Assembly: GCF_007859755.1 (NCBI RefSeq)
Contig: NZ_SJPF01000001.1
Location: 372,001 to 436,000, forward strand
Reading direction: 5' to 3'
DNA: 64,000 nt
Origin: Blastopirellula retiformator
GTDB lineage: Bacteria > Planctomycetota > Planctomycetia > Pirellulales > Pirellulaceae
The position numbers and the translations under genes are program-made. The notes beneath the pieces were generated by a model. It worked only from the letters and a program-made list of their open reading frames with translations, had not been told where the DNA came from and made no database searches. Positions 1-64,000 of this stretch are shown in pieces (positions within the stretch are counted from its first letter, which is position 1; every line of letters begins with the position of its first letter).

Positions 1-139
1 TCCGCTTTACCGTTTCCCTACGCCCCCGTCGCCGCCCGGCTCTCTTTCCACTGCGGAGCGCCGAACATGCGGCGGTATTCGCGACTGAATTGCAATGCGT
101 TCTCGACGAACGATCTATCGCGATCATCGGGAATGGCCG
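1..139. other. Left edge, no gene called
   Basis: This is the stretch downstream of the di-haem protein gene that ends at 140. On the minus strand one frame stays open for about 40 codons and ends at a TAG at 18-20, with a fairly protein-like composition. It has no start codon of its own outside the neighbouring gene and matches no family I recognise, so it is not called. Confidence 0.4.
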
Positions 140-1867
140 TTACAAGCTGCGGAGAAACGCCACGAGCGCCGCTTGCTCGGCGCCGCTCAGCTCGCGGGGC
201 AGTTGGTGTTTTTGCTGGCCGACGACGTCTTCCAGGGTTTCGCTGCTGCGATCGTGGAAGAACGGGCCGCGATGACCGACGCCCAGCAGCGACGGCGGAT
301 TGAACCGCTCGTTCCCCTTCTGATCATGCAGGCCGACGTCATAGGCGTCGGGCGTGGTGTAGGTTGGGGGAGCGTGGCATTCGACGCAGCTGAGTTCGGT
401 GAACAGCGCCTTACCGGCGGCGACTTGGACGTCGTCGCGCGTTCCTTGAAGCTCATCAATCGGCGGCGGCACGGTCAGCGTTTGCAGGAAGGCGGCCAAG
501 TGATCAGCTTGCTCTTGGCTGACTTCTTTGCCCCGCATCGTTTCGACGACTGATTTGTGGATCTGCTCTTGGAACGTCTTTTTTTCGCCCAGCCATCCAT
601 AAGGGGCGGTATCGCGCTGACCGAGCAGCGAGAGGATTCGCTTCGGGGCGCCATACGATCCGTCGCTTAGATTGTCGTTGGCCAGGCCGTTGGCGTGACC
701 GTCGGTATGGCAACTGTGACACGACATCCAGCCTTCCAGCGACAGCCCGCGATAGAAGAGCCGCTCGCCATGCTCGGCCGGCGTGCGCTCACGGACCGGC
801 CCCAGTTTGATCACGTCGATCCGTTCTCGCTTTTTTACGTCGATGATCGAGATCGTGTCGTCAAGCGAATCGGCCGAGTAGACCAGCTTCTCGTCGGCCG
901 AGAAAATCACGTCGGTCGGCCGAGCGCCCACCTTGATCCGCCAGATGCCATAAGCGCGGTCTTTGCCGATGGCGACTTGATTGGTCGCGCCCATCGAAAC
1001 GGCGTAGTCGTCGGTCGAGGCGATCGCGATGCCGGTCGGATCTCCGCTGCCGACGCCCGGCTCGCCGATCGAATGCATCCGGTTCCCTTCGTACAGGTTC
1101 GAGTCTTGTTTGGTCAGGGCGTCGACCATTAGCCAACGAATGTCGTTGGTCATCACCAGGCCCCAGTGAATATCGTTGTCGTTGGTGTAAGCCAACTCGC
1201 TGAGCATCTGGTGCGCCAGCGCCACGCTCTCGCCATCATCGGCCAGATGCAGACGCTGGATGTTGTGAGCCGGGAATTGGTTGATCGCTTGAACCGACAG
1301 ATCGTCGGCATCGAGCGCCGCCAGATTGCCGCCGAAACCGTCGGCGACGATCAACTGGTTTCGCTTGGGCAGGCAGATCAGCTCGCGCGGAGCGAACGGC
1401 AGGGTGATCCGTTTCGTCTCGCGCCACTGCTCCGCTTCTTTGGTCAGCAGCGTCACTTGCTTCGGCCAGAGGGATGTGACGTAGATTGTCTGGCCATCGT
1501 CGGTGGCGGCGACGCGCTGCGGATAGGGAGGGACGGCGCAGCGGGAAACGATCGAGATCTGATCGTCCGACAGCGCAATTTCGATCACTTCGTGGGCGAC
1601 CGGGTCGGTCAGCAGGTAGTGATCGTGGGGAAGCGAGGTCAGAGCGGTAGCGCTTTGCCCGATACGGAACTCGCCGATCACTTCGCGTTTGGCCAGGTCG
1701 ATCAGCGACACGCTACCGCTGTTGCGATTGGCGGTCAGTAGCCGCTCGCCGTTGCTCGACATCGCCAGACGCTGGGGATGGCGGAGGTCGGAGCGCTGGA
1801 GATCGAGAGACTCGGCGCCGATAACAGCGGAAGCGACAAGTAACGAAATCAGGGGGAGGCCGGGCAT
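140..1867 (-). CDS. Secreted beta-propeller protein with two c-type haem motifs
   Basis: The 575-residue product begins with a hydrophobic signal peptide (about residues 1-18). Residues 20-350 read like YVTN/WD-type beta-propeller blades with recurrent short motifs such as VSLIDLAKREV and ISIIDVKKRERI. The C-terminal part has two CxxCH haem-attachment motifs, CHSCH near residue 383 and CVECH near residue 491, separated by a segment typical of the cytochrome c peroxidase/MauG-like region of planctomycete propeller proteins. It is probably an exported periplasmic electron-transfer or peroxidase-like protein; the substrate is unknown. The gene is read away from the divergent PfkB-like gene. Full length is supported by an end (FLRSL) typical of such proteins. 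The haem motifs are seen directly; the enzymatic role is inferred. Confidence 0.75.
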   Translation of the reverse strand: MPGLPLISLLVASAVIGAESLDLQRSDLRHPQRLAMSSNGERLLTANRNSGSVSLIDLAKREVIGEFRIGQSATALTSLPHDHYLLTDPVAHEVIEIALSDDQISIVSRCAVPPYPQRVAATDDGQTIYVTSLWPKQVTLLTKEAEQWRETKRITLPFAPRELICLPKRNQLIVADGFGGNLAALDADDLSVQAINQFPAHNIQRLHLADDGESVALAHQMLSELAYTNDNDIHWGLVMTNDIRWLMVDALTKQDSNLYEGNRMHSIGEPGVGSGDPTGIAIASTDDYAVSMGATNQVAIGKDRAYGIWRIKVGARPTDVIFSADEKLVYSADSLDDTISIIDVKKRERIDVIKLGPVRERTPAEHGERLFYRGLSLEGWMSCHSCHTDGHANGLANDNLSDGSYGAPKRILSLLGQRDTAPYGWLGEKKTFQEQIHKSVVETMRGKEVSQEQADHLAAFLQTLTVPPPIDELQGTRDDVQVAAGKALFTELSCVECHAPPTYTTPDAYDVGLHDQKGNERFNPPSLLGVGHRGPFFHDRSSETLEDVVGQQKHQLPRELSGAEQAALVAFLRSL

Positions 1868-2020
1868 CGGCGTACCTGCGGTAGGAGGAAAGGCGGGCCT
1901 TTTCAGTTTCCCATAGGCTTCTGCCGGTCACAAGAGAAGTTGTAGAATCAATCGAGCGTCGTCGGCTCCCCGCAAGACGGCAAAACTGCGATAACACCCC
2001 TATTTTGACGAGAAATTGCC

Positions 2021-2929
2021 TTGGTCGACATCGCCGCCCTTCGAGAAGTGATCAGTCTGGTTTGGCGGAAGCGGATCGCCGTCGCTGGCGATTTGACTCT
2101 GCGGCGGTCGCTCCAGGTCTCAAGCGAGGGACTGGTCGCCAAAGAGGAAGACGCGGTTGGCGGCATCGGGCTCGTGTTGAGGGCGCTGCAAGACCTGACG
2201 GTTGACCTGCGGGTGGCGGTGACCGTTGTCGGCGACGACGGGGTCTGGTTTGATCTGAAGGATCACTTCGCCGAGCTCACCTTCGCAACCGACTATTTGC
2301 AGATCGATAAACGGTGGACGACGCCGGTCGACTATCAGATTCGGGAAGGACAGGAGGTCCGCCAATGGCGGATGCGGCACGAGGGACCGCTGAATGAATC
2401 GCTGTCGCTGCCGCTGCAAATGCAACTGCGGGCAGCCTGTCGGCAGCATGATGGGCTGGTTCTAGTCGATCGAAGCTGGGGCGAAGAAGCGGGGATTATC
2501 GATGAGGAGATCCGTCGCGTCGCCCGTAGCATCGCCGAGCAGGAAGCGCGGAAGCGGCTGATCGTCTGGAGCGACGCAGCGCTAGGGCGATATGCCCGAT
2601 GGTGGCGCTATCTGCCGCCGGGCGAATTGGCGGATCAGTTGGCCGTTGGCGGTTTTGAGGGAATCGCGGCGGCTGCGACCGAACATCGCGAGACCTACTT
2701 CTTGCAGACGGGCGACGGTCTGATCGTCGCCGCGCCGGGTCAGCCTGCCGAGTTGGTCACGGCGCCGATCGCCGCTGATTTCTCGCCCGATTCGGTGTTG
2801 GCGGCGATCGCGGCGGCGGGGATCTCTGGGGCCGATTCGCGCGCCGCCGGACAGATCGGCGCGGCGGCGGCCTCGCTAGCGGCGCCTGTTACAACCGGCG
2901 CAATCGCCAAAGTGATTGAGAGAATCTAG
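2021..2929 (+). CDS. PfkB/RfaE-like carbohydrate kinase, probably degenerate
   Basis: The 302-residue protein starts at a TTG codon. It follows the layout of ribokinase-fold sugar kinases of the RfaE (heptose-7-phosphate kinase) type: an N-terminal RIAVAGDLTL strand like VLVVGDxxLDR, a VVGDDG motif near residue 70, a TTPVDYQIR strand, and a C-terminal AAAASLAAPVTTGAI segment resembling the AGxxVxKxGTxxV end. Key catalytic signatures are altered. The usual GGAANVA stretch reads GGIGLVLRA, and the GAGDT active-site loop reads FSPDS, keeping only the Asp. It may therefore be a non-catalytic relative. It lies 83 bases before the epimerase gene on the same strand, so a shared nucleotide-sugar role is possible but unproven. 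The family call is by eye and moderate. Confidence 0.5.
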   Translation: MVDIAALREVISLVWRKRIAVAGDLTLRRSLQVSSEGLVAKEEDAVGGIGLVLRALQDLTVDLRVAVTVVGDDGVWFDLKDHFAELTFATDYLQIDKRWTTPVDYQIREGQEVRQWRMRHEGPLNESLSLPLQMQLRAACRQHDGLVLVDRSWGEEAGIIDEEIRRVARSIAEQEARKRLIVWSDAALGRYARWWRYLPPGELADQLAVGGFEGIAAAATEHRETYFLQTGDGLIVAAPGQPAELVTAPIAADFSPDSVLAAIAAAGISGADSRAAGQIGAAAASLAAPVTTGAIAKVIERI

Positions 2930-3012
2930 CCTTTTGGGGGAGCGCCGTTTATTATCTAGCGACACTGGGAGTTATTTTCCGATCTTCTGCGAGACTTTCG
3001 GGAGAATTCACC

Positions 3013-4029
3013 TTGTCCGTACTTGTTACCGGCTCAACGGGCCTAGTTGGTAATAACATCGTTCGGCTCCTTCTTGGCGAAGGGCGAAAAGTGCGCGTGG
3101 TCGTGCGACCCGGGTACGAGGATCGCCCTCTCGAAGGACTTGACGTCGATATCGTGCATGGCGATATTTGCGAACGAGAAAGCCTGCGCCCCGCGATGCA
3201 GGGAGTCGATCTGGTAATTCATTGCGCCGGGAACGTCCACATCGGCTGGACCGGCAAGTCGTCGTCCGAAAAGGTCAACATCGGCGGTACGCAAAACGTC
3301 GCGACGGTCGCGCGCGAGATGGGCGCCAAGCTGGTGCATGTTTCGAGCGTCGACGCTTTGGGCGCCGGGCTACACGATCAGCCGGCTGACGAAGAAAACA
3401 TCCCCGTTCAGAATCCGCCGATTCCCTACGTCGTCACCAAGGCGGCCGCCGAAGTCGAAGTTCGTCATCAGATCGAGCAGGGACTCCATGCGGTGATCGT
3501 CAATCCAGGCTATATGCTGGGGCCGTGGGATTGGAAGCCGTCGAGCGGTCGCATGATGCTGGAAGTGATTAAGGGGAAACCGATCATGGCCCCGCGCGGC
3601 GGAACGGCCGTTTGCGACGTCCGCGACGTCGCCGCTGGCATCATCAAGGCCGCTGAAAAAGGACGTTGCGGCGCCAACTATGTCTTGGCGGGCGAGAACC
3701 TGACTTACCTGGAGCTGTGGCGTCGATTCGCCGACTTGGCCGGCAACATCAAACCCATTTGCCGGATGGGCCCGCTGATCGCGATCGGCGCTGGCGTAGT
3801 CGGAGACATCTTGACGAAGATCGCGGGAGAAGAAGGGGGCGTCAATTCGGCAGCGCTGCAGATGTCCAGCTTCTACCACTATTACTCCAGCCGTCGAGCC
3901 GAAGAAGAGCTGGGCTATCGAGTTCGACCTGCCAGTGAGTCGATCGCCGACGCTTGGGAATGGTTCACTGCGCACGGTTACGTCGCCAATCTGTCGCTCC
4001 AGACGTCCCCGGTCATGACCGAAGCGTAA
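3013..4029 (+). CDS. NAD(P)-dependent epimerase/dehydratase (extended SDR)
   Basis: This is a 338-residue Rossmann-fold enzyme. The nucleotide-binding GSTGLVGNN glycine motif lies at residues 7-15, the active-site YVVTK (YxxxK) at residues 139-143, and a conserved VHVSSVDALG strand just before it. The layout fits the dihydroflavonol-reductase / hopanoid-associated sugar-epimerase branch of extended short-chain dehydrogenases, whose members oxidise, reduce or epimerise sugars or sterol-like substrates in the cytoplasm. The start is a TTG with GGGAGAATT a few bases upstream. The 3' end nearly abuts the end of the convergent macroglobulin-like gene (3 bases apart). The substrate cannot be told from sequence. 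Confidence 0.85.
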   Translation: MSVLVTGSTGLVGNNIVRLLLGEGRKVRVVVRPGYEDRPLEGLDVDIVHGDICERESLRPAMQGVDLVIHCAGNVHIGWTGKSSSEKVNIGGTQNVATVAREMGAKLVHVSSVDALGAGLHDQPADEENIPVQNPPIPYVVTKAAAEVEVRHQIEQGLHAVIVNPGYMLGPWDWKPSSGRMMLEVIKGKPIMAPRGGTAVCDVRDVAAGIIKAAEKGRCGANYVLAGENLTYLELWRRFADLAGNIKPICRMGPLIAIGAGVVGDILTKIAGEEGGVNSAALQMSSFYHYYSSRRAEEELGYRVRPASESIADAWEWFTAHGYVANLSLQTSPVMTEA

Positions 4030-4032
4030 CGC

Positions 4033-7000
4033 CTACTTGCCCGCCTTCTTCGCAGGGGGCGGGGTTGCACTCTCGGACACGGGACGACTGTTGAAGCTCT
4101 TGCGAACCGAACCGATTCGGCCATCGCCCACGGCGTCGATCGTAATACGATACTTGCCAGGCGTCGGCGGCAATTGGAAGCTGAGAGTCGCCTGACCGTT
4201 GTCGTCGGTCTGTACCAGCGGCGCCCAAAAGATCGTTTCCGGCGTCGGCTGTGCGCCGAGCAGGCCGTCGAGGTCCCGCTTCTCGTCATCCCCATACGCG
4301 TAGGCGCGATAGTAGAAGTCTTTTTCTTGACGCTGCTGGGCGGCTGCCCCTGTGGCGCTCGGTTGAGCGTCGTCCGATTCGACCTGATCTTGGAGCGCCG
4401 CGCCGCGCGAGAGCATCATCCGCTGCCGCGGCTGCCCGCCGGGGCCATTGGCGGCCGGAAGCGGGAGATTGGGCGCTTGTTGCATATCGCCGCCGAATCC
4501 ATCCGTTAGGCCCTCGACTTGCTGTGCCTGTTGCGATAGTCCCATTTGCTGCGACGCCGCCTTGCGGAGGCCATACTCGGCGGTCCCGATCGCCTGGTTG
4601 CGCATCAGCAACTCTTGCTCGACTTCGGACGACGCGATGTCGCCTGCCTGGCGATTCCGGCGAAGCGTGGGCGTATCCGCCTTCTTATCGGCCATCGAAA
4701 AACGGGACTGCGCACTACCGGCGTAGTCGCTCGGCGGGATGGCGTCGTTGGCCGAGTAGGGGGCCGGCATCGATTTAAAACTGGGCGAACCGCCTGCCCT
4801 GCCGCTGGCCGGCGCTGAGCGAACCTGTGTCTTGGCTTCCGGCGCATCGCTGGCAATTGCTGGCGGCGCGGTCGCCGGCATTTCCGCAAGATTGGCTTCC
4901 GCCTTTGGCGTTTCCGCCGCCGCCGACTTCGGCCCGACCGAGCGGCCGGGGGCAAGTTCTGGGCTGGCAGGAGCCGGGGTCGCTTCGGCCGGCGCCATCA
5001 TCGGCGCCGCCATGTTGTTGAGTCGCCGCTCAGATTTTTCAAGTGGGCGAGACTCCGCCTCCTTGGCTTCTTCCATCATCGGTTGGGCAGTTATCGGTGG
5101 AGACGCCGCATACGAGTCCATCCGCATCTCTTCCGTTTCCGCTTCACCGACGCGATCGTTCGCGCCAGCGACGGCGCTACGTTTCTCACCTCCAGCGGCA
5201 TCCAGAAACAGCTCGTCCTGTTCCAATTCGGCGGCCATTTCGCGATCCGCCATTGGAGTTGGAATGGGAGCTTCGGCGGAGTTCTTCAGCGCGACCTGGG
5301 CGCTGATCGAGGTCGGGGGAGGCTGCATCGACGCCAGGCTCAACCAGGCGATCGCTACGGTCGCCACCGAAGTCAACGTGACCGCCGGACCCCAGAACCA
5401 AGCCGGCCCGGCCGAACCAAGCAGGGCCAACACGATCAAACCAGCGGTGGTGGCGATCGCGGCGGCAAAGATCCAAGGGGTTAGGCTAACGCCGGAAGAC
5501 GCTGACTGAGCGGCGACCTTGGTCGGCGCGTTCTTGGAGAGCTTTGCTGGGGAAGCTGCAATCTTGTTCTTCAGCACCAGGATTGGCGACTCAACTAGTG
5601 ATTCGTCAATCGACTCGGTGAACATGCTGGACATCGCCGATAGCTCGGCCGGCGGAACGGCCTGACGGTTTTGCGCGTAGAGGTTCTGATCGCCGGCTTT
5701 GACAAACTGCCGCCAACCGTCGGTCGCCAGAATGTAGTCGAGCTGCTTCTCCGCTTCGGCGTCGTCTTGGAGCAACGCTTGCGGATCTTGCAGTTCTTCG
5801 GGCCGCTGCAGCCGCTTGGTCAGCAACTGCGATGCGACCAGCGTCGGCGACTGCTGCGTGGTGTGGGCGAACGCATTTTCGTTGACGATCGCAACGCCTA
5901 GGGCGGCGGCAGCCGGTTGCCCAGCTTCGTCCTTAGCGGCGACTTGCAGGTTGACGCGATCGCCAGCGGCGTACTCGGTTTGCAATTCGTCCGCTTCAAT
6001 CGCCAATTGACGTTGCGGCCGGCGGAAAACCATCCGTTCGGCAAGCGGCTTCACCTGGCCCTGATCATCGGCGGCATACAGGGTCACTTCGCCGGCGCCG
6101 GCGATCTCGGCCGGCACATCCAAGCGAACGCGCGTCGGTTTCAGGGTTTGCGGCACGGCGAAGAACTGCTGCGTCACCAGGGCGCCATTGTTGTAATAGG
6201 CCAGGCCATAGCGCTGGTCGGCGTCGCGGCTGACGACTTCCACTTCCAGCGGCTCGTCGGAGTTGACGACGGCGTCGGAAACTTTGAGCGTGGCCAGGTC
6301 GGTCGTGCTGGCCGCCGGCAGATCGGCCATCACCTGACTTTCGCCGACCGCCGCCGAAAGGCGATAGTCTTGCTCAGGCAAGGGAATGAAATCGAACTGA
6401 CCGCGGCCGCGATACTCGGTCTCGGCTCGCGCGACCACTTCGTCGCGACTATTGACGATGGCGCCTTTCAGCTCGACCGGCTTGCCGCTGAAGTCGGCGG
6501 CATGGAAGAAGACGCGGTTGCTCAATCCAGCGACCAGCGCGCCTCCTTCGGGATAAAAGTTGACGTCGATCGAATACGGCTGCAGCGGAATCGGCGCCGC
6601 GAAGGCCCAGCTTTGATCGGCGTTGGAAAAGAAGAGATGGTGCGTTGCGCTCGGCGCGGCGCTGGCCGCCAACTGCAACTCGACGTTCGCTTCCCCCGTG
6701 GGCGACGTTTCAATCTCTTGCGGTTCGGCGATCAAGCGGCCGTCGACGATCTGCCGCATCTGCAATTTTTGATTGGCGAGCGGCTGGCCAGTTTGCGTTT
6801 GCATTTGCAGCGACGCCGCGATTGGCTGGCCTGGGGTGAAGAAGTCTTGGGCGAAATCGAGCCGCGCGTTCCAAACCGGCGGCGCCAGCGGATCGACTTG
6901 AAATCGCGTCACGTCGGCGACGCCGTCTGCATTTTTGGCGATCAGCGAGTAGTTGCCGGCAACCGCGTCGAGCGGCAACTTCCAATCGCTGGCGGCGATC

Positions 7001-7929
7001 CCCTGGCGCGACTGACCCTGGTCAACATAGCCGGCGACGCGCTGTTGCTGCGGATCGAGAATTTCAAACGCGACCAGGCCGTCAATCGGTTGTTGCGTCT
7101 GGCTGGTCAGCGTATTGCTGCGCCAGCGGATCGTATCGCCGGCGCGAACCAGCGGACGATCGACCGCCAGCGAGGTAACAGTCGCCGGTGGGGCGGCCGC
7201 TAGTTCCGGCGATTCGACTTCGGCCCACTGGCGACCTTGGCGGGCTTCGACTTGCAGCTTCGCACCAGCCATCGCCTGAGCGGCCGGCAGTTCGATCTTC
7301 GCCAGGCCGTTGTTGGCCAACTGTTTGCCGGCGGCGAACGTTTCCCCCTGCGGAGATTTGAAGTTGTAGCTGATTTCGGCCGGGTCGGAGACGCGGGCCT
7401 CGTTGCTGACCGAGACGACGAAGCGATTGGAGACTTCGCTGTTGAGCACCCGCGGTCCAGACACTTCCAGCTCGATCGCCGACGAGCGGAGCGACGCCAT
7501 CGCCATGTCCGCGTCATCGAAAGCCCCCATTTCCGTAGCAGCCATCTCGGTAGCGGCAGGCGTATTACTGCGGGCCATGTCGCCACGTTGGTTCAACACG
7601 ACGGCGGCGGCGCTGGCCAAGATTAACACTGCGGCGGCGAGCGCCGTCAGCGCCTGCATCGTGCGGACAAAACCATCAGCGGAGCGCAAACGTTCGGCCC
7701 GGTTTTCCTCTTTGGCCTGTTTTTTCCAGGCGGCGAAGTCGGGCTTTGCGGCGCCGGGAAAACGCACGGCGGCGGCCAACAAGTCGGTCTGCTCTTTGAT
7801 TTCGGCATAGGCCCGGGCAAGTTCCGGATCTCTGCCGATACGGGTAGCCAACTGCGACGCTTCGTCGTCAGAGAGCAAGCCGTAAATCAGCTCGAGCAGT
7901 TGTTGTCGGTTTTCGTCGTGATCGGTCAT
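4033..7929 (-). CDS. Anti-sigma-like membrane protein fused to alpha-2-macroglobulin-type (MG2) modules
   Basis: This 1298-residue protein sits just downstream of an ECF sigma factor gene on the same strand. Residues 1-88 form a charged helical cytoplasmic region like the N-terminus of planctomycete anti-sigma factors, but with no visible HxxxCxxC zinc motif. A transmembrane helix lies near 92-113. The large exported part begins with an MG2-like module around residues 255-345 (RPLVRAGDTIRW) and further beta-rich macroglobulin repeats. Two more predicted helices (about 812-865) are followed by about 350 residues of Ala/Pro/Met-rich low-complexity sequence. The C-terminus (about 1235-1290) has FWAPLVQTDDNGQATLSF and PGKYRITIDA, characteristic of the alpha-2-macroglobulin family domain. 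No thioester CxEQ motif was seen. An envelope-stress sensor that controls the adjacent sigma factor is the likely role (inference). Confidence 0.75.
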   Translation of the reverse strand: MTDHDENRQQLLELIYGLLSDDEASQLATRIGRDPELARAYAEIKEQTDLLAAAVRFPGAAKPDFAAWKKQAKEENRAERLRSADGFVRTMQALTALAAAVLILASAAAVVLNQRGDMARSNTPAATEMAATEMGAFDDADMAMASLRSSAIELEVSGPRVLNSEVSNRFVVSVSNEARVSDPAEISYNFKSPQGETFAAGKQLANNGLAKIELPAAQAMAGAKLQVEARQGRQWAEVESPELAAAPPATVTSLAVDRPLVRAGDTIRWRSNTLTSQTQQPIDGLVAFEILDPQQQRVAGYVDQGQSRQGIAASDWKLPLDAVAGNYSLIAKNADGVADVTRFQVDPLAPPVWNARLDFAQDFFTPGQPIAASLQMQTQTGQPLANQKLQMRQIVDGRLIAEPQEIETSPTGEANVELQLAASAAPSATHHLFFSNADQSWAFAAPIPLQPYSIDVNFYPEGGALVAGLSNRVFFHAADFSGKPVELKGAIVNSRDEVVARAETEYRGRGQFDFIPLPEQDYRLSAAVGESQVMADLPAASTTDLATLKVSDAVVNSDEPLEVEVVSRDADQRYGLAYYNNGALVTQQFFAVPQTLKPTRVRLDVPAEIAGAGEVTLYAADDQGQVKPLAERMVFRRPQRQLAIEADELQTEYAAGDRVNLQVAAKDEAGQPAAAALGVAIVNENAFAHTTQQSPTLVASQLLTKRLQRPEELQDPQALLQDDAEAEKQLDYILATDGWRQFVKAGDQNLYAQNRQAVPPAELSAMSSMFTESIDESLVESPILVLKNKIAASPAKLSKNAPTKVAAQSASSGVSLTPWIFAAAIATTAGLIVLALLGSAGPAWFWGPAVTLTSVATVAIAWLSLASMQPPPTSISAQVALKNSAEAPIPTPMADREMAAELEQDELFLDAAGGEKRSAVAGANDRVGEAETEEMRMDSYAASPPITAQPMMEEAKEAESRPLEKSERRLNNMAAPMMAPAEATPAPASPELAPGRSVGPKSAAAETPKAEANLAEMPATAPPAIASDAPEAKTQVRSAPASGRAGGSPSFKSMPAPYSANDAIPPSDYAGSAQSRFSMADKKADTPTLRRNRQAGDIASSEVEQELLMRNQAIGTAEYGLRKAASQQMGLSQQAQQVEGLTDGFGGDMQQAPNLPLPAANGPGGQPRQRMMLSRGAALQDQVESDDAQPSATGAAAQQRQEKDFYYRAYAYGDDEKRDLDGLLGAQPTPETIFWAPLVQTDDNGQATLSFQLPPTPGKYRITIDAVGDGRIGSVRKSFNSRPVSESATPPPAKKAGK

Positions 7930-8001
7930 CGAACCATCGTGAGGGTAAACGCCGGGAGCGAACTTCCTTAACGGGAAACTTTGGGGCAGGGTGGGGGTGT
8001 T

Positions 8002-8562
8002 TTAGGGGGACGCGTCCGCCTTGGAAGGAGCCAAAATCGTACGCAGCTTCTCCAGGGCCATTCGCATTCTTGTTTTGACCGTACCGGACGGGATGTCCAA
8101 CGCTACGGCGATCTCGTCATACGTCATGTCGCCATTCTGACGCAGCAGGAACACTTCCCGTTCTTCGTCACGCAGCTCTAACACGGCAAGCCGCATTCGG
8201 TCGAGCTGCTCGGCGTGCTCCACTTTCTTCTCGGCGGACGCATGCGGGCTGACGACCGTTTCTTCTTCGGCGGCCAAGTGCTGGCGCTTGCGCCGCCAGG
8301 CGCTTTCACGATGATCGCGACCGGTGTTGATCGCAATTCGGAAAATCCAGGCGCGTACATTTTCAATTTCGGGCAGTTTGTCTTGGTTCCGCCAGCATTT
8401 GATGAAGGAGTCTTGCAGGGCGTCGCGGGCATCTTCCATATTGCCCAACAGGTGGTACAAGGCGCCCAATAACTCGCCGTGAAGGCGCGCGAACACGTCC
8501 TCCAACGATTCCTGCTGTTTCCGGCAGGTCCGAGTTTTGTTGCCTTGTCCGAGCTTCGCCAC
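8002..8562 (-). CDS. ECF-family RNA polymerase sigma factor
   Basis: From a GTG at 8562 preceded by GGTGAAGGG, the product is 186 residues, the usual size of ECF sigma factors. Region 2 contains DARDALQDSFIKCWRNQ and VRAWIFRIAINTGRDHRE. Region 4 contains LRDEEREVFLLRQNGDMTYD with the helix-turn-helix IAVALDIPSGTVKTRMRMA. The frame stays open upstream to 8913, but that extension is arginine-rich, matches nothing and overlaps the divergent acetyltransferase gene, so the shorter start is preferred. The sigma factor would direct RNA polymerase to a regulon controlled by the membrane protein encoded 72 bases downstream, a classic sigma/anti-sigma arrangement. Confidence 0.85.
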   Translation of the reverse strand: MAKLGQGNKTRTCRKQQESLEDVFARLHGELLGALYHLLGNMEDARDALQDSFIKCWRNQDKLPEIENVRAWIFRIAINTGRDHRESAWRRKRQHLAAEEETVVSPHASAEKKVEHAEQLDRMRLAVLELRDEEREVFLLRQNGDMTYDEIAVALDIPSGTVKTRMRMALEKLRTILAPSKADASP

Positions 8563-8777
8563 GATTCGCCCTTCACCTATAAGACGACTGCTGGGTGCGA
8601 CAAGATTTCGTCGCGGAGCCGATTTTCGGGTATTTTGACCGAAATCGCCAGCCAGTGACGCATTCTGGTTGATAATTCCCCCTTGTTTGGGCGGAAAAGT
8701 GGTCATTCTTGCGGTTTCCCCCCGTTCCTGACGATAATAATCACCAGAGCTTCCAGGACCAGCGAAGGAGAAAGTGG

Positions 8778-9215
8778 TTGAAAATCCGGCCTGCGACCAA
8801 TCTGGACCGAGATCCGCTGGTCGAGATTTGGCTGAAATCCGTCCGCCAAACCCATACGTTTTTGACCGAGGAGGAAATTCAGTACTTTCTCCCGATCGTT
8901 CGTAACCAAGCACTCGTCGAGTTGGAAGTGTGGGTGTTGGTTGAAGAGCCCGATCTTCCCCTTGGATTTATGTGCCTGGATGGGAAGAATGTCGAAGCGT
9001 TGTTCCTGGCTCCAGAATATTTTCGACAAGGGGGCGGCAAGCGCCTGATCGAATATGCGCGTCACTTGAAGGGGCCGCTTTCCGTCGACGTCAACGAGCA
9101 AAACCCCGCCGCGATTCGCTTCTACGAGTCGCAAAATTTTGTGCCTATAGGGCGATCCGAGCTAGATTCGTCAGGGTTCCCTTTTCCGTTGATTCATATG
9201 CGCCAGCCGACGTAG
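8778..9215 (+). CDS. GNAT-family N-acetyltransferase
   Basis: The 145-residue protein begins at a TTG at 8778, preceded by GGAGAAAG; the frame is open further upstream but without family similarity. The start IRPATNLDRDPLVEIW, the acetyl-CoA pyrophosphate-binding loop YFRQGGGKRLIEYA (Q/RxxGxG/A motif) and the C-terminal NPAAIRFYESQNFVPIGRS are hallmarks of the Gcn5-related acetyltransferase fold. It most resembles the YjaB/PhnO-like small GNAT enzymes that acetylate small molecules or protein amino groups. It lies between two sigma-factor loci and reads divergently from the first. The acceptor is unknown. Confidence 0.85.
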   Translation: MKIRPATNLDRDPLVEIWLKSVRQTHTFLTEEEIQYFLPIVRNQALVELEVWVLVEEPDLPLGFMCLDGKNVEALFLAPEYFRQGGGKRLIEYARHLKGPLSVDVNEQNPAAIRFYESQNFVPIGRSELDSSGFPFPLIHMRQPT

Positions 9216-9267
9216 GCATCGTCGCTGAGCAGGTCGTTTCGTTTTCGTAACAATGAGAAGCGGTTGG

Positions 9268-9894
9268 ATGTGGCCTGAAGCTGAAAAGACCGAACAGCTG
9301 ATCCAGAACGCCAAACAGGGCGATTCGGACGCGCGCGACAAGCTGCTCGAGCGGCATCGCGACTCGCTGCGGCGGATGGTCGAGATGCGCCTGGATCGCA
9401 AGATCCGCCGCCGAGTCGACGCCAGCGACGTTGTCCAGGACGTATTGGTCGAAGCCAATCGCCGGCTGACCGATTACATGGCCAATCCGGTGATGCCGTT
9501 TCATCTGTGGCTGCGGCACCTGGCGCAAGACCGGATCATCGACGCTCATCGCCGACATCGCGGTTCGAAAAAACGGAGCGTTGATCTTGAGCAAAACATC
9601 GCGGCGCCGGTCAACGTCGACCAGTCGTCGCTTAATATCATCGCCCAGATCTGCGACAACGAGATGACCCCGGCCGCCGCCGCCACGATGAGCGAACTGC
9701 AAGCGCGGTTCGAGCAGGCGATCGCTCAACTCGACGATCAAGATCGCGAAGTGGTCGTGATGCGGCATTTTGAACTTCTCTCGAATCAGGAAGTCGCCGC
9801 GGCCCTTGGTCTATCGGCTGCCGCCGCCAGTATGCGTTATCTGCGAGCGTTGCGTCGGTTGCGGGCCTTGCTGGGAGAGCCGACCGGGGAGTAA
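9268..9894 (+). CDS. ECF-type sigma factor (planctomycete kinase-linked group)
   Basis: The 208-residue product starts at the ATG at 9268, with GAGAAG ten bases upstream; an in-frame ATG at 9253 is less likely because relatives begin with MWP. Region 2 reads VDASDVVQDVLVEANRRL followed by MPFHLWLRHLAQDRIIDAHR, the signature of sigma factors that planctomycetes place beside protein kinases. Region 4 reads LDDQDREVVVMRHFELLSNQ with the helix-turn-helix VAAALGLSAAAASMRYLRA. The kinase gene follows after only 6 bases, so the two are almost certainly co-transcribed. Phosphorylation of the sigma factor or a partner by the kinase is a reasonable hypothesis, not shown here. Confidence 0.9.
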   Translation: MWPEAEKTEQLIQNAKQGDSDARDKLLERHRDSLRRMVEMRLDRKIRRRVDASDVVQDVLVEANRRLTDYMANPVMPFHLWLRHLAQDRIIDAHRRHRGSKKRSVDLEQNIAAPVNVDQSSLNIIAQICDNEMTPAAAATMSELQARFEQAIAQLDDQDREVVVMRHFELLSNQEVAAALGLSAAAASMRYLRALRRLRALLGEPTGE

Positions 9895-9900
9895 GCGACT

Positions 9901-11571
9901 ATGACCGAAGATGCCGACCAGCGTGATGAGCGACTCGCCGCTTTGATCGACCAACTGACCGCCGAAGCGAAAGCGGGCAAGCTGATCGATCTGGATCAGG
10001 TCACCGCGTCGCATCCCGATTTGGCCAGCGATCTGCGTGAACTATGGGGCGCCGTGATGCTGGCTGATGCGGTCGCGACCAAGGTCCGCAGCGATATAGA
10101 GCTCACGCAATCGGCCAGCGGTTCCGCCGGTTCGTCGAGCGGCAATCTCTCGCCGCTTTCGCTACCGGCCGACTTTGGCGACTATCGACTGCTAGAAGAA
10201 ATCGGCCGCGGCGGCATGGGAATCGTCTACCGAGCGAAGCAAAAGAGCCTTGACCGGATCGTCGCCGTAAAGATGGTCCTGCGTGATCGCCTGGCGTCGA
10301 GCGAAGATCATGCCCGGTTCCGCAGCGAGGCGGAAGCGGCTGCCCGGATCGAACATCCGTCGGTCGTGCCGATCTACGAAGTGGGAGAATTCGATCGCCG
10401 CTGCTACTTCACCATGAAGTACGTGCAGGGCGAAACGCTGTCGGACCGGATTGCCCGGGGGCCGATGCCGCCGCGCGAAGCGGCGATGCTGCTGAAGCAA
10501 GTCGCCGACGCGGTCCACTGCGCTCATCTGCAAGGCGTGCTGCACCGTGACCTGAAGCCGTCGAACATCCTGCTCGACGAATCGGGGCGCCCGCTGGTGA
10601 CCGACTTTGGTTTGGCGAAGCGGACTTCCGACGTGACCGACCTGACCCGCACCGGGGCGATTTTGGGAACGCCCACGTACATGGCGCCCGAGCAAGCGGC
10701 CGGCAATCGGGGACGCATTGGCCCGGTGAGCGACGTCTATAGCTTGGGGACGATTCTGTACGCGATGCTGACCGGTCGGCCGCCGTTTCAAGGAGACTCG
10801 CCGGTCGACGTGGTGCTGAAAGTGCTCGAGCAAGACCCGCCTCCGCCGCGCGAGATCTATCCCAAGGTTGACCGCGACCTGGAGATGATTGCGCTACGCT
10901 GTCTGCAGAAGCCGATCGACCTGCGGTATGGCAGCGCTGAGGCGCTTTCGCGCGACCTGAACGCCTACCTGCACGATGAATCAATCGCAGCCCGTAGCGG
11001 GCGGTTTGGGCAGATCGTCTCGCGGCTGTTTCGCGAAACGCATCATGCCCAGGTGCTGGAGAACTGGGGCTTGCTCTGGATCTGGCATAGCCTGGTGCTG
11101 TTTGCAATGTCGCTGGCGACGTTCGGCTTGCAGTGGATCGGCGACAATACGCGGTGGCATTACGTCTTTATCTGGACCGTGATCGCCGGAGCGTGGGCGT
11201 TTATCTTTTGGGGCTTAAGACGACGGATGGGCCCGGTCACGTTTGTCGAACGGCAGATTGCCCACGTCTGGGGCGCCGGCATGATTGGGGTGGTCAGTCT
11301 CTTCCCGATCGAAGCGCTGATGGGCTTCGGCCCGGTCGTGCTTTCGCCGGTTCTGGCGGTGATCGCGGGAATGCTCTTCTTGATCAAGGGAGGGATCCTA
11401 AGCGGCTGGTTCTACATCCAGGCCGCCGTTTTGTTCCTAACGGCGATCCCGATGGCGATGTTCCCGCTGTACGCCCATTTGATCTACGCGGTGGTGGCGT
11501 CACTTTGCTTTTTCATCCCGGGCGTGCAGTATTATCGCCAGCGATTAAGAAGTAGAGCCGCGCTATCGTAG
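9901..11571 (+). CDS. Transmembrane serine/threonine protein kinase (PknB type)
   Basis: The 556-residue protein has a short N-terminal region (1-93) followed by a complete Hanks-type kinase domain (about 94-365). Visible motifs are the glycine loop GRGGMG, the ATP-binding Lys in VAVKMV near residue 123, the catalytic HRDLKPSN near 215, DFG near 234 and APE near 262. All catalytic residues are present. The C-terminal 160 residues contain about six hydrophobic helices in place of the single helix with extracellular PASTA or WD repeats common in this class, so it may sense through the membrane itself. It forms a two-gene unit with the sigma factor immediately upstream. Confidence 0.93.
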   Translation: MTEDADQRDERLAALIDQLTAEAKAGKLIDLDQVTASHPDLASDLRELWGAVMLADAVATKVRSDIELTQSASGSAGSSSGNLSPLSLPADFGDYRLLEEIGRGGMGIVYRAKQKSLDRIVAVKMVLRDRLASSEDHARFRSEAEAAARIEHPSVVPIYEVGEFDRRCYFTMKYVQGETLSDRIARGPMPPREAAMLLKQVADAVHCAHLQGVLHRDLKPSNILLDESGRPLVTDFGLAKRTSDVTDLTRTGAILGTPTYMAPEQAAGNRGRIGPVSDVYSLGTILYAMLTGRPPFQGDSPVDVVLKVLEQDPPPPREIYPKVDRDLEMIALRCLQKPIDLRYGSAEALSRDLNAYLHDESIAARSGRFGQIVSRLFRETHHAQVLENWGLLWIWHSLVLFAMSLATFGLQWIGDNTRWHYVFIWTVIAGAWAFIFWGLRRRMGPVTFVERQIAHVWGAGMIGVVSLFPIEALMGFGPVVLSPVLAVIAGMLFLIKGGILSGWFYIQAAVLFLTAIPMAMFPLYAHLIYAVVASLCFFIPGVQYYRQRLRSRAALS

Positions 11572-11585
11572 CCCGAGGCGCGAAC
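11566..11585. repeat. TAGCCCG-type short dispersed repeat, copy 1
   Basis: The sequence ATCGTAGCCCGAGGCGCGAA overlaps the stop codon of the kinase gene. Related copies lie at 25847-25870 and 34275-34297, with a core of TAGCCCG followed by AGGCGCAAGC-like bases. All three are at or after gene ends, as expected for REP-like elements. Confidence 0.45.
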
Positions 11586-11638
11586 AATTTGGCAATCCAC
11601 GCGATGTAGGATTAGAACTGCCTTAAAGGAGAACCGCC

Positions 11639-11914
11639 ATGCAGATTGACATTTCGCCCGCGGATTGGCAAAAGCTGGAACAATTGGCGAAGGACACGGG
11701 GTTTGAAAGCGTCGAATCGCTCATTGGTGAGCACGTTCGATTTCTAGCAAACCACGAGTCGGCGCGTGACATCCTGTCTTTGGATGACGATGAGTTGGCG
11801 GCGAGTGCGGCAATGTGCGACTGCGGCATGGCCGAACTCGACGCCGGACGCGGTAAGGACGCGATCGCGGCGATGGAGGAAATTGGTCGGCAGCGCGGAT
11901 TCTCTCCAGAATGA
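11639..11914 (+). CDS. Small antitoxin-like protein of a ParE-type pair
   Basis: The 91-residue acidic protein starts at an ATG preceded by AAAGGAGAAC, a strong ribosome-binding site. The N-terminus (ISPADWQKLEQLAKDTGFES) predicts a short strand-helix-helix compatible with small antitoxin DNA-binding domains, and the C-terminal half is Asp/Glu/Ala-rich. The main support is position: a RelE/ParE-like gene follows 12 bases downstream on the same strand. If correct, it would neutralise that toxin and repress the operon. The family assignment from its own sequence is weak. Confidence 0.6.
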   Translation: MQIDISPADWQKLEQLAKDTGFESVESLIGEHVRFLANHESARDILSLDDDELAASAAMCDCGMAELDAGRGKDAIAAMEEIGRQRGFSPE

Positions 11915-11926
11915 AAAAAGTATCGC

Positions 11927-12244
11927 GTGGAGATCTCTTCGGAGGCCCTTGAGGGCGTAACGCAGTTTCTGGATTACATAGGCGTTGTTAATCAGGCGCC
12001 GCTCAATGCCAAGCGTTGGTGGCGAAAGGCAGCCAAGGCCATCGAAAGTCTCCGGTACTTTCCGCATCGCTGCCCGATTGCCCCTGAGGCGGAAATCTGC
12101 AACTACGAGGTCCGTGCCCTCATCATTGCCCCATGTCTTTTTCTATTCCATGTCGATGACGCAAGAACATGCGTTCGCGTCATCGTTTTTCGACATGGCC
12201 GACAACTACCTTCCAAGGACAGGCTTCCCGACACTCCTGCTTAG
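11927..12244 (+). CDS. ParE/RelE-superfamily toxin
   Basis: The 105-residue protein starts at a GTG; no ATG is available because the frame is closed by the antitoxin stop codon at 11912-11914. The ParE-like pattern is visible: an N-terminal VEISSEALEGVTQFLDYI helix pair, then AKRWWRKAAKAIESLRYFP (helix ending in Leu-x-x-Phe-Pro), and a C-terminal YEVRALIIAPCLFLFHVDD strand followed by VRVIVFRHGRQ. ParE proteins poison DNA gyrase and RelE relatives cleave mRNA; which applies cannot be told. The gene is the second of a two-gene toxin-antitoxin unit and converges on the large ThuA gene, leaving 11 bases between the stops. Confidence 0.75.
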   Translation: MEISSEALEGVTQFLDYIGVVNQAPLNAKRWWRKAAKAIESLRYFPHRCPIAPEAEICNYEVRALIIAPCLFLFHVDDARTCVRVIVFRHGRQLPSKDRLPDTPA

Positions 12245-12255
12245 GGCGGCGGCTC

Positions 12256-15200
12256 TTATTCCCCTTTTCCATCCGGCTGTTCCGCCGTGATCGCCATCAC
12301 GATCGGCGCGCTCTGATGGCGGCCTTTCACCAGTTCGATCTCGGCGATCTCTTCGGTGGGGCGTTTTGGCTCGACCTTGATGTACCGCATTTGCTGACCG
12401 CCGTCGAAGGCGAAGGCGAACTTCGAGTCGGGGACGTCGGTCTTGCGGATGTAGTCGGCGAAGTGCCGGGCGTTTTTCAGCTCGATCTCTTCGGTCTGGC
12501 CGTCGGCGTAGTGCAGTTTGACGATCATCGCCGTGGTCGGCGTGTTGTCATACGGCGCTCCCCAGCCGCTGATGCCGCTGAGCAGGTGGATCGCTTTGGC
12601 CGGAGCGTGCAGCGGCAAGGTGACCGAGGTCGGCATCGACGCCGAACCGGGGGCGTTGCGGCTGCGTAGCATCACGACGTTTGGCTTGTCGCCGGTCGGA
12701 TTGAGCAAGACGAACGGAACCCCTTCAACCGTCTTGGGAGACCAGTCGCCGAGACGCAGAGTCTCGGTCAGATTGTCGGGGTTGTAGAACATGCCCTTGT
12801 TGCTGCTGGTCGTCGCCACGCGGTCAAGCGGCAGCGGCACAAACTTCCCTTTCGTGGTCAGGAACTCGAGCAGGTCGGTCATTTCCTCGCGGGTCATCTG
12901 CTTCTCGAAGCCATCGGGCATCAGCGACTTGCGCGACGAGACCAGCTCTTCGATGTCTTCACGGGCCAACTGGTGCTTCTTCGCTTCGGCGTCGATGATT
13001 TCGATCGCGGTTCGCGATTCGCCCGCCAGCATGCCGGTCAGCAGCTTGCCGTCGATCGTCATTACGGTGTAGGTGCGGAAGTTCCCTTCAACGCTGCGGC
13101 TCGGATCGATGATGTTGGTCAGCAGTTCCGCTTTGGGGTGAACCGCCATGCCGGTCAGATCGGGGCCAACTTCGCTTCCTTCGCCACTATGCATGTGGCA
13201 TTTCGAGCAATGCTTCTTGAACATCGCCTGGCCATTCTTCGAATCACCTTTCACTTCGGCGATCGCCAGCAGGTCGTGCAGCACCGCGTCGCGGTCGGCA
13301 TTGGGCAAACCGCCACCCATGGCCAATAGCTTGCGGGCTCGTTCGCGAATCTTGGCGTCGGGATGATCGGCCAAGGCCTGACGTTGGTCGAGCTTCAGGT
13401 CGCTGAAAGCGATGTCGCCCGATTCCAACGCGTTGACCAGGTCGCTGGTCGTGGCGGCCCGCGATAGCAAGACGCGAATGGCCGCGTCACGCGACGTCGG
13501 AGTCATTGCCGAGGCCGCTTCGGCCAGAGCTTCGCCGGTTGCATCGGCCGTGCTGGCCGAGAGGGCCGACAGGAGCCCGACGTTCAGTTTGGGAGTCGCA
13601 TTGGGGCCAATCATGTCGAGGATCACATCGACCGGACGCATGTCGTCGGCCATGAACTCGACCGCTTGACGAGCCGCGGCGATGCGGTCCTCTTCGCTGG
13701 CGTCTTCATCTTCGATGATGCTTAGCAACTGGTCAGAGACCTTGTCGGCGTACGACTGCAGATCGACGCCGCTCCAATTGTCGGCCAAGCGAATCAGGGC
13801 CGCTTTAACCGCGATCGGGGCCTTTTCGACCACAGCGCCGGCGGCGGCCGAAGTGGCATTGGTGGCCGTAATCTTGTAATTGCGCGGCCAGCCTTCGTTT
13901 AGGCCGCTGATGACGGCGTTCAAGATCGACTCGTCGGCGTTCTGCAAACCGGTCAGCAGCGAATCAAGCTGTTCGGCCGTCAGTTTGCCGCGGGCCAAAT
14001 GTTCGGCGACGATGCCGGTAATTCGAATCGCCTTGTCGCCAGGCAATTGATCCTTGGCGGCGATTTGCGGTAGAAAGCCGCCAGCATGGCGAGCCGCTGC
14101 GGCGGTCAACGCGTCCGGCAACCAGCGATCGTTCATCAACTTGGCGTCGGTCGCCAACTTGGCGATCGCGGCGCCTGCCTTGTCGTTGGAAGGCATGTCG
14201 GCCAGCGCGAGCAGCGCCGCCAGGCGAACTTGGGCGTTGGCGTCATCGAGCGTTCCACTGGCCAGAATCGCGGCGGTCGAAGCGTCGGTCGGCGGCAACA
14301 CCGCCAAGGCGTTACGGCGCACGCCGGGCGAACGATGCGAGAGGGCGGTCACCACCGCGTTGTTGGCGGCGGTCTGATGCGGATCGGCTAGCACGCCCAG
14401 TCCTTCTAGCGTCCACAAGGCGTGAATCGCGGCGACGTTCAAACCAATCGCGTCGGTCGCGGGATCGAGCGTCAGTTGAATCAATTGCGGCACAACGTCA
14501 CGCTTGCCGCGATCGATCAACAATCGCTGGGCGTGCAGGCGCCATTGCATGTTGGGATGCTTCAGCGCGGCGACCAGGGCGTCGGCGTCGGCGTCCTTCA
14601 GGTTGATCGCGGGGTTCGCGTCTTCGTCCGCTTTGTCATAGACGACGCGATAGACGCGGCCATGCTTCTTGTCGCGGAGGTCCGACTCGTAAGCGGCGCC
14701 TTTGCCGGTTTTGAAACCATGCGGCGTCGGATTGTGCTGCACGATGTAGTTGTACCAGTCGAGGAACCAGACGTTGCCGTCAGGGCCGACCTGGGCGACG
14801 ATTGGCGCGGTCCACTCGTCATCGCTGGCGACCAGGTTCAGCGGGCTGGTCGAATGAAAGTCGGATCCATCGGGCGTCATGACGAACGTGCCAATCAGCT
14901 TGCCGGTCGGTCCGCAAACGAACGCGGTCTTGTTCCACCATTGCTCGGGATAAACGCGGGCGGTGTAAAGATCATGCCCGGCGCCGGCGGTGTAGCCGCC
15001 ATGTTGATCGACCTGACGCACTTTGTCGGTGATCGGCTTGAACAGATAGGTGTCGGCGATCGTGCCCAGTCGGCTGGGGCCCCAACCGCGAACCTGTTCG
15101 TAGTAGCGGTTGGCGATCGGCATGAAGACGCTCGGATTGCGGTTGGCGGTCGAGCCGAAGATGATCCCTTCTTCGCTGATTCCCAAACCCCAGGTGTTGT

Positions 15201-16674
15201 TATCGGTCGAGCGGATGAACTCCAGGTCGGTCACGTTCGGCGGATCTTGATCATCCAGGCGAAAGCGGAAGAAGCCCATGCGGAAGTTCGGCTGCTTCTT
15301 ACCAGCGATGACCGGCGCCGAGTCGTTGTACCCCTGCATCCCCCAGATCCAGTTGTCCAGGCCGTAGTGCAGATTGCTGACCCCGCCATGCGTGTCGCCG
15401 AGGGTCCAGTTGGTGATGATCGGCTTGCGGACGTCCGCTTTGCCGTCGCCGTCGGTATCCTTCAGGAAGAGGGTCTCAGTACCGTTTTGCACGATCGCCC
15501 CGCCGCGGTACGGCAAGATCGAAGTCGGAATGCTCAGGTTCTCGGCGAAGATCGTGTACTTGTCCGCCTTGCCGTCGCCGTTGGTATCTTCGCAGATGCG
15601 AATGCGATCGCGACCGCGGTTGTTCGGTTTCAGTTCGTTCGGATAGTCGAGCGTTTCGCAAACCCATAGGCGGCCTTGCTCGTCCCAGTTCATCGCGATC
15701 GGCTTGCCTCCCTGTTCGGGATCGGCAGCATACAGGTCGATCGAGAAGTCGACCGGATTGACCATGTGGGTCATCGATTTTTCGGCCGGCAGGGGAAGCT
15801 GCATCTTGGTCAGCGGCTCGGCCTGAACGCCCCAGGTATCGCTCGGCGTGTAGTTCGGGATCTTGGCGCCAACGTCGATGTAGTCGAACGGCGCCGCATC
15901 GGCCGGCACCATCGTCATCTTGGGGGCGTCGAAACGGGACGTGTCGTAGAAATCGCCGGCCAGGCTCGGGTCGCCGCCAGTCGCCCAGCGGACGCCCCGT
16001 TCGACCAGGTTCATAAAGCCGGGGTTGCCCCAGGTCCGCGCGTCATGCCCCCAGGCGGTGTAAAAGATGCGGCCGGCGCCTTGCGTGCGGATCCAGGTCC
16101 ACGGTTCCTGCGTGTTGCCGTCGGCCTGACCACCTTGCACGCGATATTCGAGCACGGTGCGGTCTCGCTCGTTGTGGCGATGGTGAATGTACGTTTCGTC
16201 CCAGCTTTGGAAGCCGTGAAAGCCATCCATGATCGGATGATCGGGCTCGGCGATCACGGTCGAGAAGACTTCGCCCCCATGCTTCAAAAACTGACCGCCC
16301 ACCAAGTCGACGTAGGCCGGCGAGTTGAGGAAGCAGTAGGACGCACAATGGAGCGGAATCAGCGCGCCCCCTTTGACGACGTAGTCCAGCAGCGCCGCTT
16401 CCTGCTCAGGCGAGATCTTCTCGATGTTGGCGTAGATCATCAGCCCGTCGTATTGCTTCAGCCGCTCTTTGTTCAGAGCGGTGACGTCTTCGGTGTACTC
16501 GATGTCGATGCCGCGCTCTTTCATGACCGGAATCATTTGAGCGGCCCGATCGGCAGGGCGGTGATGTCCCTGGTCCCCGAGGAACAAGATCCGAATCGGC
16601 CCTTCTTCGGCAGCGCGGGCCAGCGGCGTCAGAAGCAAGCAAAACAATAACGAAGAGACAAGCAAACGAATCAC
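12256..16674 (-). CDS. Giant secreted ThuA / PVC dehydrogenase-propeller / HEAT / cytochrome c protein
   Basis: This 1472-residue protein starts at a GTG preceded by CCGGAG and carries a signal peptide (about 1-21). Residues 25-235 form a ThuA-like glutamine-amidotransferase fold (IRILFLGDQGHH, ALIPLHCASYCF). Residues 300-680 form the PVC membrane-bound dehydrogenase propeller (GRLWVCETLDYPNE, DTNGDGKADKYTIF repeats). Residues about 690-1050 are helical HEAT-like repeats. A single haem c motif, CSKCH, near residue 1153 is followed by GPDLTGM, a typical methionine axial ligand context. A C-terminal beta-rich domain follows. Members of this group are exported and thought to act in sugar oxidation with periplasmic electron transfer; that role is inferred. 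The Gfo/Idh/MocA oxidoreductase gene lies 84 bases upstream on the same strand, which supports a carbohydrate role. Confidence 0.88.
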   Translation of the reverse strand: MIRLLVSSLLFCLLLTPLARAAEEGPIRILFLGDQGHHRPADRAAQMIPVMKERGIDIEYTEDVTALNKERLKQYDGLMIYANIEKISPEQEAALLDYVVKGGALIPLHCASYCFLNSPAYVDLVGGQFLKHGGEVFSTVIAEPDHPIMDGFHGFQSWDETYIHHRHNERDRTVLEYRVQGGQADGNTQEPWTWIRTQGAGRIFYTAWGHDARTWGNPGFMNLVERGVRWATGGDPSLAGDFYDTSRFDAPKMTMVPADAAPFDYIDVGAKIPNYTPSDTWGVQAEPLTKMQLPLPAEKSMTHMVNPVDFSIDLYAADPEQGGKPIAMNWDEQGRLWVCETLDYPNELKPNNRGRDRIRICEDTNGDGKADKYTIFAENLSIPTSILPYRGGAIVQNGTETLFLKDTDGDGKADVRKPIITNWTLGDTHGGVSNLHYGLDNWIWGMQGYNDSAPVIAGKKQPNFRMGFFRFRLDDQDPPNVTDLEFIRSTDNNTWGLGISEEGIIFGSTANRNPSVFMPIANRYYEQVRGWGPSRLGTIADTYLFKPITDKVRQVDQHGGYTAGAGHDLYTARVYPEQWWNKTAFVCGPTGKLIGTFVMTPDGSDFHSTSPLNLVASDDEWTAPIVAQVGPDGNVWFLDWYNYIVQHNPTPHGFKTGKGAAYESDLRDKKHGRVYRVVYDKADEDANPAINLKDADADALVAALKHPNMQWRLHAQRLLIDRGKRDVVPQLIQLTLDPATDAIGLNVAAIHALWTLEGLGVLADPHQTAANNAVVTALSHRSPGVRRNALAVLPPTDASTAAILASGTLDDANAQVRLAALLALADMPSNDKAGAAIAKLATDAKLMNDRWLPDALTAAAARHAGGFLPQIAAKDQLPGDKAIRITGIVAEHLARGKLTAEQLDSLLTGLQNADESILNAVISGLNEGWPRNYKITATNATSAAAGAVVEKAPIAVKAALIRLADNWSGVDLQSYADKVSDQLLSIIEDEDASEEDRIAAARQAVEFMADDMRPVDVILDMIGPNATPKLNVGLLSALSASTADATGEALAEAASAMTPTSRDAAIRVLLSRAATTSDLVNALESGDIAFSDLKLDQRQALADHPDAKIRERARKLLAMGGGLPNADRDAVLHDLLAIAEVKGDSKNGQAMFKKHCSKCHMHSGEGSEVGPDLTGMAVHPKAELLTNIIDPSRSVEGNFRTYTVMTIDGKLLTGMLAGESRTAIEIIDAEAKKHQLAREDIEELVSSRKSLMPDGFEKQMTREEMTDLLEFLTTKGKFVPLPLDRVATTSSNKGMFYNPDNLTETLRLGDWSPKTVEGVPFVLLNPTGDKPNVVMLRSRNAPGSASMPTSVTLPLHAPAKAIHLLSGISGWGAPYDNTPTTAMIVKLHYADGQTEEIELKNARHFADYIRKTDVPDSKFAFAFDGGQQMRYIKVEPKRPTEEIAEIELVKGRHQSAPIVMAITAEQPDGKGE

Positions 16675-16758
16675 GGCGAAACTCCGGACGAAGCGTCTGT
16701 CGTCGACAGACGCTTGTGTGAAGGGGAATGATCAAGGAAACCGCGGCACGCTGGCCAG

Positions 16759-17874
16759 TTAGGCGAGCGTGAAGTCGGGCAGACGAACGATCTCGCCTCC
16801 CTTGTTGGTTGACTCATGGGCACACAAGCCGACGCAGGTCCAGTTGGCGCTGATCACGGCGTTGGGCCACGGGTCGCGATCGTCGGCCAGGGCAGTGGCG
16901 AACTGGTGCGCCAAGTGCGGGTGCGAACCGCCATGTCCGGCGCCTTGGATGAACGACAGGTGCTCGGCGTCTTGGATCGCGGTGGTGAACTTCTGGATCG
17001 CTTCCGGCAACCGGCTGGCGAAGTCAGGCGCCGTGATTCGCTGGGCGATTTCGTGCTCCGGATTTTTGGCCGTGTGCAGCACATGCTCTTCCCCTTCGAT
17101 CAAGGCCCACTCAAAGCTCTTCTTGGTGCCGTACACGTCGAAGCTTTCTCGATACTGACGAGCCGTGTCAAACAGGAACCGCCAGATGTGGGCGGCGACC
17201 GGGCTATCTTTCAGCTTAATGTGACAAGACTCGACGGCGTACTGGTTGCCCGACTTTTCGGCCAGTTCCGGAGAGATCACGCCAGAGCCTAAGCAGCTGA
17301 CATACTCGGCGCGGCTGTTCATCAGACCCAGCACCGGGCTAACGACGTGCGTCGCGTAGTGCATCGGGATCATCCGTTCCCAGTATTCCGGCCAACCTTC
17401 CATATCTTGCGGATGCGACGCGGCCATGTATTGAATATCGCCCAGTTCGCCCTGATCGTACAAGTCTTTGATGTAGAGGAACTCGCGGCTGTAGACGACC
17501 GTCTCGGCCATCATGTACTTCAGGCCGGTTTCGGCAACTTTCTCGACGATCTGGCGGCACTCGTCGATGGTGGTCGCCATCGGGACGGTGCACATGACAT
17601 GCTTGCCGGCGTCGAGCGCCTTCAGCGTCATCCAGCCGTGATCCGGAATCGGAGAATTGATATGGACGAAGTCGACGTTGGGGTCGGCCAGCACTTCGTC
17701 GTAGCTCGTGTATCGCTTTTCGATCTCGAAGGCGTCGGCAATCTTGTGCATTTCGGTTTCGTTCCGCCGGCAGACCCCGTACATGTTGACCTGCGGGTGG
17801 CACTTGTAGATCGGAATGAACTCGGAGCCGAAACCGAGCCCCACAATGACCACGTTGAACTGTTTCGTACTCAT
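16759..17874 (-). CDS. Gfo/Idh/MocA-family oxidoreductase
   Basis: The 371-residue protein opens with the Rossmann motif VVIVGLGFGSEF and continues with VCRRNETEMHKIADAFEI, as in NAD(P)-dependent sugar or inositol dehydrogenases. The second conserved block, usually CEKP, reads MCTVPMA around residues 93-99, so the catalytic lysine of the EKP motif is replaced by valine. The C-terminal alpha/beta domain is complete and the length is normal. It is transcribed divergently from a XylR-like regulator and towards the ThuA/HEAT/cytochrome gene, suggesting a regulated carbohydrate-catabolism locus. Whether it still catalyses hydride transfer is unclear given the altered motif. Confidence 0.88.
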   Translation of the reverse strand: MSTKQFNVVIVGLGFGSEFIPIYKCHPQVNMYGVCRRNETEMHKIADAFEIEKRYTSYDEVLADPNVDFVHINSPIPDHGWMTLKALDAGKHVMCTVPMATTIDECRQIVEKVAETGLKYMMAETVVYSREFLYIKDLYDQGELGDIQYMAASHPQDMEGWPEYWERMIPMHYATHVVSPVLGLMNSRAEYVSCLGSGVISPELAEKSGNQYAVESCHIKLKDSPVAAHIWRFLFDTARQYRESFDVYGTKKSFEWALIEGEEHVLHTAKNPEHEIAQRITAPDFASRLPEAIQKFTTAIQDAEHLSFIQGAGHGGSHPHLAHQFATALADDRDPWPNAVISANWTCVGLCAHESTNKGGEIVRLPDFTLA

Positions 17875-18092
17875 CGAAAAATCCTTCGGGCGAAAAGATG
17901 CATGGAGGTACAGCGCAGGGGCAGAGCGACTGACTGCTTCCGGTACTTATAGCCTGACTTGTCGGCGGGGCGAAAGCCATGAGAAAACACGAACGCGATC
18001 TAAGGTATTTTACATAAGGAGGATGGTGTCCGCGATTTTTCGTCTACAATGGAGGCAACTCCCCCACTCCTCTTTCCGGTAGATGGTCGCCC

Positions 18093-19250
18093 ATGAAACG
18101 CCGCAAGACGGTTGCGTTGCTCGTCGAAACGTCGAATGCGTACGCGCGTGGGCTTTTGGAGGGGATTATCGCGTATGTGCATGAGCACCAGCCCTGGTCG
18201 ATATATCTGCCCGAGCAAGAGCGCGGCGCTTCGCCGCCGGCCTGGCTGAAAAATTGGAAAGGGGATGGCGCGATCGTGCGGATCGAAACGCCGCAGATCG
18301 CGGCCGTTGTGAAAAAGCTCAAGATGCCGGTCGTCGATGTCAGCGCCGCGCAGTTGGTGCCTGGTGTGCCGTGGGTCGAGACCGACGACGCCGAGATCGC
18401 TCGGTCGGCTGCCGAGCATCTGCTGGACCGCGGCTTTCGCGAGTTCGCCTTCTGCGGCGAGCCTGATTTCAATTGGTCGAAGTGGCGCGAAGAGAACTTC
18501 GTGCAGCGTCTGAAAGAAGCGAAGCGTCGCTACCACATCTTCGAGTCGACGTCGCGCGATAGCGATTCGTATTCGTGGACTCGCGAAAAACGTCGTATGG
18601 CTCAGTGGCTGCATAAGTTGCCGAAGCCGGTCGGACTGATGGCTTGTTACGACATCAAGGCCCAGCAGATACTCGACATCTGTCGCGAGTTGGAAATCGC
18701 CGTGCCGGAACAAGTCGCGGTGATCGGCGTCGATAACGATCGCTTGCTCTGCGATCTTTGTTCGCCGCCGCTCTCGAGCGTGATCCCTGACACGCGCACC
18801 ACCGGCTACGAAGCGGCGCGGTTGCTCGATCGCCAGATGAACGGCGAAAACGTCAACGACGAAGGGATGTTCGTGCCGCCGCTCGGCATTGCGACGCGTC
18901 AGTCTTCTGACGTGATGGCGACCGAAGATCCGATCATCGCCCGGGCGATGCAGTTCATTCGCGAGCATGCCTGCGACGGGGTAAACGTGCAGGACGTTCT
19001 GACCGTAGTGCCGCTGTCGCGACGCGTGCTCGAGTACCGCTTCAAAGAAGCGGCCGGCAAAACGCCGCACGAAGCGCTGGTGCAGATCCGGCTCGATCGC
19101 GTACGGCAGCTGCTCCGCGATACGCAGCTTTCGATGGCCGACATCGCCGATCGTACCGGCTTTGAACATGTCGAGTACATGAGCTCGGCGTTTCGCAAAA
19201 AGACCGGGATGTCGCCGTCGGAGTATCGCCGCCAGGTGCAGCCGAAGTAG
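18093..19250 (+). CDS. XylR-like AraC-family transcriptional regulator
   Basis: The 385-residue protein has an N-terminal periplasmic-binding-protein-like sensor domain (about 1-275: TVALLVETSNAYARGLLEGI, and VAVIGVDNDRLLCDL near 215) and a C-terminal AraC-type double helix-turn-helix (about 285-382: LSMADIADRTGFEHVEYMSS, then FRKKTGMSPSEYRR). This is the layout of E. coli XylR, which binds xylose. Planctomycetes carry many paralogues whose ligands are unknown sugars. The divergent Gfo/Idh/MocA gene, across a 218-base intergenic region, is the likely target. The ATG start is preceded by a GGTAGAT-like stretch. Confidence 0.9.
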   Translation: MKRRKTVALLVETSNAYARGLLEGIIAYVHEHQPWSIYLPEQERGASPPAWLKNWKGDGAIVRIETPQIAAVVKKLKMPVVDVSAAQLVPGVPWVETDDAEIARSAAEHLLDRGFREFAFCGEPDFNWSKWREENFVQRLKEAKRRYHIFESTSRDSDSYSWTREKRRMAQWLHKLPKPVGLMACYDIKAQQILDICRELEIAVPEQVAVIGVDNDRLLCDLCSPPLSSVIPDTRTTGYEAARLLDRQMNGENVNDEGMFVPPLGIATRQSSDVMATEDPIIARAMQFIREHACDGVNVQDVLTVVPLSRRVLEYRFKEAAGKTPHEALVQIRLDRVRQLLRDTQLSMADIADRTGFEHVEYMSSAFRKKTGMSPSEYRRQVQPK

Positions 19251-19352
19251 CGAATCTTTTGCGTAAATCGTTGATTCGTCGCGGGATAACGCGGATAATC
19301 TGCCGAAATTCTTCTCTTTCCGCATCCGCATCCGCAACCGACAGGCGAAACG

Positions 19353-20105
19353 ATGAGCGACGACTGGGCCAGTTATCTCGTACAGATCGAAGACAAGCCG
19401 GCGGCTGTCCTGGTTGATTTAGGGCTCGCTTCGTTCGCGCCGATCGCCGACTTGGGGCAGCTTGTCATGTTACGCCTGCAGATCCAGCAGCCCACCGAAG
19501 ATGGGCTGCCCGGCGACGATGAGTTCAATCGGTTGTGCGAAATCGAGGACGCGCTCGATGTGGCGATTGGCGAGGTGGGCGATGCGGCGTCAGTCGGCCG
19601 AATCACGGTCGCCGGTTGTCGCGACTTCTTCGTCTATGCCGCCGATGGCGCCGCTGTTGAGGCGGGCATGAAGCAGGCGATGGCCGCTTATCCGGAGTAT
19701 GAATTTCGGAGCGGCGTTCGCGAAGACTCCGATTGGTCCTCCTACTTCGAATTTCTCTATCCTGATCCAGCCGAGATGAAGATGATTCAGAATGGTCGCG
19801 TCCTGGCGAGTCTCGCCGAGGCGGGAGATGACTTTGATATCGAGCGCGAAGTGAACCACTGGATCTATTTCACCTCCGCCGATGGGCGAGCGAAGTTTGT
19901 CGAAGCCGCGCAGGCGGAAGGTTTCGAGGTTGCCGAGCAGAAAGAGGATGCCGAAGGGGAGGCCCCGTTCTCGGTGTTGCTCAGTCATGTGACGGCGGTC
20001 GACTACGGCACGATCAACGGCGCCGTGTTGACGTTGTTTGCGATGGCGGCCGAGCAGGGGGGAGAGTACGACGGCTGGGAGACCAGCGTCCAGCGCGGGG
20101 AGTAG
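19353..20105 (+). CDS. DUF695 / RraB-like two-domain protein
   Basis: The 250-residue acidic cytoplasmic protein has an N-terminal DUF695-like half (DDWASYLVQIEDKPAAVLVD) and a C-terminal half from about residue 135 (DSDWSSYFEFLYPDPAEM, then VNHWIYFTSADGRAKF) resembling the RNase E inhibitor RraB fold. The two domains occur fused in a family of conserved hypothetical proteins. No membrane segment or signal peptide is present. The role is uncertain; RNase E inhibition should not be assumed from the fold alone. It ends just before the arsenic cluster but the intervening operator suggests separate transcription. Confidence 0.7.
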   Translation: MSDDWASYLVQIEDKPAAVLVDLGLASFAPIADLGQLVMLRLQIQQPTEDGLPGDDEFNRLCEIEDALDVAIGEVGDAASVGRITVAGCRDFFVYAADGAAVEAGMKQAMAAYPEYEFRSGVREDSDWSSYFEFLYPDPAEMKMIQNGRVLASLAEAGDDFDIEREVNHWIYFTSADGRAKFVEAAQAEGFEVAEQKEDAEGEAPFSVLLSHVTAVDYGTINGAVLTLFAMAAEQGGEYDGWETSVQRGE

Positions 20106-20126
20106 TAAGGCGGTGGGCTTGCCTGT

Positions 20127-20142
20127 ATTCGCCTGTGCGGAT
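20127..20142 (+). promoter_or_regulatory. Candidate ArsR operator upstream of arsR
   Basis: The 16-bp sequence ATTCGCCTGTGCGGAT has dyad symmetry (ATnCGCnnnnGCGnAT) and lies 11 bases before the arsR start. A near-identical dyad precedes arsC at 20534-20549. Position and duplication suggest binding by the ArsR dimer and autorepression; this is inferred. Confidence 0.6.
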
Positions 20143-20153
20143 ATAGTTTGAGT

Positions 20154-20510
20154 ATGAAAGCAATCGAGCAAACCGTGCAGCCCGAACTGGCGTTTCGCGC
20201 CTTGTCCGACCCGACAAGGTTGCGGATTCTCAGTTTGCTGCAGCGGGGAGAGTTGTGCGTTTGCGATTTGGTGAACGTGCTCGACGTGCCGCAGCCGACC
20301 GCATCGCGCCATCTGGCTTACCTGAAAAAGGCGGGTCTGGTCTCGGCGCGTAAGGAGGGTCTGTGGCAATACTATCGCCTGATCCCGCCGAGCAGTGCGT
20401 TTCATCGTTCGTTGTTGAATTGCGTGACCGATAGCATGGAACTGTTGCCGCAGTTGGGCGCCGATGGCGATTATCTTTCGTCGTGTGGCGAGAGCGATTG
20501 CTGTGATTAG
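20154..20510 (+). CDS. arsR: ArsR-family metalloid-responsive repressor
   Basis: The 118-residue winged-helix repressor starts at the ATG at 20154. LAFRALSDPTRLRILSLL is the standard ArsR/SmtB opening. The ELCVCDL motif supplies the adjacent cysteines (CxC) that bind As(III) in E. coli-type ArsR proteins, and the recognition helix follows (PQPTASRHLAYLKKAGLV). The C-terminus is cysteine-rich (CGESDCCD), possibly an extra thiol site. In the absence of arsenite it would bind the dyads at 20127-20142 and 20534-20549. The arsC and arsM genes downstream make the substrate assignment to arsenic firm. Confidence 0.9.
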   Translation: MKAIEQTVQPELAFRALSDPTRLRILSLLQRGELCVCDLVNVLDVPQPTASRHLAYLKKAGLVSARKEGLWQYYRLIPPSSAFHRSLLNCVTDSMELLPQLGADGDYLSSCGESDCCD

Positions 20511-20533
20511 CGTCCTGTTTTTTTGATTCATGT

Positions 20534-20549
20534 ATTCGCCTGGGCGGAT
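20534..20549 (+). promoter_or_regulatory. Second candidate ArsR operator, upstream of arsC
   Basis: ATTCGCCTGGGCGGAT matches the dyad before arsR at 14 of 16 positions or better and keeps the ATnCGC/GCGnAT half-sites. It sits in the 64-base gap between arsR and arsC, 25 bases before the arsC start, so arsC-arsM may have their own ArsR-controlled promoter. Confidence 0.6.
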
Positions 20550-20574
20550 GTACTGTTGTTCCAGTGAGGTTGTT

Positions 20575-20988
20575 GTGAAACGCGTACTTGTTCTTTGCAC
20601 CGGCAACTCGTGCCGATCGCAAATGGCCGAGGCCTTGTTTGAGTCGCTCAGCGACGGTCAGTGGCAAGCCGACTCGGCCGGTTCGAAACCGTCGGGTTAC
20701 GTTCATCCGCTGGCGATTCGTGCGATGTCGGAACTCGGCGTCGATATCTCGGCCAATGAAAGTAAGCATGTCGACCAGTTCGCCGATCAGCCGTTTGATC
20801 TGGTGGTGACCGTTTGCGACAACGCCAAGGAAGCCTGTCCGGTGTTTCCCGGCGCCAAGTTAACGCTGCACTGGCCGTTTGATGATCCGGCGGACGCGAC
20901 CGGCGATGACGAAGAGAAGATGGTTATGTTCCGTCGCGTGCGTGACGAAATCAAAACGAAGATTGCGGCCTACCTGCCGACCGCCTAG
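20575..20988 (+). CDS. arsC: Arsenate reductase, low-molecular-weight phosphatase type
   Basis: The 137-residue enzyme starts at a GTG at 20575 with GAGG upstream; a longer reading from 20530 would begin inside the operator and is rejected. The P-loop C8-TGNSC-R14 is the CX5R motif of the thioredoxin-coupled ArsC family. Downstream thiols for the disulfide cascade lie in [16 protein letters not shown], and the general-acid region HWPFDDPA is present. It reduces arsenate to arsenite in the cytoplasm. The next gene methylates arsenite, so the two steps form a pathway. No arsenite efflux pump (ArsB/Acr3) gene is seen nearby. Confidence 0.93.
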
Positions 20989-21010
20989 TTCAAGCAACGG
21001 AGAAGCGTTT

Positions 21011-21886
21011 ATGTCCAGCGAACAACACAACGCAATCAAGTCCAACTACGGCGCCGTCGCGACCAGCGGACTATCGAGCGAACATGCCGGCGTCAAAGCG
21101 GTCGCTGCGGCGTTTGGCTATTCGGACGAAGAGCTTAGTTCGATCCCGGCCGGCGCCAACATGGGCCTGTCGTGCGGCAATCCGACCGCGACCGCTAACT
21201 TGCGCGAAGGGGAAACGGTCGTCGACCTTGGTTGCGGCGGCGGGCTCGACGTTTTTTTGGCGGCGGCCAAAGTTGGCCCCACCGGCAAGTCGATCGGCAT
21301 CGACATGACGCAGCAGATGATCGACCTGGCTCGCAAGAACCTGGTCAGCAGCGACCTGCCGCTGGAGAACGTTGAGTTCCACCTGGCGACGATCGACGAC
21401 ATGCCGCTGGCCAATAGCAGCGTCGATTGCGTGATCAGCAACTGCGTCATCAATCTGGCGCCTGACAAGGACGTCGTCTTTCGCGAGATCGTCCGCATCC
21501 TGAAACATGGCGGCCGCGTCGCCATCAGCGACATCGCCCTGAAGAAGCCGCTGCCGGAAGAACTGGCGACCGACATCTCGGCCCTGGTCGGCTGCATCGC
21601 CGGAGCGATCCCGATCGAAGCTTACAAGCAAGGCTTGCTCGACGCTGGGTTCGCTGCGGTCGAAGTCGTGGACGAAGGCGCCGACCTGAACGCCTACGCC
21701 AAGGTCGAAAACCAGTCAGGCTGCTGCTCACCGGTGATGAGCGACGACCCGCTGGCGGTGATCGACACCGGCTGCTGCGGCGGTCCTGCCGAACCGGGCA
21801 TTCACGAGCGTCTGGCCGAACTGCTAAAGAAGTACGACGTGAATGACTATGCGGCGAGTGTGAAGGTGTATGCGGTGAAGCCGTAG
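21011..21886 (+). CDS. arsM: Arsenite S-adenosylmethionine methyltransferase
   Basis: The 291-residue enzyme starts at the ATG at 21011, 22 bases after arsC. Visible features are the SCGNPTA motif near residue 57, the SAM-binding [28 protein letters not shown] and [10 protein letters not shown], which together supply the conserved cysteines used by ArsM to bind As(III). The C-terminus has the CC pairs (SGCCSP, TGCCGG) common in bacterial ArsM. It methylates arsenite to volatile or less toxic organoarsenicals in the cytoplasm. Together with arsR and arsC it gives a reduce-and-methylate detoxification unit. Confidence 0.93.
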
Positions 21887-22002
21887 GGCAAGGCCCGGCC
21901 TGTGCCGGTTTTTCACCGAATTCCGCTTGTAGCGATTTGACTTGCTCGGTCCGTGTGACAGGCTTCCCAATGGGTAACTTTCACTTTTCAGGACGCGTAG
22001 GC

Positions 22003-22146
22003 ATGTCGTATCTCATCTTGTTTTGTGCGCTGGTAGGTCTGGGCTACTACATGGACTGGAACGTCATGCTAACGGCCGGGGTCACCTTCGGCGGGCTGGC
22101 CGTTTGGTTCTTGTTGCTCAACCGCCGGATCGCGATTCCGAAGTAG
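22003..22146 (+). CDS. Small two-helix membrane protein (47 residues)
   Basis: From the ATG at 22003 (AGGACGCG upstream) the 47-residue product has two predicted membrane helices: residues 2-17 (SYLILFCALVGLGYYM) and 24-40 (AGVTFGGLAVWFLLL), and ends in a basic tail. The frame is open further upstream to 21937. Its last 78 bases overlap the 3' end of the convergent gene at 22069-23238, which leaves some doubt that both are real. No family is recognised. It follows arsM by about 115 bases, without evidence of co-transcription. Confidence 0.45.
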   Translation: MSYLILFCALVGLGYYMDWNVMLTAGVTFGGLAVWFLLLNRRIAIPK

Positions 22147-23238
22147 CGCGTCATCGGTCGCTTCGGCTTTCGGTTGGTCGCTGCTCTGCGTCGCTTCTTC
22201 GACCGACATCGTCTCGCGCGGCTCCGGTTCTTCGCTGGCGTCTTGCTGCGACCGGATTACGCTGAAGAGGATTGCGTGCGTGATCACCAGCACGACCAGC
22301 GCGCCAAACACGTTGCGAACCATCTTGCCAAGCGAACCGGCGGTGATGTCGGCGGGGGTTCCCTGCATCAAGCGATTCGGGGTCACGGCGCCTGGCGTCG
22401 GCAGAAGTCCGCGGCTCATTTCGTCGTAGCGTCCAATCGCGCAGACGTCGGCCCCGATGGGGACGCGCTTCTCTTTCAGGTGGGGCACGCGACGCTGGGG
22501 ATCGTCATCTTCAAGCGGCTCTTTGTCCTCGTCGCGCTCGTCGTCCCAAAGGCTCGTTCGCTGCACGTTCCCTTCCGTGTCGAGCGGAAAGAGATCGTCG
22601 GCAGTCAAATTGCCGATGTTGATATGCTTGGCGACGTAGCCATCTTCGTCTGCCCAGACTTCGCCCAGGGCGCTAAACAGGTTTATCAGCTTGATGCCGG
22701 TCAGCGCTTCAAACTTGGTCGCGCGCAGAAAATTCGAGGCGTTTTGCGCTGCGTCGTAGCGATGCAGCGTTTCTTCTTCAAAGCCTTCCAGCAGCGGGAA
22801 GCCGAACATCCGCACGTCTCCCCGGGGGCCGCGAATGACGCACGGGACCATTAAGAAGCCAGTGAAGTCGGAGTTGGTCGACGGCTGATCGGGCTCGTCC
22901 TCCGGGTAGCGGCCTGACAGGTTGTACTCGCAGACGACGCACTGCTCGCCGCTGAAGGGCGCCGTGACCACATCGCCGATCGGATGGATCGTGCCGCTGA
23001 CGGCGACCACTTGGCCATCGATCAGCGGCTCGCGATGATAGATATCGCCAAGGCGGCTGGCATCGCGCCAGGCCGTCCAGGCGTTGTTCAGCGCATTGAG
23101 GCAGAAGAAGACGACCACGCCGGCAAACGCGGCGCCGACCAGGTTCGCCGGCCAGTCGAAGACCTGATCGAGCCAATAGAAGTAACCACAAAACAGGCCT
23201 GCCGCCAGCAGTATCGCCAACACGCAACCGCGCAACAT
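22069..23238 (-). CDS. Membrane protein with a GIDE-like domain
   Basis: The 389-residue protein has two N-terminal helices (about 5-22 and 33-50), a soluble central region (about 65-310) and a third helix near 318-338, then an acidic hydrophilic tail. The central part (VSGTIHPIGDVVTAPFSGEQ followed by CVVCEYNL) resembles the GIDE domain known from the mitochondrial E3 ligase MULAN and its bacterial relatives, but no RING domain is present. The function is unknown in bacteria. It is transcribed in the same direction as the ankyrin protein gene upstream, 87 bases apart. Confidence 0.65.
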   Translation of the reverse strand: MLRGCVLAILLAAGLFCGYFYWLDQVFDWPANLVGAAFAGVVVFFCLNALNNAWTAWRDASRLGDIYHREPLIDGQVVAVSGTIHPIGDVVTAPFSGEQCVVCEYNLSGRYPEDEPDQPSTNSDFTGFLMVPCVIRGPRGDVRMFGFPLLEGFEEETLHRYDAAQNASNFLRATKFEALTGIKLINLFSALGEVWADEDGYVAKHINIGNLTADDLFPLDTEGNVQRTSLWDDERDEDKEPLEDDDPQRRVPHLKEKRVPIGADVCAIGRYDEMSRGLLPTPGAVTPNRLMQGTPADITAGSLGKMVRNVFGALVVLVITHAILFSVIRSQQDASEEPEPRETMSVEEATQSSDQPKAEATDDALLRNRDPAVEQQEPNGQPAEGDPGR

Positions 23239-23325
23239 GAGGGGGGAACTCAGATGGTGACTTGGAGGGCGGACGTCGCTATGTTCGCCGATTCATCTCA
23301 ATGTAGTCGGCCGGAGGTCGGGCGA

Positions 23326-24042
23326 CTACGCGTCCGGCGACCGTCGGGCGCCATGCTGCTTCAGCAGTTCAATGATCGCCGGATTGCCGCAACGTGACGC
23401 CTCGTCCAGGGGACGTAGTCCACTGTCAGGGTCGGGGATGTTTACGTCCACGCCCGAGTCGAGCAGCGCCTGCACCGCGGTTTCGTCGCCGCTGCGGATC
23501 TTACTGATCAGACTGACCGTTTCCGTTTCATCGGTGTGGGTCACCAGCATGGCGTCCGCAGCTCGGATCTGATCGATGATATCGGTCTGTCGATAGCCAG
23601 CTTTTCTCAGACCGATCGGCAGGCGTCGCAAGTCGCTTGTTGGAATCGATTCTTGAAGCTCCGAGTTACGCATGGCTAGCGCAAGCTGATCCCATTGCAG
23701 CCCTTGCTGGAACGCGTGGAAATTTTGCGGGCCGAAGTGACTCGCCCAAACCAAGCCTCCCACCATCGTCGGTATCGCCAGCATCGCAAACAGCCCGGCG
23801 ACCACCATTCGTCGCTTTTCAAAGCCGCTGGGCGATTCAGGCTGGTCACTTGGCGAATCAGGGCGATCTTCTTTGTCTCGCCAGGCAATTTGCAACACGG
23901 CCGACCAAAAGATGACGGTCAGCGCCATGAGGGCGATTCCGGTCAGGCCGGTCCAATCGACCTCGCTGGGGCGGAGGCGCCACAGGTAGTACCCGGCCAA
24001 GCTGGCCGGGACGGCTAGAAGGAGTAGCAAGTTGCGCATCAT
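23326..24042 (-). CDS. Membrane protein with C-terminal ankyrin repeats
   Basis: From the ATG at 24042 the product is 238 residues. Three hydrophobic segments are visible: residues 1-18, about 30-50 and 75-95. The C-terminal third contains ankyrin-type helices: SGDETAVQALLDSGVDVNIP, then DSGLRPLDEASRCGNPAIIE and LLKQHGARR, roughly one and a half to two repeats. The reading frame continues upstream for about 970 codons antisense to the sucCD genes, but that extension has no similarity and is an artefact of codon composition. It is probably an inner-membrane protein with a cytoplasmic protein-interaction module. Confidence 0.7.
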   Translation of the reverse strand: MMRNLLLLLAVPASLAGYYLWRLRPSEVDWTGLTGIALMALTVIFWSAVLQIAWRDKEDRPDSPSDQPESPSGFEKRRMVVAGLFAMLAIPTMVGGLVWASHFGPQNFHAFQQGLQWDQLALAMRNSELQESIPTSDLRRLPIGLRKAGYRQTDIIDQIRAADAMLVTHTDETETVSLISKIRSGDETAVQALLDSGVDVNIPDPDSGLRPLDEASRCGNPAIIELLKQHGARRSPDA

Positions 24043-24351
24043 GGTCTCCGAAATAGCGGGGGATCGCGGTTCGGCATGGCGACAAAGCTGGTAACGGTAA
24101 TTCTCACCCTCTCGGGGCGCTCGGTCTAGGCTTGTGTTGCCAGAAGCAGGTGTCGCAGATTCGTCTCGAAATGCGAGAATGGAAGTCAACTTGACAACTG
24201 CCAGCTGAAGCGATAGGCGAAATATCGGCCCAAGATGGCAAGATAGATAAGATTTAGGGGCTGCTTTCCGGTTTTTCAGTCGTTGCGCAAGATTGGCACA
24301 GCTTTGGCCATATAGATCTCTCAACTTTCCCCCAAGTTCGGAGACTTTACG
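24043..24351. other. Intergenic region, no gene seen
   Basis: About 310 bases between the ankyrin protein gene (read left) and a 35-codon open frame (read right). No convincing open frame, hairpin terminator or repeat was found. It probably holds the promoters of both neighbours. An AT-richer stretch with TAAGATTT occurs near 24247. Confidence 0.4.
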
Positions 24352-24459
24352 ATGCTCGCCATTCAATCCAGCCTGATTCTCGCCGGTTTCGTCTTTTCGA
24401 TGGTCGCATTGGCGTTCGCCCTGCGTCCGGTCAAAAAGACCTCCCCGTTTGGCGTCTAA
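24352..24459 (+). CDS. 35-residue single-helix membrane peptide
   Basis: The short open frame starts at an ATG with CGGAG nine bases upstream. The product is 35 residues: a hydrophobic helix at about residues 5-24 (SSLILAGFVFSMVALAFAL) followed by a short basic tail RPVKK and a polar end. This matches the profile of small bacterial membrane peptides. It stands alone, 183 bases before sucC. Support is the ribosome-binding site, the clean hydrophobic/basic layout and the lack of other coding sequence; no family is recognised. Confidence 0.5.
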   Translation: MLAIQSSLILAGFVFSMVALAFALRPVKKTSPFGV

Positions 24460-24642
24460 AGTTTCCGATTCTTTGGGCGCCTTTGGTTCGCACGGCGCCT
24501 CGCGATTGCTCGCATAAAAGGAGCGTGAAAACCTCTTTAGGTCGACTGACGGCGCCAGCGCTATGGTTGACCCTGTTTCGTGATAGATCGATAATCCGGC
24601 TTTTACAGCACCATGACGCCTCGACTCAGTCGGAATTAGTCG

Positions 24643-25827
24643 ATGAAAATTCACGAATACCAGGCGAAGCAACTTCTCCGCGACGCAGGCGTCGCCGTTC
24701 CGCGAAACATCGTCGCTAAGACGCCGGAAGAGGCGGCCAAGGCTTACGAAGAGCTCGGCGGCAAGATCGCCGTCGTCAAAGCTCAGATCCATGCCGGCGG
24801 ACGCGGCAAGGGAACGGTCAAAGACAATCCCGATCAACGGGGCGTCGTGTTGGTCAAATCGGCCGAAGAGGCCAAAGCGGCCGCCGCGGGCCTGATCGGC
24901 AAAGAACTGATCACCATCCAGACCGGTCCCGAAGGGAAGCAGGTCAACCAGGTGCTGGTCGAAGAAGGGTGCGACATCGCCCGGGAACTCTACATGGGGA
25001 TCGTGCTCGATCGAGCCGTCGCCAAGCCGGTTTTGATGATGTCGACCGAAGGTGGCACCGAGATCGAAGAGGTCGCCGCCCACAGCCCGGAAAAGATTCT
25101 GAAAGAACATTTCGATCCGAGCCGCGGCCCGGATGCGTTCCAGGTTCGCAAGCTTTGCAAGAAGCTGGGCCTGGAAGGCGCCACGATCAAGAGCGCCATG
25201 AAGTTCGTCAGCGGCCTTTGCAAGGTTTATGTCGAAACCGACTGCAGCCTGCTCGAGATCAACCCGCTGGTGATCACCGGCAGCGGCGACATGATCGCCC
25301 TCGACTGCAAGATGAACTTCGACTCGAACGGCCTGTTCCGCCATCCCGAAATCGTCGCTCTTCGCGACCTGTCGGAAGAAGAGCCGGCCGAAGTCAAAGC
25401 AGCCGATACCGGTCTCAGCTACGTCAAGCTGGAAGGGAACATCGGCTGCCTGGTCAACGGCGCTGGTCTGGCGATGGCGACCATGGATATCATCAAGCTG
25501 CACGGCGGCCAGCCGTCGAACTTCCTCGATGTCGGCGGCGGCGCCAACGTCGATCAAGTGACCGAAGCGTTCCGCATTCTGCTGGATGACAAGAACGTCA
25601 AAGCGGTCTTGGTCAACATCTTTGGCGGGATCATGCGTTGCACGACGATCGCCAACGCCGTGGTCGAAGCGTACAAGAGCGTTGGCTTTAACGTGCCGCT
25701 GGTCGTTCGCTTGGAAGGTACCGAAGTGGAGCAGGGCCGCAAGATCCTCTCCGAGTCGGGCATCCCGATCATCATCGGCGACGGTTTGACCGACGCCGCC
25801 AAGAAAGTGGTCGCCGCCGTCGCGTAA
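24643..25827 (+). CDS. sucC: Succinate-CoA ligase (ADP-forming) subunit beta
   Basis: The 394-residue protein begins [20 protein letters not shown], the canonical SucC start, and has the ATP-grasp domain ([12 protein letters not shown] near residues 46-57) and the C-terminal CoA-ligase domain ([20 protein letters not shown] near 325). Length is typical. With SucD it converts succinyl-CoA to succinate in the TCA cycle, making ATP by substrate-level phosphorylation. The sucD gene follows after 168 bases on the same strand; the spacing is unusually wide for this pair and holds a TAGCCCG-type repeat. Confidence 0.97.
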
Positions 25828-25846
25828 GCCGCCGGCGATCCCCACG

Positions 25847-25870
25847 CTAGCCCGCAGCGCAAGCAAGGGA
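25847..25870. repeat. TAGCCCG-type short dispersed repeat, copy 2
   Basis: CGCTAGCCCGCAGCGCAAGC followed by AAGGG lies in the sucC-sucD gap. It shares the TAGCCCG-GCGCAAGC core with 34275-34297 and, less well, 11566-11585. REP-like elements in operon gaps can affect mRNA stability; no such effect is shown here. Confidence 0.45.
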
Positions 25871-25995
25871 TTGCGGCCGCAAGATATCGATTGCCGCCGC
25901 ACGCTTTGCCACGTTGCAACCGCTGGGTCCTGACCCAGCCTACGAAGATTCCAAAACTCCCTTAGGCGAATACACAACCGGAAGAAGCTGTTCCA

Positions 25996-26871
25996 ATGAG
26001 CATCCTGATCAACAAAGATACGAAGGTCATTTGCCAAGGGATCACTGGCCGCGTCGGCGGCTTCCATACCAAGGGTTGCCTCGATTACGGCACCAAGATG
26101 GTCGGCGGCGTGACGCCGGGCAAAGGCGGGATGGAAGTCGAAGGCTTGCCGGTCTGGGACACCGTGGAAGAAGCGGTCGCCGCCACCGGTTGCGAAGCGA
26201 CGATGATCTTCGTGCCGCCGGCGGGTACGGCCGACGCGATTCTCGAAGCGCTCGACGCCGAAATCAAAGTGATCATCGCGATCACCGAAGGGGTGCCGGT
26301 CCTCGACATGGTTCCGGTCTACGAAAAAGTGCGGGCGTCCAACTCGGTCTTGATCGGCCCGAACTGCCCCGGCGTGATCACCCCCGAAGAATGCAAGATC
26401 GGCATCATGCCCGGTTACATTCATAAGAAGGGCCCCGTCGGCGTGATGAGTCGTAGCGGTACCTTGACCTACGAAGCGGTCTGGCAGCTGACGAGCTTGG
26501 GCTTGGGGCAGTCGACCTGCGTTGGTCTCGGCGGCGACCCGATCGTCGGCACTTCGTTTATTGATCTGCTGAAGATGTTCCAGGCCGATGGCGACACCGA
26601 AGCAATCATGATGATGGGCGAAATCGGCGGTACCGCCGAAGAAGAAGCGGCCGAGTTCATTAAAGCTAACGTCGACAAGCCGGTCGCCGCGTTCATCGCC
26701 GGGCGTACCGCTCCTCCTGGCAAACGGATGGGCCACGCCGGCGCGATCATCTCGGGCGGCAAGGGTACCGCCGACGAGAAGTTCGCCGCGCTGCGTGCCG
26801 CCGGCGTCGAAATCGCCGAGAGCCCGGCCGACATGGGCGCCGCCCTGAAGCGGGCGATCGAGAAGAAGTAA
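25996..26871 (+). CDS. sucD: Succinate-CoA ligase (ADP-forming) subunit alpha
   Basis: The 291-residue protein opens [19 protein letters not shown] with the CoA-binding Rossmann domain and has the conserved [20 protein letters not shown] segment. The active-site histidine that is phosphorylated during catalysis lies in [11 protein letters not shown] at residue 247. All usual motifs are intact and the length is normal. It partners the beta subunit encoded upstream in the TCA cycle. The gene is followed after 32 bases by a strong Rho-independent terminator. Confidence 0.97.
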
Positions 26872-26903
26872 ACCGCTTCTCTGCTCACCTTCCGAACCAC
26901 CAG

Positions 26904-26931
26904 ACGCGTCTCGCTTGAGACGCGTTTTTTT
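26904..26931 (+). terminator. Rho-independent terminator after sucD
   Basis: A perfect 9-bp stem (ACGCGTCTC / GAGACGCGT) with a GCTT loop is followed by a run of seven T residues, 32 bases after the sucD stop codon. Confidence 0.92.
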
Positions 26932-27186
26932 ATGCGCATGGGGGGTGATCATTTTTCACTGCGGCAATTACTGAAAAACTATTTGTTTCGTGGGGTTTGG
27001 GTTGAGTGCAAAAAACCGCCCAAAAATTGAGAATAATCGCGTTAGCGGTTGGTAACGCGGCGTCACTAAATCGTTTGTAAAAAACAGTTGGTCGATGTGA
27101 AATATCTCCTTCCGGCAGTTGGCGGCGATATCTAGGATCGTCCTTTGTCGATGAAAATTAATATTTCTCATTCGGAGTGGAATCGC
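26932..27186. other. Upstream region of a DUF1559 gene
   Basis: About 255 bases, noticeably richer in A/T than its surroundings, between the sucD terminator and the DUF1559 start. It probably carries that gene's promoter. No open frame or repeat is convincing. Confidence 0.4.
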
Positions 27187-28122
27187 ATGTCTAGAACGCG
27201 GTCTGCATTTACTTTGGTCGAATTGCTGGTGGTGATCGCCATCATCGGGGTTTTAATCGCGCTCCTCTTGCCGGCGGTGCAGCAAGCTCGTGAAGCCGCT
27301 CGGCGGATGTCGTGCGGCAACAATCTGAAGCAGCTCGGCATCGCGATGCACAACTATCACGACGTCAACAAGAAGTTCCCGCCGGGCTACTTCCAGACGC
27401 TCGGATACGAGAATCGCCCGTTCAATACTTCCGGCCATCAAATGCGGTACTGCTATGCCCGTTCGATTCTGCCGTTCATGGAACAGCAGGCGCTGTGGGA
27501 ACTGCTGGACGCGGGGCAAAAGCAAAACGTCCCGTCGTGGGAGATCCCAGGCCGCAGCGAAGTGGTGCAGGGATACATGTGCCCGTCGGACGGAGCTGGC
27601 CCGAAGGTGAGCGAGGACGGTTTTGGCGGCAACTATCTCGGTTTCCATGGCGACTCGCGGTATTACGATAGTGGCGGCAACGCCGATGAACGAATGAACG
27701 GCATGTTCTGCGCCCTGTCGAAGGTCCGGATGGCGGACGTCGTCGACGGGACCAGCAACACGATGCTGATGGGCGAAATCAACCTGATCCCGGAAGGGGG
27801 CCTCTCCGCCGCAGTGACCGATCGCCGCGGGATGTACAACATGTGCTACACCGGCAACGGGACCCTCTCGGCCCACGTCACGCCCAACTCGCAGGTGCCG
27901 GACGTGCAGGAAGCGGGACGGTTTGTGAACACCGACTACGCTCCGGCGGTCAGCGCCGGCTCGGGCGGCGTGTATGCGACCTATGCCCGCAGTCGTCATC
28001 CGGGCGGCGTGCAGGTGGTGCTGGTTGACGCATCGGTGCGTTTCGTGCCGGAGACGATCGACTCGGTTGTGTGGAAAGGAGCTGCGACTCGCAGCGGCGG
28101 CGAAGTGACGCCGGCCTGGTAA
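27187..28122 (+). CDS. DUF1559 protein with type IV pilin-like N-terminus
   Basis: The 311-residue product starts at the ATG at 27187 (GGAG upstream; the frame is open from 27145). The N-terminus [20 protein letters not shown] is a prepilin-type leader with cleavage expected before Phe, followed by one hydrophobic helix and the invariant planctomycete sequence [15 protein letters not shown] and NLKQLGIAMHNYHD. The C-terminal SRHPGGVQVVLVDASVRFV matches the HPGG...DGSV signature of DUF1559, with Ala for Gly. Such proteins occur in dozens of copies per planctomycete genome and are thought to be exported through a type II/IV-like machinery. A lipoprotein gene follows after 51 bases. Confidence 0.93.
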   Translation: MSRTRSAFTLVELLVVIAIIGVLIALLLPAVQQAREAARRMSCGNNLKQLGIAMHNYHDVNKKFPPGYFQTLGYENRPFNTSGHQMRYCYARSILPFMEQQALWELLDAGQKQNVPSWEIPGRSEVVQGYMCPSDGAGPKVSEDGFGGNYLGFHGDSRYYDSGGNADERMNGMFCALSKVRMADVVDGTSNTMLMGEINLIPEGGLSAAVTDRRGMYNMCYTGNGTLSAHVTPNSQVPDVQEAGRFVNTDYAPAVSAGSGGVYATYARSRHPGGVQVVLVDASVRFVPETIDSVVWKGAATRSGGEVTPAW

Positions 28123-28173
28123 GCGACTTCGCAATCTCTATCTCCTCCTTTCTTAGTCGCGTGGTAATCAATC

Positions 28174-28587
28174 ATGAATGGTAAATTCGTTGCGGCGACG
28201 CTGATGGGCGTCGTCGCTTTGACGGCAATCGGTTGCGGTAGCGCTGGCGACGGACGCGAGCGGTTTCCGGTCTCGGGCCGGGTCACGTTTCAAGGCGAAC
28301 CGCTGGCCGAAGGTAAGCTGGTCTTGCTGGCGGCCGACGGCGAACTGAACGCTGGACCGACCGAAGTGGTGATGATCGAAAATGGCGTTTTCAGCGGCGT
28401 CTCGACCCCTGGCCGTAAGCGGATCGAGTTTTACGCCAGCTGGCCGAACGGCAAAATGGTCACGCTCGAAAACGGTTCGCAGGTCGAAGACACCGCGACC
28501 TTGCCCCCGTCCTGCAACGTGCACAGCCAACATGAGCTGGACGTGCAGCGTGGTCCGAACGAGGGTTTGGTCTGGGATCTGAAATAG
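28174..28587 (+). CDS. Small lipoprotein paired with DUF1559 protein
   Basis: The 137-residue protein has a lipoprotein signal peptide ending in the lipobox LTAIGC (Cys about 21). The mature part is beta-rich and begins VSGRVTFQGEPLAEGKLVLL, a transthyretin/carboxypeptidase-regulatory-like fold typical of small planctomycete lipoproteins. It is probably anchored in the envelope. A DUF1559 gene immediately upstream followed by this kind of lipoprotein is repeated at 45175-46746, which implies a functional partnership. Confidence 0.8.
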   Translation: MNGKFVAATLMGVVALTAIGCGSAGDGRERFPVSGRVTFQGEPLAEGKLVLLAADGELNAGPTEVVMIENGVFSGVSTPGRKRIEFYASWPNGKMVTLENGSQVEDTATLPPSCNVHSQHELDVQRGPNEGLVWDLK

Positions 28588-29475
28588 GATCTGCTTCAAA
28601 GCGGAAAAGCCGGGATGTCTGGGTGGCCCGATCAGTCTGCAGGGACTGGTTGGGTCGCTTCAGCGACAAGATGCCTGACCGTTCGCGCTGCCCCTAAATC
28701 TGGCGCTTTCACTGGACTGGACCACTCTCCTCTATGTTTTTCCGCCAGCGCACTCTTCTGACTCCGCCACGGCGGGACCTCTTTCTGCCAGGCCCGTAAA
28801 CCGTACTGGACCACTGCGCGTTCTTTTTTTCGTGCGGCGATGATCGACGTGCGCCGCGAAGTGTCACCGATGTGTCCGAACGTGATGCACTCGGCCGGCG
28901 CCGGAACTGGACTGGACCGTCGCGTGCGTTTTTTTCGTACCTGCGGCAGATTCGTCGGAAAAAGTGAAATGGTAATAGGTTGCGACGAATTTCAGGTCAT
29001 CGTCCGCGTGGACTGGACTTCGAATCGATTTTTTTCGCCTATGTGATTTGCATCCCAGGTTCTCTAGTCTTTGTATTATGTGGACCGTTCTGCGCGTTTT
29101 TTTGGGGCCGGCCGCTGTCGAGTTCTCTCCATCGCATCAGCCGTTACCAGTTAGTGGACTGGACCGCCCACTTTTTTTCAGCCAGCGCGGCTTCTCCCAG
29201 GCAACATCGTGTTCCATTCGCATGTGATTCGCACTCAAATTGTTAAACGGCGAACCGGCGTCTCGTTCGGATGGCGTTGTATCAGGACCGACCACCGTCA
29301 CCACCCCGGAATCGACCACAGATCCGTGTGCTTTGTCAACCAAAAAGATGCCCGTTGAGCGAGGGCCAAATGCGGAAGGAGAGCGAGGAGAAGAAGTGCC
29401 GCGCACGGTAGTGCGTTTCCAACTTCGAAATTCGTAGTCAGCCGTTCTTCGCTCGCTGGCGGATGGGGGCGCGTT
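28588..29475. other. Non-coding region of about 0.9 kb holding a repeat array
   Basis: The region lies between the lipoprotein gene and the DUF1501 gene, which converge on it. No open frame here looks coding. It contains six degenerate copies of a TGGACTGGACC plus T-run motif (described separately at 28709-29195). A small hairpin (TCGCTTCAGCGA) lies near 28654, and about 280 further bases up to 29475 show nothing recognisable. Confidence 0.6.
28709..29195 (+). repeat. Array of six degenerate TGGACTGGACC...T7 repeats
   Basis: Six copies of GGACTGGACC, some reduced to one GGACC or GGACT, begin near 28712, 28805, 28906, 29009, 29080 and 29154. Each is followed 6-13 bases later by a run of five to seven T, and in most copies then by CG or C plus a GC-rich stretch. 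Starts are 70-105 bases apart. Copies 1 and 6 also share GCCAGCGC after the T-run. Copies 4 and 6 are followed by an ATGTGATT(T/C)GCA segment. The T-runs are not preceded by good hairpins, so they do not look like ordinary terminators. The origin and function are unknown. Confidence 0.65.
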
Positions 29476-30792
29476 TTAGAATAGCTCGTGGATCAGCTCG
29501 CCACCTTTGACCAGCGCCAGCGGTTGGTCTTGGTCGGTGACGTATTCTTCGTGCGGATCCATCCCCAGGATTTGGCAGAACGTGACGAATAGGTCCTGCA
29601 CGCCGACAGGGCGGTCGCTGACGTGAACGCCATCTTTGTCGGTGGCGCCGATGACCTGACCGGTTTTAACGCCGCCGCCCGAGAGACAGGTGATCCAGCC
29701 GTCGGAGTAATGTTCTCGGCCGCCGTCCGGTTTGAACTTTGGCGTGCGGCCGAACTCGCCCATCCAAACGACCAGCGTATCTTCCAGCATGCCGCGTTGC
29801 TCCAGATCGCGCAGCAGCGTGGCGTAGGCCTGATCGATTTCGCCGGCCAGATGCGGGTTCTCTTTCCAGCCGTTCTTGTGCGTGTCCCAACCTTGGTCGC
29901 TGGTAGAGCCGGTGCTGAAGACCTCGATGAAACTGGCGCCATGTTCGACCAACCGACGCGCCAGCAGACAGCCTTGGCCGAAGTTGGTCCGCGTGTATTG
30001 ATCGCGCAGCTGGTCCGGTTCGTTATCGAGCTTGAAGACGTCGAGCTTGGGGCTCAGCACAAAGCGGCTGGTCCGCTGGTAGATCTCTTGCTTTTCATGC
30101 ACCCGAGCGGCGCCGCCGGTCGAAGCGAACTGCTGATCGAACTTAGCTGACAAGGCTAAGCGGCGCTGCAAACGCTCGGCTTCGACCGTCGGGATCACAT
30201 CCGGCGGCAACTCGCCGGCCGTTGCGATCTTGAACGAGTCGTACCGCGGACCGAGCACGCCGGCGTCGACGTCGCGGGTTTTGATCCGCGGGGCGCCGAT
30301 CCGGACGAAGGCCGGCAGCGCGTAGGTCGGGTCCCAACGATCGCGGGCGACGACCGAGCCCCAGGTTGGATACGGAATCGACGGGTTGATTGGGTAGCCG
30401 GTGCGTACCAGCTTGATCGCCCGAAAGTGATCGCGCTCGCTGCTTTTCATCGAGCGAATCAAGGCGATCTTGTCCATCACCTGGGCGGTGTGGGGCATGT
30501 GTTCCGAGATCCGCACGCCAGGCAGGTTGGTGGCGATGTCGCCGGAGGGGCCTTGGTTCTTCGAGCCGATCTTGGGATTGAAGGTTTCAAACTGACTGGG
30601 CCCGCCATCCATCCAAAGCAGGATCATCGACTTGCCGCGCTTGCGCAGCTCGTGGGCCTGGGCGATCATCATATCGCGCCACGAGAGAGCCAGCGTGCCA
30701 CCGACAGCGCCGGCGCACAGCTTGCGCAGAAACCCACGGCGATGCGAAACGCCGTCTCGGCCGGCATGCAAATTCCAAAACGGCTGAATCAT
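29476..30792 (-). CDS. DUF1501 secreted protein (sulfatase-like fold)
   Basis: The 438-residue protein carries a twin-arginine-type leader (HRRGFLRKLCAGAVGGTLAL). Next comes the DUF1501 signature KSMILLWMDGGPSQFETFNP, with FGRTPKFKPDGGREHYSDGW further on. DUF1501 proteins belong to the alkaline-phosphatase/sulfatase superfamily and are exported folded by the Tat system. They are regularly paired with DUF1549/DUF1553 cytochrome-like proteins in planctomycetes, as here: the partner gene ends 32 bases upstream on the same strand. The substrate is unknown. Confidence 0.93.
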   Translation of the reverse strand: MIQPFWNLHAGRDGVSHRRGFLRKLCAGAVGGTLALSWRDMMIAQAHELRKRGKSMILLWMDGGPSQFETFNPKIGSKNQGPSGDIATNLPGVRISEHMPHTAQVMDKIALIRSMKSSERDHFRAIKLVRTGYPINPSIPYPTWGSVVARDRWDPTYALPAFVRIGAPRIKTRDVDAGVLGPRYDSFKIATAGELPPDVIPTVEAERLQRRLALSAKFDQQFASTGGAARVHEKQEIYQRTSRFVLSPKLDVFKLDNEPDQLRDQYTRTNFGQGCLLARRLVEHGASFIEVFSTGSTSDQGWDTHKNGWKENPHLAGEIDQAYATLLRDLEQRGMLEDTLVVWMGEFGRTPKFKPDGGREHYSDGWITCLSGGGVKTGQVIGATDKDGVHVSDRPVGVQDLFVTFCQILGMDPHEEYVTDQDQPLALVKGGELIHELF

Positions 30793-30824
30793 GAGCAGGC
30801 TTTCCCTGAAAGGAGAAAGGGCGG

Positions 30825-32948
30825 CTAGCGGCGAGTGGTGAACTCGGCCGAGTTAATCAGGCTCCAGAGCAGATCCTCGAACGCGGCGGCGCGATCGTCG
30901 ACTTGCTTTAAATAGTCGCGGGAGATCTGTAGGTCTTTCTCGGTCGGGCGGCGGCCGAGGACGTTGACGAAGAGTCGCTCGATCGCCTGGTTGTCGTCGT
31001 CGTTTTCGGCCAAGATTTGGGCGAGTTTCGTCCGGGCTTCTGCATCGGCGGCGATCTGCTGTTGCAGTTGGCGGTTGTTCATCATGAACATCGCCTGTTG
31101 CATCGTTTGCGGACGGAACTGATCGCCCAGCGACGGGTCATAGCCAAAGGCGTCGCGCACCAGGTCTTGCGTGCTTTTGGGCGGCGGCGGAAAACGCTCG
31201 GCGCCGGTCGGCTTGCGGGCTTCCCCTTTCACGTTGGGCAGATCGATCGCGACCGCCAGCGAAGCGAAAATCTCGTCGCTCCGCATCTTCTCGGGAGCCG
31301 AGGCTTCCAGTATGCCGCGGTTTTCGTCGCCGTGGGGCAGTTGCCGCTGATAGGCTTGGCTGTTCAGGATCAGCCGCAACAGCGACTTGGCGTCATATTG
31401 ATTGGCGACAAAGTGCTCGGCGACGGCGTTGTGCACTTCGGGCAGGGTCGGAAAGCCGGCCAGGTCGGTGATCTCGTCGACCGGCTCGCAGAAGGGACGA
31501 TCCATCAGGCGGTCCCAGATGCGGTTGACGTACGCCTTGGCGAAGAGGGAGTTCTCTGGCGAGACGACCCAGCGGGCCAGTTCGACGCGGCGGTCGATGT
31601 CAGGGGTATTTTTGGCCAGCGGCTCGCCGTCAAAGACCGCCGGCAGCATGATCCGCTTGCTTTCCGGCATTTTGTGCTCGCCGCTCGGCTTGCTTTTGAC
31701 CACGATTTGCGTGCTGTCGTTCCAGGGAACGTTGGCCTTGGTTCGCACAAAGAAGGCGGCCATCTGGTGGAACCGCTCCTGCGGCATGTTGACGAACGGG
31801 TGGTCGTGGCATTCCGCACACTGAATCTGGGCGCCCAGGAAGATGCGGGTCGATTCGCCGGCCAGTCGCGAGATGTCAGCCTGATGATAGCCAACGTAAA
31901 ACGCGGCCGGGTTGTCGGCGACTTTGCCGACGCCGGTCAAAATGTTGTAGCTGACTTCGTCCCAGCCGACGCCGTCGTTCAGCTGCCGGGCGATCCATTG
32001 TTTCGGCACGTCGTACGACAGGAAGGTGAGTTCCGGCTGCGGCGTGCGATAGCTGAAGACGTCGCTCCAGTAGTTGGCCCAATTGGCGCCGAACTCTTCG
32101 GAGGCGAGCAGACGGTCGATCAGCTTGGCTCGCTTGTCGGGCGAACCATCTGCCAGGAAGGTTTGCCATTCGGCTTCGGTCGGCACGCGGCCGATCACGT
32201 CGATCGTGGCGCGGCGGAGAAACGTTTCGTCATCGACCGGCGGCGTCGGGTTGTCGACGCCGGCGACCGTCTCGATCAGCTCGTCCAGTTCTCGCGGGGT
32301 CAGCGTGGCGAGGCCGGACGATTCGATGCGCTGAAACGGCGGCGCGGTCGCCAGCTTCTCGGCTGCTTGTTTCGCTTTCTTGTCGCCGGGGGCGACCGTC
32401 TTGGCGACGAACTTTTCAAGCTTCGGCAGGTCCTTCACCGCGACCAGCAGCACGGCGTCGGCGATGATGATGCCGCCGGCGTCTTCATTAGTGATTTGGA
32501 CGATCGCTTTTTCATCCGACGGAAAGTGGTACTTGCCGATCGATTGAAACGAGGCGGGGCCTTTCGGACCAGGACGTTGATTGATCCGCTGCCGCGACTC
32601 GCCGTTTTGATGCTGGATGATGATCGGCGCCTGCTGCGCGCGATTCGATCCGCCGTTGAAAGCGAGGAAGACTTCGTACTCGCCGGCTTCGGGGACGACG
32701 GTGGCGAAGGTGAGCGACTTCGGATCTTTGCTGTCGGCCATCGCCGAGGTGCCGCTATGGACATAACCCTCGCCAACATAAGGAGAGGTATGCCGCGAGT
32801 CGTGCCAGACTCCTTTTTTGACGGCGACCGCATCGTCAAGCAGAATCCCCGGTAATTTGGAGACGTCGAGTACGTCAGCGGCGATTGCCAGTTGCGGCGC
32901 GGTCAAACCGGCCAGAAGCAGTGCGAGAGTGAGAAGACGTAGCGCCAT
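30825..32948 (-). CDS. DUF1549/DUF1553 (PSCyt2-PSD1) protein with golvesin-like domain
   Basis: The 707-residue protein has a signal peptide (about 1-23), then a golvesin-like beta-sandwich (about 30-165, GYVHSGTSAMADSKDPKSLT, ending ADAVLLVAV). DUF1549 follows (LTPRELDELIETVAGVDNPT and FLRRATIDVIGRVPTEAEWQ) with one CxxCH in QIQCAECHDHPF near residue 378, then the C-terminal DUF1553. The end NVLGRRPTEKDLQISRDYL is typical of the family. These exported planctomycete proteins are presumed redox partners of DUF1501 proteins. The gene is first in a two-gene operon with the DUF1501 gene. Confidence 0.93.
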   Translation of the reverse strand: MALRLLTLALLLAGLTAPQLAIAADVLDVSKLPGILLDDAVAVKKGVWHDSRHTSPYVGEGYVHSGTSAMADSKDPKSLTFATVVPEAGEYEVFLAFNGGSNRAQQAPIIIQHQNGESRQRINQRPGPKGPASFQSIGKYHFPSDEKAIVQITNEDAGGIIIADAVLLVAVKDLPKLEKFVAKTVAPGDKKAKQAAEKLATAPPFQRIESSGLATLTPRELDELIETVAGVDNPTPPVDDETFLRRATIDVIGRVPTEAEWQTFLADGSPDKRAKLIDRLLASEEFGANWANYWSDVFSYRTPQPELTFLSYDVPKQWIARQLNDGVGWDEVSYNILTGVGKVADNPAAFYVGYHQADISRLAGESTRIFLGAQIQCAECHDHPFVNMPQERFHQMAAFFVRTKANVPWNDSTQIVVKSKPSGEHKMPESKRIMLPAVFDGEPLAKNTPDIDRRVELARWVVSPENSLFAKAYVNRIWDRLMDRPFCEPVDEITDLAGFPTLPEVHNAVAEHFVANQYDAKSLLRLILNSQAYQRQLPHGDENRGILEASAPEKMRSDEIFASLAVAIDLPNVKGEARKPTGAERFPPPPKSTQDLVRDAFGYDPSLGDQFRPQTMQQAMFMMNNRQLQQQIAADAEARTKLAQILAENDDDNQAIERLFVNVLGRRPTEKDLQISRDYLKQVDDRAAAFEDLLWSLINSAEFTTRR

Positions 32949-33232
32949 GTCGGATCACCTGGGTAGGAGTGGAGGTGGCGATAGGGGGCGAGACCCTTCG
33001 GGAGGTGAAGAGCGGGAGTCGAATGTACCCAATCCAGCGGGCTGGGTCAACAAAAAGCTGGGTTTTGCGAATTTTTGCGCGTCATCAGGATGATATAGTG
33101 GTGGATAGATTCGCATAGAAACTTTTCTGTGCCGATCGCCAAGTTTGCTTCCTCCTTTGGCTCCGGCTACGATAAGACCGCCATTTCCCCGTACCATTCC
33201 CGCTTTTTCGCCCTGTTTGGATCGTCACCTCT

Positions 33233-34237
33233 ATGAGTCTCCATCGCCACAGCTTCCTCGTGATTGGGATGCTAGCCATGCTATCCGCCTCCGCTAGCGC
33301 TGAAGCGCCGAAGTCGATCGGCAAGATCGAACGACTCGATCCGGCGATCGACCAACTGATTCCGGCCGACTCGCAGATCGAGGTTTTGGCCGACGGCTTT
33401 GACTGGATCGAAGGTCCGGTCTGGGTTCCGCAGGGAAAGTACCTGCTGTTTAGCGACATCCCGCCGAACAAGATCATGAAGTGGAAAGAAGGGGAAGGGG
33501 TCAGCGTTTACCTGGAGCCGAGCGGCTATACCGGCAAAGAGCCGTTCACCGGCAAAGAGCCCGGGACGAATGGTCTGGCGCTCGACCCGACTGGCATTCT
33601 GACCGCTTGTTGCCATGGCGACCGGAACCTGGTGAAGCTATTTGACGGTCAGCGTAAAGTGATCGCCGACAAGTACGACGGCAAACGTTTCAACAGCCCG
33701 AACGACCTGGTCTTTCATAGCAGCGGCGACATTTACTTTACTGACCCGCCGTATGGCTTGCCGAAGAACTTTGACGACCCAGGCCGCGAGCAAGATTGGT
33801 GCGGCGTTTATCGGCTGAAGAAGGATGGCCAGGTCGACCTGGTTACCAGCCAACATACCCGCCCCAACGGCATCGCGCTGTCGCCGGACGAAAAGACGCT
33901 GTATGTCGCCCAAAGCGATCCCAAAGCGGCGACCATCACCAGCTATCCGGTGAAAGCCGATGGTACGGTCGGCGAAGGCAAGCTCTTTTACGACGGCACC
34001 AGCCAGGTCGGCAAAGTGAAGGGGTTGCCCGATGGGATGGCGATCGACGCCCAAGGCAACGTCTGGGCGACCGGCCCCGGCGGCGTGTTGGTCTTTACGC
34101 CGGAAGGGAAGCAGATCGGCCAGCTCAGCACTGGCGAAGCGACGTCGAACTGCACCTTCGGCGCGGATGGCTATTTGTATGTCACCGCGGACAGGTATCT
34201 TTGCCGCGTAAAGACGAACGTGAGCGGGAAGAAGTAG
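33233..34237 (+). CDS. SMP-30/gluconolactonase-family secreted protein
   Basis: The 334-residue protein has an N-terminal signal peptide (about 1-22) and a six-bladed propeller of the SMP-30/LRE type: ADGFDWIEGPVWVPQGKYLL with the metal-ligand Glu, a later FNSPNDLVFHSSGDIYFTDP motif carrying the conserved Asn, and PNGIALSPDEKTLYVAQSD. These calcium- or zinc-dependent enzymes hydrolyse lactones such as gluconolactone, here in the periplasm. It is read divergently from the DUF1549 operon across 284 bases. Confidence 0.92.
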   Translation: MSLHRHSFLVIGMLAMLSASASAEAPKSIGKIERLDPAIDQLIPADSQIEVLADGFDWIEGPVWVPQGKYLLFSDIPPNKIMKWKEGEGVSVYLEPSGYTGKEPFTGKEPGTNGLALDPTGILTACCHGDRNLVKLFDGQRKVIADKYDGKRFNSPNDLVFHSSGDIYFTDPPYGLPKNFDDPGREQDWCGVYRLKKDGQVDLVTSQHTRPNGIALSPDEKTLYVAQSDPKAATITSYPVKADGTVGEGKLFYDGTSQVGKVKGLPDGMAIDAQGNVWATGPGGVLVFTPEGKQIGQLSTGEATSNCTFGADGYLYVTADRYLCRVKTNVSGKK

Positions 34238-34274
34238 AGCAGAACAGCGGAAAGCGGATGCGCCCGGGCCAATC

Positions 34275-34297
34275 GTAGCCCGGGGCGCAAGCCGAGG
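34275..34297. repeat. TAGCCCG-type short dispersed repeat, copy 3
   Basis: CGTAGCCCGGGGCGCAAGCC plus GAGG lies 38 bases after the SMP-30 gene stop. It shares the TAGCCCG and GCGCAAGC core with 25847-25870. Confidence 0.45.
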
Positions 34298-34502
34298 AAA
34301 TGTGGTGAGATGAGCGACAACCGTAGAGCAGGCCGTGCCTGCCGAGTCGCAAACCGCAGCCCCTCAGCGGCCGTGACTAGTTCTGCTAGATCTATTCGCA
34401 TTTGCTTCAAGTATCGCTAAAATAACAATACGACGTTAACCGTCACCCTTATCGCACCTCGCACGCGTTCGCGTGACCGATTCCTTTCGTATGGCAAGTA
34501 CG

Positions 34503-34868
34503 ATGAGCGATTCGAAACTCACGGATGATGAAATCTTGGACTTGGTCGGCACTCCGACGACGATCGAGTATGGCGTTGCGCCTGAAGGGCCGGAGGATCG
34601 GCGGCGGGAGAAGTTCTATCGGCAAGTCGCCGAGTGCCTGGGGCATCAGGTCGATCTGGCGAATCTGCGGGAAGAGTTCGACCAGGAGCGCTCGACGCCC
34701 GAGTTTCTCACCGCGGTCGACGCCTTTCTCGACAGCGCTACCGAAGCGCACGAATGCTGGACCTTCTGCTCTCCGCAAGCGGCCTGGCGCGACCAGGCCG
34801 GCTACGGCGGCTACGCCCTGGTCATCGTCGGGCACGTTACTAACGTGCTGATTACGATCCAGAATTAG
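34503..34868 (+). CDS. Small acidic protein of unknown function
   Basis: From the ATG at 34503 the product is 121 residues; ATG 34491 and GTG 34473 are equally possible starts and none has a clear ribosome-binding site. It is acidic and predicted helical (TDDEILDLVGTPTTIEYGVA at the start) with a hydrophobic C-terminus GGYALVIVGHVTNVLITIQ. No family is recognised. It is first in a run of three small cytoplasmic proteins of which the third is SUKH-like, so a role in an immunity-type cluster is conceivable but not shown. Confidence 0.6.
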   Translation: MSDSKLTDDEILDLVGTPTTIEYGVAPEGPEDRRREKFYRQVAECLGHQVDLANLREEFDQERSTPEFLTAVDAFLDSATEAHECWTFCSPQAAWRDQAGYGGYALVIVGHVTNVLITIQN

Positions 34869-35000
34869 CCCGGCCGCATCATCCAAACGGGCGGCCCTGT
34901 TGGGGGGAGAGAGGCCGGCGTGGTCGAAATCGCCGCCGGCATGTTAAAATCGGCGGCGATAGCTTGCCCTCCAAACTCTCCTTAGCCGCTGGAAACTGAC

Positions 35001-35447
35001 ATGTCGGAGCTGGATGACGCCCTGTACGAGCAAATTACCGAGCTGAGCCAGGACGGGAACGTGCTGTTTGACGACGGCGATCTCAATGGGGCCATGGCGA
35101 AATTTGACGCGGCTTGGGCGCTGTTGCCGGAACCAAAGACCCAGTGGGAGGCGGCCCTCTGGCTGCTAGCGGCGAAAGGGGACGTCCACTTCGCCCGACA
35201 GCAATACTCCGAAGTGGTCGACGTTCTGATGCGGGCCGCGATGTGCCCCGATGGGATGGAAAATCCGTTTATCCATCTGCGACTCGGTCAGGCCTACTTC
35301 GAGCTGGGCGATCAGATGCGGGCCGGCAACGAGCTTACGATGGCGTACATGGCCGCCGGCGCCGATATATTCGAAGACGAGGACTCCAAGTACTTCAATT
35401 ATCTGAAAACGATCTTGCAACCGCCGGTCGGACAAGACACGCTGTAG
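35001..35447 (+). CDS. TPR-like acidic protein
   Basis: The 148-residue protein has helical-hairpin repeats of tetratricopeptide type: LSQDGNVLFDDGDLNGAMAK, LWLLAAKGDVHFARQQYSEV and FIHLRLGQAYFELGDQMRAG. No signal peptide or membrane helix is seen. It is followed after 42 bases by a SUKH-family gene. TPR proteins of this size are often found beside SMI1/KNR4 immunity proteins, where they may help in binding; here that is inference from context only. Confidence 0.75.
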   Translation: MSELDDALYEQITELSQDGNVLFDDGDLNGAMAKFDAAWALLPEPKTQWEAALWLLAAKGDVHFARQQYSEVVDVLMRAAMCPDGMENPFIHLRLGQAYFELGDQMRAGNELTMAYMAAGADIFEDEDSKYFNYLKTILQPPVGQDTL

Positions 35448-35489
35448 TTTTTCCCGTACGAACCAATTGGGACGATCTCTCTACCAGCC

Positions 35490-36020
35490 ATGAATATTCA
35501 ATCCTGGGGCTCCGCCGTAAAGCGACTCCTTGGTGAGCTGCAAGAAATTGACTTTGGAACCCCCTTGGGCGAAAACGTCCTGCATGATCCGCAGCCAGCG
35601 GACCAAGTGCAAACAGGGATCGATCAGCTTGGCCTGCAAGATGGCAAGAAGCTGATTGAATTCTATTCGTATTGCGACGGGCTCAGCTGGCCCGACGTGC
35701 ATGTCGGCTATTTTCTGTCGCCGCTGGCCCGACTGACCGAGACGCAGGCCGGGGATCCGACGGCCATCGTCGGCGGATCGAACGCCGGCGACGTCCAGTT
35801 GCTGGGCAGCGACGGCGACGGTCGGATATTCGTCATGCGGAAGGAAGAGCAGGACGTGCTGGTGCTGCCGCCTGGTGAGATCGTCGACGGCAAATACGAC
35901 GACTCCGCCGATCAAGCGGTGTGGGTCGCTATCGACCTGAAGACCTTCCTGGTGATGCTGCATGACGATCTGAAGGCGGTCGTGCTTGATACGCCTGACC
36001 ACAGCTTCCTCGGCAGCTAA
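35490..36020 (+). CDS. SUKH-superfamily (SMI1/KNR4) protein
   Basis: The 176-residue protein shows the SUKH layout: a helical start, then KKLIEFYSYCDGLSWPDVHV (family pattern: L.efy...nG), a beta-rich core with TETQAGDPTAIVGGSNAGDV and GDGRIFVMRKE, and a terminal helix FKTFLVML-like. SUKH proteins bind diverse partners and are a large class of immunity proteins against polymorphic contact-dependent toxins. No toxin gene lies within view, so this may be an orphan immunity protein or a housekeeping member. Confidence 0.7.
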   Translation: MNIQSWGSAVKRLLGELQEIDFGTPLGENVLHDPQPADQVQTGIDQLGLQDGKKLIEFYSYCDGLSWPDVHVGYFLSPLARLTETQAGDPTAIVGGSNAGDVQLLGSDGDGRIFVMRKEEQDVLVLPPGEIVDGKYDDSADQAVWVAIDLKTFLVMLHDDLKAVVLDTPDHSFLGS

Positions 36021-36277
36021 CTCGCTTGCGCCTAATTCTCCAGCGGATCGCTCGCCGCCAGATGCGGTCGGGCGACCGTTGTTTTCGCTATTTTCGGGCC
36101 CGGCCTGCGCGGACAATTCGCCATAACTTGATGGGGCTGACCGCATTTTGAAGCATTAATGCTCGCGTCTACAGGGCGAAAGCTACGTTCTCTCAAGCGA
36201 TTGGAAATCCGCGGGCGTCATTGATTCCGCTCGACGGAAGAAACACTCGGTAAGACCAAACGTTGTGAGCGAGTGAA

Positions 36278-37855
36278 ATGATTGGGACCCTGCGACTAAA
36301 CCTACCGGATCTGGATCAGGATGAGCGAGCCGAATTTGCGCGTCGTCAGCGCGAGCTGGATGGCCGCCTGAATCGCCTGTTCGCGGTGCTGCTGATCGTG
36401 CAATGCGTTATCGCCGTTGCGGCGGCCATTTGGCTGACGCCGCTAACGTGGAGCGGCGCCGAAAGCGGCGTGCATGCCCATGTCTGGGGCAGCGTGGCGC
36501 TCGGCGGACTGCTCGGAGTCTTTCCGGCCTATCTCGGTTGGTTTCACTCCCAAAATCCAATGACTCGGTATGTCGTCTCGGTCGCCCAGGTGGGGTTCTC
36601 GGGATTGTTGATTCATATCTCCGGCGGTCGGCTGGAAGTTCACTTCCACGTTTTCGCGTCGCTGGCGTTCTTGACGCTGTATCGCGATCCGTGGACGGTG
36701 CTGTTGGCGACGGTTGTTGTGGCGGTTGATCACCTGGCCCGGGCGATTTTTTGGCCGCAATCGATCTTCGGCGTTTCTGACCCGGCGGTGCTGCGGGCCT
36801 TGGAACATGCAATGTGGGTGGTCATCGAAGACGCGGTGCTGTTGGTCGGTATCGCCCAGGCTCGCCAAGAAGCGGCCAACGCGGTGAAGCAGCACATCAC
36901 CGTCGAAAGCTCTCACGCGATGCTGCGCAGCGCTATCGACCAGTTAAGCTCGGTCCTCGACAAAGCGGCGCATGGCGATCTCAGCGCCAACGTTCCGGCG
37001 ACCGAAGACCCGCTGGTGCGGCGGCTAAGCGACGACGTCCAACAAACGCTCGATTCGTGGAGATCGGTGATCCAACAGGTCTCCGGCACGGTCCGCGACG
37101 TGACCGCCAGTTCGTCGACGCTGCAAGAAAATTCGACCCTGTTGGCCGCAGGCATCCAAAATCAAGCCGAGGCGTTCTTGGCGATCGAACAGTCGCTGAC
37201 CTCGCTCAGCCAATCGATTCAAGAAATTCGCCAGCACAGCGAACTGGTCGGCAATTCGGCCAGCAAGGCGTCGCAGGTCGCCCAGCAGGGAGAACAGGCG
37301 CTACACGAGTCGGAACGTTCGATGCAGGACATTCAAAATAGCTCAAGCAAGATGGCGGCCGCGATTAGCGTGATTCAAGAGCTGGCCGAACAAACCAATC
37401 TGCTGGCGCTCAATGCGACGATCGAAGCGGCCCGGGCCGGCGAAGCGGGCAAAGGTTTCGCCGTCGTCGCCGGAGAAGTGAAACAACTGGCCCAGCGCAG
37501 CAACGATAGCGCCGACGAAATCAACAAGCTGATCGTCGAGTCGCAACAACGCGTGCAAGATGGCGTCAACGCCGGCGAGAAGACGAGCGTCTACTTCCGC
37601 GAAATCTGCGAAGCGGTGCAGGCCTCGCAAGGGGAAACCAGCGAGGTGATCGCCGTCACGCAAAACCAAACGCAAGTCGCCCAACGATTGCAGGCGGAAC
37701 TGCTGCGACTACGCGACATCAGCAACCAAAACCAATCGAGCGGCAATCAACTGTCGACCGAAGGGGACCAGCTAGAAGCCCTGGCCCAGGCGCTGAACGA
37801 ATGCGTCGGGATCTTTAAGACGGGCGAGCGGTCGGAGTTGACGACGGCGGTCTAG
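36278..37855 (+). CDS. Methyl-accepting chemotaxis-like receptor with HFHVF membrane sensor
   Basis: The 525-residue protein has an N-terminal membrane domain of about six helices (residues 33-200) containing the motif [20 protein letters not shown] and a later [11 protein letters not shown]; this histidine-bearing domain is known from sensor kinases and cyclases whose ligand is unclear. A linker (about 225-260) resembles HAMP only loosely. The signalling domain (about 270-500) contains the receptor tip [20 protein letters not shown] and [18 protein letters not shown], which contacts CheA and CheW. There is no large periplasmic domain. It is a stand-alone gene, with no che genes nearby. Confidence 0.9.
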
Positions 37856-37898
37856 CAGAGTGGTTTTCGTTGCCTGCGCGACTGGTGGGATTCCGGCG

Positions 37899-39464
37899 CT
37901 ACGGCTGCACAGGCTTAGCCGGGGTGATGCGAAGCGACTTCAGTTCGGCCTGGACGTCGCCGCCAGAATCTTGAAGCCTGGCAAGTGGGATGCGAATGGC
38001 GTCCGCTCCATCGGCGGTCGCCAGATTGCTTTTCATCAGCGAGATATTTTTGATCGTGGCCAGTGACGCCAAAGATCGCTTGGTCGCCGGTCCGCCTGAG
38101 ATCCTCACCGATTCGAGATGCGGATGATTCTCCAGCAGCGCGATGCCGGCGTCTCCGACGTTGGTTTCTCTCAGCGATAAGTGCTTTATTTGATCGATCT
38201 GCGCGATGTGGAGCATAGCCTGGTCGGTGATCTCGGCGCCTTCCAGTTGCAAGACTTCCAGATTCGAAAGTGACGCTAGTTTTTGCATCAACGCTTCGTC
38301 AACGCCGCTCTCCTCCAGGGACAAATTGGTAAGCGTCTTTATCTGGGCGAGCGCGTCGAGCGAGCGTGGCGGCACGTCGCAACGCGAAAGGGAAAGGTAC
38401 TTCAGGTTGGGGATGGCTGCGATTTCTTCGATGGCGGTCGCCGACAGATCGACTCCGATTAGCGTCAAGATTTGCAGCACGGGCCACCGGCCAGAGAGGT
38501 TGCCGTCCTGTCCACCGAAACTGTCCAGATCCACCATTCCCAGCGAGAGACATTCGAGCCGCGGGTGACGCCCCCAATGCGTCAAGTTCGTTTCGTCGAC
38601 ATTCGGACTTGGTATGCGTTCGCCATCGATACGTCGCCCCAAGACGGGGAAGATGGTCAGCCGCGTCAGGTTCGGCATCTGCTGGAACCGGTCGAGCGAG
38701 CGTGGATCGAAATCACACTGCTGGAGTGAGACGTCGCATAATACGTCGATTTCGGCAATTGCCTCTAGCGAGCGATCCGAGAGCTCGAAGCTCATCAGGT
38801 TCAACTCCTCCAGGCGTGGCCACGATTGCAGACTGACGTGGAACTCTTCCAAAGGAAGTCGAATGTCAGACGCTGGATCGTCACGGTTCAAACTCTCCTT
38901 GTCGAGGATGGCAAACGCCTTGTCGGTCGGGCTTTGATAGTCGGAGAATTCGAGTTCCTTCAAGTTCGCCAAGGTGTTGATTTGGCGGAGCTCGCTCGGC
39001 GTCAGCTTTCCTCCCCCAATGTGGAGTTGCTCGACGGAGCGCAGCCGTGAAAACGTGGCCTGGTTTTCCGAGCCTTGATAGTGGAACAGCTTGAGAACCT
39101 TCAAGTCGAGCAAGTTGTCGAGCGCTTGCCATTCTTGGTCATCGAGTTGAATTGACTGACCGTATACGGGAGCTTGAAGCGACAATCCCGATTGGGGCAG
39201 ATAGAGCCGACCGCGAACGAGTTCGCTCCACTTGGGCGGCGAGTGATTCCAACGACCATTGACGCTGTTCCAGGTCGTATCAAATCTGGTTCGCAAATGC
39301 TCGGCCGCCGCCTGATCTCGATCATGCCGCAGCTTCTCGCTGCCGATCCACGCAAACAGCGCCGCCAGGATCGGCGTTACGATCAACAGCGTGCGCAGCG
39401 AGAACCGTAGCCGCCGGCGGGGCGGTGGGGCAGTTGTGCTTGTAGACGGTTCTTCGGTTTTCAT
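37899..39464 (-). CDS. Leucine-rich-repeat membrane protein, paralogue A
   Basis: The 521-residue protein starts with a Pro-rich tail, the [20 protein letters not shown] membrane segment (about 16-40) and then about a dozen leucine-rich repeats (for example ATAIEEIAAIPNLKYLSLSR and LTNLSLEESGVDEALMQKLA). The N-terminus is cytoplasmic and the repeats probably lie outside the inner membrane. It is 29 bases downstream of a closely related gene on the same strand; the first 60 residues are almost the same in both. Function unknown; LRR domains usually bind proteins. Confidence 0.8.
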   Translation of the reverse strand: MKTEEPSTSTTAPPPRRRLRFSLRTLLIVTPILAALFAWIGSEKLRHDRDQAAAEHLRTRFDTTWNSVNGRWNHSPPKWSELVRGRLYLPQSGLSLQAPVYGQSIQLDDQEWQALDNLLDLKVLKLFHYQGSENQATFSRLRSVEQLHIGGGKLTPSELRQINTLANLKELEFSDYQSPTDKAFAILDKESLNRDDPASDIRLPLEEFHVSLQSWPRLEELNLMSFELSDRSLEAIAEIDVLCDVSLQQCDFDPRSLDRFQQMPNLTRLTIFPVLGRRIDGERIPSPNVDETNLTHWGRHPRLECLSLGMVDLDSFGGQDGNLSGRWPVLQILTLIGVDLSATAIEEIAAIPNLKYLSLSRCDVPPRSLDALAQIKTLTNLSLEESGVDEALMQKLASLSNLEVLQLEGAEITDQAMLHIAQIDQIKHLSLRETNVGDAGIALLENHPHLESVRISGGPATKRSLASLATIKNISLMKSNLATADGADAIRIPLARLQDSGGDVQAELKSLRITPAKPVQP

Positions 39465-39492
39465 GTTTGGGTTCGGTCGTCAATTGGCGATG

Positions 39493-41037
39493 CTACGGTT
39501 GCGGCTGCACCGGAACTGCCGGGGTGACGCCCAGGTGCGTCAGCCACGCGCCGGGGTCTTTGCCTGTGGACTCGCGCCATAAGAGGGGCTGTAGCAGGTT
39601 TTCATTCACGCCGGTCTCTTTGAACTCACATTCGCTGAACTTCAATGACGGAATCCGGAGGATCGACGCCAGCGAGCGGTTAGTCACCGGGCTGCTCGTG
39701 ACGCTCAAACGCTTTAGCGTCGGGTGGTTCTCGAGCCGGGCGATTCCCCGGTCGGTGACTTGGGTGTCGCGGAGCGTCAGGCTGGTTAAGCCTCGGATCT
39801 CCACGATGCGCAACATCGCCTGATCGTCGATTTGCTCGCCGCTAAAAACGATCGGGGAATTCGCATCGAACGCCATTAGACTCGTGACGTATTCCTCGGC
39901 CGTCGATTTCTTGCCCCGTAGTTTTTGCAGCAGCACGCCGGCTAGCGGAATATCTTCGACAGCGTTGATTTCGCAGGTCGTTCCCCCCAGCGAAAGCGTC
40001 GTCAGCTGGGGCATCGCCACGATTTCACGGATCGCTCTCGGGGACAGTGTGCTGTGACTGATGGAGAGCGTGCTCAAGCTGGGCCAACGCTTGGCGAGTT
40101 TCTGTCCGCGGCCCCCAAATCCGTCGAGCTGCTCGAAACTGGAGACATGGAGAATTTCTAGTCGCTTCATCCGTCCCCAAGCGGCGAGCGTCTGCTGGTC
40201 GGCGTTGCCTCCCAGCACCAACTGGTCATCGATCCGGCGATTGTTGGGCCAGAGGTGGAGTTCCGTCAAATTGGGAAGGTCCGCCAGTTGGTCGAGCGAA
40301 CGGGGATCAAATTCGCTGTTGGCGAGCCAGAGCGATTGCAGGTTCTCCATTTGGGAGATCGCCGCCAACGATTGGTCCGATAGCAGCACGCTGGTAAGCC
40401 GGAGCGTCTCCATTTGCGGCCACGAACCAGGCGCGATCGCCAGCGCCAACGGGGCAAATAGTCGGGCATCTTCACGAGGATCGAGACCTTGGCGGTACTC
40501 TCTTCGCTCGTTGTCGGAGATCTCGAAACGGGTTAGTCGCTTCAGTTCGGTAATCTGACGAAAATCGTCAGGCGTCAATTCGCAATCGTCCAGTTCGAGT
40601 CGGTCCAGCATCGCAAGTCGCGAGAAGGTTTCCCCTGGAAAGCGGTTCTGCATGTTCTTCAAGCCGAGCCTTTCCAGGGCGGTCAGGTTGCCAAGGGCCT
40701 TCCAGTCGGCCTCGTCCAGCTGGCCCGGCTGCTCAAAGCTTGTTCCTTTGACCAGCAGACGCGTCTTGGGTAGATACAGCCGACCACGAACGAGATCCGT
40801 ATTGCTGGTCGGGAAAACGTTCAAGCGTCCATTCTCCCGGCTCCAAGTCGTGGCAAAATGGGCGCGAAGATGCTCCGCCGCCGCTTGATCCTGATCGAAC
40901 CGCAGCGTCTCGCGACCGATCCACGCAAACAACGCCGCTAAGATCGGCGTGACAATCAACAGCGTGCGCAGCGAGAACCGCAGCCGCCGGCGGGGCTGTG
41001 GTGCGGTTGGTGAAGCGGGCGGATCGGTGGTTTCCAT
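39493..41037 (-). CDS. Leucine-rich-repeat membrane protein, paralogue B
   Basis: The frame is open from 41151, but comparison with paralogue A puts the start at the ATG at 41037 ([10 protein letters not shown]), giving 514 residues. It has the same Pro-rich tail, [20 protein letters not shown] helix and [17 protein letters not shown] block, then leucine-rich repeats ([40 protein letters not shown]). The final repeats diverge most from paralogue A. The tandem pair looks like a local duplication. A truncated DUF1559 gene lies immediately upstream on the same strand. Confidence 0.8.
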
Positions 41038-41189
41038 GGCTTGCATCTTCCCCGATGGGTGGGACAAACGCAAAAGAAATCGCTGGCAAATAACTCTCGC
41101 AGAATCCTGCCAAAAAAGTCTTTGCAAACGTGTTGGCCCGGGTGATACCATGAGACATCAACCGCCCCGCTGAGACTTCCCGCCTTGCT

Positions 41190-41812
41190 TTCCTTCTAAC
41201 GGTGATGGCACGATCGATGGTTCGAGCTCTTGCGCTGGCGCTGCCGCTGCAAGCGGCGTGCAGAGTCGCATCGAAAATGGTGGGATCGCCGCCACCTTGG
41301 CACGCCAAGTAGTTGAGCGTCGGCGTGTCGCCGCTGGAGAGAGGATCGGACGGGCACTGGTACTTCTTCGGCGGCTGCGCTTGCCATTGTTTGTTGGGCG
41401 AAGAGCAACTGTCGGTGAAGGGGGGAAAGATTCGAGTGAAGTCGAACTTGTCGTAAAGCGGGCCTTCTTCCATGGACGGCAAAATCATCACCGTCCATGG
41501 CGCCCAGACTTGATTGCATTCCGACGTCGATCCGCTCATCGGCTGACCGCCGGCGGTGCAGGTGACATGTCCGCTGAAGGCGCCGGCCGGAAATCGCAAA
41601 TGGGGGTCGTGGTAGTTGTGCAGCGCTAGACCGATCTGCTTTAGATTGTTGGTGCAAGACATCCGCCGTGCCGCCTCGCGGGCTTGCTGCACCGCTGGCA
41701 ACAGTAGCGCGATCAAGACGCCGATGATGGCGATGACGACGAGTAGCTCGACCAGCGTGAAACCGGCGCGCAGGCGACGTGCCGCTGGCTCAACAAACAG
41801 GGATGAGTGCAT
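41190..41812 (-). pseudogene. 3'-truncated DUF1559 gene
   Basis: From the ATG at 41812 the frame encodes a good DUF1559 start: a prepilin leader [32 protein letters not shown] and [14 protein letters not shown], then normal sequence to about [20 protein letters not shown]. After roughly residue 190 the family pattern stops and the frame runs on as Arg-rich sequence through the start of the LRR gene (stop at 40733). The C-terminal half, including the HPGG...DGSV signature, is missing. The boundary given is approximate. It is probably a decayed copy; expression of the N-terminal fragment cannot be excluded. Confidence 0.65.
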
Positions 41813-42075
41813 GGCATTCGAACTCCAAAAGAGAGGAATGCCTGAGGCGATGGTAGGAGAAAAGTATTTGGCGAGTGCGCCTCAGGGCTAATCGTAGGAA
41901 ACTTGGAGAAGCATGATGTGGGCTTTCCAAGTAAAGCCGATTCGCCCAGGCCGGGCAATTGAAATCGCTCGGAAAAACTCGAGTGAAACGCACATCAAAT
42001 GGAAAGAAGTTATGCGCAGTAGATGAACAACGAGTGTCGAATATCCAACGTCTAGTCGACGTAACGTTCGTTTAA

Positions 42076-43107
42076 CTACGGCATGATCTGCTGCGTGATG
42101 CAGTGATAGGCGCCGAGTCCCCAGACCAGGTCGAGCGCCGGAAGGGGTGCGATCTGACGATCGGGGAAGCAGCGTCGCATCACTTCGACCGCAGTTTCAT
42201 CAGCCGGGTCTTCAAACTGCGGCACGATCACGACGCCATTGGCGATGTAGAAGTTGCAGTAGCAGGCCGGGATCCGCTGCTCGCCGACAAACTTCGGCTG
42301 CGGCATCGGCAGTTTGATGACTTCAAACGGCTGGCCATGCTGATCGGTCATCTCTTCTAGGCGAGCAAAGTTCTCGGCGAGCGGCTCATGGTTTTCGTCG
42401 GCGGGGTTTTCTTCAAAGGCGGCGACGATCCGATTGGGCGCGACGAACCGGGCCAGTTCGTCGATGTGCCCGTCGGTGTCGTCCCCGACAATGCCGCGAC
42501 CGAGCCACAGCCCTTTATCAGCGCACAGATAGTCGCGCAGGTAACGCTCCATGTCGGCGCGATCAAGCTGCGGATTGCGGTTTGGATTCAACAGGCACTC
42601 TTCCGTCGTCAGGATGACGCCGGCGCCGTTTCCTTCGACGGCGCCTCCTTCAAGGATGATGCCGGGCTCAAAGTAGGGAACGTCCAAGTTGGCGAGCAGC
42701 CGCTGGGCCGACGCGTCATCGGCGTCCCATGGCGGATACTTACCGCCCCACGCGTTATACCGCCAATCGAGCGCCGCGCGAGGTTGGCCGCTGGGCGCCG
42801 ACAGGAAGATCGGCCCATGGTCGCGGGCCCACGCGTCGTTGGTTGCGATGTCATGCAGGGTGACGTTCGGTAGGTCGCCGACCAATCGCTGCGCTTCGGC
42901 CAGCGCTTCGCCGGCGGCTTGAATGTGGACTGGCTCATACTTGGACAAGGTTTGCACCAGCCGCTGATAGACGAGCGGAATCGGCGCGAACTTGTCGGGC
43001 CAGCTGTCGCGGTTGTGGGGCCACGACAACAGCGTCCCGGCATGCGGTTCCCATTCGGCGGGCCAACGATAGCCACGCTGGCGCGGCGTTCCTGTAAGCT
43101 TCGCCAT
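42076..43107 (-). CDS. aguA: Agmatine deiminase (peptidyl-arginine-deiminase family)
   Basis: The 343-residue protein has the guanidino-group-modifying enzyme signatures: PAEWEPHAGTLLSWPHNRD at the start, NDAWARDHGPIFL near residue 93, the EGGAVEGNG loop, GDDTDGHIDELARFV near 220 with the catalytic His and Asp residues, and the nucleophilic Cys in AYHCITQQ at residue 336. It converts agmatine to N-carbamoylputrescine with release of ammonia. Its start overlaps the stop of the upstream amidase gene by one base (TAATG), so the two are translationally coupled and form the agmatine route to putrescine. Confidence 0.93.
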   Translation of the reverse strand: MAKLTGTPRQRGYRWPAEWEPHAGTLLSWPHNRDSWPDKFAPIPLVYQRLVQTLSKYEPVHIQAAGEALAEAQRLVGDLPNVTLHDIATNDAWARDHGPIFLSAPSGQPRAALDWRYNAWGGKYPPWDADDASAQRLLANLDVPYFEPGIILEGGAVEGNGAGVILTTEECLLNPNRNPQLDRADMERYLRDYLCADKGLWLGRGIVGDDTDGHIDELARFVAPNRIVAAFEENPADENHEPLAENFARLEEMTDQHGQPFEVIKLPMPQPKFVGEQRIPACYCNFYIANGVVIVPQFEDPADETAVEVMRRCFPDRQIAPLPALDLVWGLGAYHCITQQIMP

Positions 43108-44003
43108 TAGAGCGCGCCCTCGTCGAGGTACCGCTTCGTCAGGCCGCTATAGGCGTCGATCCGGCGATCACGCAGGAAGGGCCAATGGGTGCGGGCGAAG
43201 TCGATCTGGGCCAGGTTGCACTCGACGACCAAGATCTCTTCCTGATCATGCGAGCCGACCTTCAGTAGGTTGCCGTTGGGATCGCTGACGAACGAGTGTC
43301 CCCAAAATTCGATTGTTCCTTCCAGGCCGACCCGATTCGGGGCGCAGACGAAGACGCCATTGGCGATCGCATGGCTCCGCATCATCGTTTCCCAGGCCGA
43401 AACCTGGGCGTCGCCGTACTCGTCTTTCTCATCGACCAGCCAACCAATGGCGGTCGGGTAGAAGAGCATCTGGGCGCCGGTCAGCGCGGTCAGGCGAGCC
43501 GCTTCGGGGAACCACTGATCCCAACAGACGCAAACGCCGACCCGGCCGAACTTGGTTTGGAACGAGCGAAAGCCGAGATCGCCCGGCGTGAAGTAGAACT
43601 TCTCGTAGTAGTGGGGATCGTCGGGGATGTGCATCTTGCGATAGATGCCCAACTGCGTGCCGTCGGCGTCGAAGATGACGGCGGTGTTGTGGTAGAGACC
43701 TTCGGCCCGCTTCTCAAACAGCGAGGCGATGACGACCACGCCATGCTTGGCGGCGGCGGCCTGAACCGCTTCGCTGGCGGGGCCGGGGATCGGTTCGGCT
43801 TCCTGAAACTTCAGGTGGTCTTCTTCCTGGCAAGGATATTGCCCGGCGAACAACTCTTGCAGGCAGACGATGTTGGCGCCCAGCTTGGCCGCTTCTGCGA
43901 TCTTGGCGACCGCCTTGTCGACGTTCTCTTGCTTGACGGTCGAACAGGTCATCTGCACGATGGCGACGTTCACTTTTTCAGGGGCTTTGGCAGGCATGGT
44001 CAT
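43107..44003 (-). CDS. aguB: N-carbamoylputrescine amidase (nitrilase superfamily)
   Basis: The 298-residue cytoplasmic enzyme has the nitrilase catalytic triad: Glu50 (CLQELFAGQYP), Lys123 (YRKMHIPDDPHYYEKF) and Cys160 (GVCVCWDQWFPE). The sequence around these sites, including PNRVGLEGTIEFWGHSFV, is characteristic of AguB/CPA rather than other nitrilases. It hydrolyses N-carbamoylputrescine to putrescine, carbon dioxide and ammonia. The agmatine deiminase gene follows with a one-base overlap. ATG codons at 44003 and 43997 are both plausible starts. No arginine decarboxylase is seen in the window. Confidence 0.93.
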   Translation of the reverse strand: MTMPAKAPEKVNVAIVQMTCSTVKQENVDKAVAKIAEAAKLGANIVCLQELFAGQYPCQEEDHLKFQEAEPIPGPASEAVQAAAAKHGVVVIASLFEKRAEGLYHNTAVIFDADGTQLGIYRKMHIPDDPHYYEKFYFTPGDLGFRSFQTKFGRVGVCVCWDQWFPEAARLTALTGAQMLFYPTAIGWLVDEKDEYGDAQVSAWETMMRSHAIANGVFVCAPNRVGLEGTIEFWGHSFVSDPNGNLLKVGSHDQEEILVVECNLAQIDFARTHWPFLRDRRIDAYSGLTKRYLDEGAL

Positions 44004-44172
44004 CAGTTCGGGGCCTTGCGATTGGTAGCCAGCGGTTATGATTGGTCTGGAGAGCGGGAGCCTTGCTCTTCGCGCATCCCGCTTAATCGTACAACAGCGG
44101 GGAAAGCGGGAAAACTACCGCGGCCTGCGGTAAGAGACGATCAGGCCGGCTTGGCCGGAAAATGGCGAAAAA

Positions 44173-44688
44173 ATGGAGCTGGGAGAGGCCCTGACGCGCT
44201 GGACGATTCGCGCCGCACTGGTGCTGCTGGTTGTCTGCTGCGCCGGTCGACAGCTGGCGGGTGAGAATCGCCGGTGGCGCGCAATCGACCGATGTCTCTG
44301 GCCGCTCGGCTGCGGCTTGTTTCTGGCGCACATCGCCGCCGCGATCTATTTCTTTCATCATGGCAGCCAGGCCGAGGCATACGCCGACATCGCTCAGCAG
44401 ACGAAAGCGGTGTTGGGCGCCGCGGTTGGCGAAGGGCTGTACGTGAACTATCTGATGGCGATCATCTGGACCGTTGATGCGCTGTGGCTGATCGTGGCGC
44501 CGGTCGCCTATCGGCGCAGACCTGCTTGGATCGAAGCGGCGGTGCTCGGCTTCTTTCTGTTTATCGCGTTCAACGGAACGGTCATCTTCAAATCGGGCTG
44601 GCTACGCGCTAGTGGGATTGTTGGTGCGCTTGTCGTGGGGGCTGCGTATCTGTGGAATGCGACGCGACGTTCGAGCGATATTAGGTAG
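44173..44688 (+). CDS. Four-helix membrane protein of unknown function
   Basis: The 171-residue protein has about four predicted membrane helices (residues 12-26, 43-62, 93-113 and 122-140, with a possible fifth near 147-162) and a central loop with HHGSQAEAYADIAQQTKAVL. The start is an ATG with little upstream signal, and it is read divergently from the putrescine operon. No family is recognised. A 157-bp hairpin-rich element begins 112 bases after its stop. Confidence 0.6.
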   Translation: MELGEALTRWTIRAALVLLVVCCAGRQLAGENRRWRAIDRCLWPLGCGLFLAHIAAAIYFFHHGSQAEAYADIAQQTKAVLGAAVGEGLYVNYLMAIIWTVDALWLIVAPVAYRRRPAWIEAAVLGFFLFIAFNGTVIFKSGWLRASGIVGALVVGAAYLWNATRRSSDIR

Positions 44689-45174
44689 TCGAACTCGTTC
44701 GTTCGCGAGGAACGCCGAGTTCTATGTCGATCAAGACATTCTGCTCTGGTCACGAGGCGAAACTGGCGCTTTTGAGGTAGGAACCCCCGGACCTGTACCC
44801 TAGCTGCCTGTTGAAAAACGCCCTCGTGGCATTTTCCAACCTCGCCAGGCTCAGAGCATAGCTCTTCGCGGCTCGCAAAATAACGACTTACGTCGCTATT
44901 TTGGGATCGCATCCCTGCGATCCAGCAGCCCGTTGAGAAAATCAACGGACTGCTAGGTATGCAATCTAGCGAGTCGTTTGCGCACACAAACAGCAAGCGT
45001 CTCACCGCACACGCCCTTTATACTAATAGACCTGCTGACGAACCGTTCCGTTTCGCGATCCTCCCGCCCCGTTGTCGCGACTCCGATTCATCATCCCGGT
45101 TCGACTTGCGTCCCATCATGCGATCATAAGCGTTGCTATTATCTTTCGCATTCGTTCTGAAGGGACATGAAGCT
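44689..45174. other. Intergenic region containing a 157-bp mobile-like element
   Basis: Of these 486 bases, 44800-44956 is the repeated hairpin-rich element described separately. The rest has no coding sequence that looks real. The 3' part (44957-45174) probably contains the promoter of the following DUF1559 gene, with AGGGACATGAAGCT just before its start. Confidence 0.5.
44800..44956 (-). mobile_element. 157-bp CTAG-flanked hairpin-rich element, copy A
   Basis: This is the reverse complement of 57110-57266 with only three substitutions (at 44819, 44836 and 44866), 154 of 157 positions identical. Both ends carry CTAG. Imperfect terminal inverted repeats read CTAGCTGCCTGTTGA at the left end and, on the other strand, CTAGCAGTCCGTTGA at the right end. 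Five consecutive hairpins fill the element. It has no coding capacity. The form fits a MITE or other non-autonomous insertion element; CTAG at each end may be a target duplication. The strand given is chosen so that copy B is plus. Confidence 0.75.
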
Positions 45175-46206
45175 ATGACGAGAAATGCACGCCTTCGCTC
45201 GGCGTTTACCTTGGTCGAGCTACTGGTCGTCATCGCCATTATCGGCGTCTTGATCGCGTTGCTATTGCCGGCGGTGCAGCAAGCCCGCGAAGCGGCTCGG
45301 CGGATGAGCTGCAGCAACAATCTGAAGCAACTGGGTCTGGCGGTTCACAACTATCATGACACGTACGGCAAGCTGGTCGCCGGCGCCATTCCGCAATCGG
45401 CTAGCCTGCCGCGGGGTCGCGGCGTGTCGTGGATTGTGAGGCTGATGCCGTTCCTGGAACAGTCCAACGCTTTCGACGGCTTTGTGATGGCCGGCGACTC
45501 GACCATGCAGGACGGGGGCAGTCCGAACGCGGCGTTCATCAACGGTCTGGTCGTGCCGGGGCTGAATTGTCCCTCGTCTCCTTTGCCGACGGTCCGCGAT
45601 TGGAACAGTCCGCGCGAAGGGCAGATCGCCATTCAAATGGTCAACTACGTCGGCATCTCCGGTTCGTACTACACCGGTGGTACGAACGGCCAGTCGGGAG
45701 ACGAGTCGACGTTCGCCCGGATGGACGACTACACCGGCGGCAACGTGTTCAACGGCACGATCACGCACGTCTACGTGCCCGGCGGATCGGATCAGGAAGT
45801 CCCCGGCGGCATGCCGTACCTGTCGCAGACCGCTTTCAAGGACCTGCTGGACGGCACGTCGAACACGATGATGATCAGCGAGCAGGGAGACTATCAATAC
45901 GCGGCCGACGGCAGCAAGAATGATCGTCGTTCGTGCGGCTATCATGGGGGCGCCTGGTCCAATGGCGCCGGATCGGGCTGGTGGACGCAGAACCTGACCG
46001 TCTTGCGACATCCGATCGGAACCTCCGGCGGCGACGGCAACGGCGCGACCTACCAGGTGAACATTCCGCTCAGTTCGACGCATCCGGGGGGAGTGCTCGG
46101 AACGTTCGCCGACGGTTCGGTTCACTTTGTGTCGGAGACGGCCGACTTTGCAATTCTGACGGCGATCTGTGATCGTCAAGATGGCGCCGTGGTCGAAGCT
46201 CCGTAA
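45175..46206 (+). CDS. DUF1559 protein with type IV pilin-like N-terminus
   Basis: The 343-residue product starts at the ATG at 45175 (AGGGACATGAAGC upstream; frame open from 45133). The leader [20 protein letters not shown] is followed by [15 protein letters not shown] and NLKQLGLAVHNYHD. The C-terminal STHPGGVLGTFADGSVHFVS carries the full HPGG...DGSV signature of DUF1559. It is presumably processed by a prepilin peptidase and exported. A lipoprotein gene follows after about 105 bases, the same arrangement as at 27187-28587. The hairpin-rich mobile-like element lies 218 bases upstream. Confidence 0.93.
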   Translation: MTRNARLRSAFTLVELLVVIAIIGVLIALLLPAVQQAREAARRMSCSNNLKQLGLAVHNYHDTYGKLVAGAIPQSASLPRGRGVSWIVRLMPFLEQSNAFDGFVMAGDSTMQDGGSPNAAFINGLVVPGLNCPSSPLPTVRDWNSPREGQIAIQMVNYVGISGSYYTGGTNGQSGDESTFARMDDYTGGNVFNGTITHVYVPGGSDQEVPGGMPYLSQTAFKDLLDGTSNTMMISEQGDYQYAADGSKNDRRSCGYHGGAWSNGAGSGWWTQNLTVLRHPIGTSGGDGNGATYQVNIPLSSTHPGGVLGTFADGSVHFVSETADFAILTAICDRQDGAVVEAP

Positions 46207-46311
46207 TCGGCGGCGCGTTCTTCTTGCGAAGCATTTCATCCGCCGGCGAGCGTGCGGCGACGCCTCGCCGGCTGTGCGGATTCCTCCCCAGCGCCGCAAT
46301 CGGAGATTTTT

Positions 46312-46746
46312 ATGACGACGCAAATGCGACACGTCGCTTTCCATCTGCTGCGCACTTGGCCGGCGATTGCGCTGGTCTGTCTGCTGAGCGGATGCGGAAG
46401 CGATCCCTACGGCGTGAGTCAGGTAACCGGCCTGGTCACGATGGACGGCGCTCCCTTGCCGAGCGCGACGGTCAGCTTTCACCCGGTCAGCGGTCGCCCA
46501 GCCAAAGGGGTGACCGATCAAGAGGGCCGTTACGAACTGATTTACATTCGCGACGTTCGGGGCGCCGAGCCAGGTTCTTACACAGTGCGGATCACGACAT
46601 TTCGCGAAGTGGCGCCAGACCCGATCCCCGGCCGAGTGCCGCCGGAGTCGATTCCCGTCCGCTACAACCGCCGCTCGATGCTGGCGGCGGAAGTCGAGGA
46701 AGGGGACAACGAGATCAACTTCGACTTGACGTCGGCCAAGCGGTAA
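46312..46746 (+). CDS. Small lipoprotein with carboxypeptidase-regulatory-like domain
   Basis: From the ATG at 46312 (frame open from 46252) the product is 144 residues. A lipoprotein signal peptide ends in the lipobox LLSGC. The mature protein is a single beta-sandwich: VTGLVTMDGAPLPSATVSFH, then GRPAKGVTDQEGRYELIYI and PGSYTVRITTF, the pattern of the carboxypeptidase-regulatory/transthyretin-like fold. It is the partner of the DUF1559 gene just upstream and an analogue of the lipoprotein at 28174. It converges on a CorA-like gene, 12 bases between stops. Confidence 0.85.
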   Translation: MTTQMRHVAFHLLRTWPAIALVCLLSGCGSDPYGVSQVTGLVTMDGAPLPSATVSFHPVSGRPAKGVTDQEGRYELIYIRDVRGAEPGSYTVRITTFREVAPDPIPGRVPPESIPVRYNRRSMLAAEVEEGDNEINFDLTSAKR

Positions 46747-46758
46747 CGGCGACGCCCG

Positions 46759-47562
46759 TTACCGCGCTTGATGTGGATCACGTAGCGGCCGGGCTTCGCT
46801 ATCTTTGCGGCGGGGTCGTTTGCCGGGGCCAATCGGGGCGCTGACGAACGTCCACAGGATGAAGCCCAGCAACAGCCCGACGCCGGTCATGGTGATAAAC
46901 GGCCAGGGGGCGGCCCAGTCCTCAAAGCCGTGATGCAGGTCGGCGCCAAAGATCGTCGCCAGGGTGACGATCGGAAAGAAGAAGGCGGCCAGCACGTTGA
47001 GCCGATGCGCCGACACCGACATCCGATGCGCGGCGTCGGCCTGGCGTTCGGTCTGCTGGGCGATGGCGAAGTCGAGTTCGTTCTTCGCTTCGGTGTAGAG
47101 CAGCTCCGCTTTCCGCTCAAGCTCGTACGCGCGGTCGCGGGCGTTGATCAACGCCTTGTCGTCGCCACTTTTCTCGCGGGCCTGCTGCAGCACGGCGTGC
47201 ATGTTGCGAGTCGCCCGGAACAGGGGACTAAGATCGGAGATTACCTGGAAGTAGGCGGCGCTCCCTTCGGCCGCCTCTTCTTCTTTCTCTAGCCGGTCGA
47301 TTGCGGCGGAGTATTGGGCCAGGTGCCGGGGCAGGGTTCCTTCGCCGGTTCCCAAGTCGCTCGAGTTCCACTCGCGTTTCGCATCGCGCCAAAAGAATCG
47401 CCCGATCCGATTTTTTTCGCCCGGCTTGGGAGGTTGGTGCAAAACGAGCAGGAGATGATCGTCGGCCTGCATGACCCGCTGCTTGCCGACTTGATCCCCC
47501 AAACGGCGTCGAAATGCGTCGGGGACTTCCCAAATTGCGGGTAAAAGCGACTTTGCGTTCAT
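46759..47562 (-). CDS. CorA-like membrane protein lacking the GMN motif
   Basis: The 267-residue protein has a soluble helical N-terminal region with a long coiled-coil-prone segment (about 90-180) and two C-terminal membrane helices (about 188-207 and 220-240), as in CorA magnesium channels (RLNVLAAFFFPIVTLATIFG). The CorA selectivity motif GMN that should end the first helix reads GAD here, so the ion specificity, or even transport, is uncertain. A basic tail ends the protein. It is shorter than typical CorA (about 316). Its start is separated by 231 bases from the divergent DUF1080 gene. Confidence 0.65.
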   Translation of the reverse strand: MNAKSLLPAIWEVPDAFRRRLGDQVGKQRVMQADDHLLLVLHQPPKPGEKNRIGRFFWRDAKREWNSSDLGTGEGTLPRHLAQYSAAIDRLEKEEEAAEGSAAYFQVISDLSPLFRATRNMHAVLQQAREKSGDDKALINARDRAYELERKAELLYTEAKNELDFAIAQQTERQADAAHRMSVSAHRLNVLAAFFFPIVTLATIFGADLHHGFEDWAAPWPFITMTGVGLLLGFILWTFVSAPIGPGKRPRRKDSEARPLRDPHQAR

Positions 47563-47793
47563 GGATGGACTCGCAGGATGGACAAAATTCGCCGCTCACT
47601 TGAGATTCGCGACAAGGGGCTCTCTATTGCTCAAAAATAAGGTCTAATTCGAAAGGCGGCTGCGAATAGACAGTAAACTTTGCAGCTGTTATCCTCGAAT
47701 TGTCGGCTTATTAACATCCGCTGACGAGCAATTTTGCCAGATTTACCACCTTATCCCCCCCGGGATTCAACCAGCAGATATTGGAGATAGCGA

Positions 47794-48441
47794 ATGATGC
47801 GTTTGACTTCCCTGAGCCTCTTTTCCTTGAGCCTTGTGTGCGTCGCCCTGGCGGCCGTTTCGGCCAATGCCGCGGAAGACGACAAGGGCTGGACCGCGCT
47901 GACCGACGGCAAGAGCTTTGACGGTTGGAAGATCAACGAGAGCGAAAAGTCGTGGAGCATCAAAGACGGCGCATTCGTCGCCAAGGGGGGCCGCAGCCAT
48001 TTGTTCTACGTCGGTGACGAAAAGCCGTTCGAGAACTTCATTTTGAATCTCAAAGTGATGACCAAGAACAACAGCAATGGCGGCGTTTACTTCCACACGA
48101 AGTATCAAAAGGAAGGCTGGCCGAAGAATGGCTTCGAATGCCAGGTGAACAACAGCTACAACTCCGACCCGCGCAAGACCGCCAGCGTCTACGCCGTGAA
48201 GGACGTGATGGAAGCTCCGGCCGGCGACGATGAGTTCTTCGATTACACCATCGAAGTCAAAGACAAGACCGCCAAGCTGTACATCAACGGCAAGCTGGTC
48301 AACGAGTACACCGAACCGGAAGGGACCGAAGCCGGCAAGGATTTCACCCGCGTCTTTGACAAAGGGACCTTCGCGCTGCAGGCTCATGATCCCGGCAGCA
48401 CGGTCTACTACAAAGACATCCGCGTGAAGCGCCTGCCGTAG
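47794..48441 (+). CDS. DUF1080 secreted protein (3-keto-disaccharide hydrolase-like)
   Basis: The 215-residue protein has a signal peptide (about 1-26) and one concanavalin-like jelly-roll domain. The motifs GWTALTDGKSFDGWKI, FILNLKVMTKNNSNGGVYFH and GFECQVNNSYNSDPRKTASV are the standard DUF1080 blocks. Characterised relatives hydrolyse 3-keto-disaccharides or bind glycans in the periplasm. The gene stands alone with GGAGATAGCG before its start and ends in a clear terminator 32 bases after the stop codon. Confidence 0.92.
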   Translation: MMRLTSLSLFSLSLVCVALAAVSANAAEDDKGWTALTDGKSFDGWKINESEKSWSIKDGAFVAKGGRSHLFYVGDEKPFENFILNLKVMTKNNSNGGVYFHTKYQKEGWPKNGFECQVNNSYNSDPRKTASVYAVKDVMEAPAGDDEFFDYTIEVKDKTAKLYINGKLVNEYTEPEGTEAGKDFTRVFDKGTFALQAHDPGSTVYYKDIRVKRLP

Positions 48442-48473
48442 GCCGGGCCCGCTAACGCGAAAATGAGAACCCC

Positions 48474-48510
48474 AAAAAGCCGTTGGCAGCGATGCCGGCG
48501 GCTTTTTTTT
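48474..48510 (+). terminator. Rho-independent terminator after the DUF1080 gene
   Basis: A 14-bp stem with two G-T pairs (AAAAAGCCGTTGGC / GCCGGCGGCTTTTT), a six-base loop and a run of eight T. Confidence 0.88.
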
Positions 48511-48605
48511 GTCAATTATCGGTTGTTTCTTTGCGAGCGATTGCGATCTACAATAAGGGAAATAAATTTTCCTACCCCAAACCCCGCCTTTTTGGAGCTT
48601 ATCGC

Positions 48606-50669
48606 GTGATTCGACACTGCGCTTTGCTGGCCATCATGCTGGCCACCTGTCTTACCGCTCGACTCTCAGCAGCCGAGCCGAGCCACGACGTTGTGATCTA
48701 CGGCGGCACTTCGGCGGCGATTGCGGCGGCGGTGCAGGCGAAACGGATGGGCAAGTCGGTGATCGTCGTCTCGCCCGATAAGCACTTGGGCGGCCTGACC
48801 AGCGGTGGTCTTGGTTGGACCGACAGCGGGAACAAAGCGGCGATCGGCGGGATCTCGCGTGAGTTCTACCAACGCGTCAAAAAGCATTACGATCAGCCGT
48901 CGGCCTGGCGACAACAAAAGCCAGAGCAGTACAGCCGATACCGAAAAGACGACGACTCGATGTGGGTCTTTGAACCGCACGTCGCTGAGCAGATCTTTGA
49001 AGACCTGGTCGAAGAGTACAAGATTCCGGTCGTTCGCGACGCCTGGCTCGATCGCGAGAATGGCGTCGAAATGAAAGATGGCAAGATCGTCTCGATCAAG
49101 ACGCTCGACGGCAAGACCTACGCTGGCAAGATCTTCATGGATACGACCTACGAAGGGGACCTGATGGCGGCCACCGGCGTTTCGTACTTCGTCGGCCGTG
49201 AAGCGAACGAAGTCTACGACGAGACGATGGATGGCGTGCAGACGGCCCGCGCTCGCTCGCACCAGTTCGACTATCCGGTTGATCCCTACGTGGTGAAGGG
49301 AGATCCCAGCAGTGGGCTGCTGCCGAAGATCTCGGACAAGCCGCCGGGAGTCGATGGTCAGGGAGACAAGAAGTTGCAGGCCTACTGCTTCCGCACCTGT
49401 CTGACGACCGCCAAAGACAATCAGGTTCCGTTCCCGAAGCCGGAAGGCTACGACGCCAACGACTACGCGCTGCTGGGACGTTACTTGGCCGGCGGCTGGA
49501 AGGGCGTGTTCAACAAGTTTGACCCGGCGCCGAACCAGAAGACCGACGTCAACAATCATGGCGGGTTCTCGTTCGACAACATCGGCATGAACTACGACTA
49601 TCCGGAAGCGTCGTACGAGCGTCGTCAGGAAATCATCAAGGAACATGAGAACTACCAGATCGGTTTGCTCTACTTCCTGGCCAACGACCCGAGCGTGCCG
49701 GCCGACATTCAGGCTCGGATGCAGAAGTGGGGCCTGTCGAAGGACGAGTTCGTCGACAACCACAACTGGCCGCATCAGCTCTACATTCGCGAAGCCCGCC
49801 GCATGGTCAGCGACTTTGTAATGTCGGAGCAGTACCTGCGGGCGCTGAAGCCGACGCCGGAATCGGTCGGTCTCGGTTCGTACAACATGGACTCGCACAA
49901 CACGCAGCGATACGTCGACAAGAATGGCCACGTCCGCAACGAAGGGGACATCCAGGTCAGCCCCGGCGGCGCCTATCCGATCAGCTATCGTTCGATCGTG
50001 CCGAAGAAGCAAGAGTGCGCAAACCTGCTGGTGCCGGTTTGCGTCTCGTCGTCGCACATCGCCTACGGTTCGATCCGCATGGAGCCGGTCTTCATGATCC
50101 TGGGCCAATCGGCCGCCACCGCCGCCAGTTTGGCGATCGATGGCGACAAAGCGGTGCAGGACGTCACCTACGACCAGCTGCAGCCCCGTCTGTTGGCCGA
50201 CGGCCAAGTGTTGGAAATGAAACGCAAGCCGAAGCCGTCGACCGTCGTGCTGCGAGCCGATAGCCTGCCGGGGATCGTGGTCGACGACGTCGACGCCGAA
50301 ACGGTCGGTACGTGGGCTTCCAGCAGCGTGGTGCAGCCGTACGTCAACAGCGGCTACCTGGCCTATGACGCCAAGACCAAGGCGAAAGCTTCGATCACGT
50401 ACAAGACGAAGCTGAAGCCGGGCAAGTACGACGTTCGCGTCTCTTATTCGCCCAACGCCAACCGCGCGACCAACGTCGCCATCACGGTCAGCTCGGGCGA
50501 CAAGACGTACGAGGCCGAACTGAACCAACGCGAAAAGCCGACCCACAACAAGGCGTTCGCGTCGATCGGCCAATACGACCTGTCAGGCGAAACGACCCTA
50601 ACCATCTCCGGCGAAGGCGCCAACGGCTACGTGATCGCCGACGCGGTCTCGTTCGTGCCGGTGAAGTAG
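48606..50669 (+). CDS. Secreted FAD-dependent oxidoreductase with golvesin-like C-terminus
   Basis: The product is 687 residues from the GTG at 48606, preceded by GGAG; the frame is open from 48483 but that part overlaps the upstream terminator. A signal peptide (about 1-22) precedes an FAD-binding GGTSAAIAAAVQAKRMGKSV motif near residues 31-50, followed by the body of the FAD-dependent oxidoreductase family that is widespread in planctomycetes. The C-terminal 140 residues (from about 545: LPGIVVDDVDAETVGTWASS to ADAVSFVPVK) form a golvesin/xanthan-lyase-type beta-sandwich, also present at the N-terminus of the DUF1549 protein at 30825. A role in periplasmic sugar oxidation or polysaccharide breakdown is likely but not specific. 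Confidence 0.88.
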   Translation: MIRHCALLAIMLATCLTARLSAAEPSHDVVIYGGTSAAIAAAVQAKRMGKSVIVVSPDKHLGGLTSGGLGWTDSGNKAAIGGISREFYQRVKKHYDQPSAWRQQKPEQYSRYRKDDDSMWVFEPHVAEQIFEDLVEEYKIPVVRDAWLDRENGVEMKDGKIVSIKTLDGKTYAGKIFMDTTYEGDLMAATGVSYFVGREANEVYDETMDGVQTARARSHQFDYPVDPYVVKGDPSSGLLPKISDKPPGVDGQGDKKLQAYCFRTCLTTAKDNQVPFPKPEGYDANDYALLGRYLAGGWKGVFNKFDPAPNQKTDVNNHGGFSFDNIGMNYDYPEASYERRQEIIKEHENYQIGLLYFLANDPSVPADIQARMQKWGLSKDEFVDNHNWPHQLYIREARRMVSDFVMSEQYLRALKPTPESVGLGSYNMDSHNTQRYVDKNGHVRNEGDIQVSPGGAYPISYRSIVPKKQECANLLVPVCVSSSHIAYGSIRMEPVFMILGQSAATAASLAIDGDKAVQDVTYDQLQPRLLADGQVLEMKRKPKPSTVVLRADSLPGIVVDDVDAETVGTWASSSVVQPYVNSGYLAYDAKTKAKASITYKTKLKPGKYDVRVSYSPNANRATNVAITVSSGDKTYEAELNQREKPTHNKAFASIGQYDLSGETTLTISGEGANGYVIADAVSFVPVK

Positions 50670-50694
50670 TTAAAGGCCGCAGATAGAAATCGTG

Positions 50695-50726
50695 AAGCCG
50701 CACGAGAGCAATTTTCGTGCGGCTTT
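50695..50726 (+). terminator. Rho-independent terminator after the FAD oxidoreductase
   Basis: An 11-bp stem (AAGCCGCACGA / TCGTGCGGCTT) with a nine-to-ten-base loop and a short T-rich tail, 26 bases after the stop codon. Confidence 0.75.
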
Positions 50727-50818
50727 ATTCGTATGCGGGGCTTATGATATGCTTGGGCCGTACTCGATGAAACGGCCAGCCAGCGGCGTTGGTTCAACTG
50801 CACTTGATTGGTATCGAA

Positions 50819-51460
50819 ATGTCGGAAGCATCCAGCGCAGCGGCGACAGCGAGATTTCCGACGTTTTCGGCGAACTTGCTGCTGTTGAAGATGTTGCCGT
50901 GGATGTTTTCCGGGGTGACGCTGTTGCTACTGGTAATCGCCATTGGCGAATGGATGAACGAACGGCCAACTAGCGCACCCAGCGTCTGGCAAGCTGTACC
51001 GATCTCTGTTGGGATAACGGTGGTCGCTTGGTGGACCTATCGGAGATATGAACGTCATCTATTACGCCTCGGTCGTGAAGGCGTCGAAATAAGTCTCTGT
51101 TTTGCCGTCTTAAGATCTTGGAATCTAGGTATTTTTTCGTCGATTCTCTTCGGCAGGACCCGTTACGGTTTTATTCGCTGGGAGGAGTTGTCTAGCATAG
51201 AGGCGCGGAGCAGCATTCCTGAATATCCTTGCCGGGGCAGATTTAGCCCCGCTCTGATCCTGACAGGAAACGTCTGGCCTATTTTGAATAGAACGTCGTC
51301 GGTCGGAGATGCGCCGCTGGCTGACGCGTTAGCGATCCAATCCGCATGGATCACCTCTTCTCCCAGTCGTGTCGCCGCGCAAATCGAGCCCTACCTGAAA
51401 GATCCCCAACTACGCCAAACGCTTCCCAGCTTGCGGGAAACGGATTTGGCTGCGGAGTAG
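50819..51460 (+). CDS. Two-helix membrane protein of unknown function
   Basis: From the ATG at 50819 (frame open from 50789) the product is 213 residues with two membrane helices (about 27-46 and 60-80) and a cytoplasmic C-terminal domain of about 130 residues (RYERHLLRLGREGVEISLCF and YGFIRWEELSSIEARSSIPE). The arrangement resembles bacterial PH-like or YcxB-type membrane proteins but no family is certain. It converges on the FloA operon, 21 bases between stops. Base composition is lower in GC than in its neighbours. Confidence 0.6.
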   Translation: MSEASSAAATARFPTFSANLLLLKMLPWMFSGVTLLLLVIAIGEWMNERPTSAPSVWQAVPISVGITVVAWWTYRRYERHLLRLGREGVEISLCFAVLRSWNLGIFSSILFGRTRYGFIRWEELSSIEARSSIPEYPCRGRFSPALILTGNVWPILNRTSSVGDAPLADALAIQSAWITSSPSRVAAQIEPYLKDPQLRQTLPSLRETDLAAE

Positions 51461-51481
51461 ATTTGGCGGCCGAAACGAGAC

Positions 51482-52102
51482 CTAAAATCGATTCGGACGA
51501 TTCATGATCTCGTTCAGCACGATCACCTTGCGGATGTCGCTGGGGCTCCGGAACATGGCGGCCAGTTCGGCGGCGGTGTCGCTTGATTTGAGTTCGTGTC
51601 CTTCGTCGTCCATGCCACCCAGGTCGTAGTCGTACGCTTCCGGTTCGCGGGGGTCTTCTTGGACCGCTTGCAGATAGGCTTCGACGGCGTCGGTGTAGCC
51701 TTCGCCTTCGCTGGGAAGCTCTTCCTGCTCGGTTTTGATGTGATGACTGGGCAGCTCGTCATGGGCCGACAGCGAGGGGAGGGGAGCGACGACTTCGGCC
51801 TGGACCATTTCCCGGTCCGAGGCGTACTGCGGCGGAGCGTCCTGATAGGGACGTTGTTGGCCCGGTTTGTTGCCGCCGGCTTGCTGCAGGAACTGGGCGA
51901 TTTCCGATTCGAGATCGTTGCCGGCTTGTTGCGGACGAGGACGCTGCGGCGCCCGCGGTTTTTGCGGCGCCGGCGTATGGTCCTGTTGCTTCGTCTTGCC
52001 GCCGAACAGTTTGAGGATCGCCGGGCCAATGACGAACAGCAGCACGATCACGATCCGAATGATCGTGTCGATGTCGGCGGCAAATAGAATCGGCAACTGC
52101 AT
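51482..52102 (-). CDS. Proline-rich single-pass membrane protein, last gene of the FloA operon
   Basis: The 206-residue protein has one N-terminal membrane helix (about 12-32), then a long low-complexity Gln/Pro/Lys-rich stretch (KQQDHTPAPQKPRAPQRPRP) and an acidic C-terminal half with a conserved-looking end, ELAAMFRSPSDIRKVIVLNE. It starts 24 bases after floA on the same strand, so it is probably co-transcribed with the two NfeD genes and floA. Planctomycete FloA loci often carry such a protein; no function is known. Confidence 0.7.
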   Translation of the reverse strand: MQLPILFAADIDTIIRIVIVLLFVIGPAILKLFGGKTKQQDHTPAPQKPRAPQRPRPQQAGNDLESEIAQFLQQAGGNKPGQQRPYQDAPPQYASDREMVQAEVVAPLPSLSAHDELPSHHIKTEQEELPSEGEGYTDAVEAYLQAVQEDPREPEAYDYDLGGMDDEGHELKSSDTAAELAAMFRSPSDIRKVIVLNEIMNRPNRF

Positions 52103-52126
52103 GAGCTTCGTTTCTTACGCGGCGCG

Positions 52127-53167
52127 TTACTTCGAGGAATTCGAGCCGGAGAGGGCGATCGACTTACGCATGTCGGTGTCGGCTTGCACGTTGCGAAGCG
52201 AGTAGTAGTCCATGATGCCCAAGCGGCCCGACTGGAACGCTTCGGCCATCGCGGCCGGCACTTCCGCTTCCGCTTCGACCAACGCCGCTTTGGCGTTTTC
52301 GATCTCGGCCATGTTTTCTCGTTCGGCGGCGACCGCCATGGCCCGCTTCCCTTCTGCCCGGGCGCGAGCGACGCGGGTGTCGGCTTCGGCCTGATCGGCG
52401 CTAAGCCGGGCGCCGATGTTCTCGCCGACGTCGATATCGGCGATGTCGATCGAAACGATTTCAAACGCGGTGTTGTGGTCAAGTCGACGACCAAGCACCG
52501 TCTTGGAGATCATGTCGGGATTTTCGAGCACGGTCGAATGAGTCTCGGCCGAACCGATCGCGCTGACGATGCCTTCGCCGACGCGGCCGATGATCGTCTC
52601 TTCGGTGGCGCCGCCGATCAGCTTTTGCAGGTTGGCCCGCACCGTCACGCGAGCTTTCACCTTCAGCTGGATGCCGTCTTTGGCGACCGCGTCGAGCGAG
52701 GGGCGAGCGGCGCCGCGCGGGGGACAGTCGATCACTTTTGGATAGACGCTCGTTTGCACCGCTTCCAGCACGTCGCGGCCGGCCAGATCGATGGCGGTCG
52801 CTTCGCGGAAGGTGAGCTGAATGGTTTTGGCTTTGTTGGCGGCGATCAACGCCCGAATCACCAGCGGCACGTTGCCGCCGGCCAGGTAATGCGCTTCGAG
52901 CGACTTGCTGGTGATGCCGGTGCTTTCGCCCAGGCCGGCTTGCACCGCCATGATCTTGCTGCGGACGATCGTCTTCGGATTCACTTTGCGGAACGACATG
53001 CCGATCAGGTCGAGCAGGCCAACCCCGGCGCCGGTCCAGATCGATTGAATCCAGAGACGGAAGTAATAGGCGACGATGCCGAAAATGATCAGACCGATAA
53101 CCGCGACGACCAGCATCCCAAAAATGATGAGGGGACCAAGGTTGTCGAATAGGGCGGCGACTAGCAT
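52127..53167 (-). CDS. floA: Flotillin-like protein FloA (SPFH/band-7 family)
   Basis: The 346-residue protein has an N-terminal membrane hairpin (about 12-36, [20 protein letters not shown]) and the SPFH domain. Diagnostic FloA stretches are [71 protein letters not shown] and the C-terminal coiled coil ([20 protein letters not shown]). FloA assembles functional membrane microdomains that organise signalling and secretion complexes. It is encoded after two NfeD-type genes, the conserved partners, 76 bases downstream of the second. Confidence 0.97.
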
Positions 53168-53243
53168 AGCGGGTTACTTCTCACTTTCGGGGGTGTCGGA
53201 CCGAATCTCCGACCTCATGTTTAAACCGGTTTTATACCTCAAG

Positions 53244-53834
53244 TCAAGCGAACGGATCCTCCAGCGGATCGATTCCGAGCGACTCGAGCGGCTGCGAATA
53301 GGGATCCGTGGCGCCAGGCTCGGCCGGGCGGGGAGCGGCATCGGGGTGATCTTCGGCCCGCACGACGACCAATTGGGTGCCGTCGACCTCGACCACTTCG
53401 ATTTTTTCGCCCGATTCGATGGCCCCTGATTCGCTGATCACATTCCAGCTTTCCCCTTCAATTTCGGCAAATCCGCCCGGCAACAGCGGGCAAGAGGCGA
53501 CCCCCACCTTGCCGACGAGTTTGGCCAGGTGGTCTTCCTCGGCCTGTTCCTCTTTCGACTGCGACGGCGTGTTCAGCAGCACCATCCGCCCGATCGGCGT
53601 GTGAGGCCAATACTTGACCGCCAGCATAAAGAGAATCGGCATCGCGAAGACCGAACCGCCCAAAAACAGGGTGCCGATCCCCGGGCCACAGTAGAAATAG
53701 GCGAAGCCGATCGAACTGATCATCGACACAAAGGCGAGCACGCCCAGGATGCCGGCCGACGGCAGCAGGAACTCAAGAAAAATCAGCCCCACGGCGATCG
53801 CCATCAGGATTAGCGCAAAATAAATGGGCGGCAT
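53244..53834 (-). CDS. NfeD-family membrane protein (short, NfeD1b type)
   Basis: From the ATG at 53834 (AGGA upstream; frame open to 53849) the product is 196 residues: three to four membrane helices in the first 75 residues (YFALILMAIAVGLIFLEFLL and later) followed by a soluble OB-fold domain from about 95 (LVGKVGVASCPLLPGGFAEI and EVVEVDGTQLVVVRAED). This is the classical NfeD C-terminal domain. The tail (about 165-196) is a Pro-rich extension. It lies between the long NfeD protease gene and floA, and probably works with both in membrane microdomains. Confidence 0.93.
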   Translation of the reverse strand: MPPIYFALILMAIAVGLIFLEFLLPSAGILGVLAFVSMISSIGFAYFYCGPGIGTLFLGGSVFAMPILFMLAVKYWPHTPIGRMVLLNTPSQSKEEQAEEDHLAKLVGKVGVASCPLLPGGFAEIEGESWNVISESGAIESGEKIEVVEVDGTQLVVVRAEDHPDAAPRPAEPGATDPYSQPLESLGIDPLEDPFA

Positions 53835-53874
53835 GCTCGTTTCCTGCAATTTCTTAGGCGTAGCGCGGGTGCGT

Positions 53875-56025
53875 TTACTTGGGCTTCACCAACAAGTAGT
53901 TTCCGCGAGCCGCGATGGCGATCAACTCGGCGCCGCGCGGCGCGAAACCGGTCTCGCACGTCACGTTCACTAGTTCACGACCAAACTTCGCCTTGCCGCC
54001 GGGGACCAGTTGCGACTGGGCGACGCCGGTTTCTCCGACCAGGTGCGACAGGTCGACGATCATCTCGCGACGATGTTGCTCTTCGGCCGCATCTTCGTCG
54101 GGCGGATGGAGCATCGTTTCTCGCAGATAGGGGACATGCGGCACGATATGCTTGGCGAACATCAGCGAAGCGAGGATCGCCCCCATCACGATAAAGATGT
54201 TGGCCAGCGAGTAAGGGACCTGCGCCAGTTGATAGTCGGTTTGCGGCCAGATGAATGTCTGACTGGCGAGCACGATTGAGGCCAGGATCATCGCGCCCCC
54301 CCCCAGCCCGAAAATGCCGAAGCCGGGCAAGACGAAGATCTCGATCGCGACGAAGCCGATCCCGCCGATAAACAGCAGCACCTCGAGCCAGCCGGCGGTG
54401 CCGCTTAAGAATTGGCTCCAAAAGTAGAAGCCAAAGCAGATCGCCGCCATAAAGCCGAAGATGCCGATGCCAGGCGCCTGCATTTCCATGATCAACGCCG
54501 AGATGCCAACGAACAGAAAGAACCACGCCAGCCCCGGATGCGCCAAAGCGTCGATCAGCTGATGCGCCCAAGTCCGTACCGGCTGCGAGATCTCGCCGCT
54601 GACGCCATACCGCCGGGCGACGTCGGTGGCGTCGGCCGCGATTGCATCGGCCAGCCGCAGATCAAACGCCTGACCGCCGGTCAGCTGGAGCGGCTGTCCC
54701 GGCGTCGTGATCACTTCGGTCTCTTCCCACATCTCGGGGGCGATCTGCTGCTTCAGTTCTTCCTGGCAAAAGAGGGCGGTCAGCCCGGATTGCTTGTGAC
54801 GATAGTTGGCGACTTCCAGCTGCGGATCGACCATCGCCGCCCACGCCGACCAGCGGCGCTCTTTGTTCTCGCCGACCTGAATCAGAAAGTTGCGGACGTC
54901 GACCGTGCCTTGTTCGCTGTATTGATAGCCGCCGGGGCCGCCGAGCGTCGCGTCGGTCGCAACGACGATCTCGTCGCAGGCAAACGGAACAATCGCCGCA
55001 TTGCTGGCTGCGACCCCTTTGACCAGGGCGACGGTGCGAACTTCGTCCGGCTGCTTCAGCAGGAAGTTCATCAGCGATTCGACCGCCACCGGATCGCCGC
55101 CGGGCGAGTCGATTTCGAGCAGGACGAGATTCACTTTGCTCGCGACTTCGCTCTGAATCATCCGCATCACTTGTTGCACTTGATTGTGCGTGATGGCGCC
55201 GCTTAGCTGAACCTGCGTCGCTTTCCAGTCCCGTTCGAGCGAATAGTCGAGCTGGAGATCAACGTCCGGCACTTCCAACTGTTGGGCAAGCTGCTGCTGC
55301 GACTCGGCCAGGTGGCTGATCAACTGATACTTCAGCCGAAGATCGCGACCGGTGAAGATCGCCAGTTCGCCGGCCGAGACGATTTTCTCCGACTTGGCGA
55401 CTTCGCCTGCTTTCTTCATCGCTTCGTATTGTTCGCCGCTGACGAACTGGCGATCGTTGACGCGAAAAACTTGCGCTTGGCGATCGAGCATCGCCACGGC
55501 GATCGCTTGCGGCAGCGAGTTGCGGAAGCCGGCGATCTCTTCGTACGCCTTCAGCATGGTGCCGGAGATCGACTTCTCTTTGATCCCAGCGTCTCCCAAC
55601 TGCGCATCGGGCGCCATGATGATCTGTTCGCAGGCCAGCGGCAGCAGTACCGCGTGGCCGGTGACCGACTCTGGCAGATAGGCGACCGTGCGGACGCGAC
55701 TCATTTCGGTCGACGTTAAGAAGCGAGCCAGCGCCAGACAGCGTTCAAACTGGCTGTCATCCGCTGATTCGCCGCGCCCGGGGCGAAGCTCGAGCACCAA
55801 GACCGGGCGAGGCTCGACACTGGGAAGCGCCTGCAGGGCCCGCTCGATACTTTGCTGGATCGCCACATCGGACGAACCGGCGATCGGCAGCGAGATCCGT
55901 ACGCGGGCCGCTTGCCGCTGGGCGTCTTCTTGCGCCGGCAGCCAGGTAGCGCCGCTGATCACGCCCAACAGCGCAAGCAAGATCGAGACGTGCCGGTAGC
56001 GTCCTGGGGAGACTGGTAGTTGCAT
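53875..56025 (-). CDS. NfeD-family ClpP-class serine protease (long, NfeD1a type)
   Basis: From the ATG at 56025 the product is 716 residues with a signal peptide. Two ClpP/crotonase-like halves are visible. The first (about 40-230, ESVTGHAVLLPLACEQIIMA) lacks the nucleophile. The second (about 270-430) has EIDSPGGDPVAVESLMNFLL and the serine motif GVAASNAAIVPFACDEIVVA with Ser near residue 340. About five membrane helices (490-620) and a C-terminal OB-fold (AQSQLVPGGKAKFG to the end) follow. It cleaves membrane proteins near the bilayer in characterised relatives. It is the first gene of the NfeD1a-NfeD1b-floA unit, 40 bases before the next. Confidence 0.93.
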   Translation of the reverse strand: MQLPVSPGRYRHVSILLALLGVISGATWLPAQEDAQRQAARVRISLPIAGSSDVAIQQSIERALQALPSVEPRPVLVLELRPGRGESADDSQFERCLALARFLTSTEMSRVRTVAYLPESVTGHAVLLPLACEQIIMAPDAQLGDAGIKEKSISGTMLKAYEEIAGFRNSLPQAIAVAMLDRQAQVFRVNDRQFVSGEQYEAMKKAGEVAKSEKIVSAGELAIFTGRDLRLKYQLISHLAESQQQLAQQLEVPDVDLQLDYSLERDWKATQVQLSGAITHNQVQQVMRMIQSEVASKVNLVLLEIDSPGGDPVAVESLMNFLLKQPDEVRTVALVKGVAASNAAIVPFACDEIVVATDATLGGPGGYQYSEQGTVDVRNFLIQVGENKERRWSAWAAMVDPQLEVANYRHKQSGLTALFCQEELKQQIAPEMWEETEVITTPGQPLQLTGGQAFDLRLADAIAADATDVARRYGVSGEISQPVRTWAHQLIDALAHPGLAWFFLFVGISALIMEMQAPGIGIFGFMAAICFGFYFWSQFLSGTAGWLEVLLFIGGIGFVAIEIFVLPGFGIFGLGGGAMILASIVLASQTFIWPQTDYQLAQVPYSLANIFIVMGAILASLMFAKHIVPHVPYLRETMLHPPDEDAAEEQHRREMIVDLSHLVGETGVAQSQLVPGGKAKFGRELVNVTCETGFAPRGAELIAIAARGNYLLVKPK

Positions 56026-56261
56026 CGCGAATCTTCGCAAAGTGGTGGTGCTCGTCGGTGGCCGTAAGAAGTTATCGAACGTATCTGGATAGGAATTCGT
56101 CGCTAATCTCTTCAGCTTACCGAGAATCCGACGCCCAAATTATAGAACGTCTCCAACATCCAGCCAACAAACGAGTTGCAATCGTTACGAGCTGCGAAAA
56201 TAGGACAACCAGGGCAGGGGCGAAGTTCAAGCAATTCTCGCAGCGGAGAATCAGCCGTCCG

Positions 56262-56966
56262 CTAGTGCAGGTTCACTTCCAGGATCTGGAAATTGAGCCC
56301 CGGCATCGCCGCGCCCCCGTTGTGAAAGTGAACCCCTTGATAGCAGTAGCGGTTCATCGGGACGTGCGTATGGCCAAAATAGACCTCAGACAGGCCCGAA
56401 TCGACCCCGTGCCCGACCGACTCAAGATACGACAAAATCCGCCGGGCGACGAGACGCTTGGGGTTGATCGCAAAGCTGACCGCTTTGTGCAGACGGGCTT
56501 TTACCGCCAGATCGTACAGCTGGTGATGGTAGGCGGGGCGGCGACGAGGCTGATGATGGGTCGCCCGAGCGGCAATCAGTCCGGCGGCGTCCATGTGACG
56601 ATTGGCGACGTCGCCATGCAGCATCAACGTGTCGCCGATCCGCAAGTAAAAGGGCTCCCAGGCCAGATTGGAGAGGGAATCGGAGAGTTCATCGAGTCGC
56701 TCGACGAACAGCGGCAAACAGTCATGATTGCCGAGCAGATAATGAAACTGGCAATCGGGATGGGCTGTGATAAAGCGCTGCAGCCAATCGATCGCGGCGT
56801 CCACGGTCGCTTCGACCGATGGCAGCGTCGACCAGTCGAAATCGAAGATGTCTCCCCCCAGGATGAACGTCGATCCGGTTGCGGCTCGCTCGTTGAAAGC
56901 GGCCTCGTACTGGGCGGCGTTCGACCGGGCGGAAAAGAGATGCAAGTCGGAGACGAAGTAGTGCAC
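56262..56966 (-). CDS. Metallophosphoesterase, LpxH-like
   Basis: The 234-residue protein begins at a GTG at 56966 with GAG nearby (HYFVSDLHLF); a longer TTG start at 57011 is possible. The full calcineurin-like metal-binding set is present: DLH (residue 7), GDIFDFD, GNHDCLPLF, MLHGDVANRHMD and FGHTHVPMN. Such enzymes include UDP-2,3-diacylglucosamine diphosphatase (LpxH) of lipid A synthesis, and the sequence between GDIFDFD and GNHD fits that group. No other lipid A genes lie here, so the substrate is not certain. A 157-bp hairpin element is inserted 143 bases upstream of its start. Confidence 0.8.
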   Translation of the reverse strand: MHYFVSDLHLFSARSNAAQYEAAFNERAATGSTFILGGDIFDFDWSTLPSVEATVDAAIDWLQRFITAHPDCQFHYLLGNHDCLPLFVERLDELSDSLSNLAWEPFYLRIGDTLMLHGDVANRHMDAAGLIAARATHHQPRRRPAYHHQLYDLAVKARLHKAVSFAINPKRLVARRILSYLESVGHGVDSGLSEVYFGHTHVPMNRYCYQGVHFHNGGAAMPGLNFQILEVNLH

Positions 56967-57109
56967 GGCGGACTCGATCCTGACAACGGACGACGGCAAA
57001 GGGGACCGCAAACAGGCCCTATTCTTTATATACGTCGCTAGCGATCGAAAAAGCGAAAAATATCAGCGGGCGCCTGTATCGTAGCCGGCCGCAACGTCTG
57101 GGAAAAAGC

Positions 57110-57266
57110 CTAGCAGTCCGTTGATTTTCTCAACGGGCTGCTGGATCGCAGGGATGCGATCCCAAAATAGCGACGTAAGTCGTTATTTTGCGAGCCGCGG
57201 AGAGCTATGCTCTGAGCCTGGCGAGGTTGAAAAATGCCACGAGGGCATTTTTCAACAGGCAGCTAG
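57110..57266 (+). mobile_element. 157-bp CTAG-flanked hairpin-rich element, copy B
   Basis: Inverted copy of 44800-44956 (154 of 157 identical). In order it holds hairpins at 57112-57142 (13-bp stem), 57143-57162 (8-bp perfect), 57163-57190 (12-bp, one G-T pair), 57201-57213 (AGAGC/GCTCT) and 57226-57256 (13-bp perfect, loop ACGAG). CTAG occurs at both ends. Imperfect inverted termini begin CTAGCAGTCCGTTGA and CTAGCTGCCTGTTGA. There is no open frame. The right-hand CTAG overlaps and provides the stop codon of the minus-strand gene at 57263-58123. A MITE is the best guess; a transcribed structured RNA is an alternative. Confidence 0.75.
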
Positions 57267-58123
57267 CCAGCTAAGAGTGTAGAGCCGTCTTTCTGGAAAC
57301 TGACGAAGAAGAAGCGGACCACGTCGGAACCGGCTTGCGAACTGTCTCCTTGCCAGAGCACGGTATACGATTTCCCGTCGAGCGAAAACTTGTAGACGAT
57401 CGCCGCTTGCGGGCCTTCCTGCGGGATATCGCCAGCCAGGCGAATGCGGTGAACTTGCGCCCCGCCGGCAAAATGAGAAGTACGATTGGAAACGTCCATC
57501 AGGTTGGCCGAATCGACATTCCGCTTCGCTTCGGCGACCGAGATCTGCCCGGTTAGATTGTTCCAATCGTCGTTGGCCTGGTCGCGCACTTCGACCAGAA
57601 AGCGTCCGAACTCGGGATCCTCGCACAGCCAGATCGGGGCGCCGGCGTCTGGAACGCTCTCGGTGGGTGATCCGGGGAACTGAATCGACCAGCCGGCAGG
57701 GTCCTTGTACGGACTCCAGTCCAAGCGATCGGTCAGCGGCGGCGCGCCAGCGCCGCGGGCAGTCGATCCGACGGGGATCTCCAGCGAACTCGCCTCTTGC
57801 AGCGCGATCTTGGCGCCGATTCCCAAAACGACCGCCAATATCAGCAGCGAGCCGATCATCATCACCTGGCGACGAAACTTGCGTTTGGCGAGCGATTGCG
57901 CTGCGCGATCGGCCAGGGGGTCTTTCAGCGGAATCTCGGCGTCGTCGATCAAATTGCGCGACATGGCCGGTGCGCCTCGAAACGTTTTCGGGCCCGGCGT
58001 ATCCGCCCCCGAAACGATCCGCGTCGGTTCGCCGCACTTTGGGCAGCGAACCTTCTTGTCGGCCAACCGTTCGGCGGCTTCAAAGGTGGCTCGGCAGTGC
58101 GAACAGGTCGCGACGATCGGCAT
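57263..58123 (-). CDS. Zinc-ribbon membrane protein, shorter paralogue
   Basis: The 286-residue protein starts MPIVATCSHCRATFEAAERL with a four-cysteine zinc ribbon (CSHC...CPKC, residues 7-30). It has a basic linker, one membrane helix (about 88-107) and a C-terminal domain of about 150 residues containing GWSIQFPGSPTESVPDAGAP and ending FFFVSFQKDGSTLLAG. The C-terminal domain and zinc ribbon match the larger gene at 58262-59944, 138 bases upstream on the same strand. Its stop codon TAG is formed by the terminal CTAG of the adjoining 157-bp element, so insertion there has set the C-terminus. Confidence 0.8.
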   Translation of the reverse strand: MPIVATCSHCRATFEAAERLADKKVRCPKCGEPTRIVSGADTPGPKTFRGAPAMSRNLIDDAEIPLKDPLADRAAQSLAKRKFRRQVMMIGSLLILAVVLGIGAKIALQEASSLEIPVGSTARGAGAPPLTDRLDWSPYKDPAGWSIQFPGSPTESVPDAGAPIWLCEDPEFGRFLVEVRDQANDDWNNLTGQISVAEAKRNVDSANLMDVSNRTSHFAGGAQVHRIRLAGDIPQEGPQAAIVYKFSLDGKSYTVLWQGDSSQAGSDVVRFFFVSFQKDGSTLLAG

Positions 58124-58261
58124 CGTAGCGATCCTTTCGAGAAGAAGTAGGAGGAGCTGGAAAACGGATGGTCGACGTGACGGACATCCCCACGAAACGT
58201 TCCCCTTATTCTTTCGCCCCCAGACGCAGACCGCAATACGAAACCGCGGCGAACTGCTGGT

Positions 58262-59944
58262 CTAACTACCGACGAATTTGTCGCCGTCGATTGAAAACGA
58301 CTCGAAAAACTGGTCGACTTCGTCGTGATAATGGTCTCCCGCCCACAGCACGACGAACATCCGTTGCCGTATGAAGATTAAAAGAACTCGCGTTTCGCCG
58401 GGCTGATCGCGGACGATATCGGTCGCCAGTTGATACTCGACGGCGTAGTTGCCGCCGATCTTGTGGCGGCGGATCGAGGCGATGTAGGGACTCGCATCGG
58501 CCAACTCCGGCAGGTCGAACGCGAGCCAATGTTCGCGAATTGGTTTGGCGCCCGACGGCGGCGAAGCGACCGGCGTGCGATTGGAATAGAAAATCTCGAA
58601 CGTCTCCGCTTTGCCGACGAGATTGGCGCCGCGCACCGAGACGTCGCCGCGCTGCACTGGCGGCAGTTGCGCATAGGGCTGAGGAAAGCGGACCACGATC
58701 TTGCCGCTGGGGTCGAAGAATTGAACCGCACTGGTCGTGGGACGGAACGATTCGCTCGGCTGAAATTTGTTCGATCCGCCGCTCATTGCGACCGTCAGGC
58801 CAATCAATAGCAAGACCAGCGCCAGGCCTCCGCCGGCGGCGCCGATCAGCATCATCGTCTGCCGCTTGTCGCTGGTCGTCGGTTCAATCGTGGCGACCTC
58901 GGCCGATGGCTGTGGCTTGACTGGCCGCGGACCAGGATCTGCCGCCAATGAACCGGAGGAACGTCGCGGCGTTTCTTCAATGATCTCAACCTCGGTGATC
59001 ACCTCTTCCGCCACATCGACGACCCCCGAGGGCGCATTGCCGACCGGAGCGTCATCGAGAAAGTCGTCATCCGACAACTCCTCAACCGCCTCGGCATCCT
59101 CCATGCGCTCGATGACCAGGTCGTCAAACCCAAGCTCGATCACTTCTTCTTCCGGTTGCGGCGGAGGTTCCGGCGCTGGGGGGGGAGGAGTCGGCCGCAC
59201 CGGCGCTGGTGGCGCCGCGGCAGGACGCGCGGTTGGTTGGCTCGTCGCCGTAAAAGCCGGCGCCGTTTCGTACGGGCCATCGAGACACGAGTCATCCAAG
59301 TCGTCGTCGTCCATCGCCTCGTAGGGATTGGGCGCCGCAGGTGGCGCCGGCGATGCAGCGACCGCCGCAAGTTCGACCGCTTCGTGCCGCGCGGTCGCCA
59401 AGATAATCGGCGGCAGCGCTTCCCAAGCCGCTAGCTGCGCGGGATTCAAGACGATCGGCTGGTCCGGCGAAGGGGTCGCATGGGCTGGCTGGGCTTGCGG
59501 ACGTGGCGCCGACGACGCGGGAGCGGCCGGTTTCGCGTCTGGCGCTTTCGCCGCCGCTGGCTTTGCCGCAGGCTTCTCGGCAGGCTTTGTCGGCGCCGGC
59601 GGAGATTGGGGCGCTGGAGATTCGGGCACCGGCGTCGGGGTCTCGCCAGCAATTTCTTTCCACGATCGCGTAGGGGTCGCCGACGGTGGTGGAGCTTGAC
59701 GCTTGGGCTTGGATGGTGATTTTTGCTTGGGCGCTGCGGCCTTGGCGACCGGCAAGTCTTCCTGCGACGAATCGCTGACGCGACGTTGCTGTCGGGCCGC
59801 CTTCGCTTTCTTTTCGGCTTGGCTGACGACATCGCCGATCCGAAAGGGCTCTTTGCACTTGGGGCAGCGGACGTTCTTGCCTGCCAGATGATCTTGCGCG
59901 GCGAATTTCGCCTGGCAGTGCGGACAAGCGGCGATAAAACTCAC
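58262..59944 (-). CDS. Zinc-ribbon membrane protein with long Pro/Ala-rich linker
   Basis: The 560-residue protein opens SFIAACPHCQAKFAAQDHLA with a CxxC...CxxC ribbon (residues 8-31, CPKCKEPFRI). About 300 residues of Pro/Ala/Lys-rich and acidic low-complexity sequence follow (KPAAKPAAAKAPDAKPAAPA-like), then a membrane helix near 373-390 (LIGAAGGGLALVLLLIGLTV). The final 165-residue beta-rich domain (GKIVVRFPQPYAQLPPVQRG to FFESFSIDGDKFVGS) is shared with the shorter paralogue downstream. Zinc-ribbon-helix proteins are common in planctomycetes; their function is not known. The ribbon is probably cytoplasmic and the C-terminal domain outside. Confidence 0.8.
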   Translation of the reverse strand: MSFIAACPHCQAKFAAQDHLAGKNVRCPKCKEPFRIGDVVSQAEKKAKAARQQRRVSDSSQEDLPVAKAAAPKQKSPSKPKRQAPPPSATPTRSWKEIAGETPTPVPESPAPQSPPAPTKPAEKPAAKPAAAKAPDAKPAAPASSAPRPQAQPAHATPSPDQPIVLNPAQLAAWEALPPIILATARHEAVELAAVAASPAPPAAPNPYEAMDDDDLDDSCLDGPYETAPAFTATSQPTARPAAAPPAPVRPTPPPPAPEPPPQPEEEVIELGFDDLVIERMEDAEAVEELSDDDFLDDAPVGNAPSGVVDVAEEVITEVEIIEETPRRSSGSLAADPGPRPVKPQPSAEVATIEPTTSDKRQTMMLIGAAGGGLALVLLLIGLTVAMSGGSNKFQPSESFRPTTSAVQFFDPSGKIVVRFPQPYAQLPPVQRGDVSVRGANLVGKAETFEIFYSNRTPVASPPSGAKPIREHWLAFDLPELADASPYIASIRRHKIGGNYAVEYQLATDIVRDQPGETRVLLIFIRQRMFVVLWAGDHYHDEVDQFFESFSIDGDKFVGS

Positions 59945-60050
59945 TGGCGACTCAAGCGTGCGGGAGAGGGATCGGGCGAAGTCATTTCAACGTGAATAGA
60001 TACGTCGATTTTGGTCCGTTGGGGGGGCGACTGCAAGCGCTATTGCGGCA

Positions 60051-60764
60051 CTACCGCGGAAGTCGGACGCGGGCAATCCGTTCGCGCTGCATCTCGTCGA
60101 GCGAAAATGGGGTCGTCAGGATCGGATGATTTTGGTCAGCGCGAATTTGCAGCGCATAACCGTCTCCCTCGGGGGCGTTGATCGGCATCGAAAAACTGCC
60201 GTCGGGCCGCGTCCGGAAATAGTTCTCGATCGTCCGGGGACCAATCAAATCGATCGCGGCGCCGGCGATCGGCAGGCCGTCGCGGTTGACGACGATGCCG
60301 CGGATCACAAATTGATCGGGGCTGCGGAGATCGGCTTGCTGCATCGCCGCCACCAGGGCTCGCAGCTCGAGCGCGTCTTCGCAGCGAATGACGACCCGGT
60401 CATTGTCAAAGTCGACCTGCAGGGCCGCGCTGGGGCGAACGCTCGATTCCGCCTTTTGAAAGAGCCGGCGGACATCGACGTAGTTGGCGGTATACGCAGC
60501 GGTCGGCATGTCGGCGTCGGTGGCGATTTCGACTTCTCCGAGCAACTGCTGAGCTTGCGGCGAATCGACGCGGAGCCAGCCGACCTGGGCTCGGTCGCTA
60601 TACCGCCAGTGGGTCCAGTAGGCCAATGGCAGCGAGAGGAGGGCGATGCCGATCAATAGCGCCCGCAGCGAGATGCGGGGGTTTCGCCGCAACTTGGGCA
60701 GATAGAGCGTCGCGGCGCCGGCGGCGGCTCCGAGCAGCAAGATAAAGAGGACTTGGTAGGCCAT
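60051..60764 (-). CDS. Membrane protein with RISLRALL helix and carboxypeptidase-regulatory-like domain
   Basis: From the ATG at 60764 (frame open to 60815) the product is 237 residues. Two membrane helices lie near 3-22 and 32-50, the second beginning RISLRALLIGIALLSLPLAY, a motif shared with the LRR proteins at 37899-41037. The rest is soluble and beta-rich, with a C-terminal segment VIRGIVVNRDGLPIAGAAID followed by NYFRTRPDGSFSMPINAPEG, the pattern of a carboxypeptidase-regulatory-like domain. Function unknown. Confidence 0.7.
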   Translation of the reverse strand: MAYQVLFILLLGAAAGAATLYLPKLRRNPRISLRALLIGIALLSLPLAYWTHWRYSDRAQVGWLRVDSPQAQQLLGEVEIATDADMPTAAYTANYVDVRRLFQKAESSVRPSAALQVDFDNDRVVIRCEDALELRALVAAMQQADLRSPDQFVIRGIVVNRDGLPIAGAAIDLIGPRTIENYFRTRPDGSFSMPINAPEGDGYALQIRADQNHPILTTPFSLDEMQRERIARVRLPR

Positions 60765-61256
60765 GGCGGCGATTATGGTAGCGATTGGCGTGCGTTTGGC
60801 CTGCGATCCTGGCAAGGCGACTTCTATTTAACAGTAGCGCAGTAGGGAAGCGAGGGCAAACTGCCGCTGGCGCCGCTATCAGCCGATTTTTCGGCAATAC
60901 CCGAACGATTTCGACCCGTATCGCGTATTATAGGGGAGCTGGGAGCAAGCCCTTTCTAGGATCGGTTCAGGACGTACCGCTGCGCCAGGACGCGCAACCG
61001 ACCATTCGTGACTAACGCCGAGAACGACGGCAGCCGTCACCAACTGAGCGAGAGGTTCAGATGGTGAGGGTTATGCCGAAGAAAACTCGCTCGGTTTCTT
61101 GTCGGTTTTTTTGACCAGGGCTAAATCGTGACCTAAGCTTTCGCGGGTCGAGACTCAGGGCCCACATTCTTAGGTCGGTTAACGTCGCTTCGGCGGCTGT
61201 TTCCCTTGTTCGCCTCGCCGGGCGACAGGCCCCCCCAAAAAACGACGGATTCTCGA
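60765..61256. other. Divergent intergenic region, no gene seen
   Basis: About 490 bases between two divergently read genes. No coding frame of plausible composition, no repeat and no clear terminator were found. It probably holds both promoters. The start of the CtpA-type gene is chosen at 61257 because the frame upstream (to 61206) lacks a signal-peptide pattern. Confidence 0.5.
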
Positions 61257-62942
61257 ATGTTGCGATGGACTACGCCAAGAACGGCTCGCGGTATTGCCGC
61301 CCCCTTCTTGTTTACTTTGATTTTCGTTTCGCTGGCTGCCCCGCAGTTGGCGCTGGCCCAAGTCAAGATCCCGGACGAAGCGGTCCTGGACCAGGGTGAG
61401 ATCGCCCAGTTGATCGCCGATGGCGAACTGCTGGAAAAAGAAGGACGCTGGGGCGAGGCCCTGACGCACTTCGAAGACGCCCTGCGAGCCTTTCCTGACG
61501 TCGCTCCGCTGAAAGAGAAGGTCGACACCGTTCGTCGTCGCTACGACGTTTCGCGTCGTTACGCCGATCGCAGCTTTGTCGGGGGCATGCGTAACTTGAC
61601 GGCCGAACAGTCGGTCGCCTTGTACGACGATCTGCTCGCGAAGATTCAATCGAATTACGTCGACTCGCCCCGCTGGTCCGATCTGGCCTATCGCGGGATG
61701 TTGCAGTTGGACGCCGCCCTGTTTGATCGCACCTTCCGTCAGGTCAACATGCAGGGAATGAGCGAAGAGCAAATCACCGAGCTGCGTCGTCAATTGTGGC
61801 AATCGGCCCAGTTTGATCGGATTCAAAACCGTTTCGACGCTCGGGCGCTCGCCCTGCAAGCCGGCCAGATCGCGCAGGCCGCCGCGGGTATGCCGCAGAC
61901 CGCCGTCGTGTTGGAATTCATCAGCGGCGCCGCCGGTTCGCTCGACAACTACTCCAGCTTTCTGACGCCGGATCAGTTGAATGAAGTTTACTCGCAGATC
62001 GAAGGTAACTTCGTCGGCGTCGGCATCGAACTGAAGACGCAAGACGAAGCGCTGCTGATTGTTCGTTCGATCCCCGGCAGCCCCGCCGACAAAGCGGGCA
62101 TTCGCGACGGCGAACGCATCATCGCTTTGGAAGGCCGGACCGTCAGTCAGTTGGGTGGCGAAAAAGCGGCCGACATGTTGAAGGGCCCGATCGGCAGTTC
62201 GATCACCGTGACCATCGCCGACGCTCAACAGAACGCTCGCGACATCGTCGTCACGCGTGATCGCATTGAAGTGCCGAGCGTCGACGTCGTCAAAATGCTC
62301 GATCCCGCTTCCGGCGTCGCCTACCTGCGTATCGCCAGCTTCCAGAAGACGACCACCCGCGACCTGACCGCCGCCTTGTGGAACATGCACCGTCAAGGGA
62401 TGCAGGCCTTGGTGATCGACCTCCGCGGCAACCCGGGCGGTTTGCTGACCGCTTCAGTCGAAATCGCCGACTTGTTCCTTGATCGCGGCACGATCGTTTC
62501 GACCCGCGGCCGCAGCGCTGGCGAAGACTTCGACTACACCGCGCATCAGGCCGGCACCTGGCGGATGCCGCTGGTCGTGCTGATCGATGAGAACTCGGCC
62601 AGCGCCAGCGAGATCTTCGCCGGTGCGATGCATGACAACGGTCGCGGCACGATCGTCGGTACGCGGAGCTACGGCAAAGGCTCGGTTCAGGGGATCTTCC
62701 CGCTGGGCGTCGCCAAAGCTGGTCTACGTCTGACCACCGCCAAGTTTTACTCTCCCAGCGGTCAAGCGATCAGCAATCGCGGCGTGACGCCGGACGTGGT
62801 TGTCCGCAACGTCGCCAAACCGCTGGAAGGGGGCGCGATTCTGGAAAGCAAGACTGATGCCGCCCTGGACGCCGGTTTGCACGCGGCTCTGACGCAGCTG
62901 CAACCGGCCCAGATCTCGAATCGAGCGATTGGCCAAAGATAG
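61257..62942 (+). CDS. C-terminal processing protease, S41 family (CtpA type)
   Basis: The 561-residue exported protease has a signal peptide (about 12-35), a short TPR-like helical segment (EIAQLIADGELLEKEGRWGE), a PDZ domain (about 205-285: GVGIELKTQDEALLIVRSIP followed by SPADKAGIRDGERI) and the S41 catalytic core. The serine lies in ENSASASEIFAGAM (Ser449 or 451) and the lysine at about 474 in TRSYGKGSVQGIFPLGVAK, matching the Ser-Lys dyad of Tsp/CtpA. These periplasmic proteases trim or degrade proteins by their C-termini. The gene is followed after 52 bases by a perfect hairpin terminator. Confidence 0.94.
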   Translation: MLRWTTPRTARGIAAPFLFTLIFVSLAAPQLALAQVKIPDEAVLDQGEIAQLIADGELLEKEGRWGEALTHFEDALRAFPDVAPLKEKVDTVRRRYDVSRRYADRSFVGGMRNLTAEQSVALYDDLLAKIQSNYVDSPRWSDLAYRGMLQLDAALFDRTFRQVNMQGMSEEQITELRRQLWQSAQFDRIQNRFDARALALQAGQIAQAAAGMPQTAVVLEFISGAAGSLDNYSSFLTPDQLNEVYSQIEGNFVGVGIELKTQDEALLIVRSIPGSPADKAGIRDGERIIALEGRTVSQLGGEKAADMLKGPIGSSITVTIADAQQNARDIVVTRDRIEVPSVDVVKMLDPASGVAYLRIASFQKTTTRDLTAALWNMHRQGMQALVIDLRGNPGGLLTASVEIADLFLDRGTIVSTRGRSAGEDFDYTAHQAGTWRMPLVVLIDENSASASEIFAGAMHDNGRGTIVGTRSYGKGSVQGIFPLGVAKAGLRLTTAKFYSPSGQAISNRGVTPDVVVRNVAKPLEGGAILESKTDAALDAGLHAALTQLQPAQISNRAIGQR

Positions 62943-62994
62943 CCCATTCGAGGGAATAGGGTTGGCGTCGGTCCCCCTAGCTTAGTAAATTGCG

Positions 62995-63030
62995 AAACAG
63001 TCCGCATTCTTCCCAATGCGGACTGTTTTC
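62995..63030 (+). terminator. Rho-independent terminator after the CtpA-type gene
   Basis: A perfect 14-bp stem (AAACAGTCCGCATT / AATGCGGACTGTTT), loop CTTCCC and a T-run. It contains the first in-frame ATG (63016) of the following MMPL gene, so that ATG is probably not its start. Confidence 0.9.
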
Positions 63031-63051
63031 CTGTTTACCCCCAATGTTGCT

Positions 63052-64000
63052 TTGACATTCGAGCGTTTAGGCCAGCTGATCGCCCGTCGCTGGATGCTGA
63101 TCATTCCTCTCTGGATCATCCTGGCGGTGTGCGCGGTGCTTTCGCCGCCCCACTGGGACGATGTGACGCTCGACGGCGATCTGGCCTATCTACCGGCCAC
63201 CTCGCCGATGCTGATCGCCGAGCGAGAGATCACCGCCGCGTTCCCCGATCGGAAGGCGAAGAGCCAGATTGTGATCATCGCTTCGCGCCGCGACGAAGAG
63301 CCGCTGACCGACGACGAGTGGAAGACGATCGATCGTCTGGCGTCTCCCTTTCAAAACGCCCAAGGGATCGAATGGCTGCGGCAGGCCGAAGCGGCGGAAG
63401 GAGCGTCGCAAGAGGCGCTCTTCAAACGGGCCGAAGCGACTTTGACCGAAGCGGAACTGCTGGACTACGACGCCGCCGAGCCAGTCTGGAACCTGGCGGC
63501 GCTCGCCAAGGCGGAAGATCGCGGCGAGATTGAAGTCGAGCGGCTGAAGGCCCAAGCGATCGCGCTCGACCCCAGCTTGGAACAAGCGACGAGCCCAACC
63601 TTGCCGGCCGATGCGCCCGACTGGAAGTTGTTTGACGTCTGGACGCGGCATACGCCGGTGGTTGGCAAGATGTTGGTTGACCCCGACAAGCGGGCCGGCT
63701 TGATTATCCTTCATCTGACCAACGAACTGGCGGCGACCGACAACATCCGGATCGTCAGTCAGATCGAAACGTTGGTCGACAAGTGGCGAGAAGAGATCCA
63801 CGACTCCGGCGACGATCAACTGCAGATCGGCATTACCGGCAGCGCGGCGATCGGCGGCGATATGCTGTTGGCGGCTAAAGAGAGCATCGCCAGCACCGAG
63901 TTCTACACGATCGCCCTGGTGATCGTTATTCTGCTGGTCGTCTATCGGGCGCCGCTATTGGCGATGGCGCCGCTACTGGCGATTGCGATTTCGTTTTGCG
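63052..64000 (+). CDS. MMPL/RND-family exporter, N-terminal part
   Basis: The gene runs off the right edge; about 316 residues are visible. After a short start (TFERLGQLIARRW) comes one membrane helix (about 14-32, MLIIPLWIILAVCAVLS). A large periplasmic domain follows (DLAYLPATSPMLIAEREITA and AAFPDRKAKSQIVIIASRRD), then the next membrane helices begin at about residue 290 (TIALVIVILLVVYRAPLLAM). This is the layout of MMPL/RND transporters that export lipids or hydrophobic compounds. The start chosen is a TTG at 63052; an in-frame ATG at 63016 lies inside the preceding terminator. The cargo cannot be told. Confidence 0.85.
   Translation, partial: MTFERLGQLIARRWMLIIPLWIILAVCAVLSPPHWDDVTLDGDLAYLPATSPMLIAEREITAAFPDRKAKSQIVIIASRRDEEPLTDDEWKTIDRLASPFQNAQGIEWLRQAEAAEGASQEALFKRAEATLTEAELLDYDAAEPVWNLAALAKAEDRGEIEVERLKAQAIALDPSLEQATSPTLPADAPDWKLFDVWTRHTPVVGKMLVDPDKRAGLIILHLTNELAATDNIRIVSQIETLVDKWREEIHDSGDDQLQIGITGSAAIGGDMLLAAKESIASTEFYTIALVIVILLVVYRAPLLAMAPLLAIAISFC

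Follow-up and report, generated by a model that had tools for sequence, protein, structure and literature searches.

A 149-bp element occurring as two inverted copies in the window, i.e., the whole 64-kb stretch of the Blastopirellula retiformator genome that was analyzed, appears to be a MITE mobilized by an IS1182-type transposase, with a hairpin fold that would be conserved for aiding its propagation and single insertions that would be near-neutral (probability of roughly 0.65). MITEs are usually viewed as leftovers of IS whose ends alone are important. In the present case, compensatory change has preserved the interior fold across families of an order, yet individual insertions deteriorate as neutral sequence would. 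Host function and element function are thereby set apart, and whether the structure of a MITE drives its transposition becomes directly testable.

Two Inverted Copies in the Window

Copy 1 and copy 2 lie in inverted orientation and are 98% identical over 157 positions, and the three differences, counted by direct reading of both sequences, agree with the first-pass annotation, which had described a reverse-complement pair save for three positions. Its description of CTAG at both ends and of imperfect inverted termini was borne out in both copies, and the five hairpins that it had proposed (H1–H5) were found, with H4 being short and nested in a GCC/GGC stem (Table 1). The outer CTAGs being target duplications, the element proper measures 149 bp. 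The claimed absence of a coding frame holds in that no gene-like frame is confined to the element, but frames from the mechanical ORF list run across copy 1. A covariance-model scan of the window matched copy 1 and copy 2 only. The Rfam scan of the window returned 0 matches at the gathering score, and at E up to 1, no match was listed in loci L012, L033, and L036.

Table 1. Features of the two copies of the element, in window coordinates.
Feature	Position	Strand	Basis
Copy 1 including both target duplications	44800..44956	- (strongly folding strand)	Sequence, alignment, fold, covariance-model scan
Copy 1 left target-site duplication CTAG	44800..44803	.	Terminal 4 bp vary together in other copies
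Copy 1 right target-site duplication CTAG	44953..44956	.	Terminal 4 bp vary together in other copies
Copy 1 terminal inverted repeat CTGCCTGTTGAAAAAC	44804..44819	+	Sequence; near-identical IS1182-like ends
Copy 1 terminal inverted repeat CAGTCCGTTGATTTTC	44937..44952	-	Sequence; near-identical IS1182-like ends
Copy 1 H1: TIR and its inverted copy, taking in the first base of the duplication	44925..44953	-	Fold, pair counts
Copy 1 H2: variable stem, conserved NGGA loop	44904..44923	-	Alignments, pair counts
Copy 1 H3: 12-bp stem	44876..44903	-	Fold, pair counts
Copy 1 H4 within GCC/GGC stem, conserved GCGAGCCG and TGGCGAGG on flanks	44844..44872	-	Alignment, pair counts
Copy 1 H5: long stem, loop is the IS4-family insertion point in other copies	44810..44840	-	Fold, pair counts
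Copy 2 including both target duplications	57110..57266	+ (strongly folding strand)	Alignment, scan; G002 empty site
Copy 2 target-site duplication CTAG	57110..57113	.	Sequence; G002 comparison
Copy 2 target-site duplication CTAG	57263..57266	.	Sequence; G002 comparison
Copy 2 H1	57113..57141	+	By position
Copy 2 H2, loop GGGA	57143..57162	+	By position
Copy 2 H3	57163..57190	+	By position
Copy 2 H4	57194..57222	+	By position
Copy 2 H5	57226..57256	+	By position

Copy Number, Target-Site Duplication, and Empty Site

The core pattern matched the genome 276 times (control, 0), so the element is not limited to the window. By script count, identical tetramers with the consensus YTAR flanked 62 of 75 own copies, a sample that leans young as about 30 of the 75 had been picked as best matches to copy 1; the end tetramers were likewise identical in 28 of 30 own copies, including TTAG, CTAA, CTAC, and ATAA. 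The CTAG at the termini represents a target-site duplication (TSD) of 4 bp. Against the MITE reading, only 18 of the 49 copies examined in other genomes showed an exact TSD. Copy 2 is absent from the orthologous site in G002, a genome of the same genus, which shows an empty site with a single CTAG, contrary to what shared copies at orthologous sites would predict. The imperfect TIRs of about 11–15 bp, the TSD and empty site, the short length, the large number of copies, and the lack of a transposase gene are the traits of a MITE.

Searches of plasmid and phage collections gave no match to the element. Among viral contigs, 13 stretches contained the core pattern, one of which (L299, broken off at the contig end) was confirmed by the model. 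Several derivatives, at more than one site, lacked H3 and in some cases part of H2 as well; given these losses, the inner hairpins may be dispensable.

Related sequences were also considered. Solo 27-bp palindromes were set aside as independent elements, equal flanking tetramers being present in one of four (L083, L084, L090, and L094), and in a 380-kb stretch of C4, no such palindrome stood apart from longer elements and a single palindrome of 41 bp was seen. Matches designated f8 were not counted as the same family, since the eleven loci read have the common ends and a chain of hairpins but lack the core linkers; they are treated here as a putative sister MITE family.

IS1182-Like Elements With the Same Ends

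The search for an autonomous element with the same ends revealed IS1182-like genes carrying CHGCCYGTTGAA at both ends, with a TSD of CTAG or TTAG, in five related genomes (G033, G001, G116, G224, and G025; loci L244, L246, L248, L245, and L251). Using the transposase of G033 as the query, the best segments in the other four genomes were 61–64% identical. IS1182 was the best NCBIfam match for the three proteins tested, all of which scored below its cut-off. The gene of L246 holds a stop, and L251, at 1077 bp, is a broken copy. The first 12 bases of one MITE end differed at two positions from the transposon ends. Judged from these sequences, the element is a MITE that is probably mobilized by an IS1182-type transposase. 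This DDE transposase would recognize the ends in trans and insert the element at YTAR, duplicating 4 bp, a role suggested by the close match of the ends and by a TSD of the same type.

The own genome yielded no intact IS1182-like gene: one copy had a single such end, and the other match was fragmentary. The transposase was without a match in 17 of the 26 genomes examined, and because 13 of those 17 have MITE matches better than 1e-20, confidence in the IS1182 explanation is lowered. Searches of the loci of the five IS1182-like elements with model R1 gave nothing at an E of up to 1, and a single match, with an E of 0.24, appeared in the own-genome locus L247. The first 100 bp of the five elements contained no inverted TIR copy at two mismatches. 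On sequence comparison, the interior of the element is no remnant of an IS1182-like transposon, and no origin by internal deletion is apparent.

Derivation by deletion from a 1.55-kb IS4-family element is highly improbable. Two copies of this IS (L069 and L071) are bordered by MITE sequence of 91–100% identity, but the IS, nested in the loop of H5, carries separate ends (CAATACYGTTCGGCACGCC) with a TSD of 9–11 bp as against 4 bp for the MITE, and a further copy (L070) lies outside MITEs; its nesting, TIR, and TSD led to its rejection as the parent. MITE ends were found in none of the 19 loci checked out of 25 holding relatives of the 426-aa IS4 protein in the named genomes.

Conservation of the Hairpin Fold Across Families

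The minus strand of copy 1, equal to the plus strand of copy 2, was predicted to fold at -82.3 kcal/mol (z -8.1; a value reached by 0 of 200 shuffles), as against -62.2 kcal/mol (z -5.3) for the opposite strand. Conservation was assessed on two hand-selected sets, A1 with 44 sequences and A3 with 23 sequences from 17 genomes, the latter omitting partial and weak copies (L213–L225) and the f8 loci. The same strand folded better in 22 of 23 sequences. The five-hairpin chain, the linkers, and the GGA-bearing loop were found again in eight families of the order, with differing stems; GCGAGCCG and TGGCGAGG were near-constant throughout. The H2 stretch contained GGA in 48 of 49 foreign copies, and the H2 loop read NGGA in 77 of 80 own copies.

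Changes on both sides were observed in 28 of 52 pairs (shuffled mean of 13.9; 0 of 500 shuffles). The covariation score was 0.279 compared with 0.127 after shuffling (0 of 500), and slid structures scored 0.040–0.071. The pair counts thus revealed strong compensatory base change across families, as in structured RNA, and the hairpins are meaningful. In keeping with a bias to one strand, GU cells outnumbered AC cells (56 vs. 25; 45 vs. 25 without the one pair with a GU consensus), a modest excess with p of 0.02 in cells that are not independent; the ratio of 38 vs. 14 was obtained with two decayed copies dropped, a post hoc choice. Taken together, these results suggest that the folded shape, beyond the ends alone, matters for the spread of the element. 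The single-strand fold would be retained for aiding propagation: the terminal hairpins H1 and H5 each link a TIR with an inverted copy of that TIR, and the inner hairpins, together with their constant linkers and the NGGA loop, may serve, in RNA or single-stranded DNA form, as a binding site for a host or transposase factor.

Mutation Pattern Within the Genome

Private mutations were counted in 72 own copies, namely, 78 of the 80 full-length distinct own sequences minus six that were IS-interrupted or odd-ended. Singletons numbered 49 in 103 stem sites and 18 in 46 unpaired sites (p of 0.5), and 49 and 23, respectively, in the wider set of 78 copies. The GU excess was absent here (GU 6, AC 14). 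The conserved linkers had private mutations at 5 in 19 sites against 62 in 130 elsewhere, which is not significant (p of 0.27). As private mutations fall on stem and unpaired sites alike, selection apparently operates on the lineage as it spreads rather than on single copies. The near-identity of the window copies had been read as recent spread or strong selection; recent spread stands, but strong selection on individual copies is contradicted, since own copies decay regardless of structure.

An ordinary MITE whose hairpins last only because palindromes repair themselves, by template switching during replication with one arm copied onto the other and no function needed, is an unlikely alternative. 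The neutral look of individual copies, the common deletions of hairpin size, and the symmetry of palindromes in DNA speak for it. Arm correction, however, leaves the near-constant linkers and GGA loop of eight families and the strand bias of the fold unexplained, and the 164 single stem changes against 5 re-paired double changes among the 72 copies argue that correction is not fast.

Insertion Sites and Host Genes

Stop codons were struck by 22 of 71 insertions compared with 119 of 1473 background YTAR sites, a background that includes the elements' own ends, with genes called by a simple codon-bias script. The bias arises because the TSD contains TAG or TAA. For example, 57263–57265 within a duplication of copy 2 is the TAG stop of the minus-strand ORF 57263–58123. 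Under the IS1182-mobilized MITE reading, an inserted copy would be near-neutral to the host, and copies would survive in the spaces between genes, often precisely at a stop codon, since duplication of TAG or TAA leaves the reading frame terminated. The stop-codon bias shows how a dense genome can hold hundreds of insertions with little damage.

The first-pass annotation had raised the possibility of a mobile structured RNA gene in place of a MITE. Mobility and, through compensatory change, meaningful hairpins were upheld, but the TIRs, the 4-bp TSD, the empty site, and the IS1182-type ends are those of a MITE. A mobile structured RNA gene acting in trans, e.g., by binding a GGA reader such as CsrA through the H2 loop, and amplified or tolerated by the host, is improbable. 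It would account for the GGA, which we take to resemble a CsrA site, being kept while the H2 stem varies, and for a homologue that another genus carries once per genome, in the same gap of a tRNA cluster in five genomes. Against it, a search of the 601 bases around each window copy gave no promoter of the sigma-70 type, the folding strand was antisense to the genes in 22 of 31 codirectional contexts with genes called by the same script, and individual copies look neutral. Among the 23 genes of the 22 insertions at stop codons, the folding strand was antisense in 13 and sense in 10, without clear bias. The status as an RNA gene is unproven in view of the missing promoter and the structure-blind decay of own copies. 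A broader proposal, tentative and rather doubtful, is that of selfish non-autonomous DNA whose spread would require a multi-hairpin RNA or single-stranded DNA fold as well as IS1182-type ends, the other genus, of the same family, having fixed a copy in its tRNA cluster as a structured spacer or RNA.

Comparison With Known Systems

No description of this element was found among the open-licence PubMed Central papers listed by the searches. ERIC and Correia elements are imperfect palindromic repeats of about 100–150 bp and, going by this general description, resemble it in size and imperfect palindromy. A REP element is a GTAG-tagged palindrome not known to have a TSD, and RAYT transposases presumably go with REP/GTAG palindromes. 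In contrast, the present element has IS1182-like TIRs and a 4-bp TSD with the consensus YTAR. REP/GTAG palindromes, likewise palindromic, extragenic, and present in many copies, have been reported from Planctomycetes too (PMC3733652), and the text of that paper contains no "CTAG," "Blastopirellula," or "IS1182." A review on prokaryotic MITEs (PMC10969869) mentions neither "IS1182" nor "planctomycet-." A candidate motif, "Rhodopirellula-1," in a table excerpted from PMC2864571 is possibly identical to this element; among the matches listed, the name occurs only in that paper.

The IS1182 family, to which the transposases of the elements with the same ends belong, includes IS1272 (PMC5678879). 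According to passages of that paper, IS1272 targets stem-loops and replaces the target stem-loop without a TSD, whereas this element duplicates 4 bp of its target on insertion, and its empty site is an ordinary one. BOX of Streptococcus pneumoniae, as described in sections of PMC3049150, is similarly a modular, structured, multi-copy repeat from which modules can be absent and whose TIRs have been likened to those of IS; it differs in host and modules, the likeness being one of description. Prediction of the BOX structures drew on 30 sequences from a single genome, and no word beginning with "covaria" appears in the text. RUP, which is mobilized with the resident IS630-Spn1 (same sections of PMC3049150), represents a type of MITE that is, like this element, short, non-coding, present in many copies, equipped with IS-like TIRs, and able to fold if transcribed. 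The present element is distinguished from RUP by its IS1182-type partner ends, its YTAR duplication, and a five-hairpin interior with compensatory changes across families.

Distribution and target sites of the element

The pair described in the first-pass annotation as inverted and near-identical was confirmed, its members lying 12 kb apart with 3 differences in 157 positions, as was the hairpin chain (H1–H5, with H1 and H5 terminal), which folds far more strongly than shuffled sequences. A covariance-model scan of the window matched these two copies only. The window corresponds to positions 372001–436000 of contig C1 in a 6.2-Mb genome of 10 contigs, and the element is spread beyond it, with 276 matches to the core pattern against 0 for a control pattern; copies interrupted by another insertion sequence are included in this figure, and those lacking the core escape it. 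In a 380-kb stretch of contig C4, taken without selection, the model gave 24 non-redundant matches of at least 81 bits, comprising 15 of full length (157–158 bp), one diverged 155-bp copy and 8 of 101–132 bp. H3 was absent from several of the shorter copies and part of H2 also from some; two 123-bp copies showed identical breakpoints of the H3 loss.

Coordinates of the element copies and associated features
Feature	Location	Strand	Remarks
Copy 1	window 44800-44956	-	
Copy 2	window 57110-57266	+	on stop codon of the ORF below; duplication restores the stop
ORF	window 57263-58123		
Adjoining genes	window 42076-44003		presumably resembling agmatine deiminase and N-carbamoylputrescine amidase
Left end alone	L089:1326-1374		41-bp near-perfect palindrome, YTAR on flanks
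Left end alone	L148:13883-13931		41-bp near-perfect palindrome, YTAR on flanks

The outer tetramer was equal at both ends in 28 of 30 copies from the B. retiformator genome (CTAG, TTAG, CTAA, CTAC or ATAA) and in 62 of 75 distinct copies. Since these tetramers match within copies yet vary between them, CTAG is the duplicated target (consensus YTAR), leaving an element of 149 bp. The flanks of copy 2 are contiguous in the relative G002, with one CTAG between them. The identification as a miniature inverted-repeat transposable element (MITE), doubted earlier on account of the five independent hairpins, is thus well supported by the target-site duplication (TSD) and the empty site.

The TSD lay on a stop codon in 22, elsewhere in intergenic sequence in 45 and inside ORFs in 4 of the 71 copies with usable flanks, the same classes holding 119, 628 and 726 of the YTAR sites overall (stop-codon enrichment, p 2e-8 against all YTAR sites and 0.001 against non-coding sites alone). 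Both flanking genes were called for 64 copies: 25 of these gene pairs converge, 8 diverge and 31 run in the same direction, and in 22 of the 31 the folding strand was antisense to the genes.

Conservation of the fold

The covariance model R1, built from 44 sequences, matched 63 of the order's 396 genomes and 28 of its 144 genera at E ≤ 1e-4; matches better than 1e-20 occurred in families f1, f2, f4, f7, f10, f14, f19 and f20. Family f8 contributed 35 of the 63 genomes, with weaker scores and lengths of 125–129 bp among the matches listed. The eleven f8 loci inspected (L193–L203) have the ends and hairpin chain in common with the element, but not the core; from their sequence, these ∼126-bp elements with CTAGCAG-type ends and another core would constitute a sister MITE family.

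In a selected alignment excluding partial or weak copies and f8 loci (A3; 23 sequences drawn from 17 genomes in 8 families), paired cells made up 91.4%, dropping to 33–43% in slid-structure controls, and 28 of 52 pairs showed changes on both sides as against 13.9 after shuffling (0 of 500 shuffles as high). The linkers GCGAGCCG and TGGCGAGG were near-invariant. By eye, GGA occupied the H2 loop in all 23 sequences. A script located GGA within the H2 stretch in 48 of the 49 copies from other genomes, and NGGA within the H2 loop in 77 of the 80 B. retiformator copies. A quick tree clustered copies mostly by genome (G027 together, G033 together, G025 as two main groups plus one), which suggests separate bursts.

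The same strand folded better in 22 of 23 A3 members. GU cells outnumbered AC cells over all 52 pairs (56 vs 25, at 29 and 19 pairs, respectively), also after removal of one GU-consensus pair (45 vs 25, p 0.02). No strand preference would be expected of a palindrome recognised as DNA by a dimer; hence a single-stranded molecule is suggested, though not proved.

Singleton changes in 72 B. retiformator copies numbered 49 across the 103 stem sites and 18 across the 46 unpaired ones (p 0.5), or 5 across the 19 linker sites and 62 across the 130 others (p 0.27); single changes gave 40 GU and 35 AC. Once inserted, copies thus decay with no clear dependence on structure. Preservation of the fold is seen between lineages but not within individual copies, which is what a fold serving the element would show, and it is likely maintained for the element's own spread. 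The main rival explanation is that self-repair of the palindromes keeps the hairpins. A host RNA gene is possible; evidence inside the B. retiformator genome gives it no support.

A single-copy relative in genus g38

Core-model matches in family f1, searched with the stricter filters of a large search, were confined to genus g1 (4 genomes) and genus g38 (a single copy in each of 5 genomes) among 241 genomes. All five g38 copies (L204–L207, L273) occupy the same position in a large tRNA cluster, with tRNA-Asp(GTC) on one side and on the other a gene identified by ARAGORN as tRNA-Val(TAC) in three genomes and tRNA-Cys(ACA) in two. They retain the linkers, the GGA loop and the hairpins, the last with arms of different sequence; H4 is missing in two, and inspection of the five revealed no clear terminal inverted repeats. 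We read this homologue as an old insertion, probably retained in the role of a structured spacer or RNA; descent from a non-mobile ancestor is an alternative. Separately, two genomes of the same genus as B. retiformator carry diverged copies (L216 in G001, L219 in G003) with flanks in common and a long GC-rich H5 hairpin, which may be another fixed copy.

Candidate transposases

A 1.55-kb IS4-family element was the first candidate mover, as MITE sequence borders it; it was rejected as a passenger inside the H5 loop. It has its own ends (CAATACYGTTCGGCACGCC, about 20 bp) and a TSD of 9–11 bp, and MITE sequence adjoined it at the H5 loop, at one end or at both, in 6 of the 7 copies examined (L069, L071, L072, L078, L079 and L087, all in the B. 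retiformator genome; L070 unbordered). The MITE looks like a favoured target of this element. A second IS4-like element (L058–L066) is present in about nine or ten copies, with a transposase ORF that is mostly 406 aa long, the ends CACGGCGATTGCGCCATGAT and a 10-bp TSD in L060, L061 and L063.

An IS1182-like element is the better candidate. Searches for DDE_Tnp_1_6 genes and then with the L129 protein found matches in 9 of 26 genomes. Five of these, from four families (G001, G025, G033, G116 and G224), each contain an element with both ends CHGCCYGTTGAA and a TSD of CTAG or TTAG; one end or none was seen in the other four. The top NCBIfam match of three transposases tested was IS1182, below the curated cut-off. 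The B. retiformator genome contains one fragment and one copy in which the right end alone remains, the left part having apparently been interrupted by an IS3-like sequence; no intact active IS1182-type transposase was found there. Absence of a transposase match from 13 genomes with strong MITE matches counts against this mover. With an E limit of 1, R1 gave no match in the loci that carry the five two-ended elements, and one (E 0.24) in the B. retiformator locus L247. The MITE and the IS1182-like transposons have only their ends in common, and the IS1182-type nature of the MITE ends is well supported.
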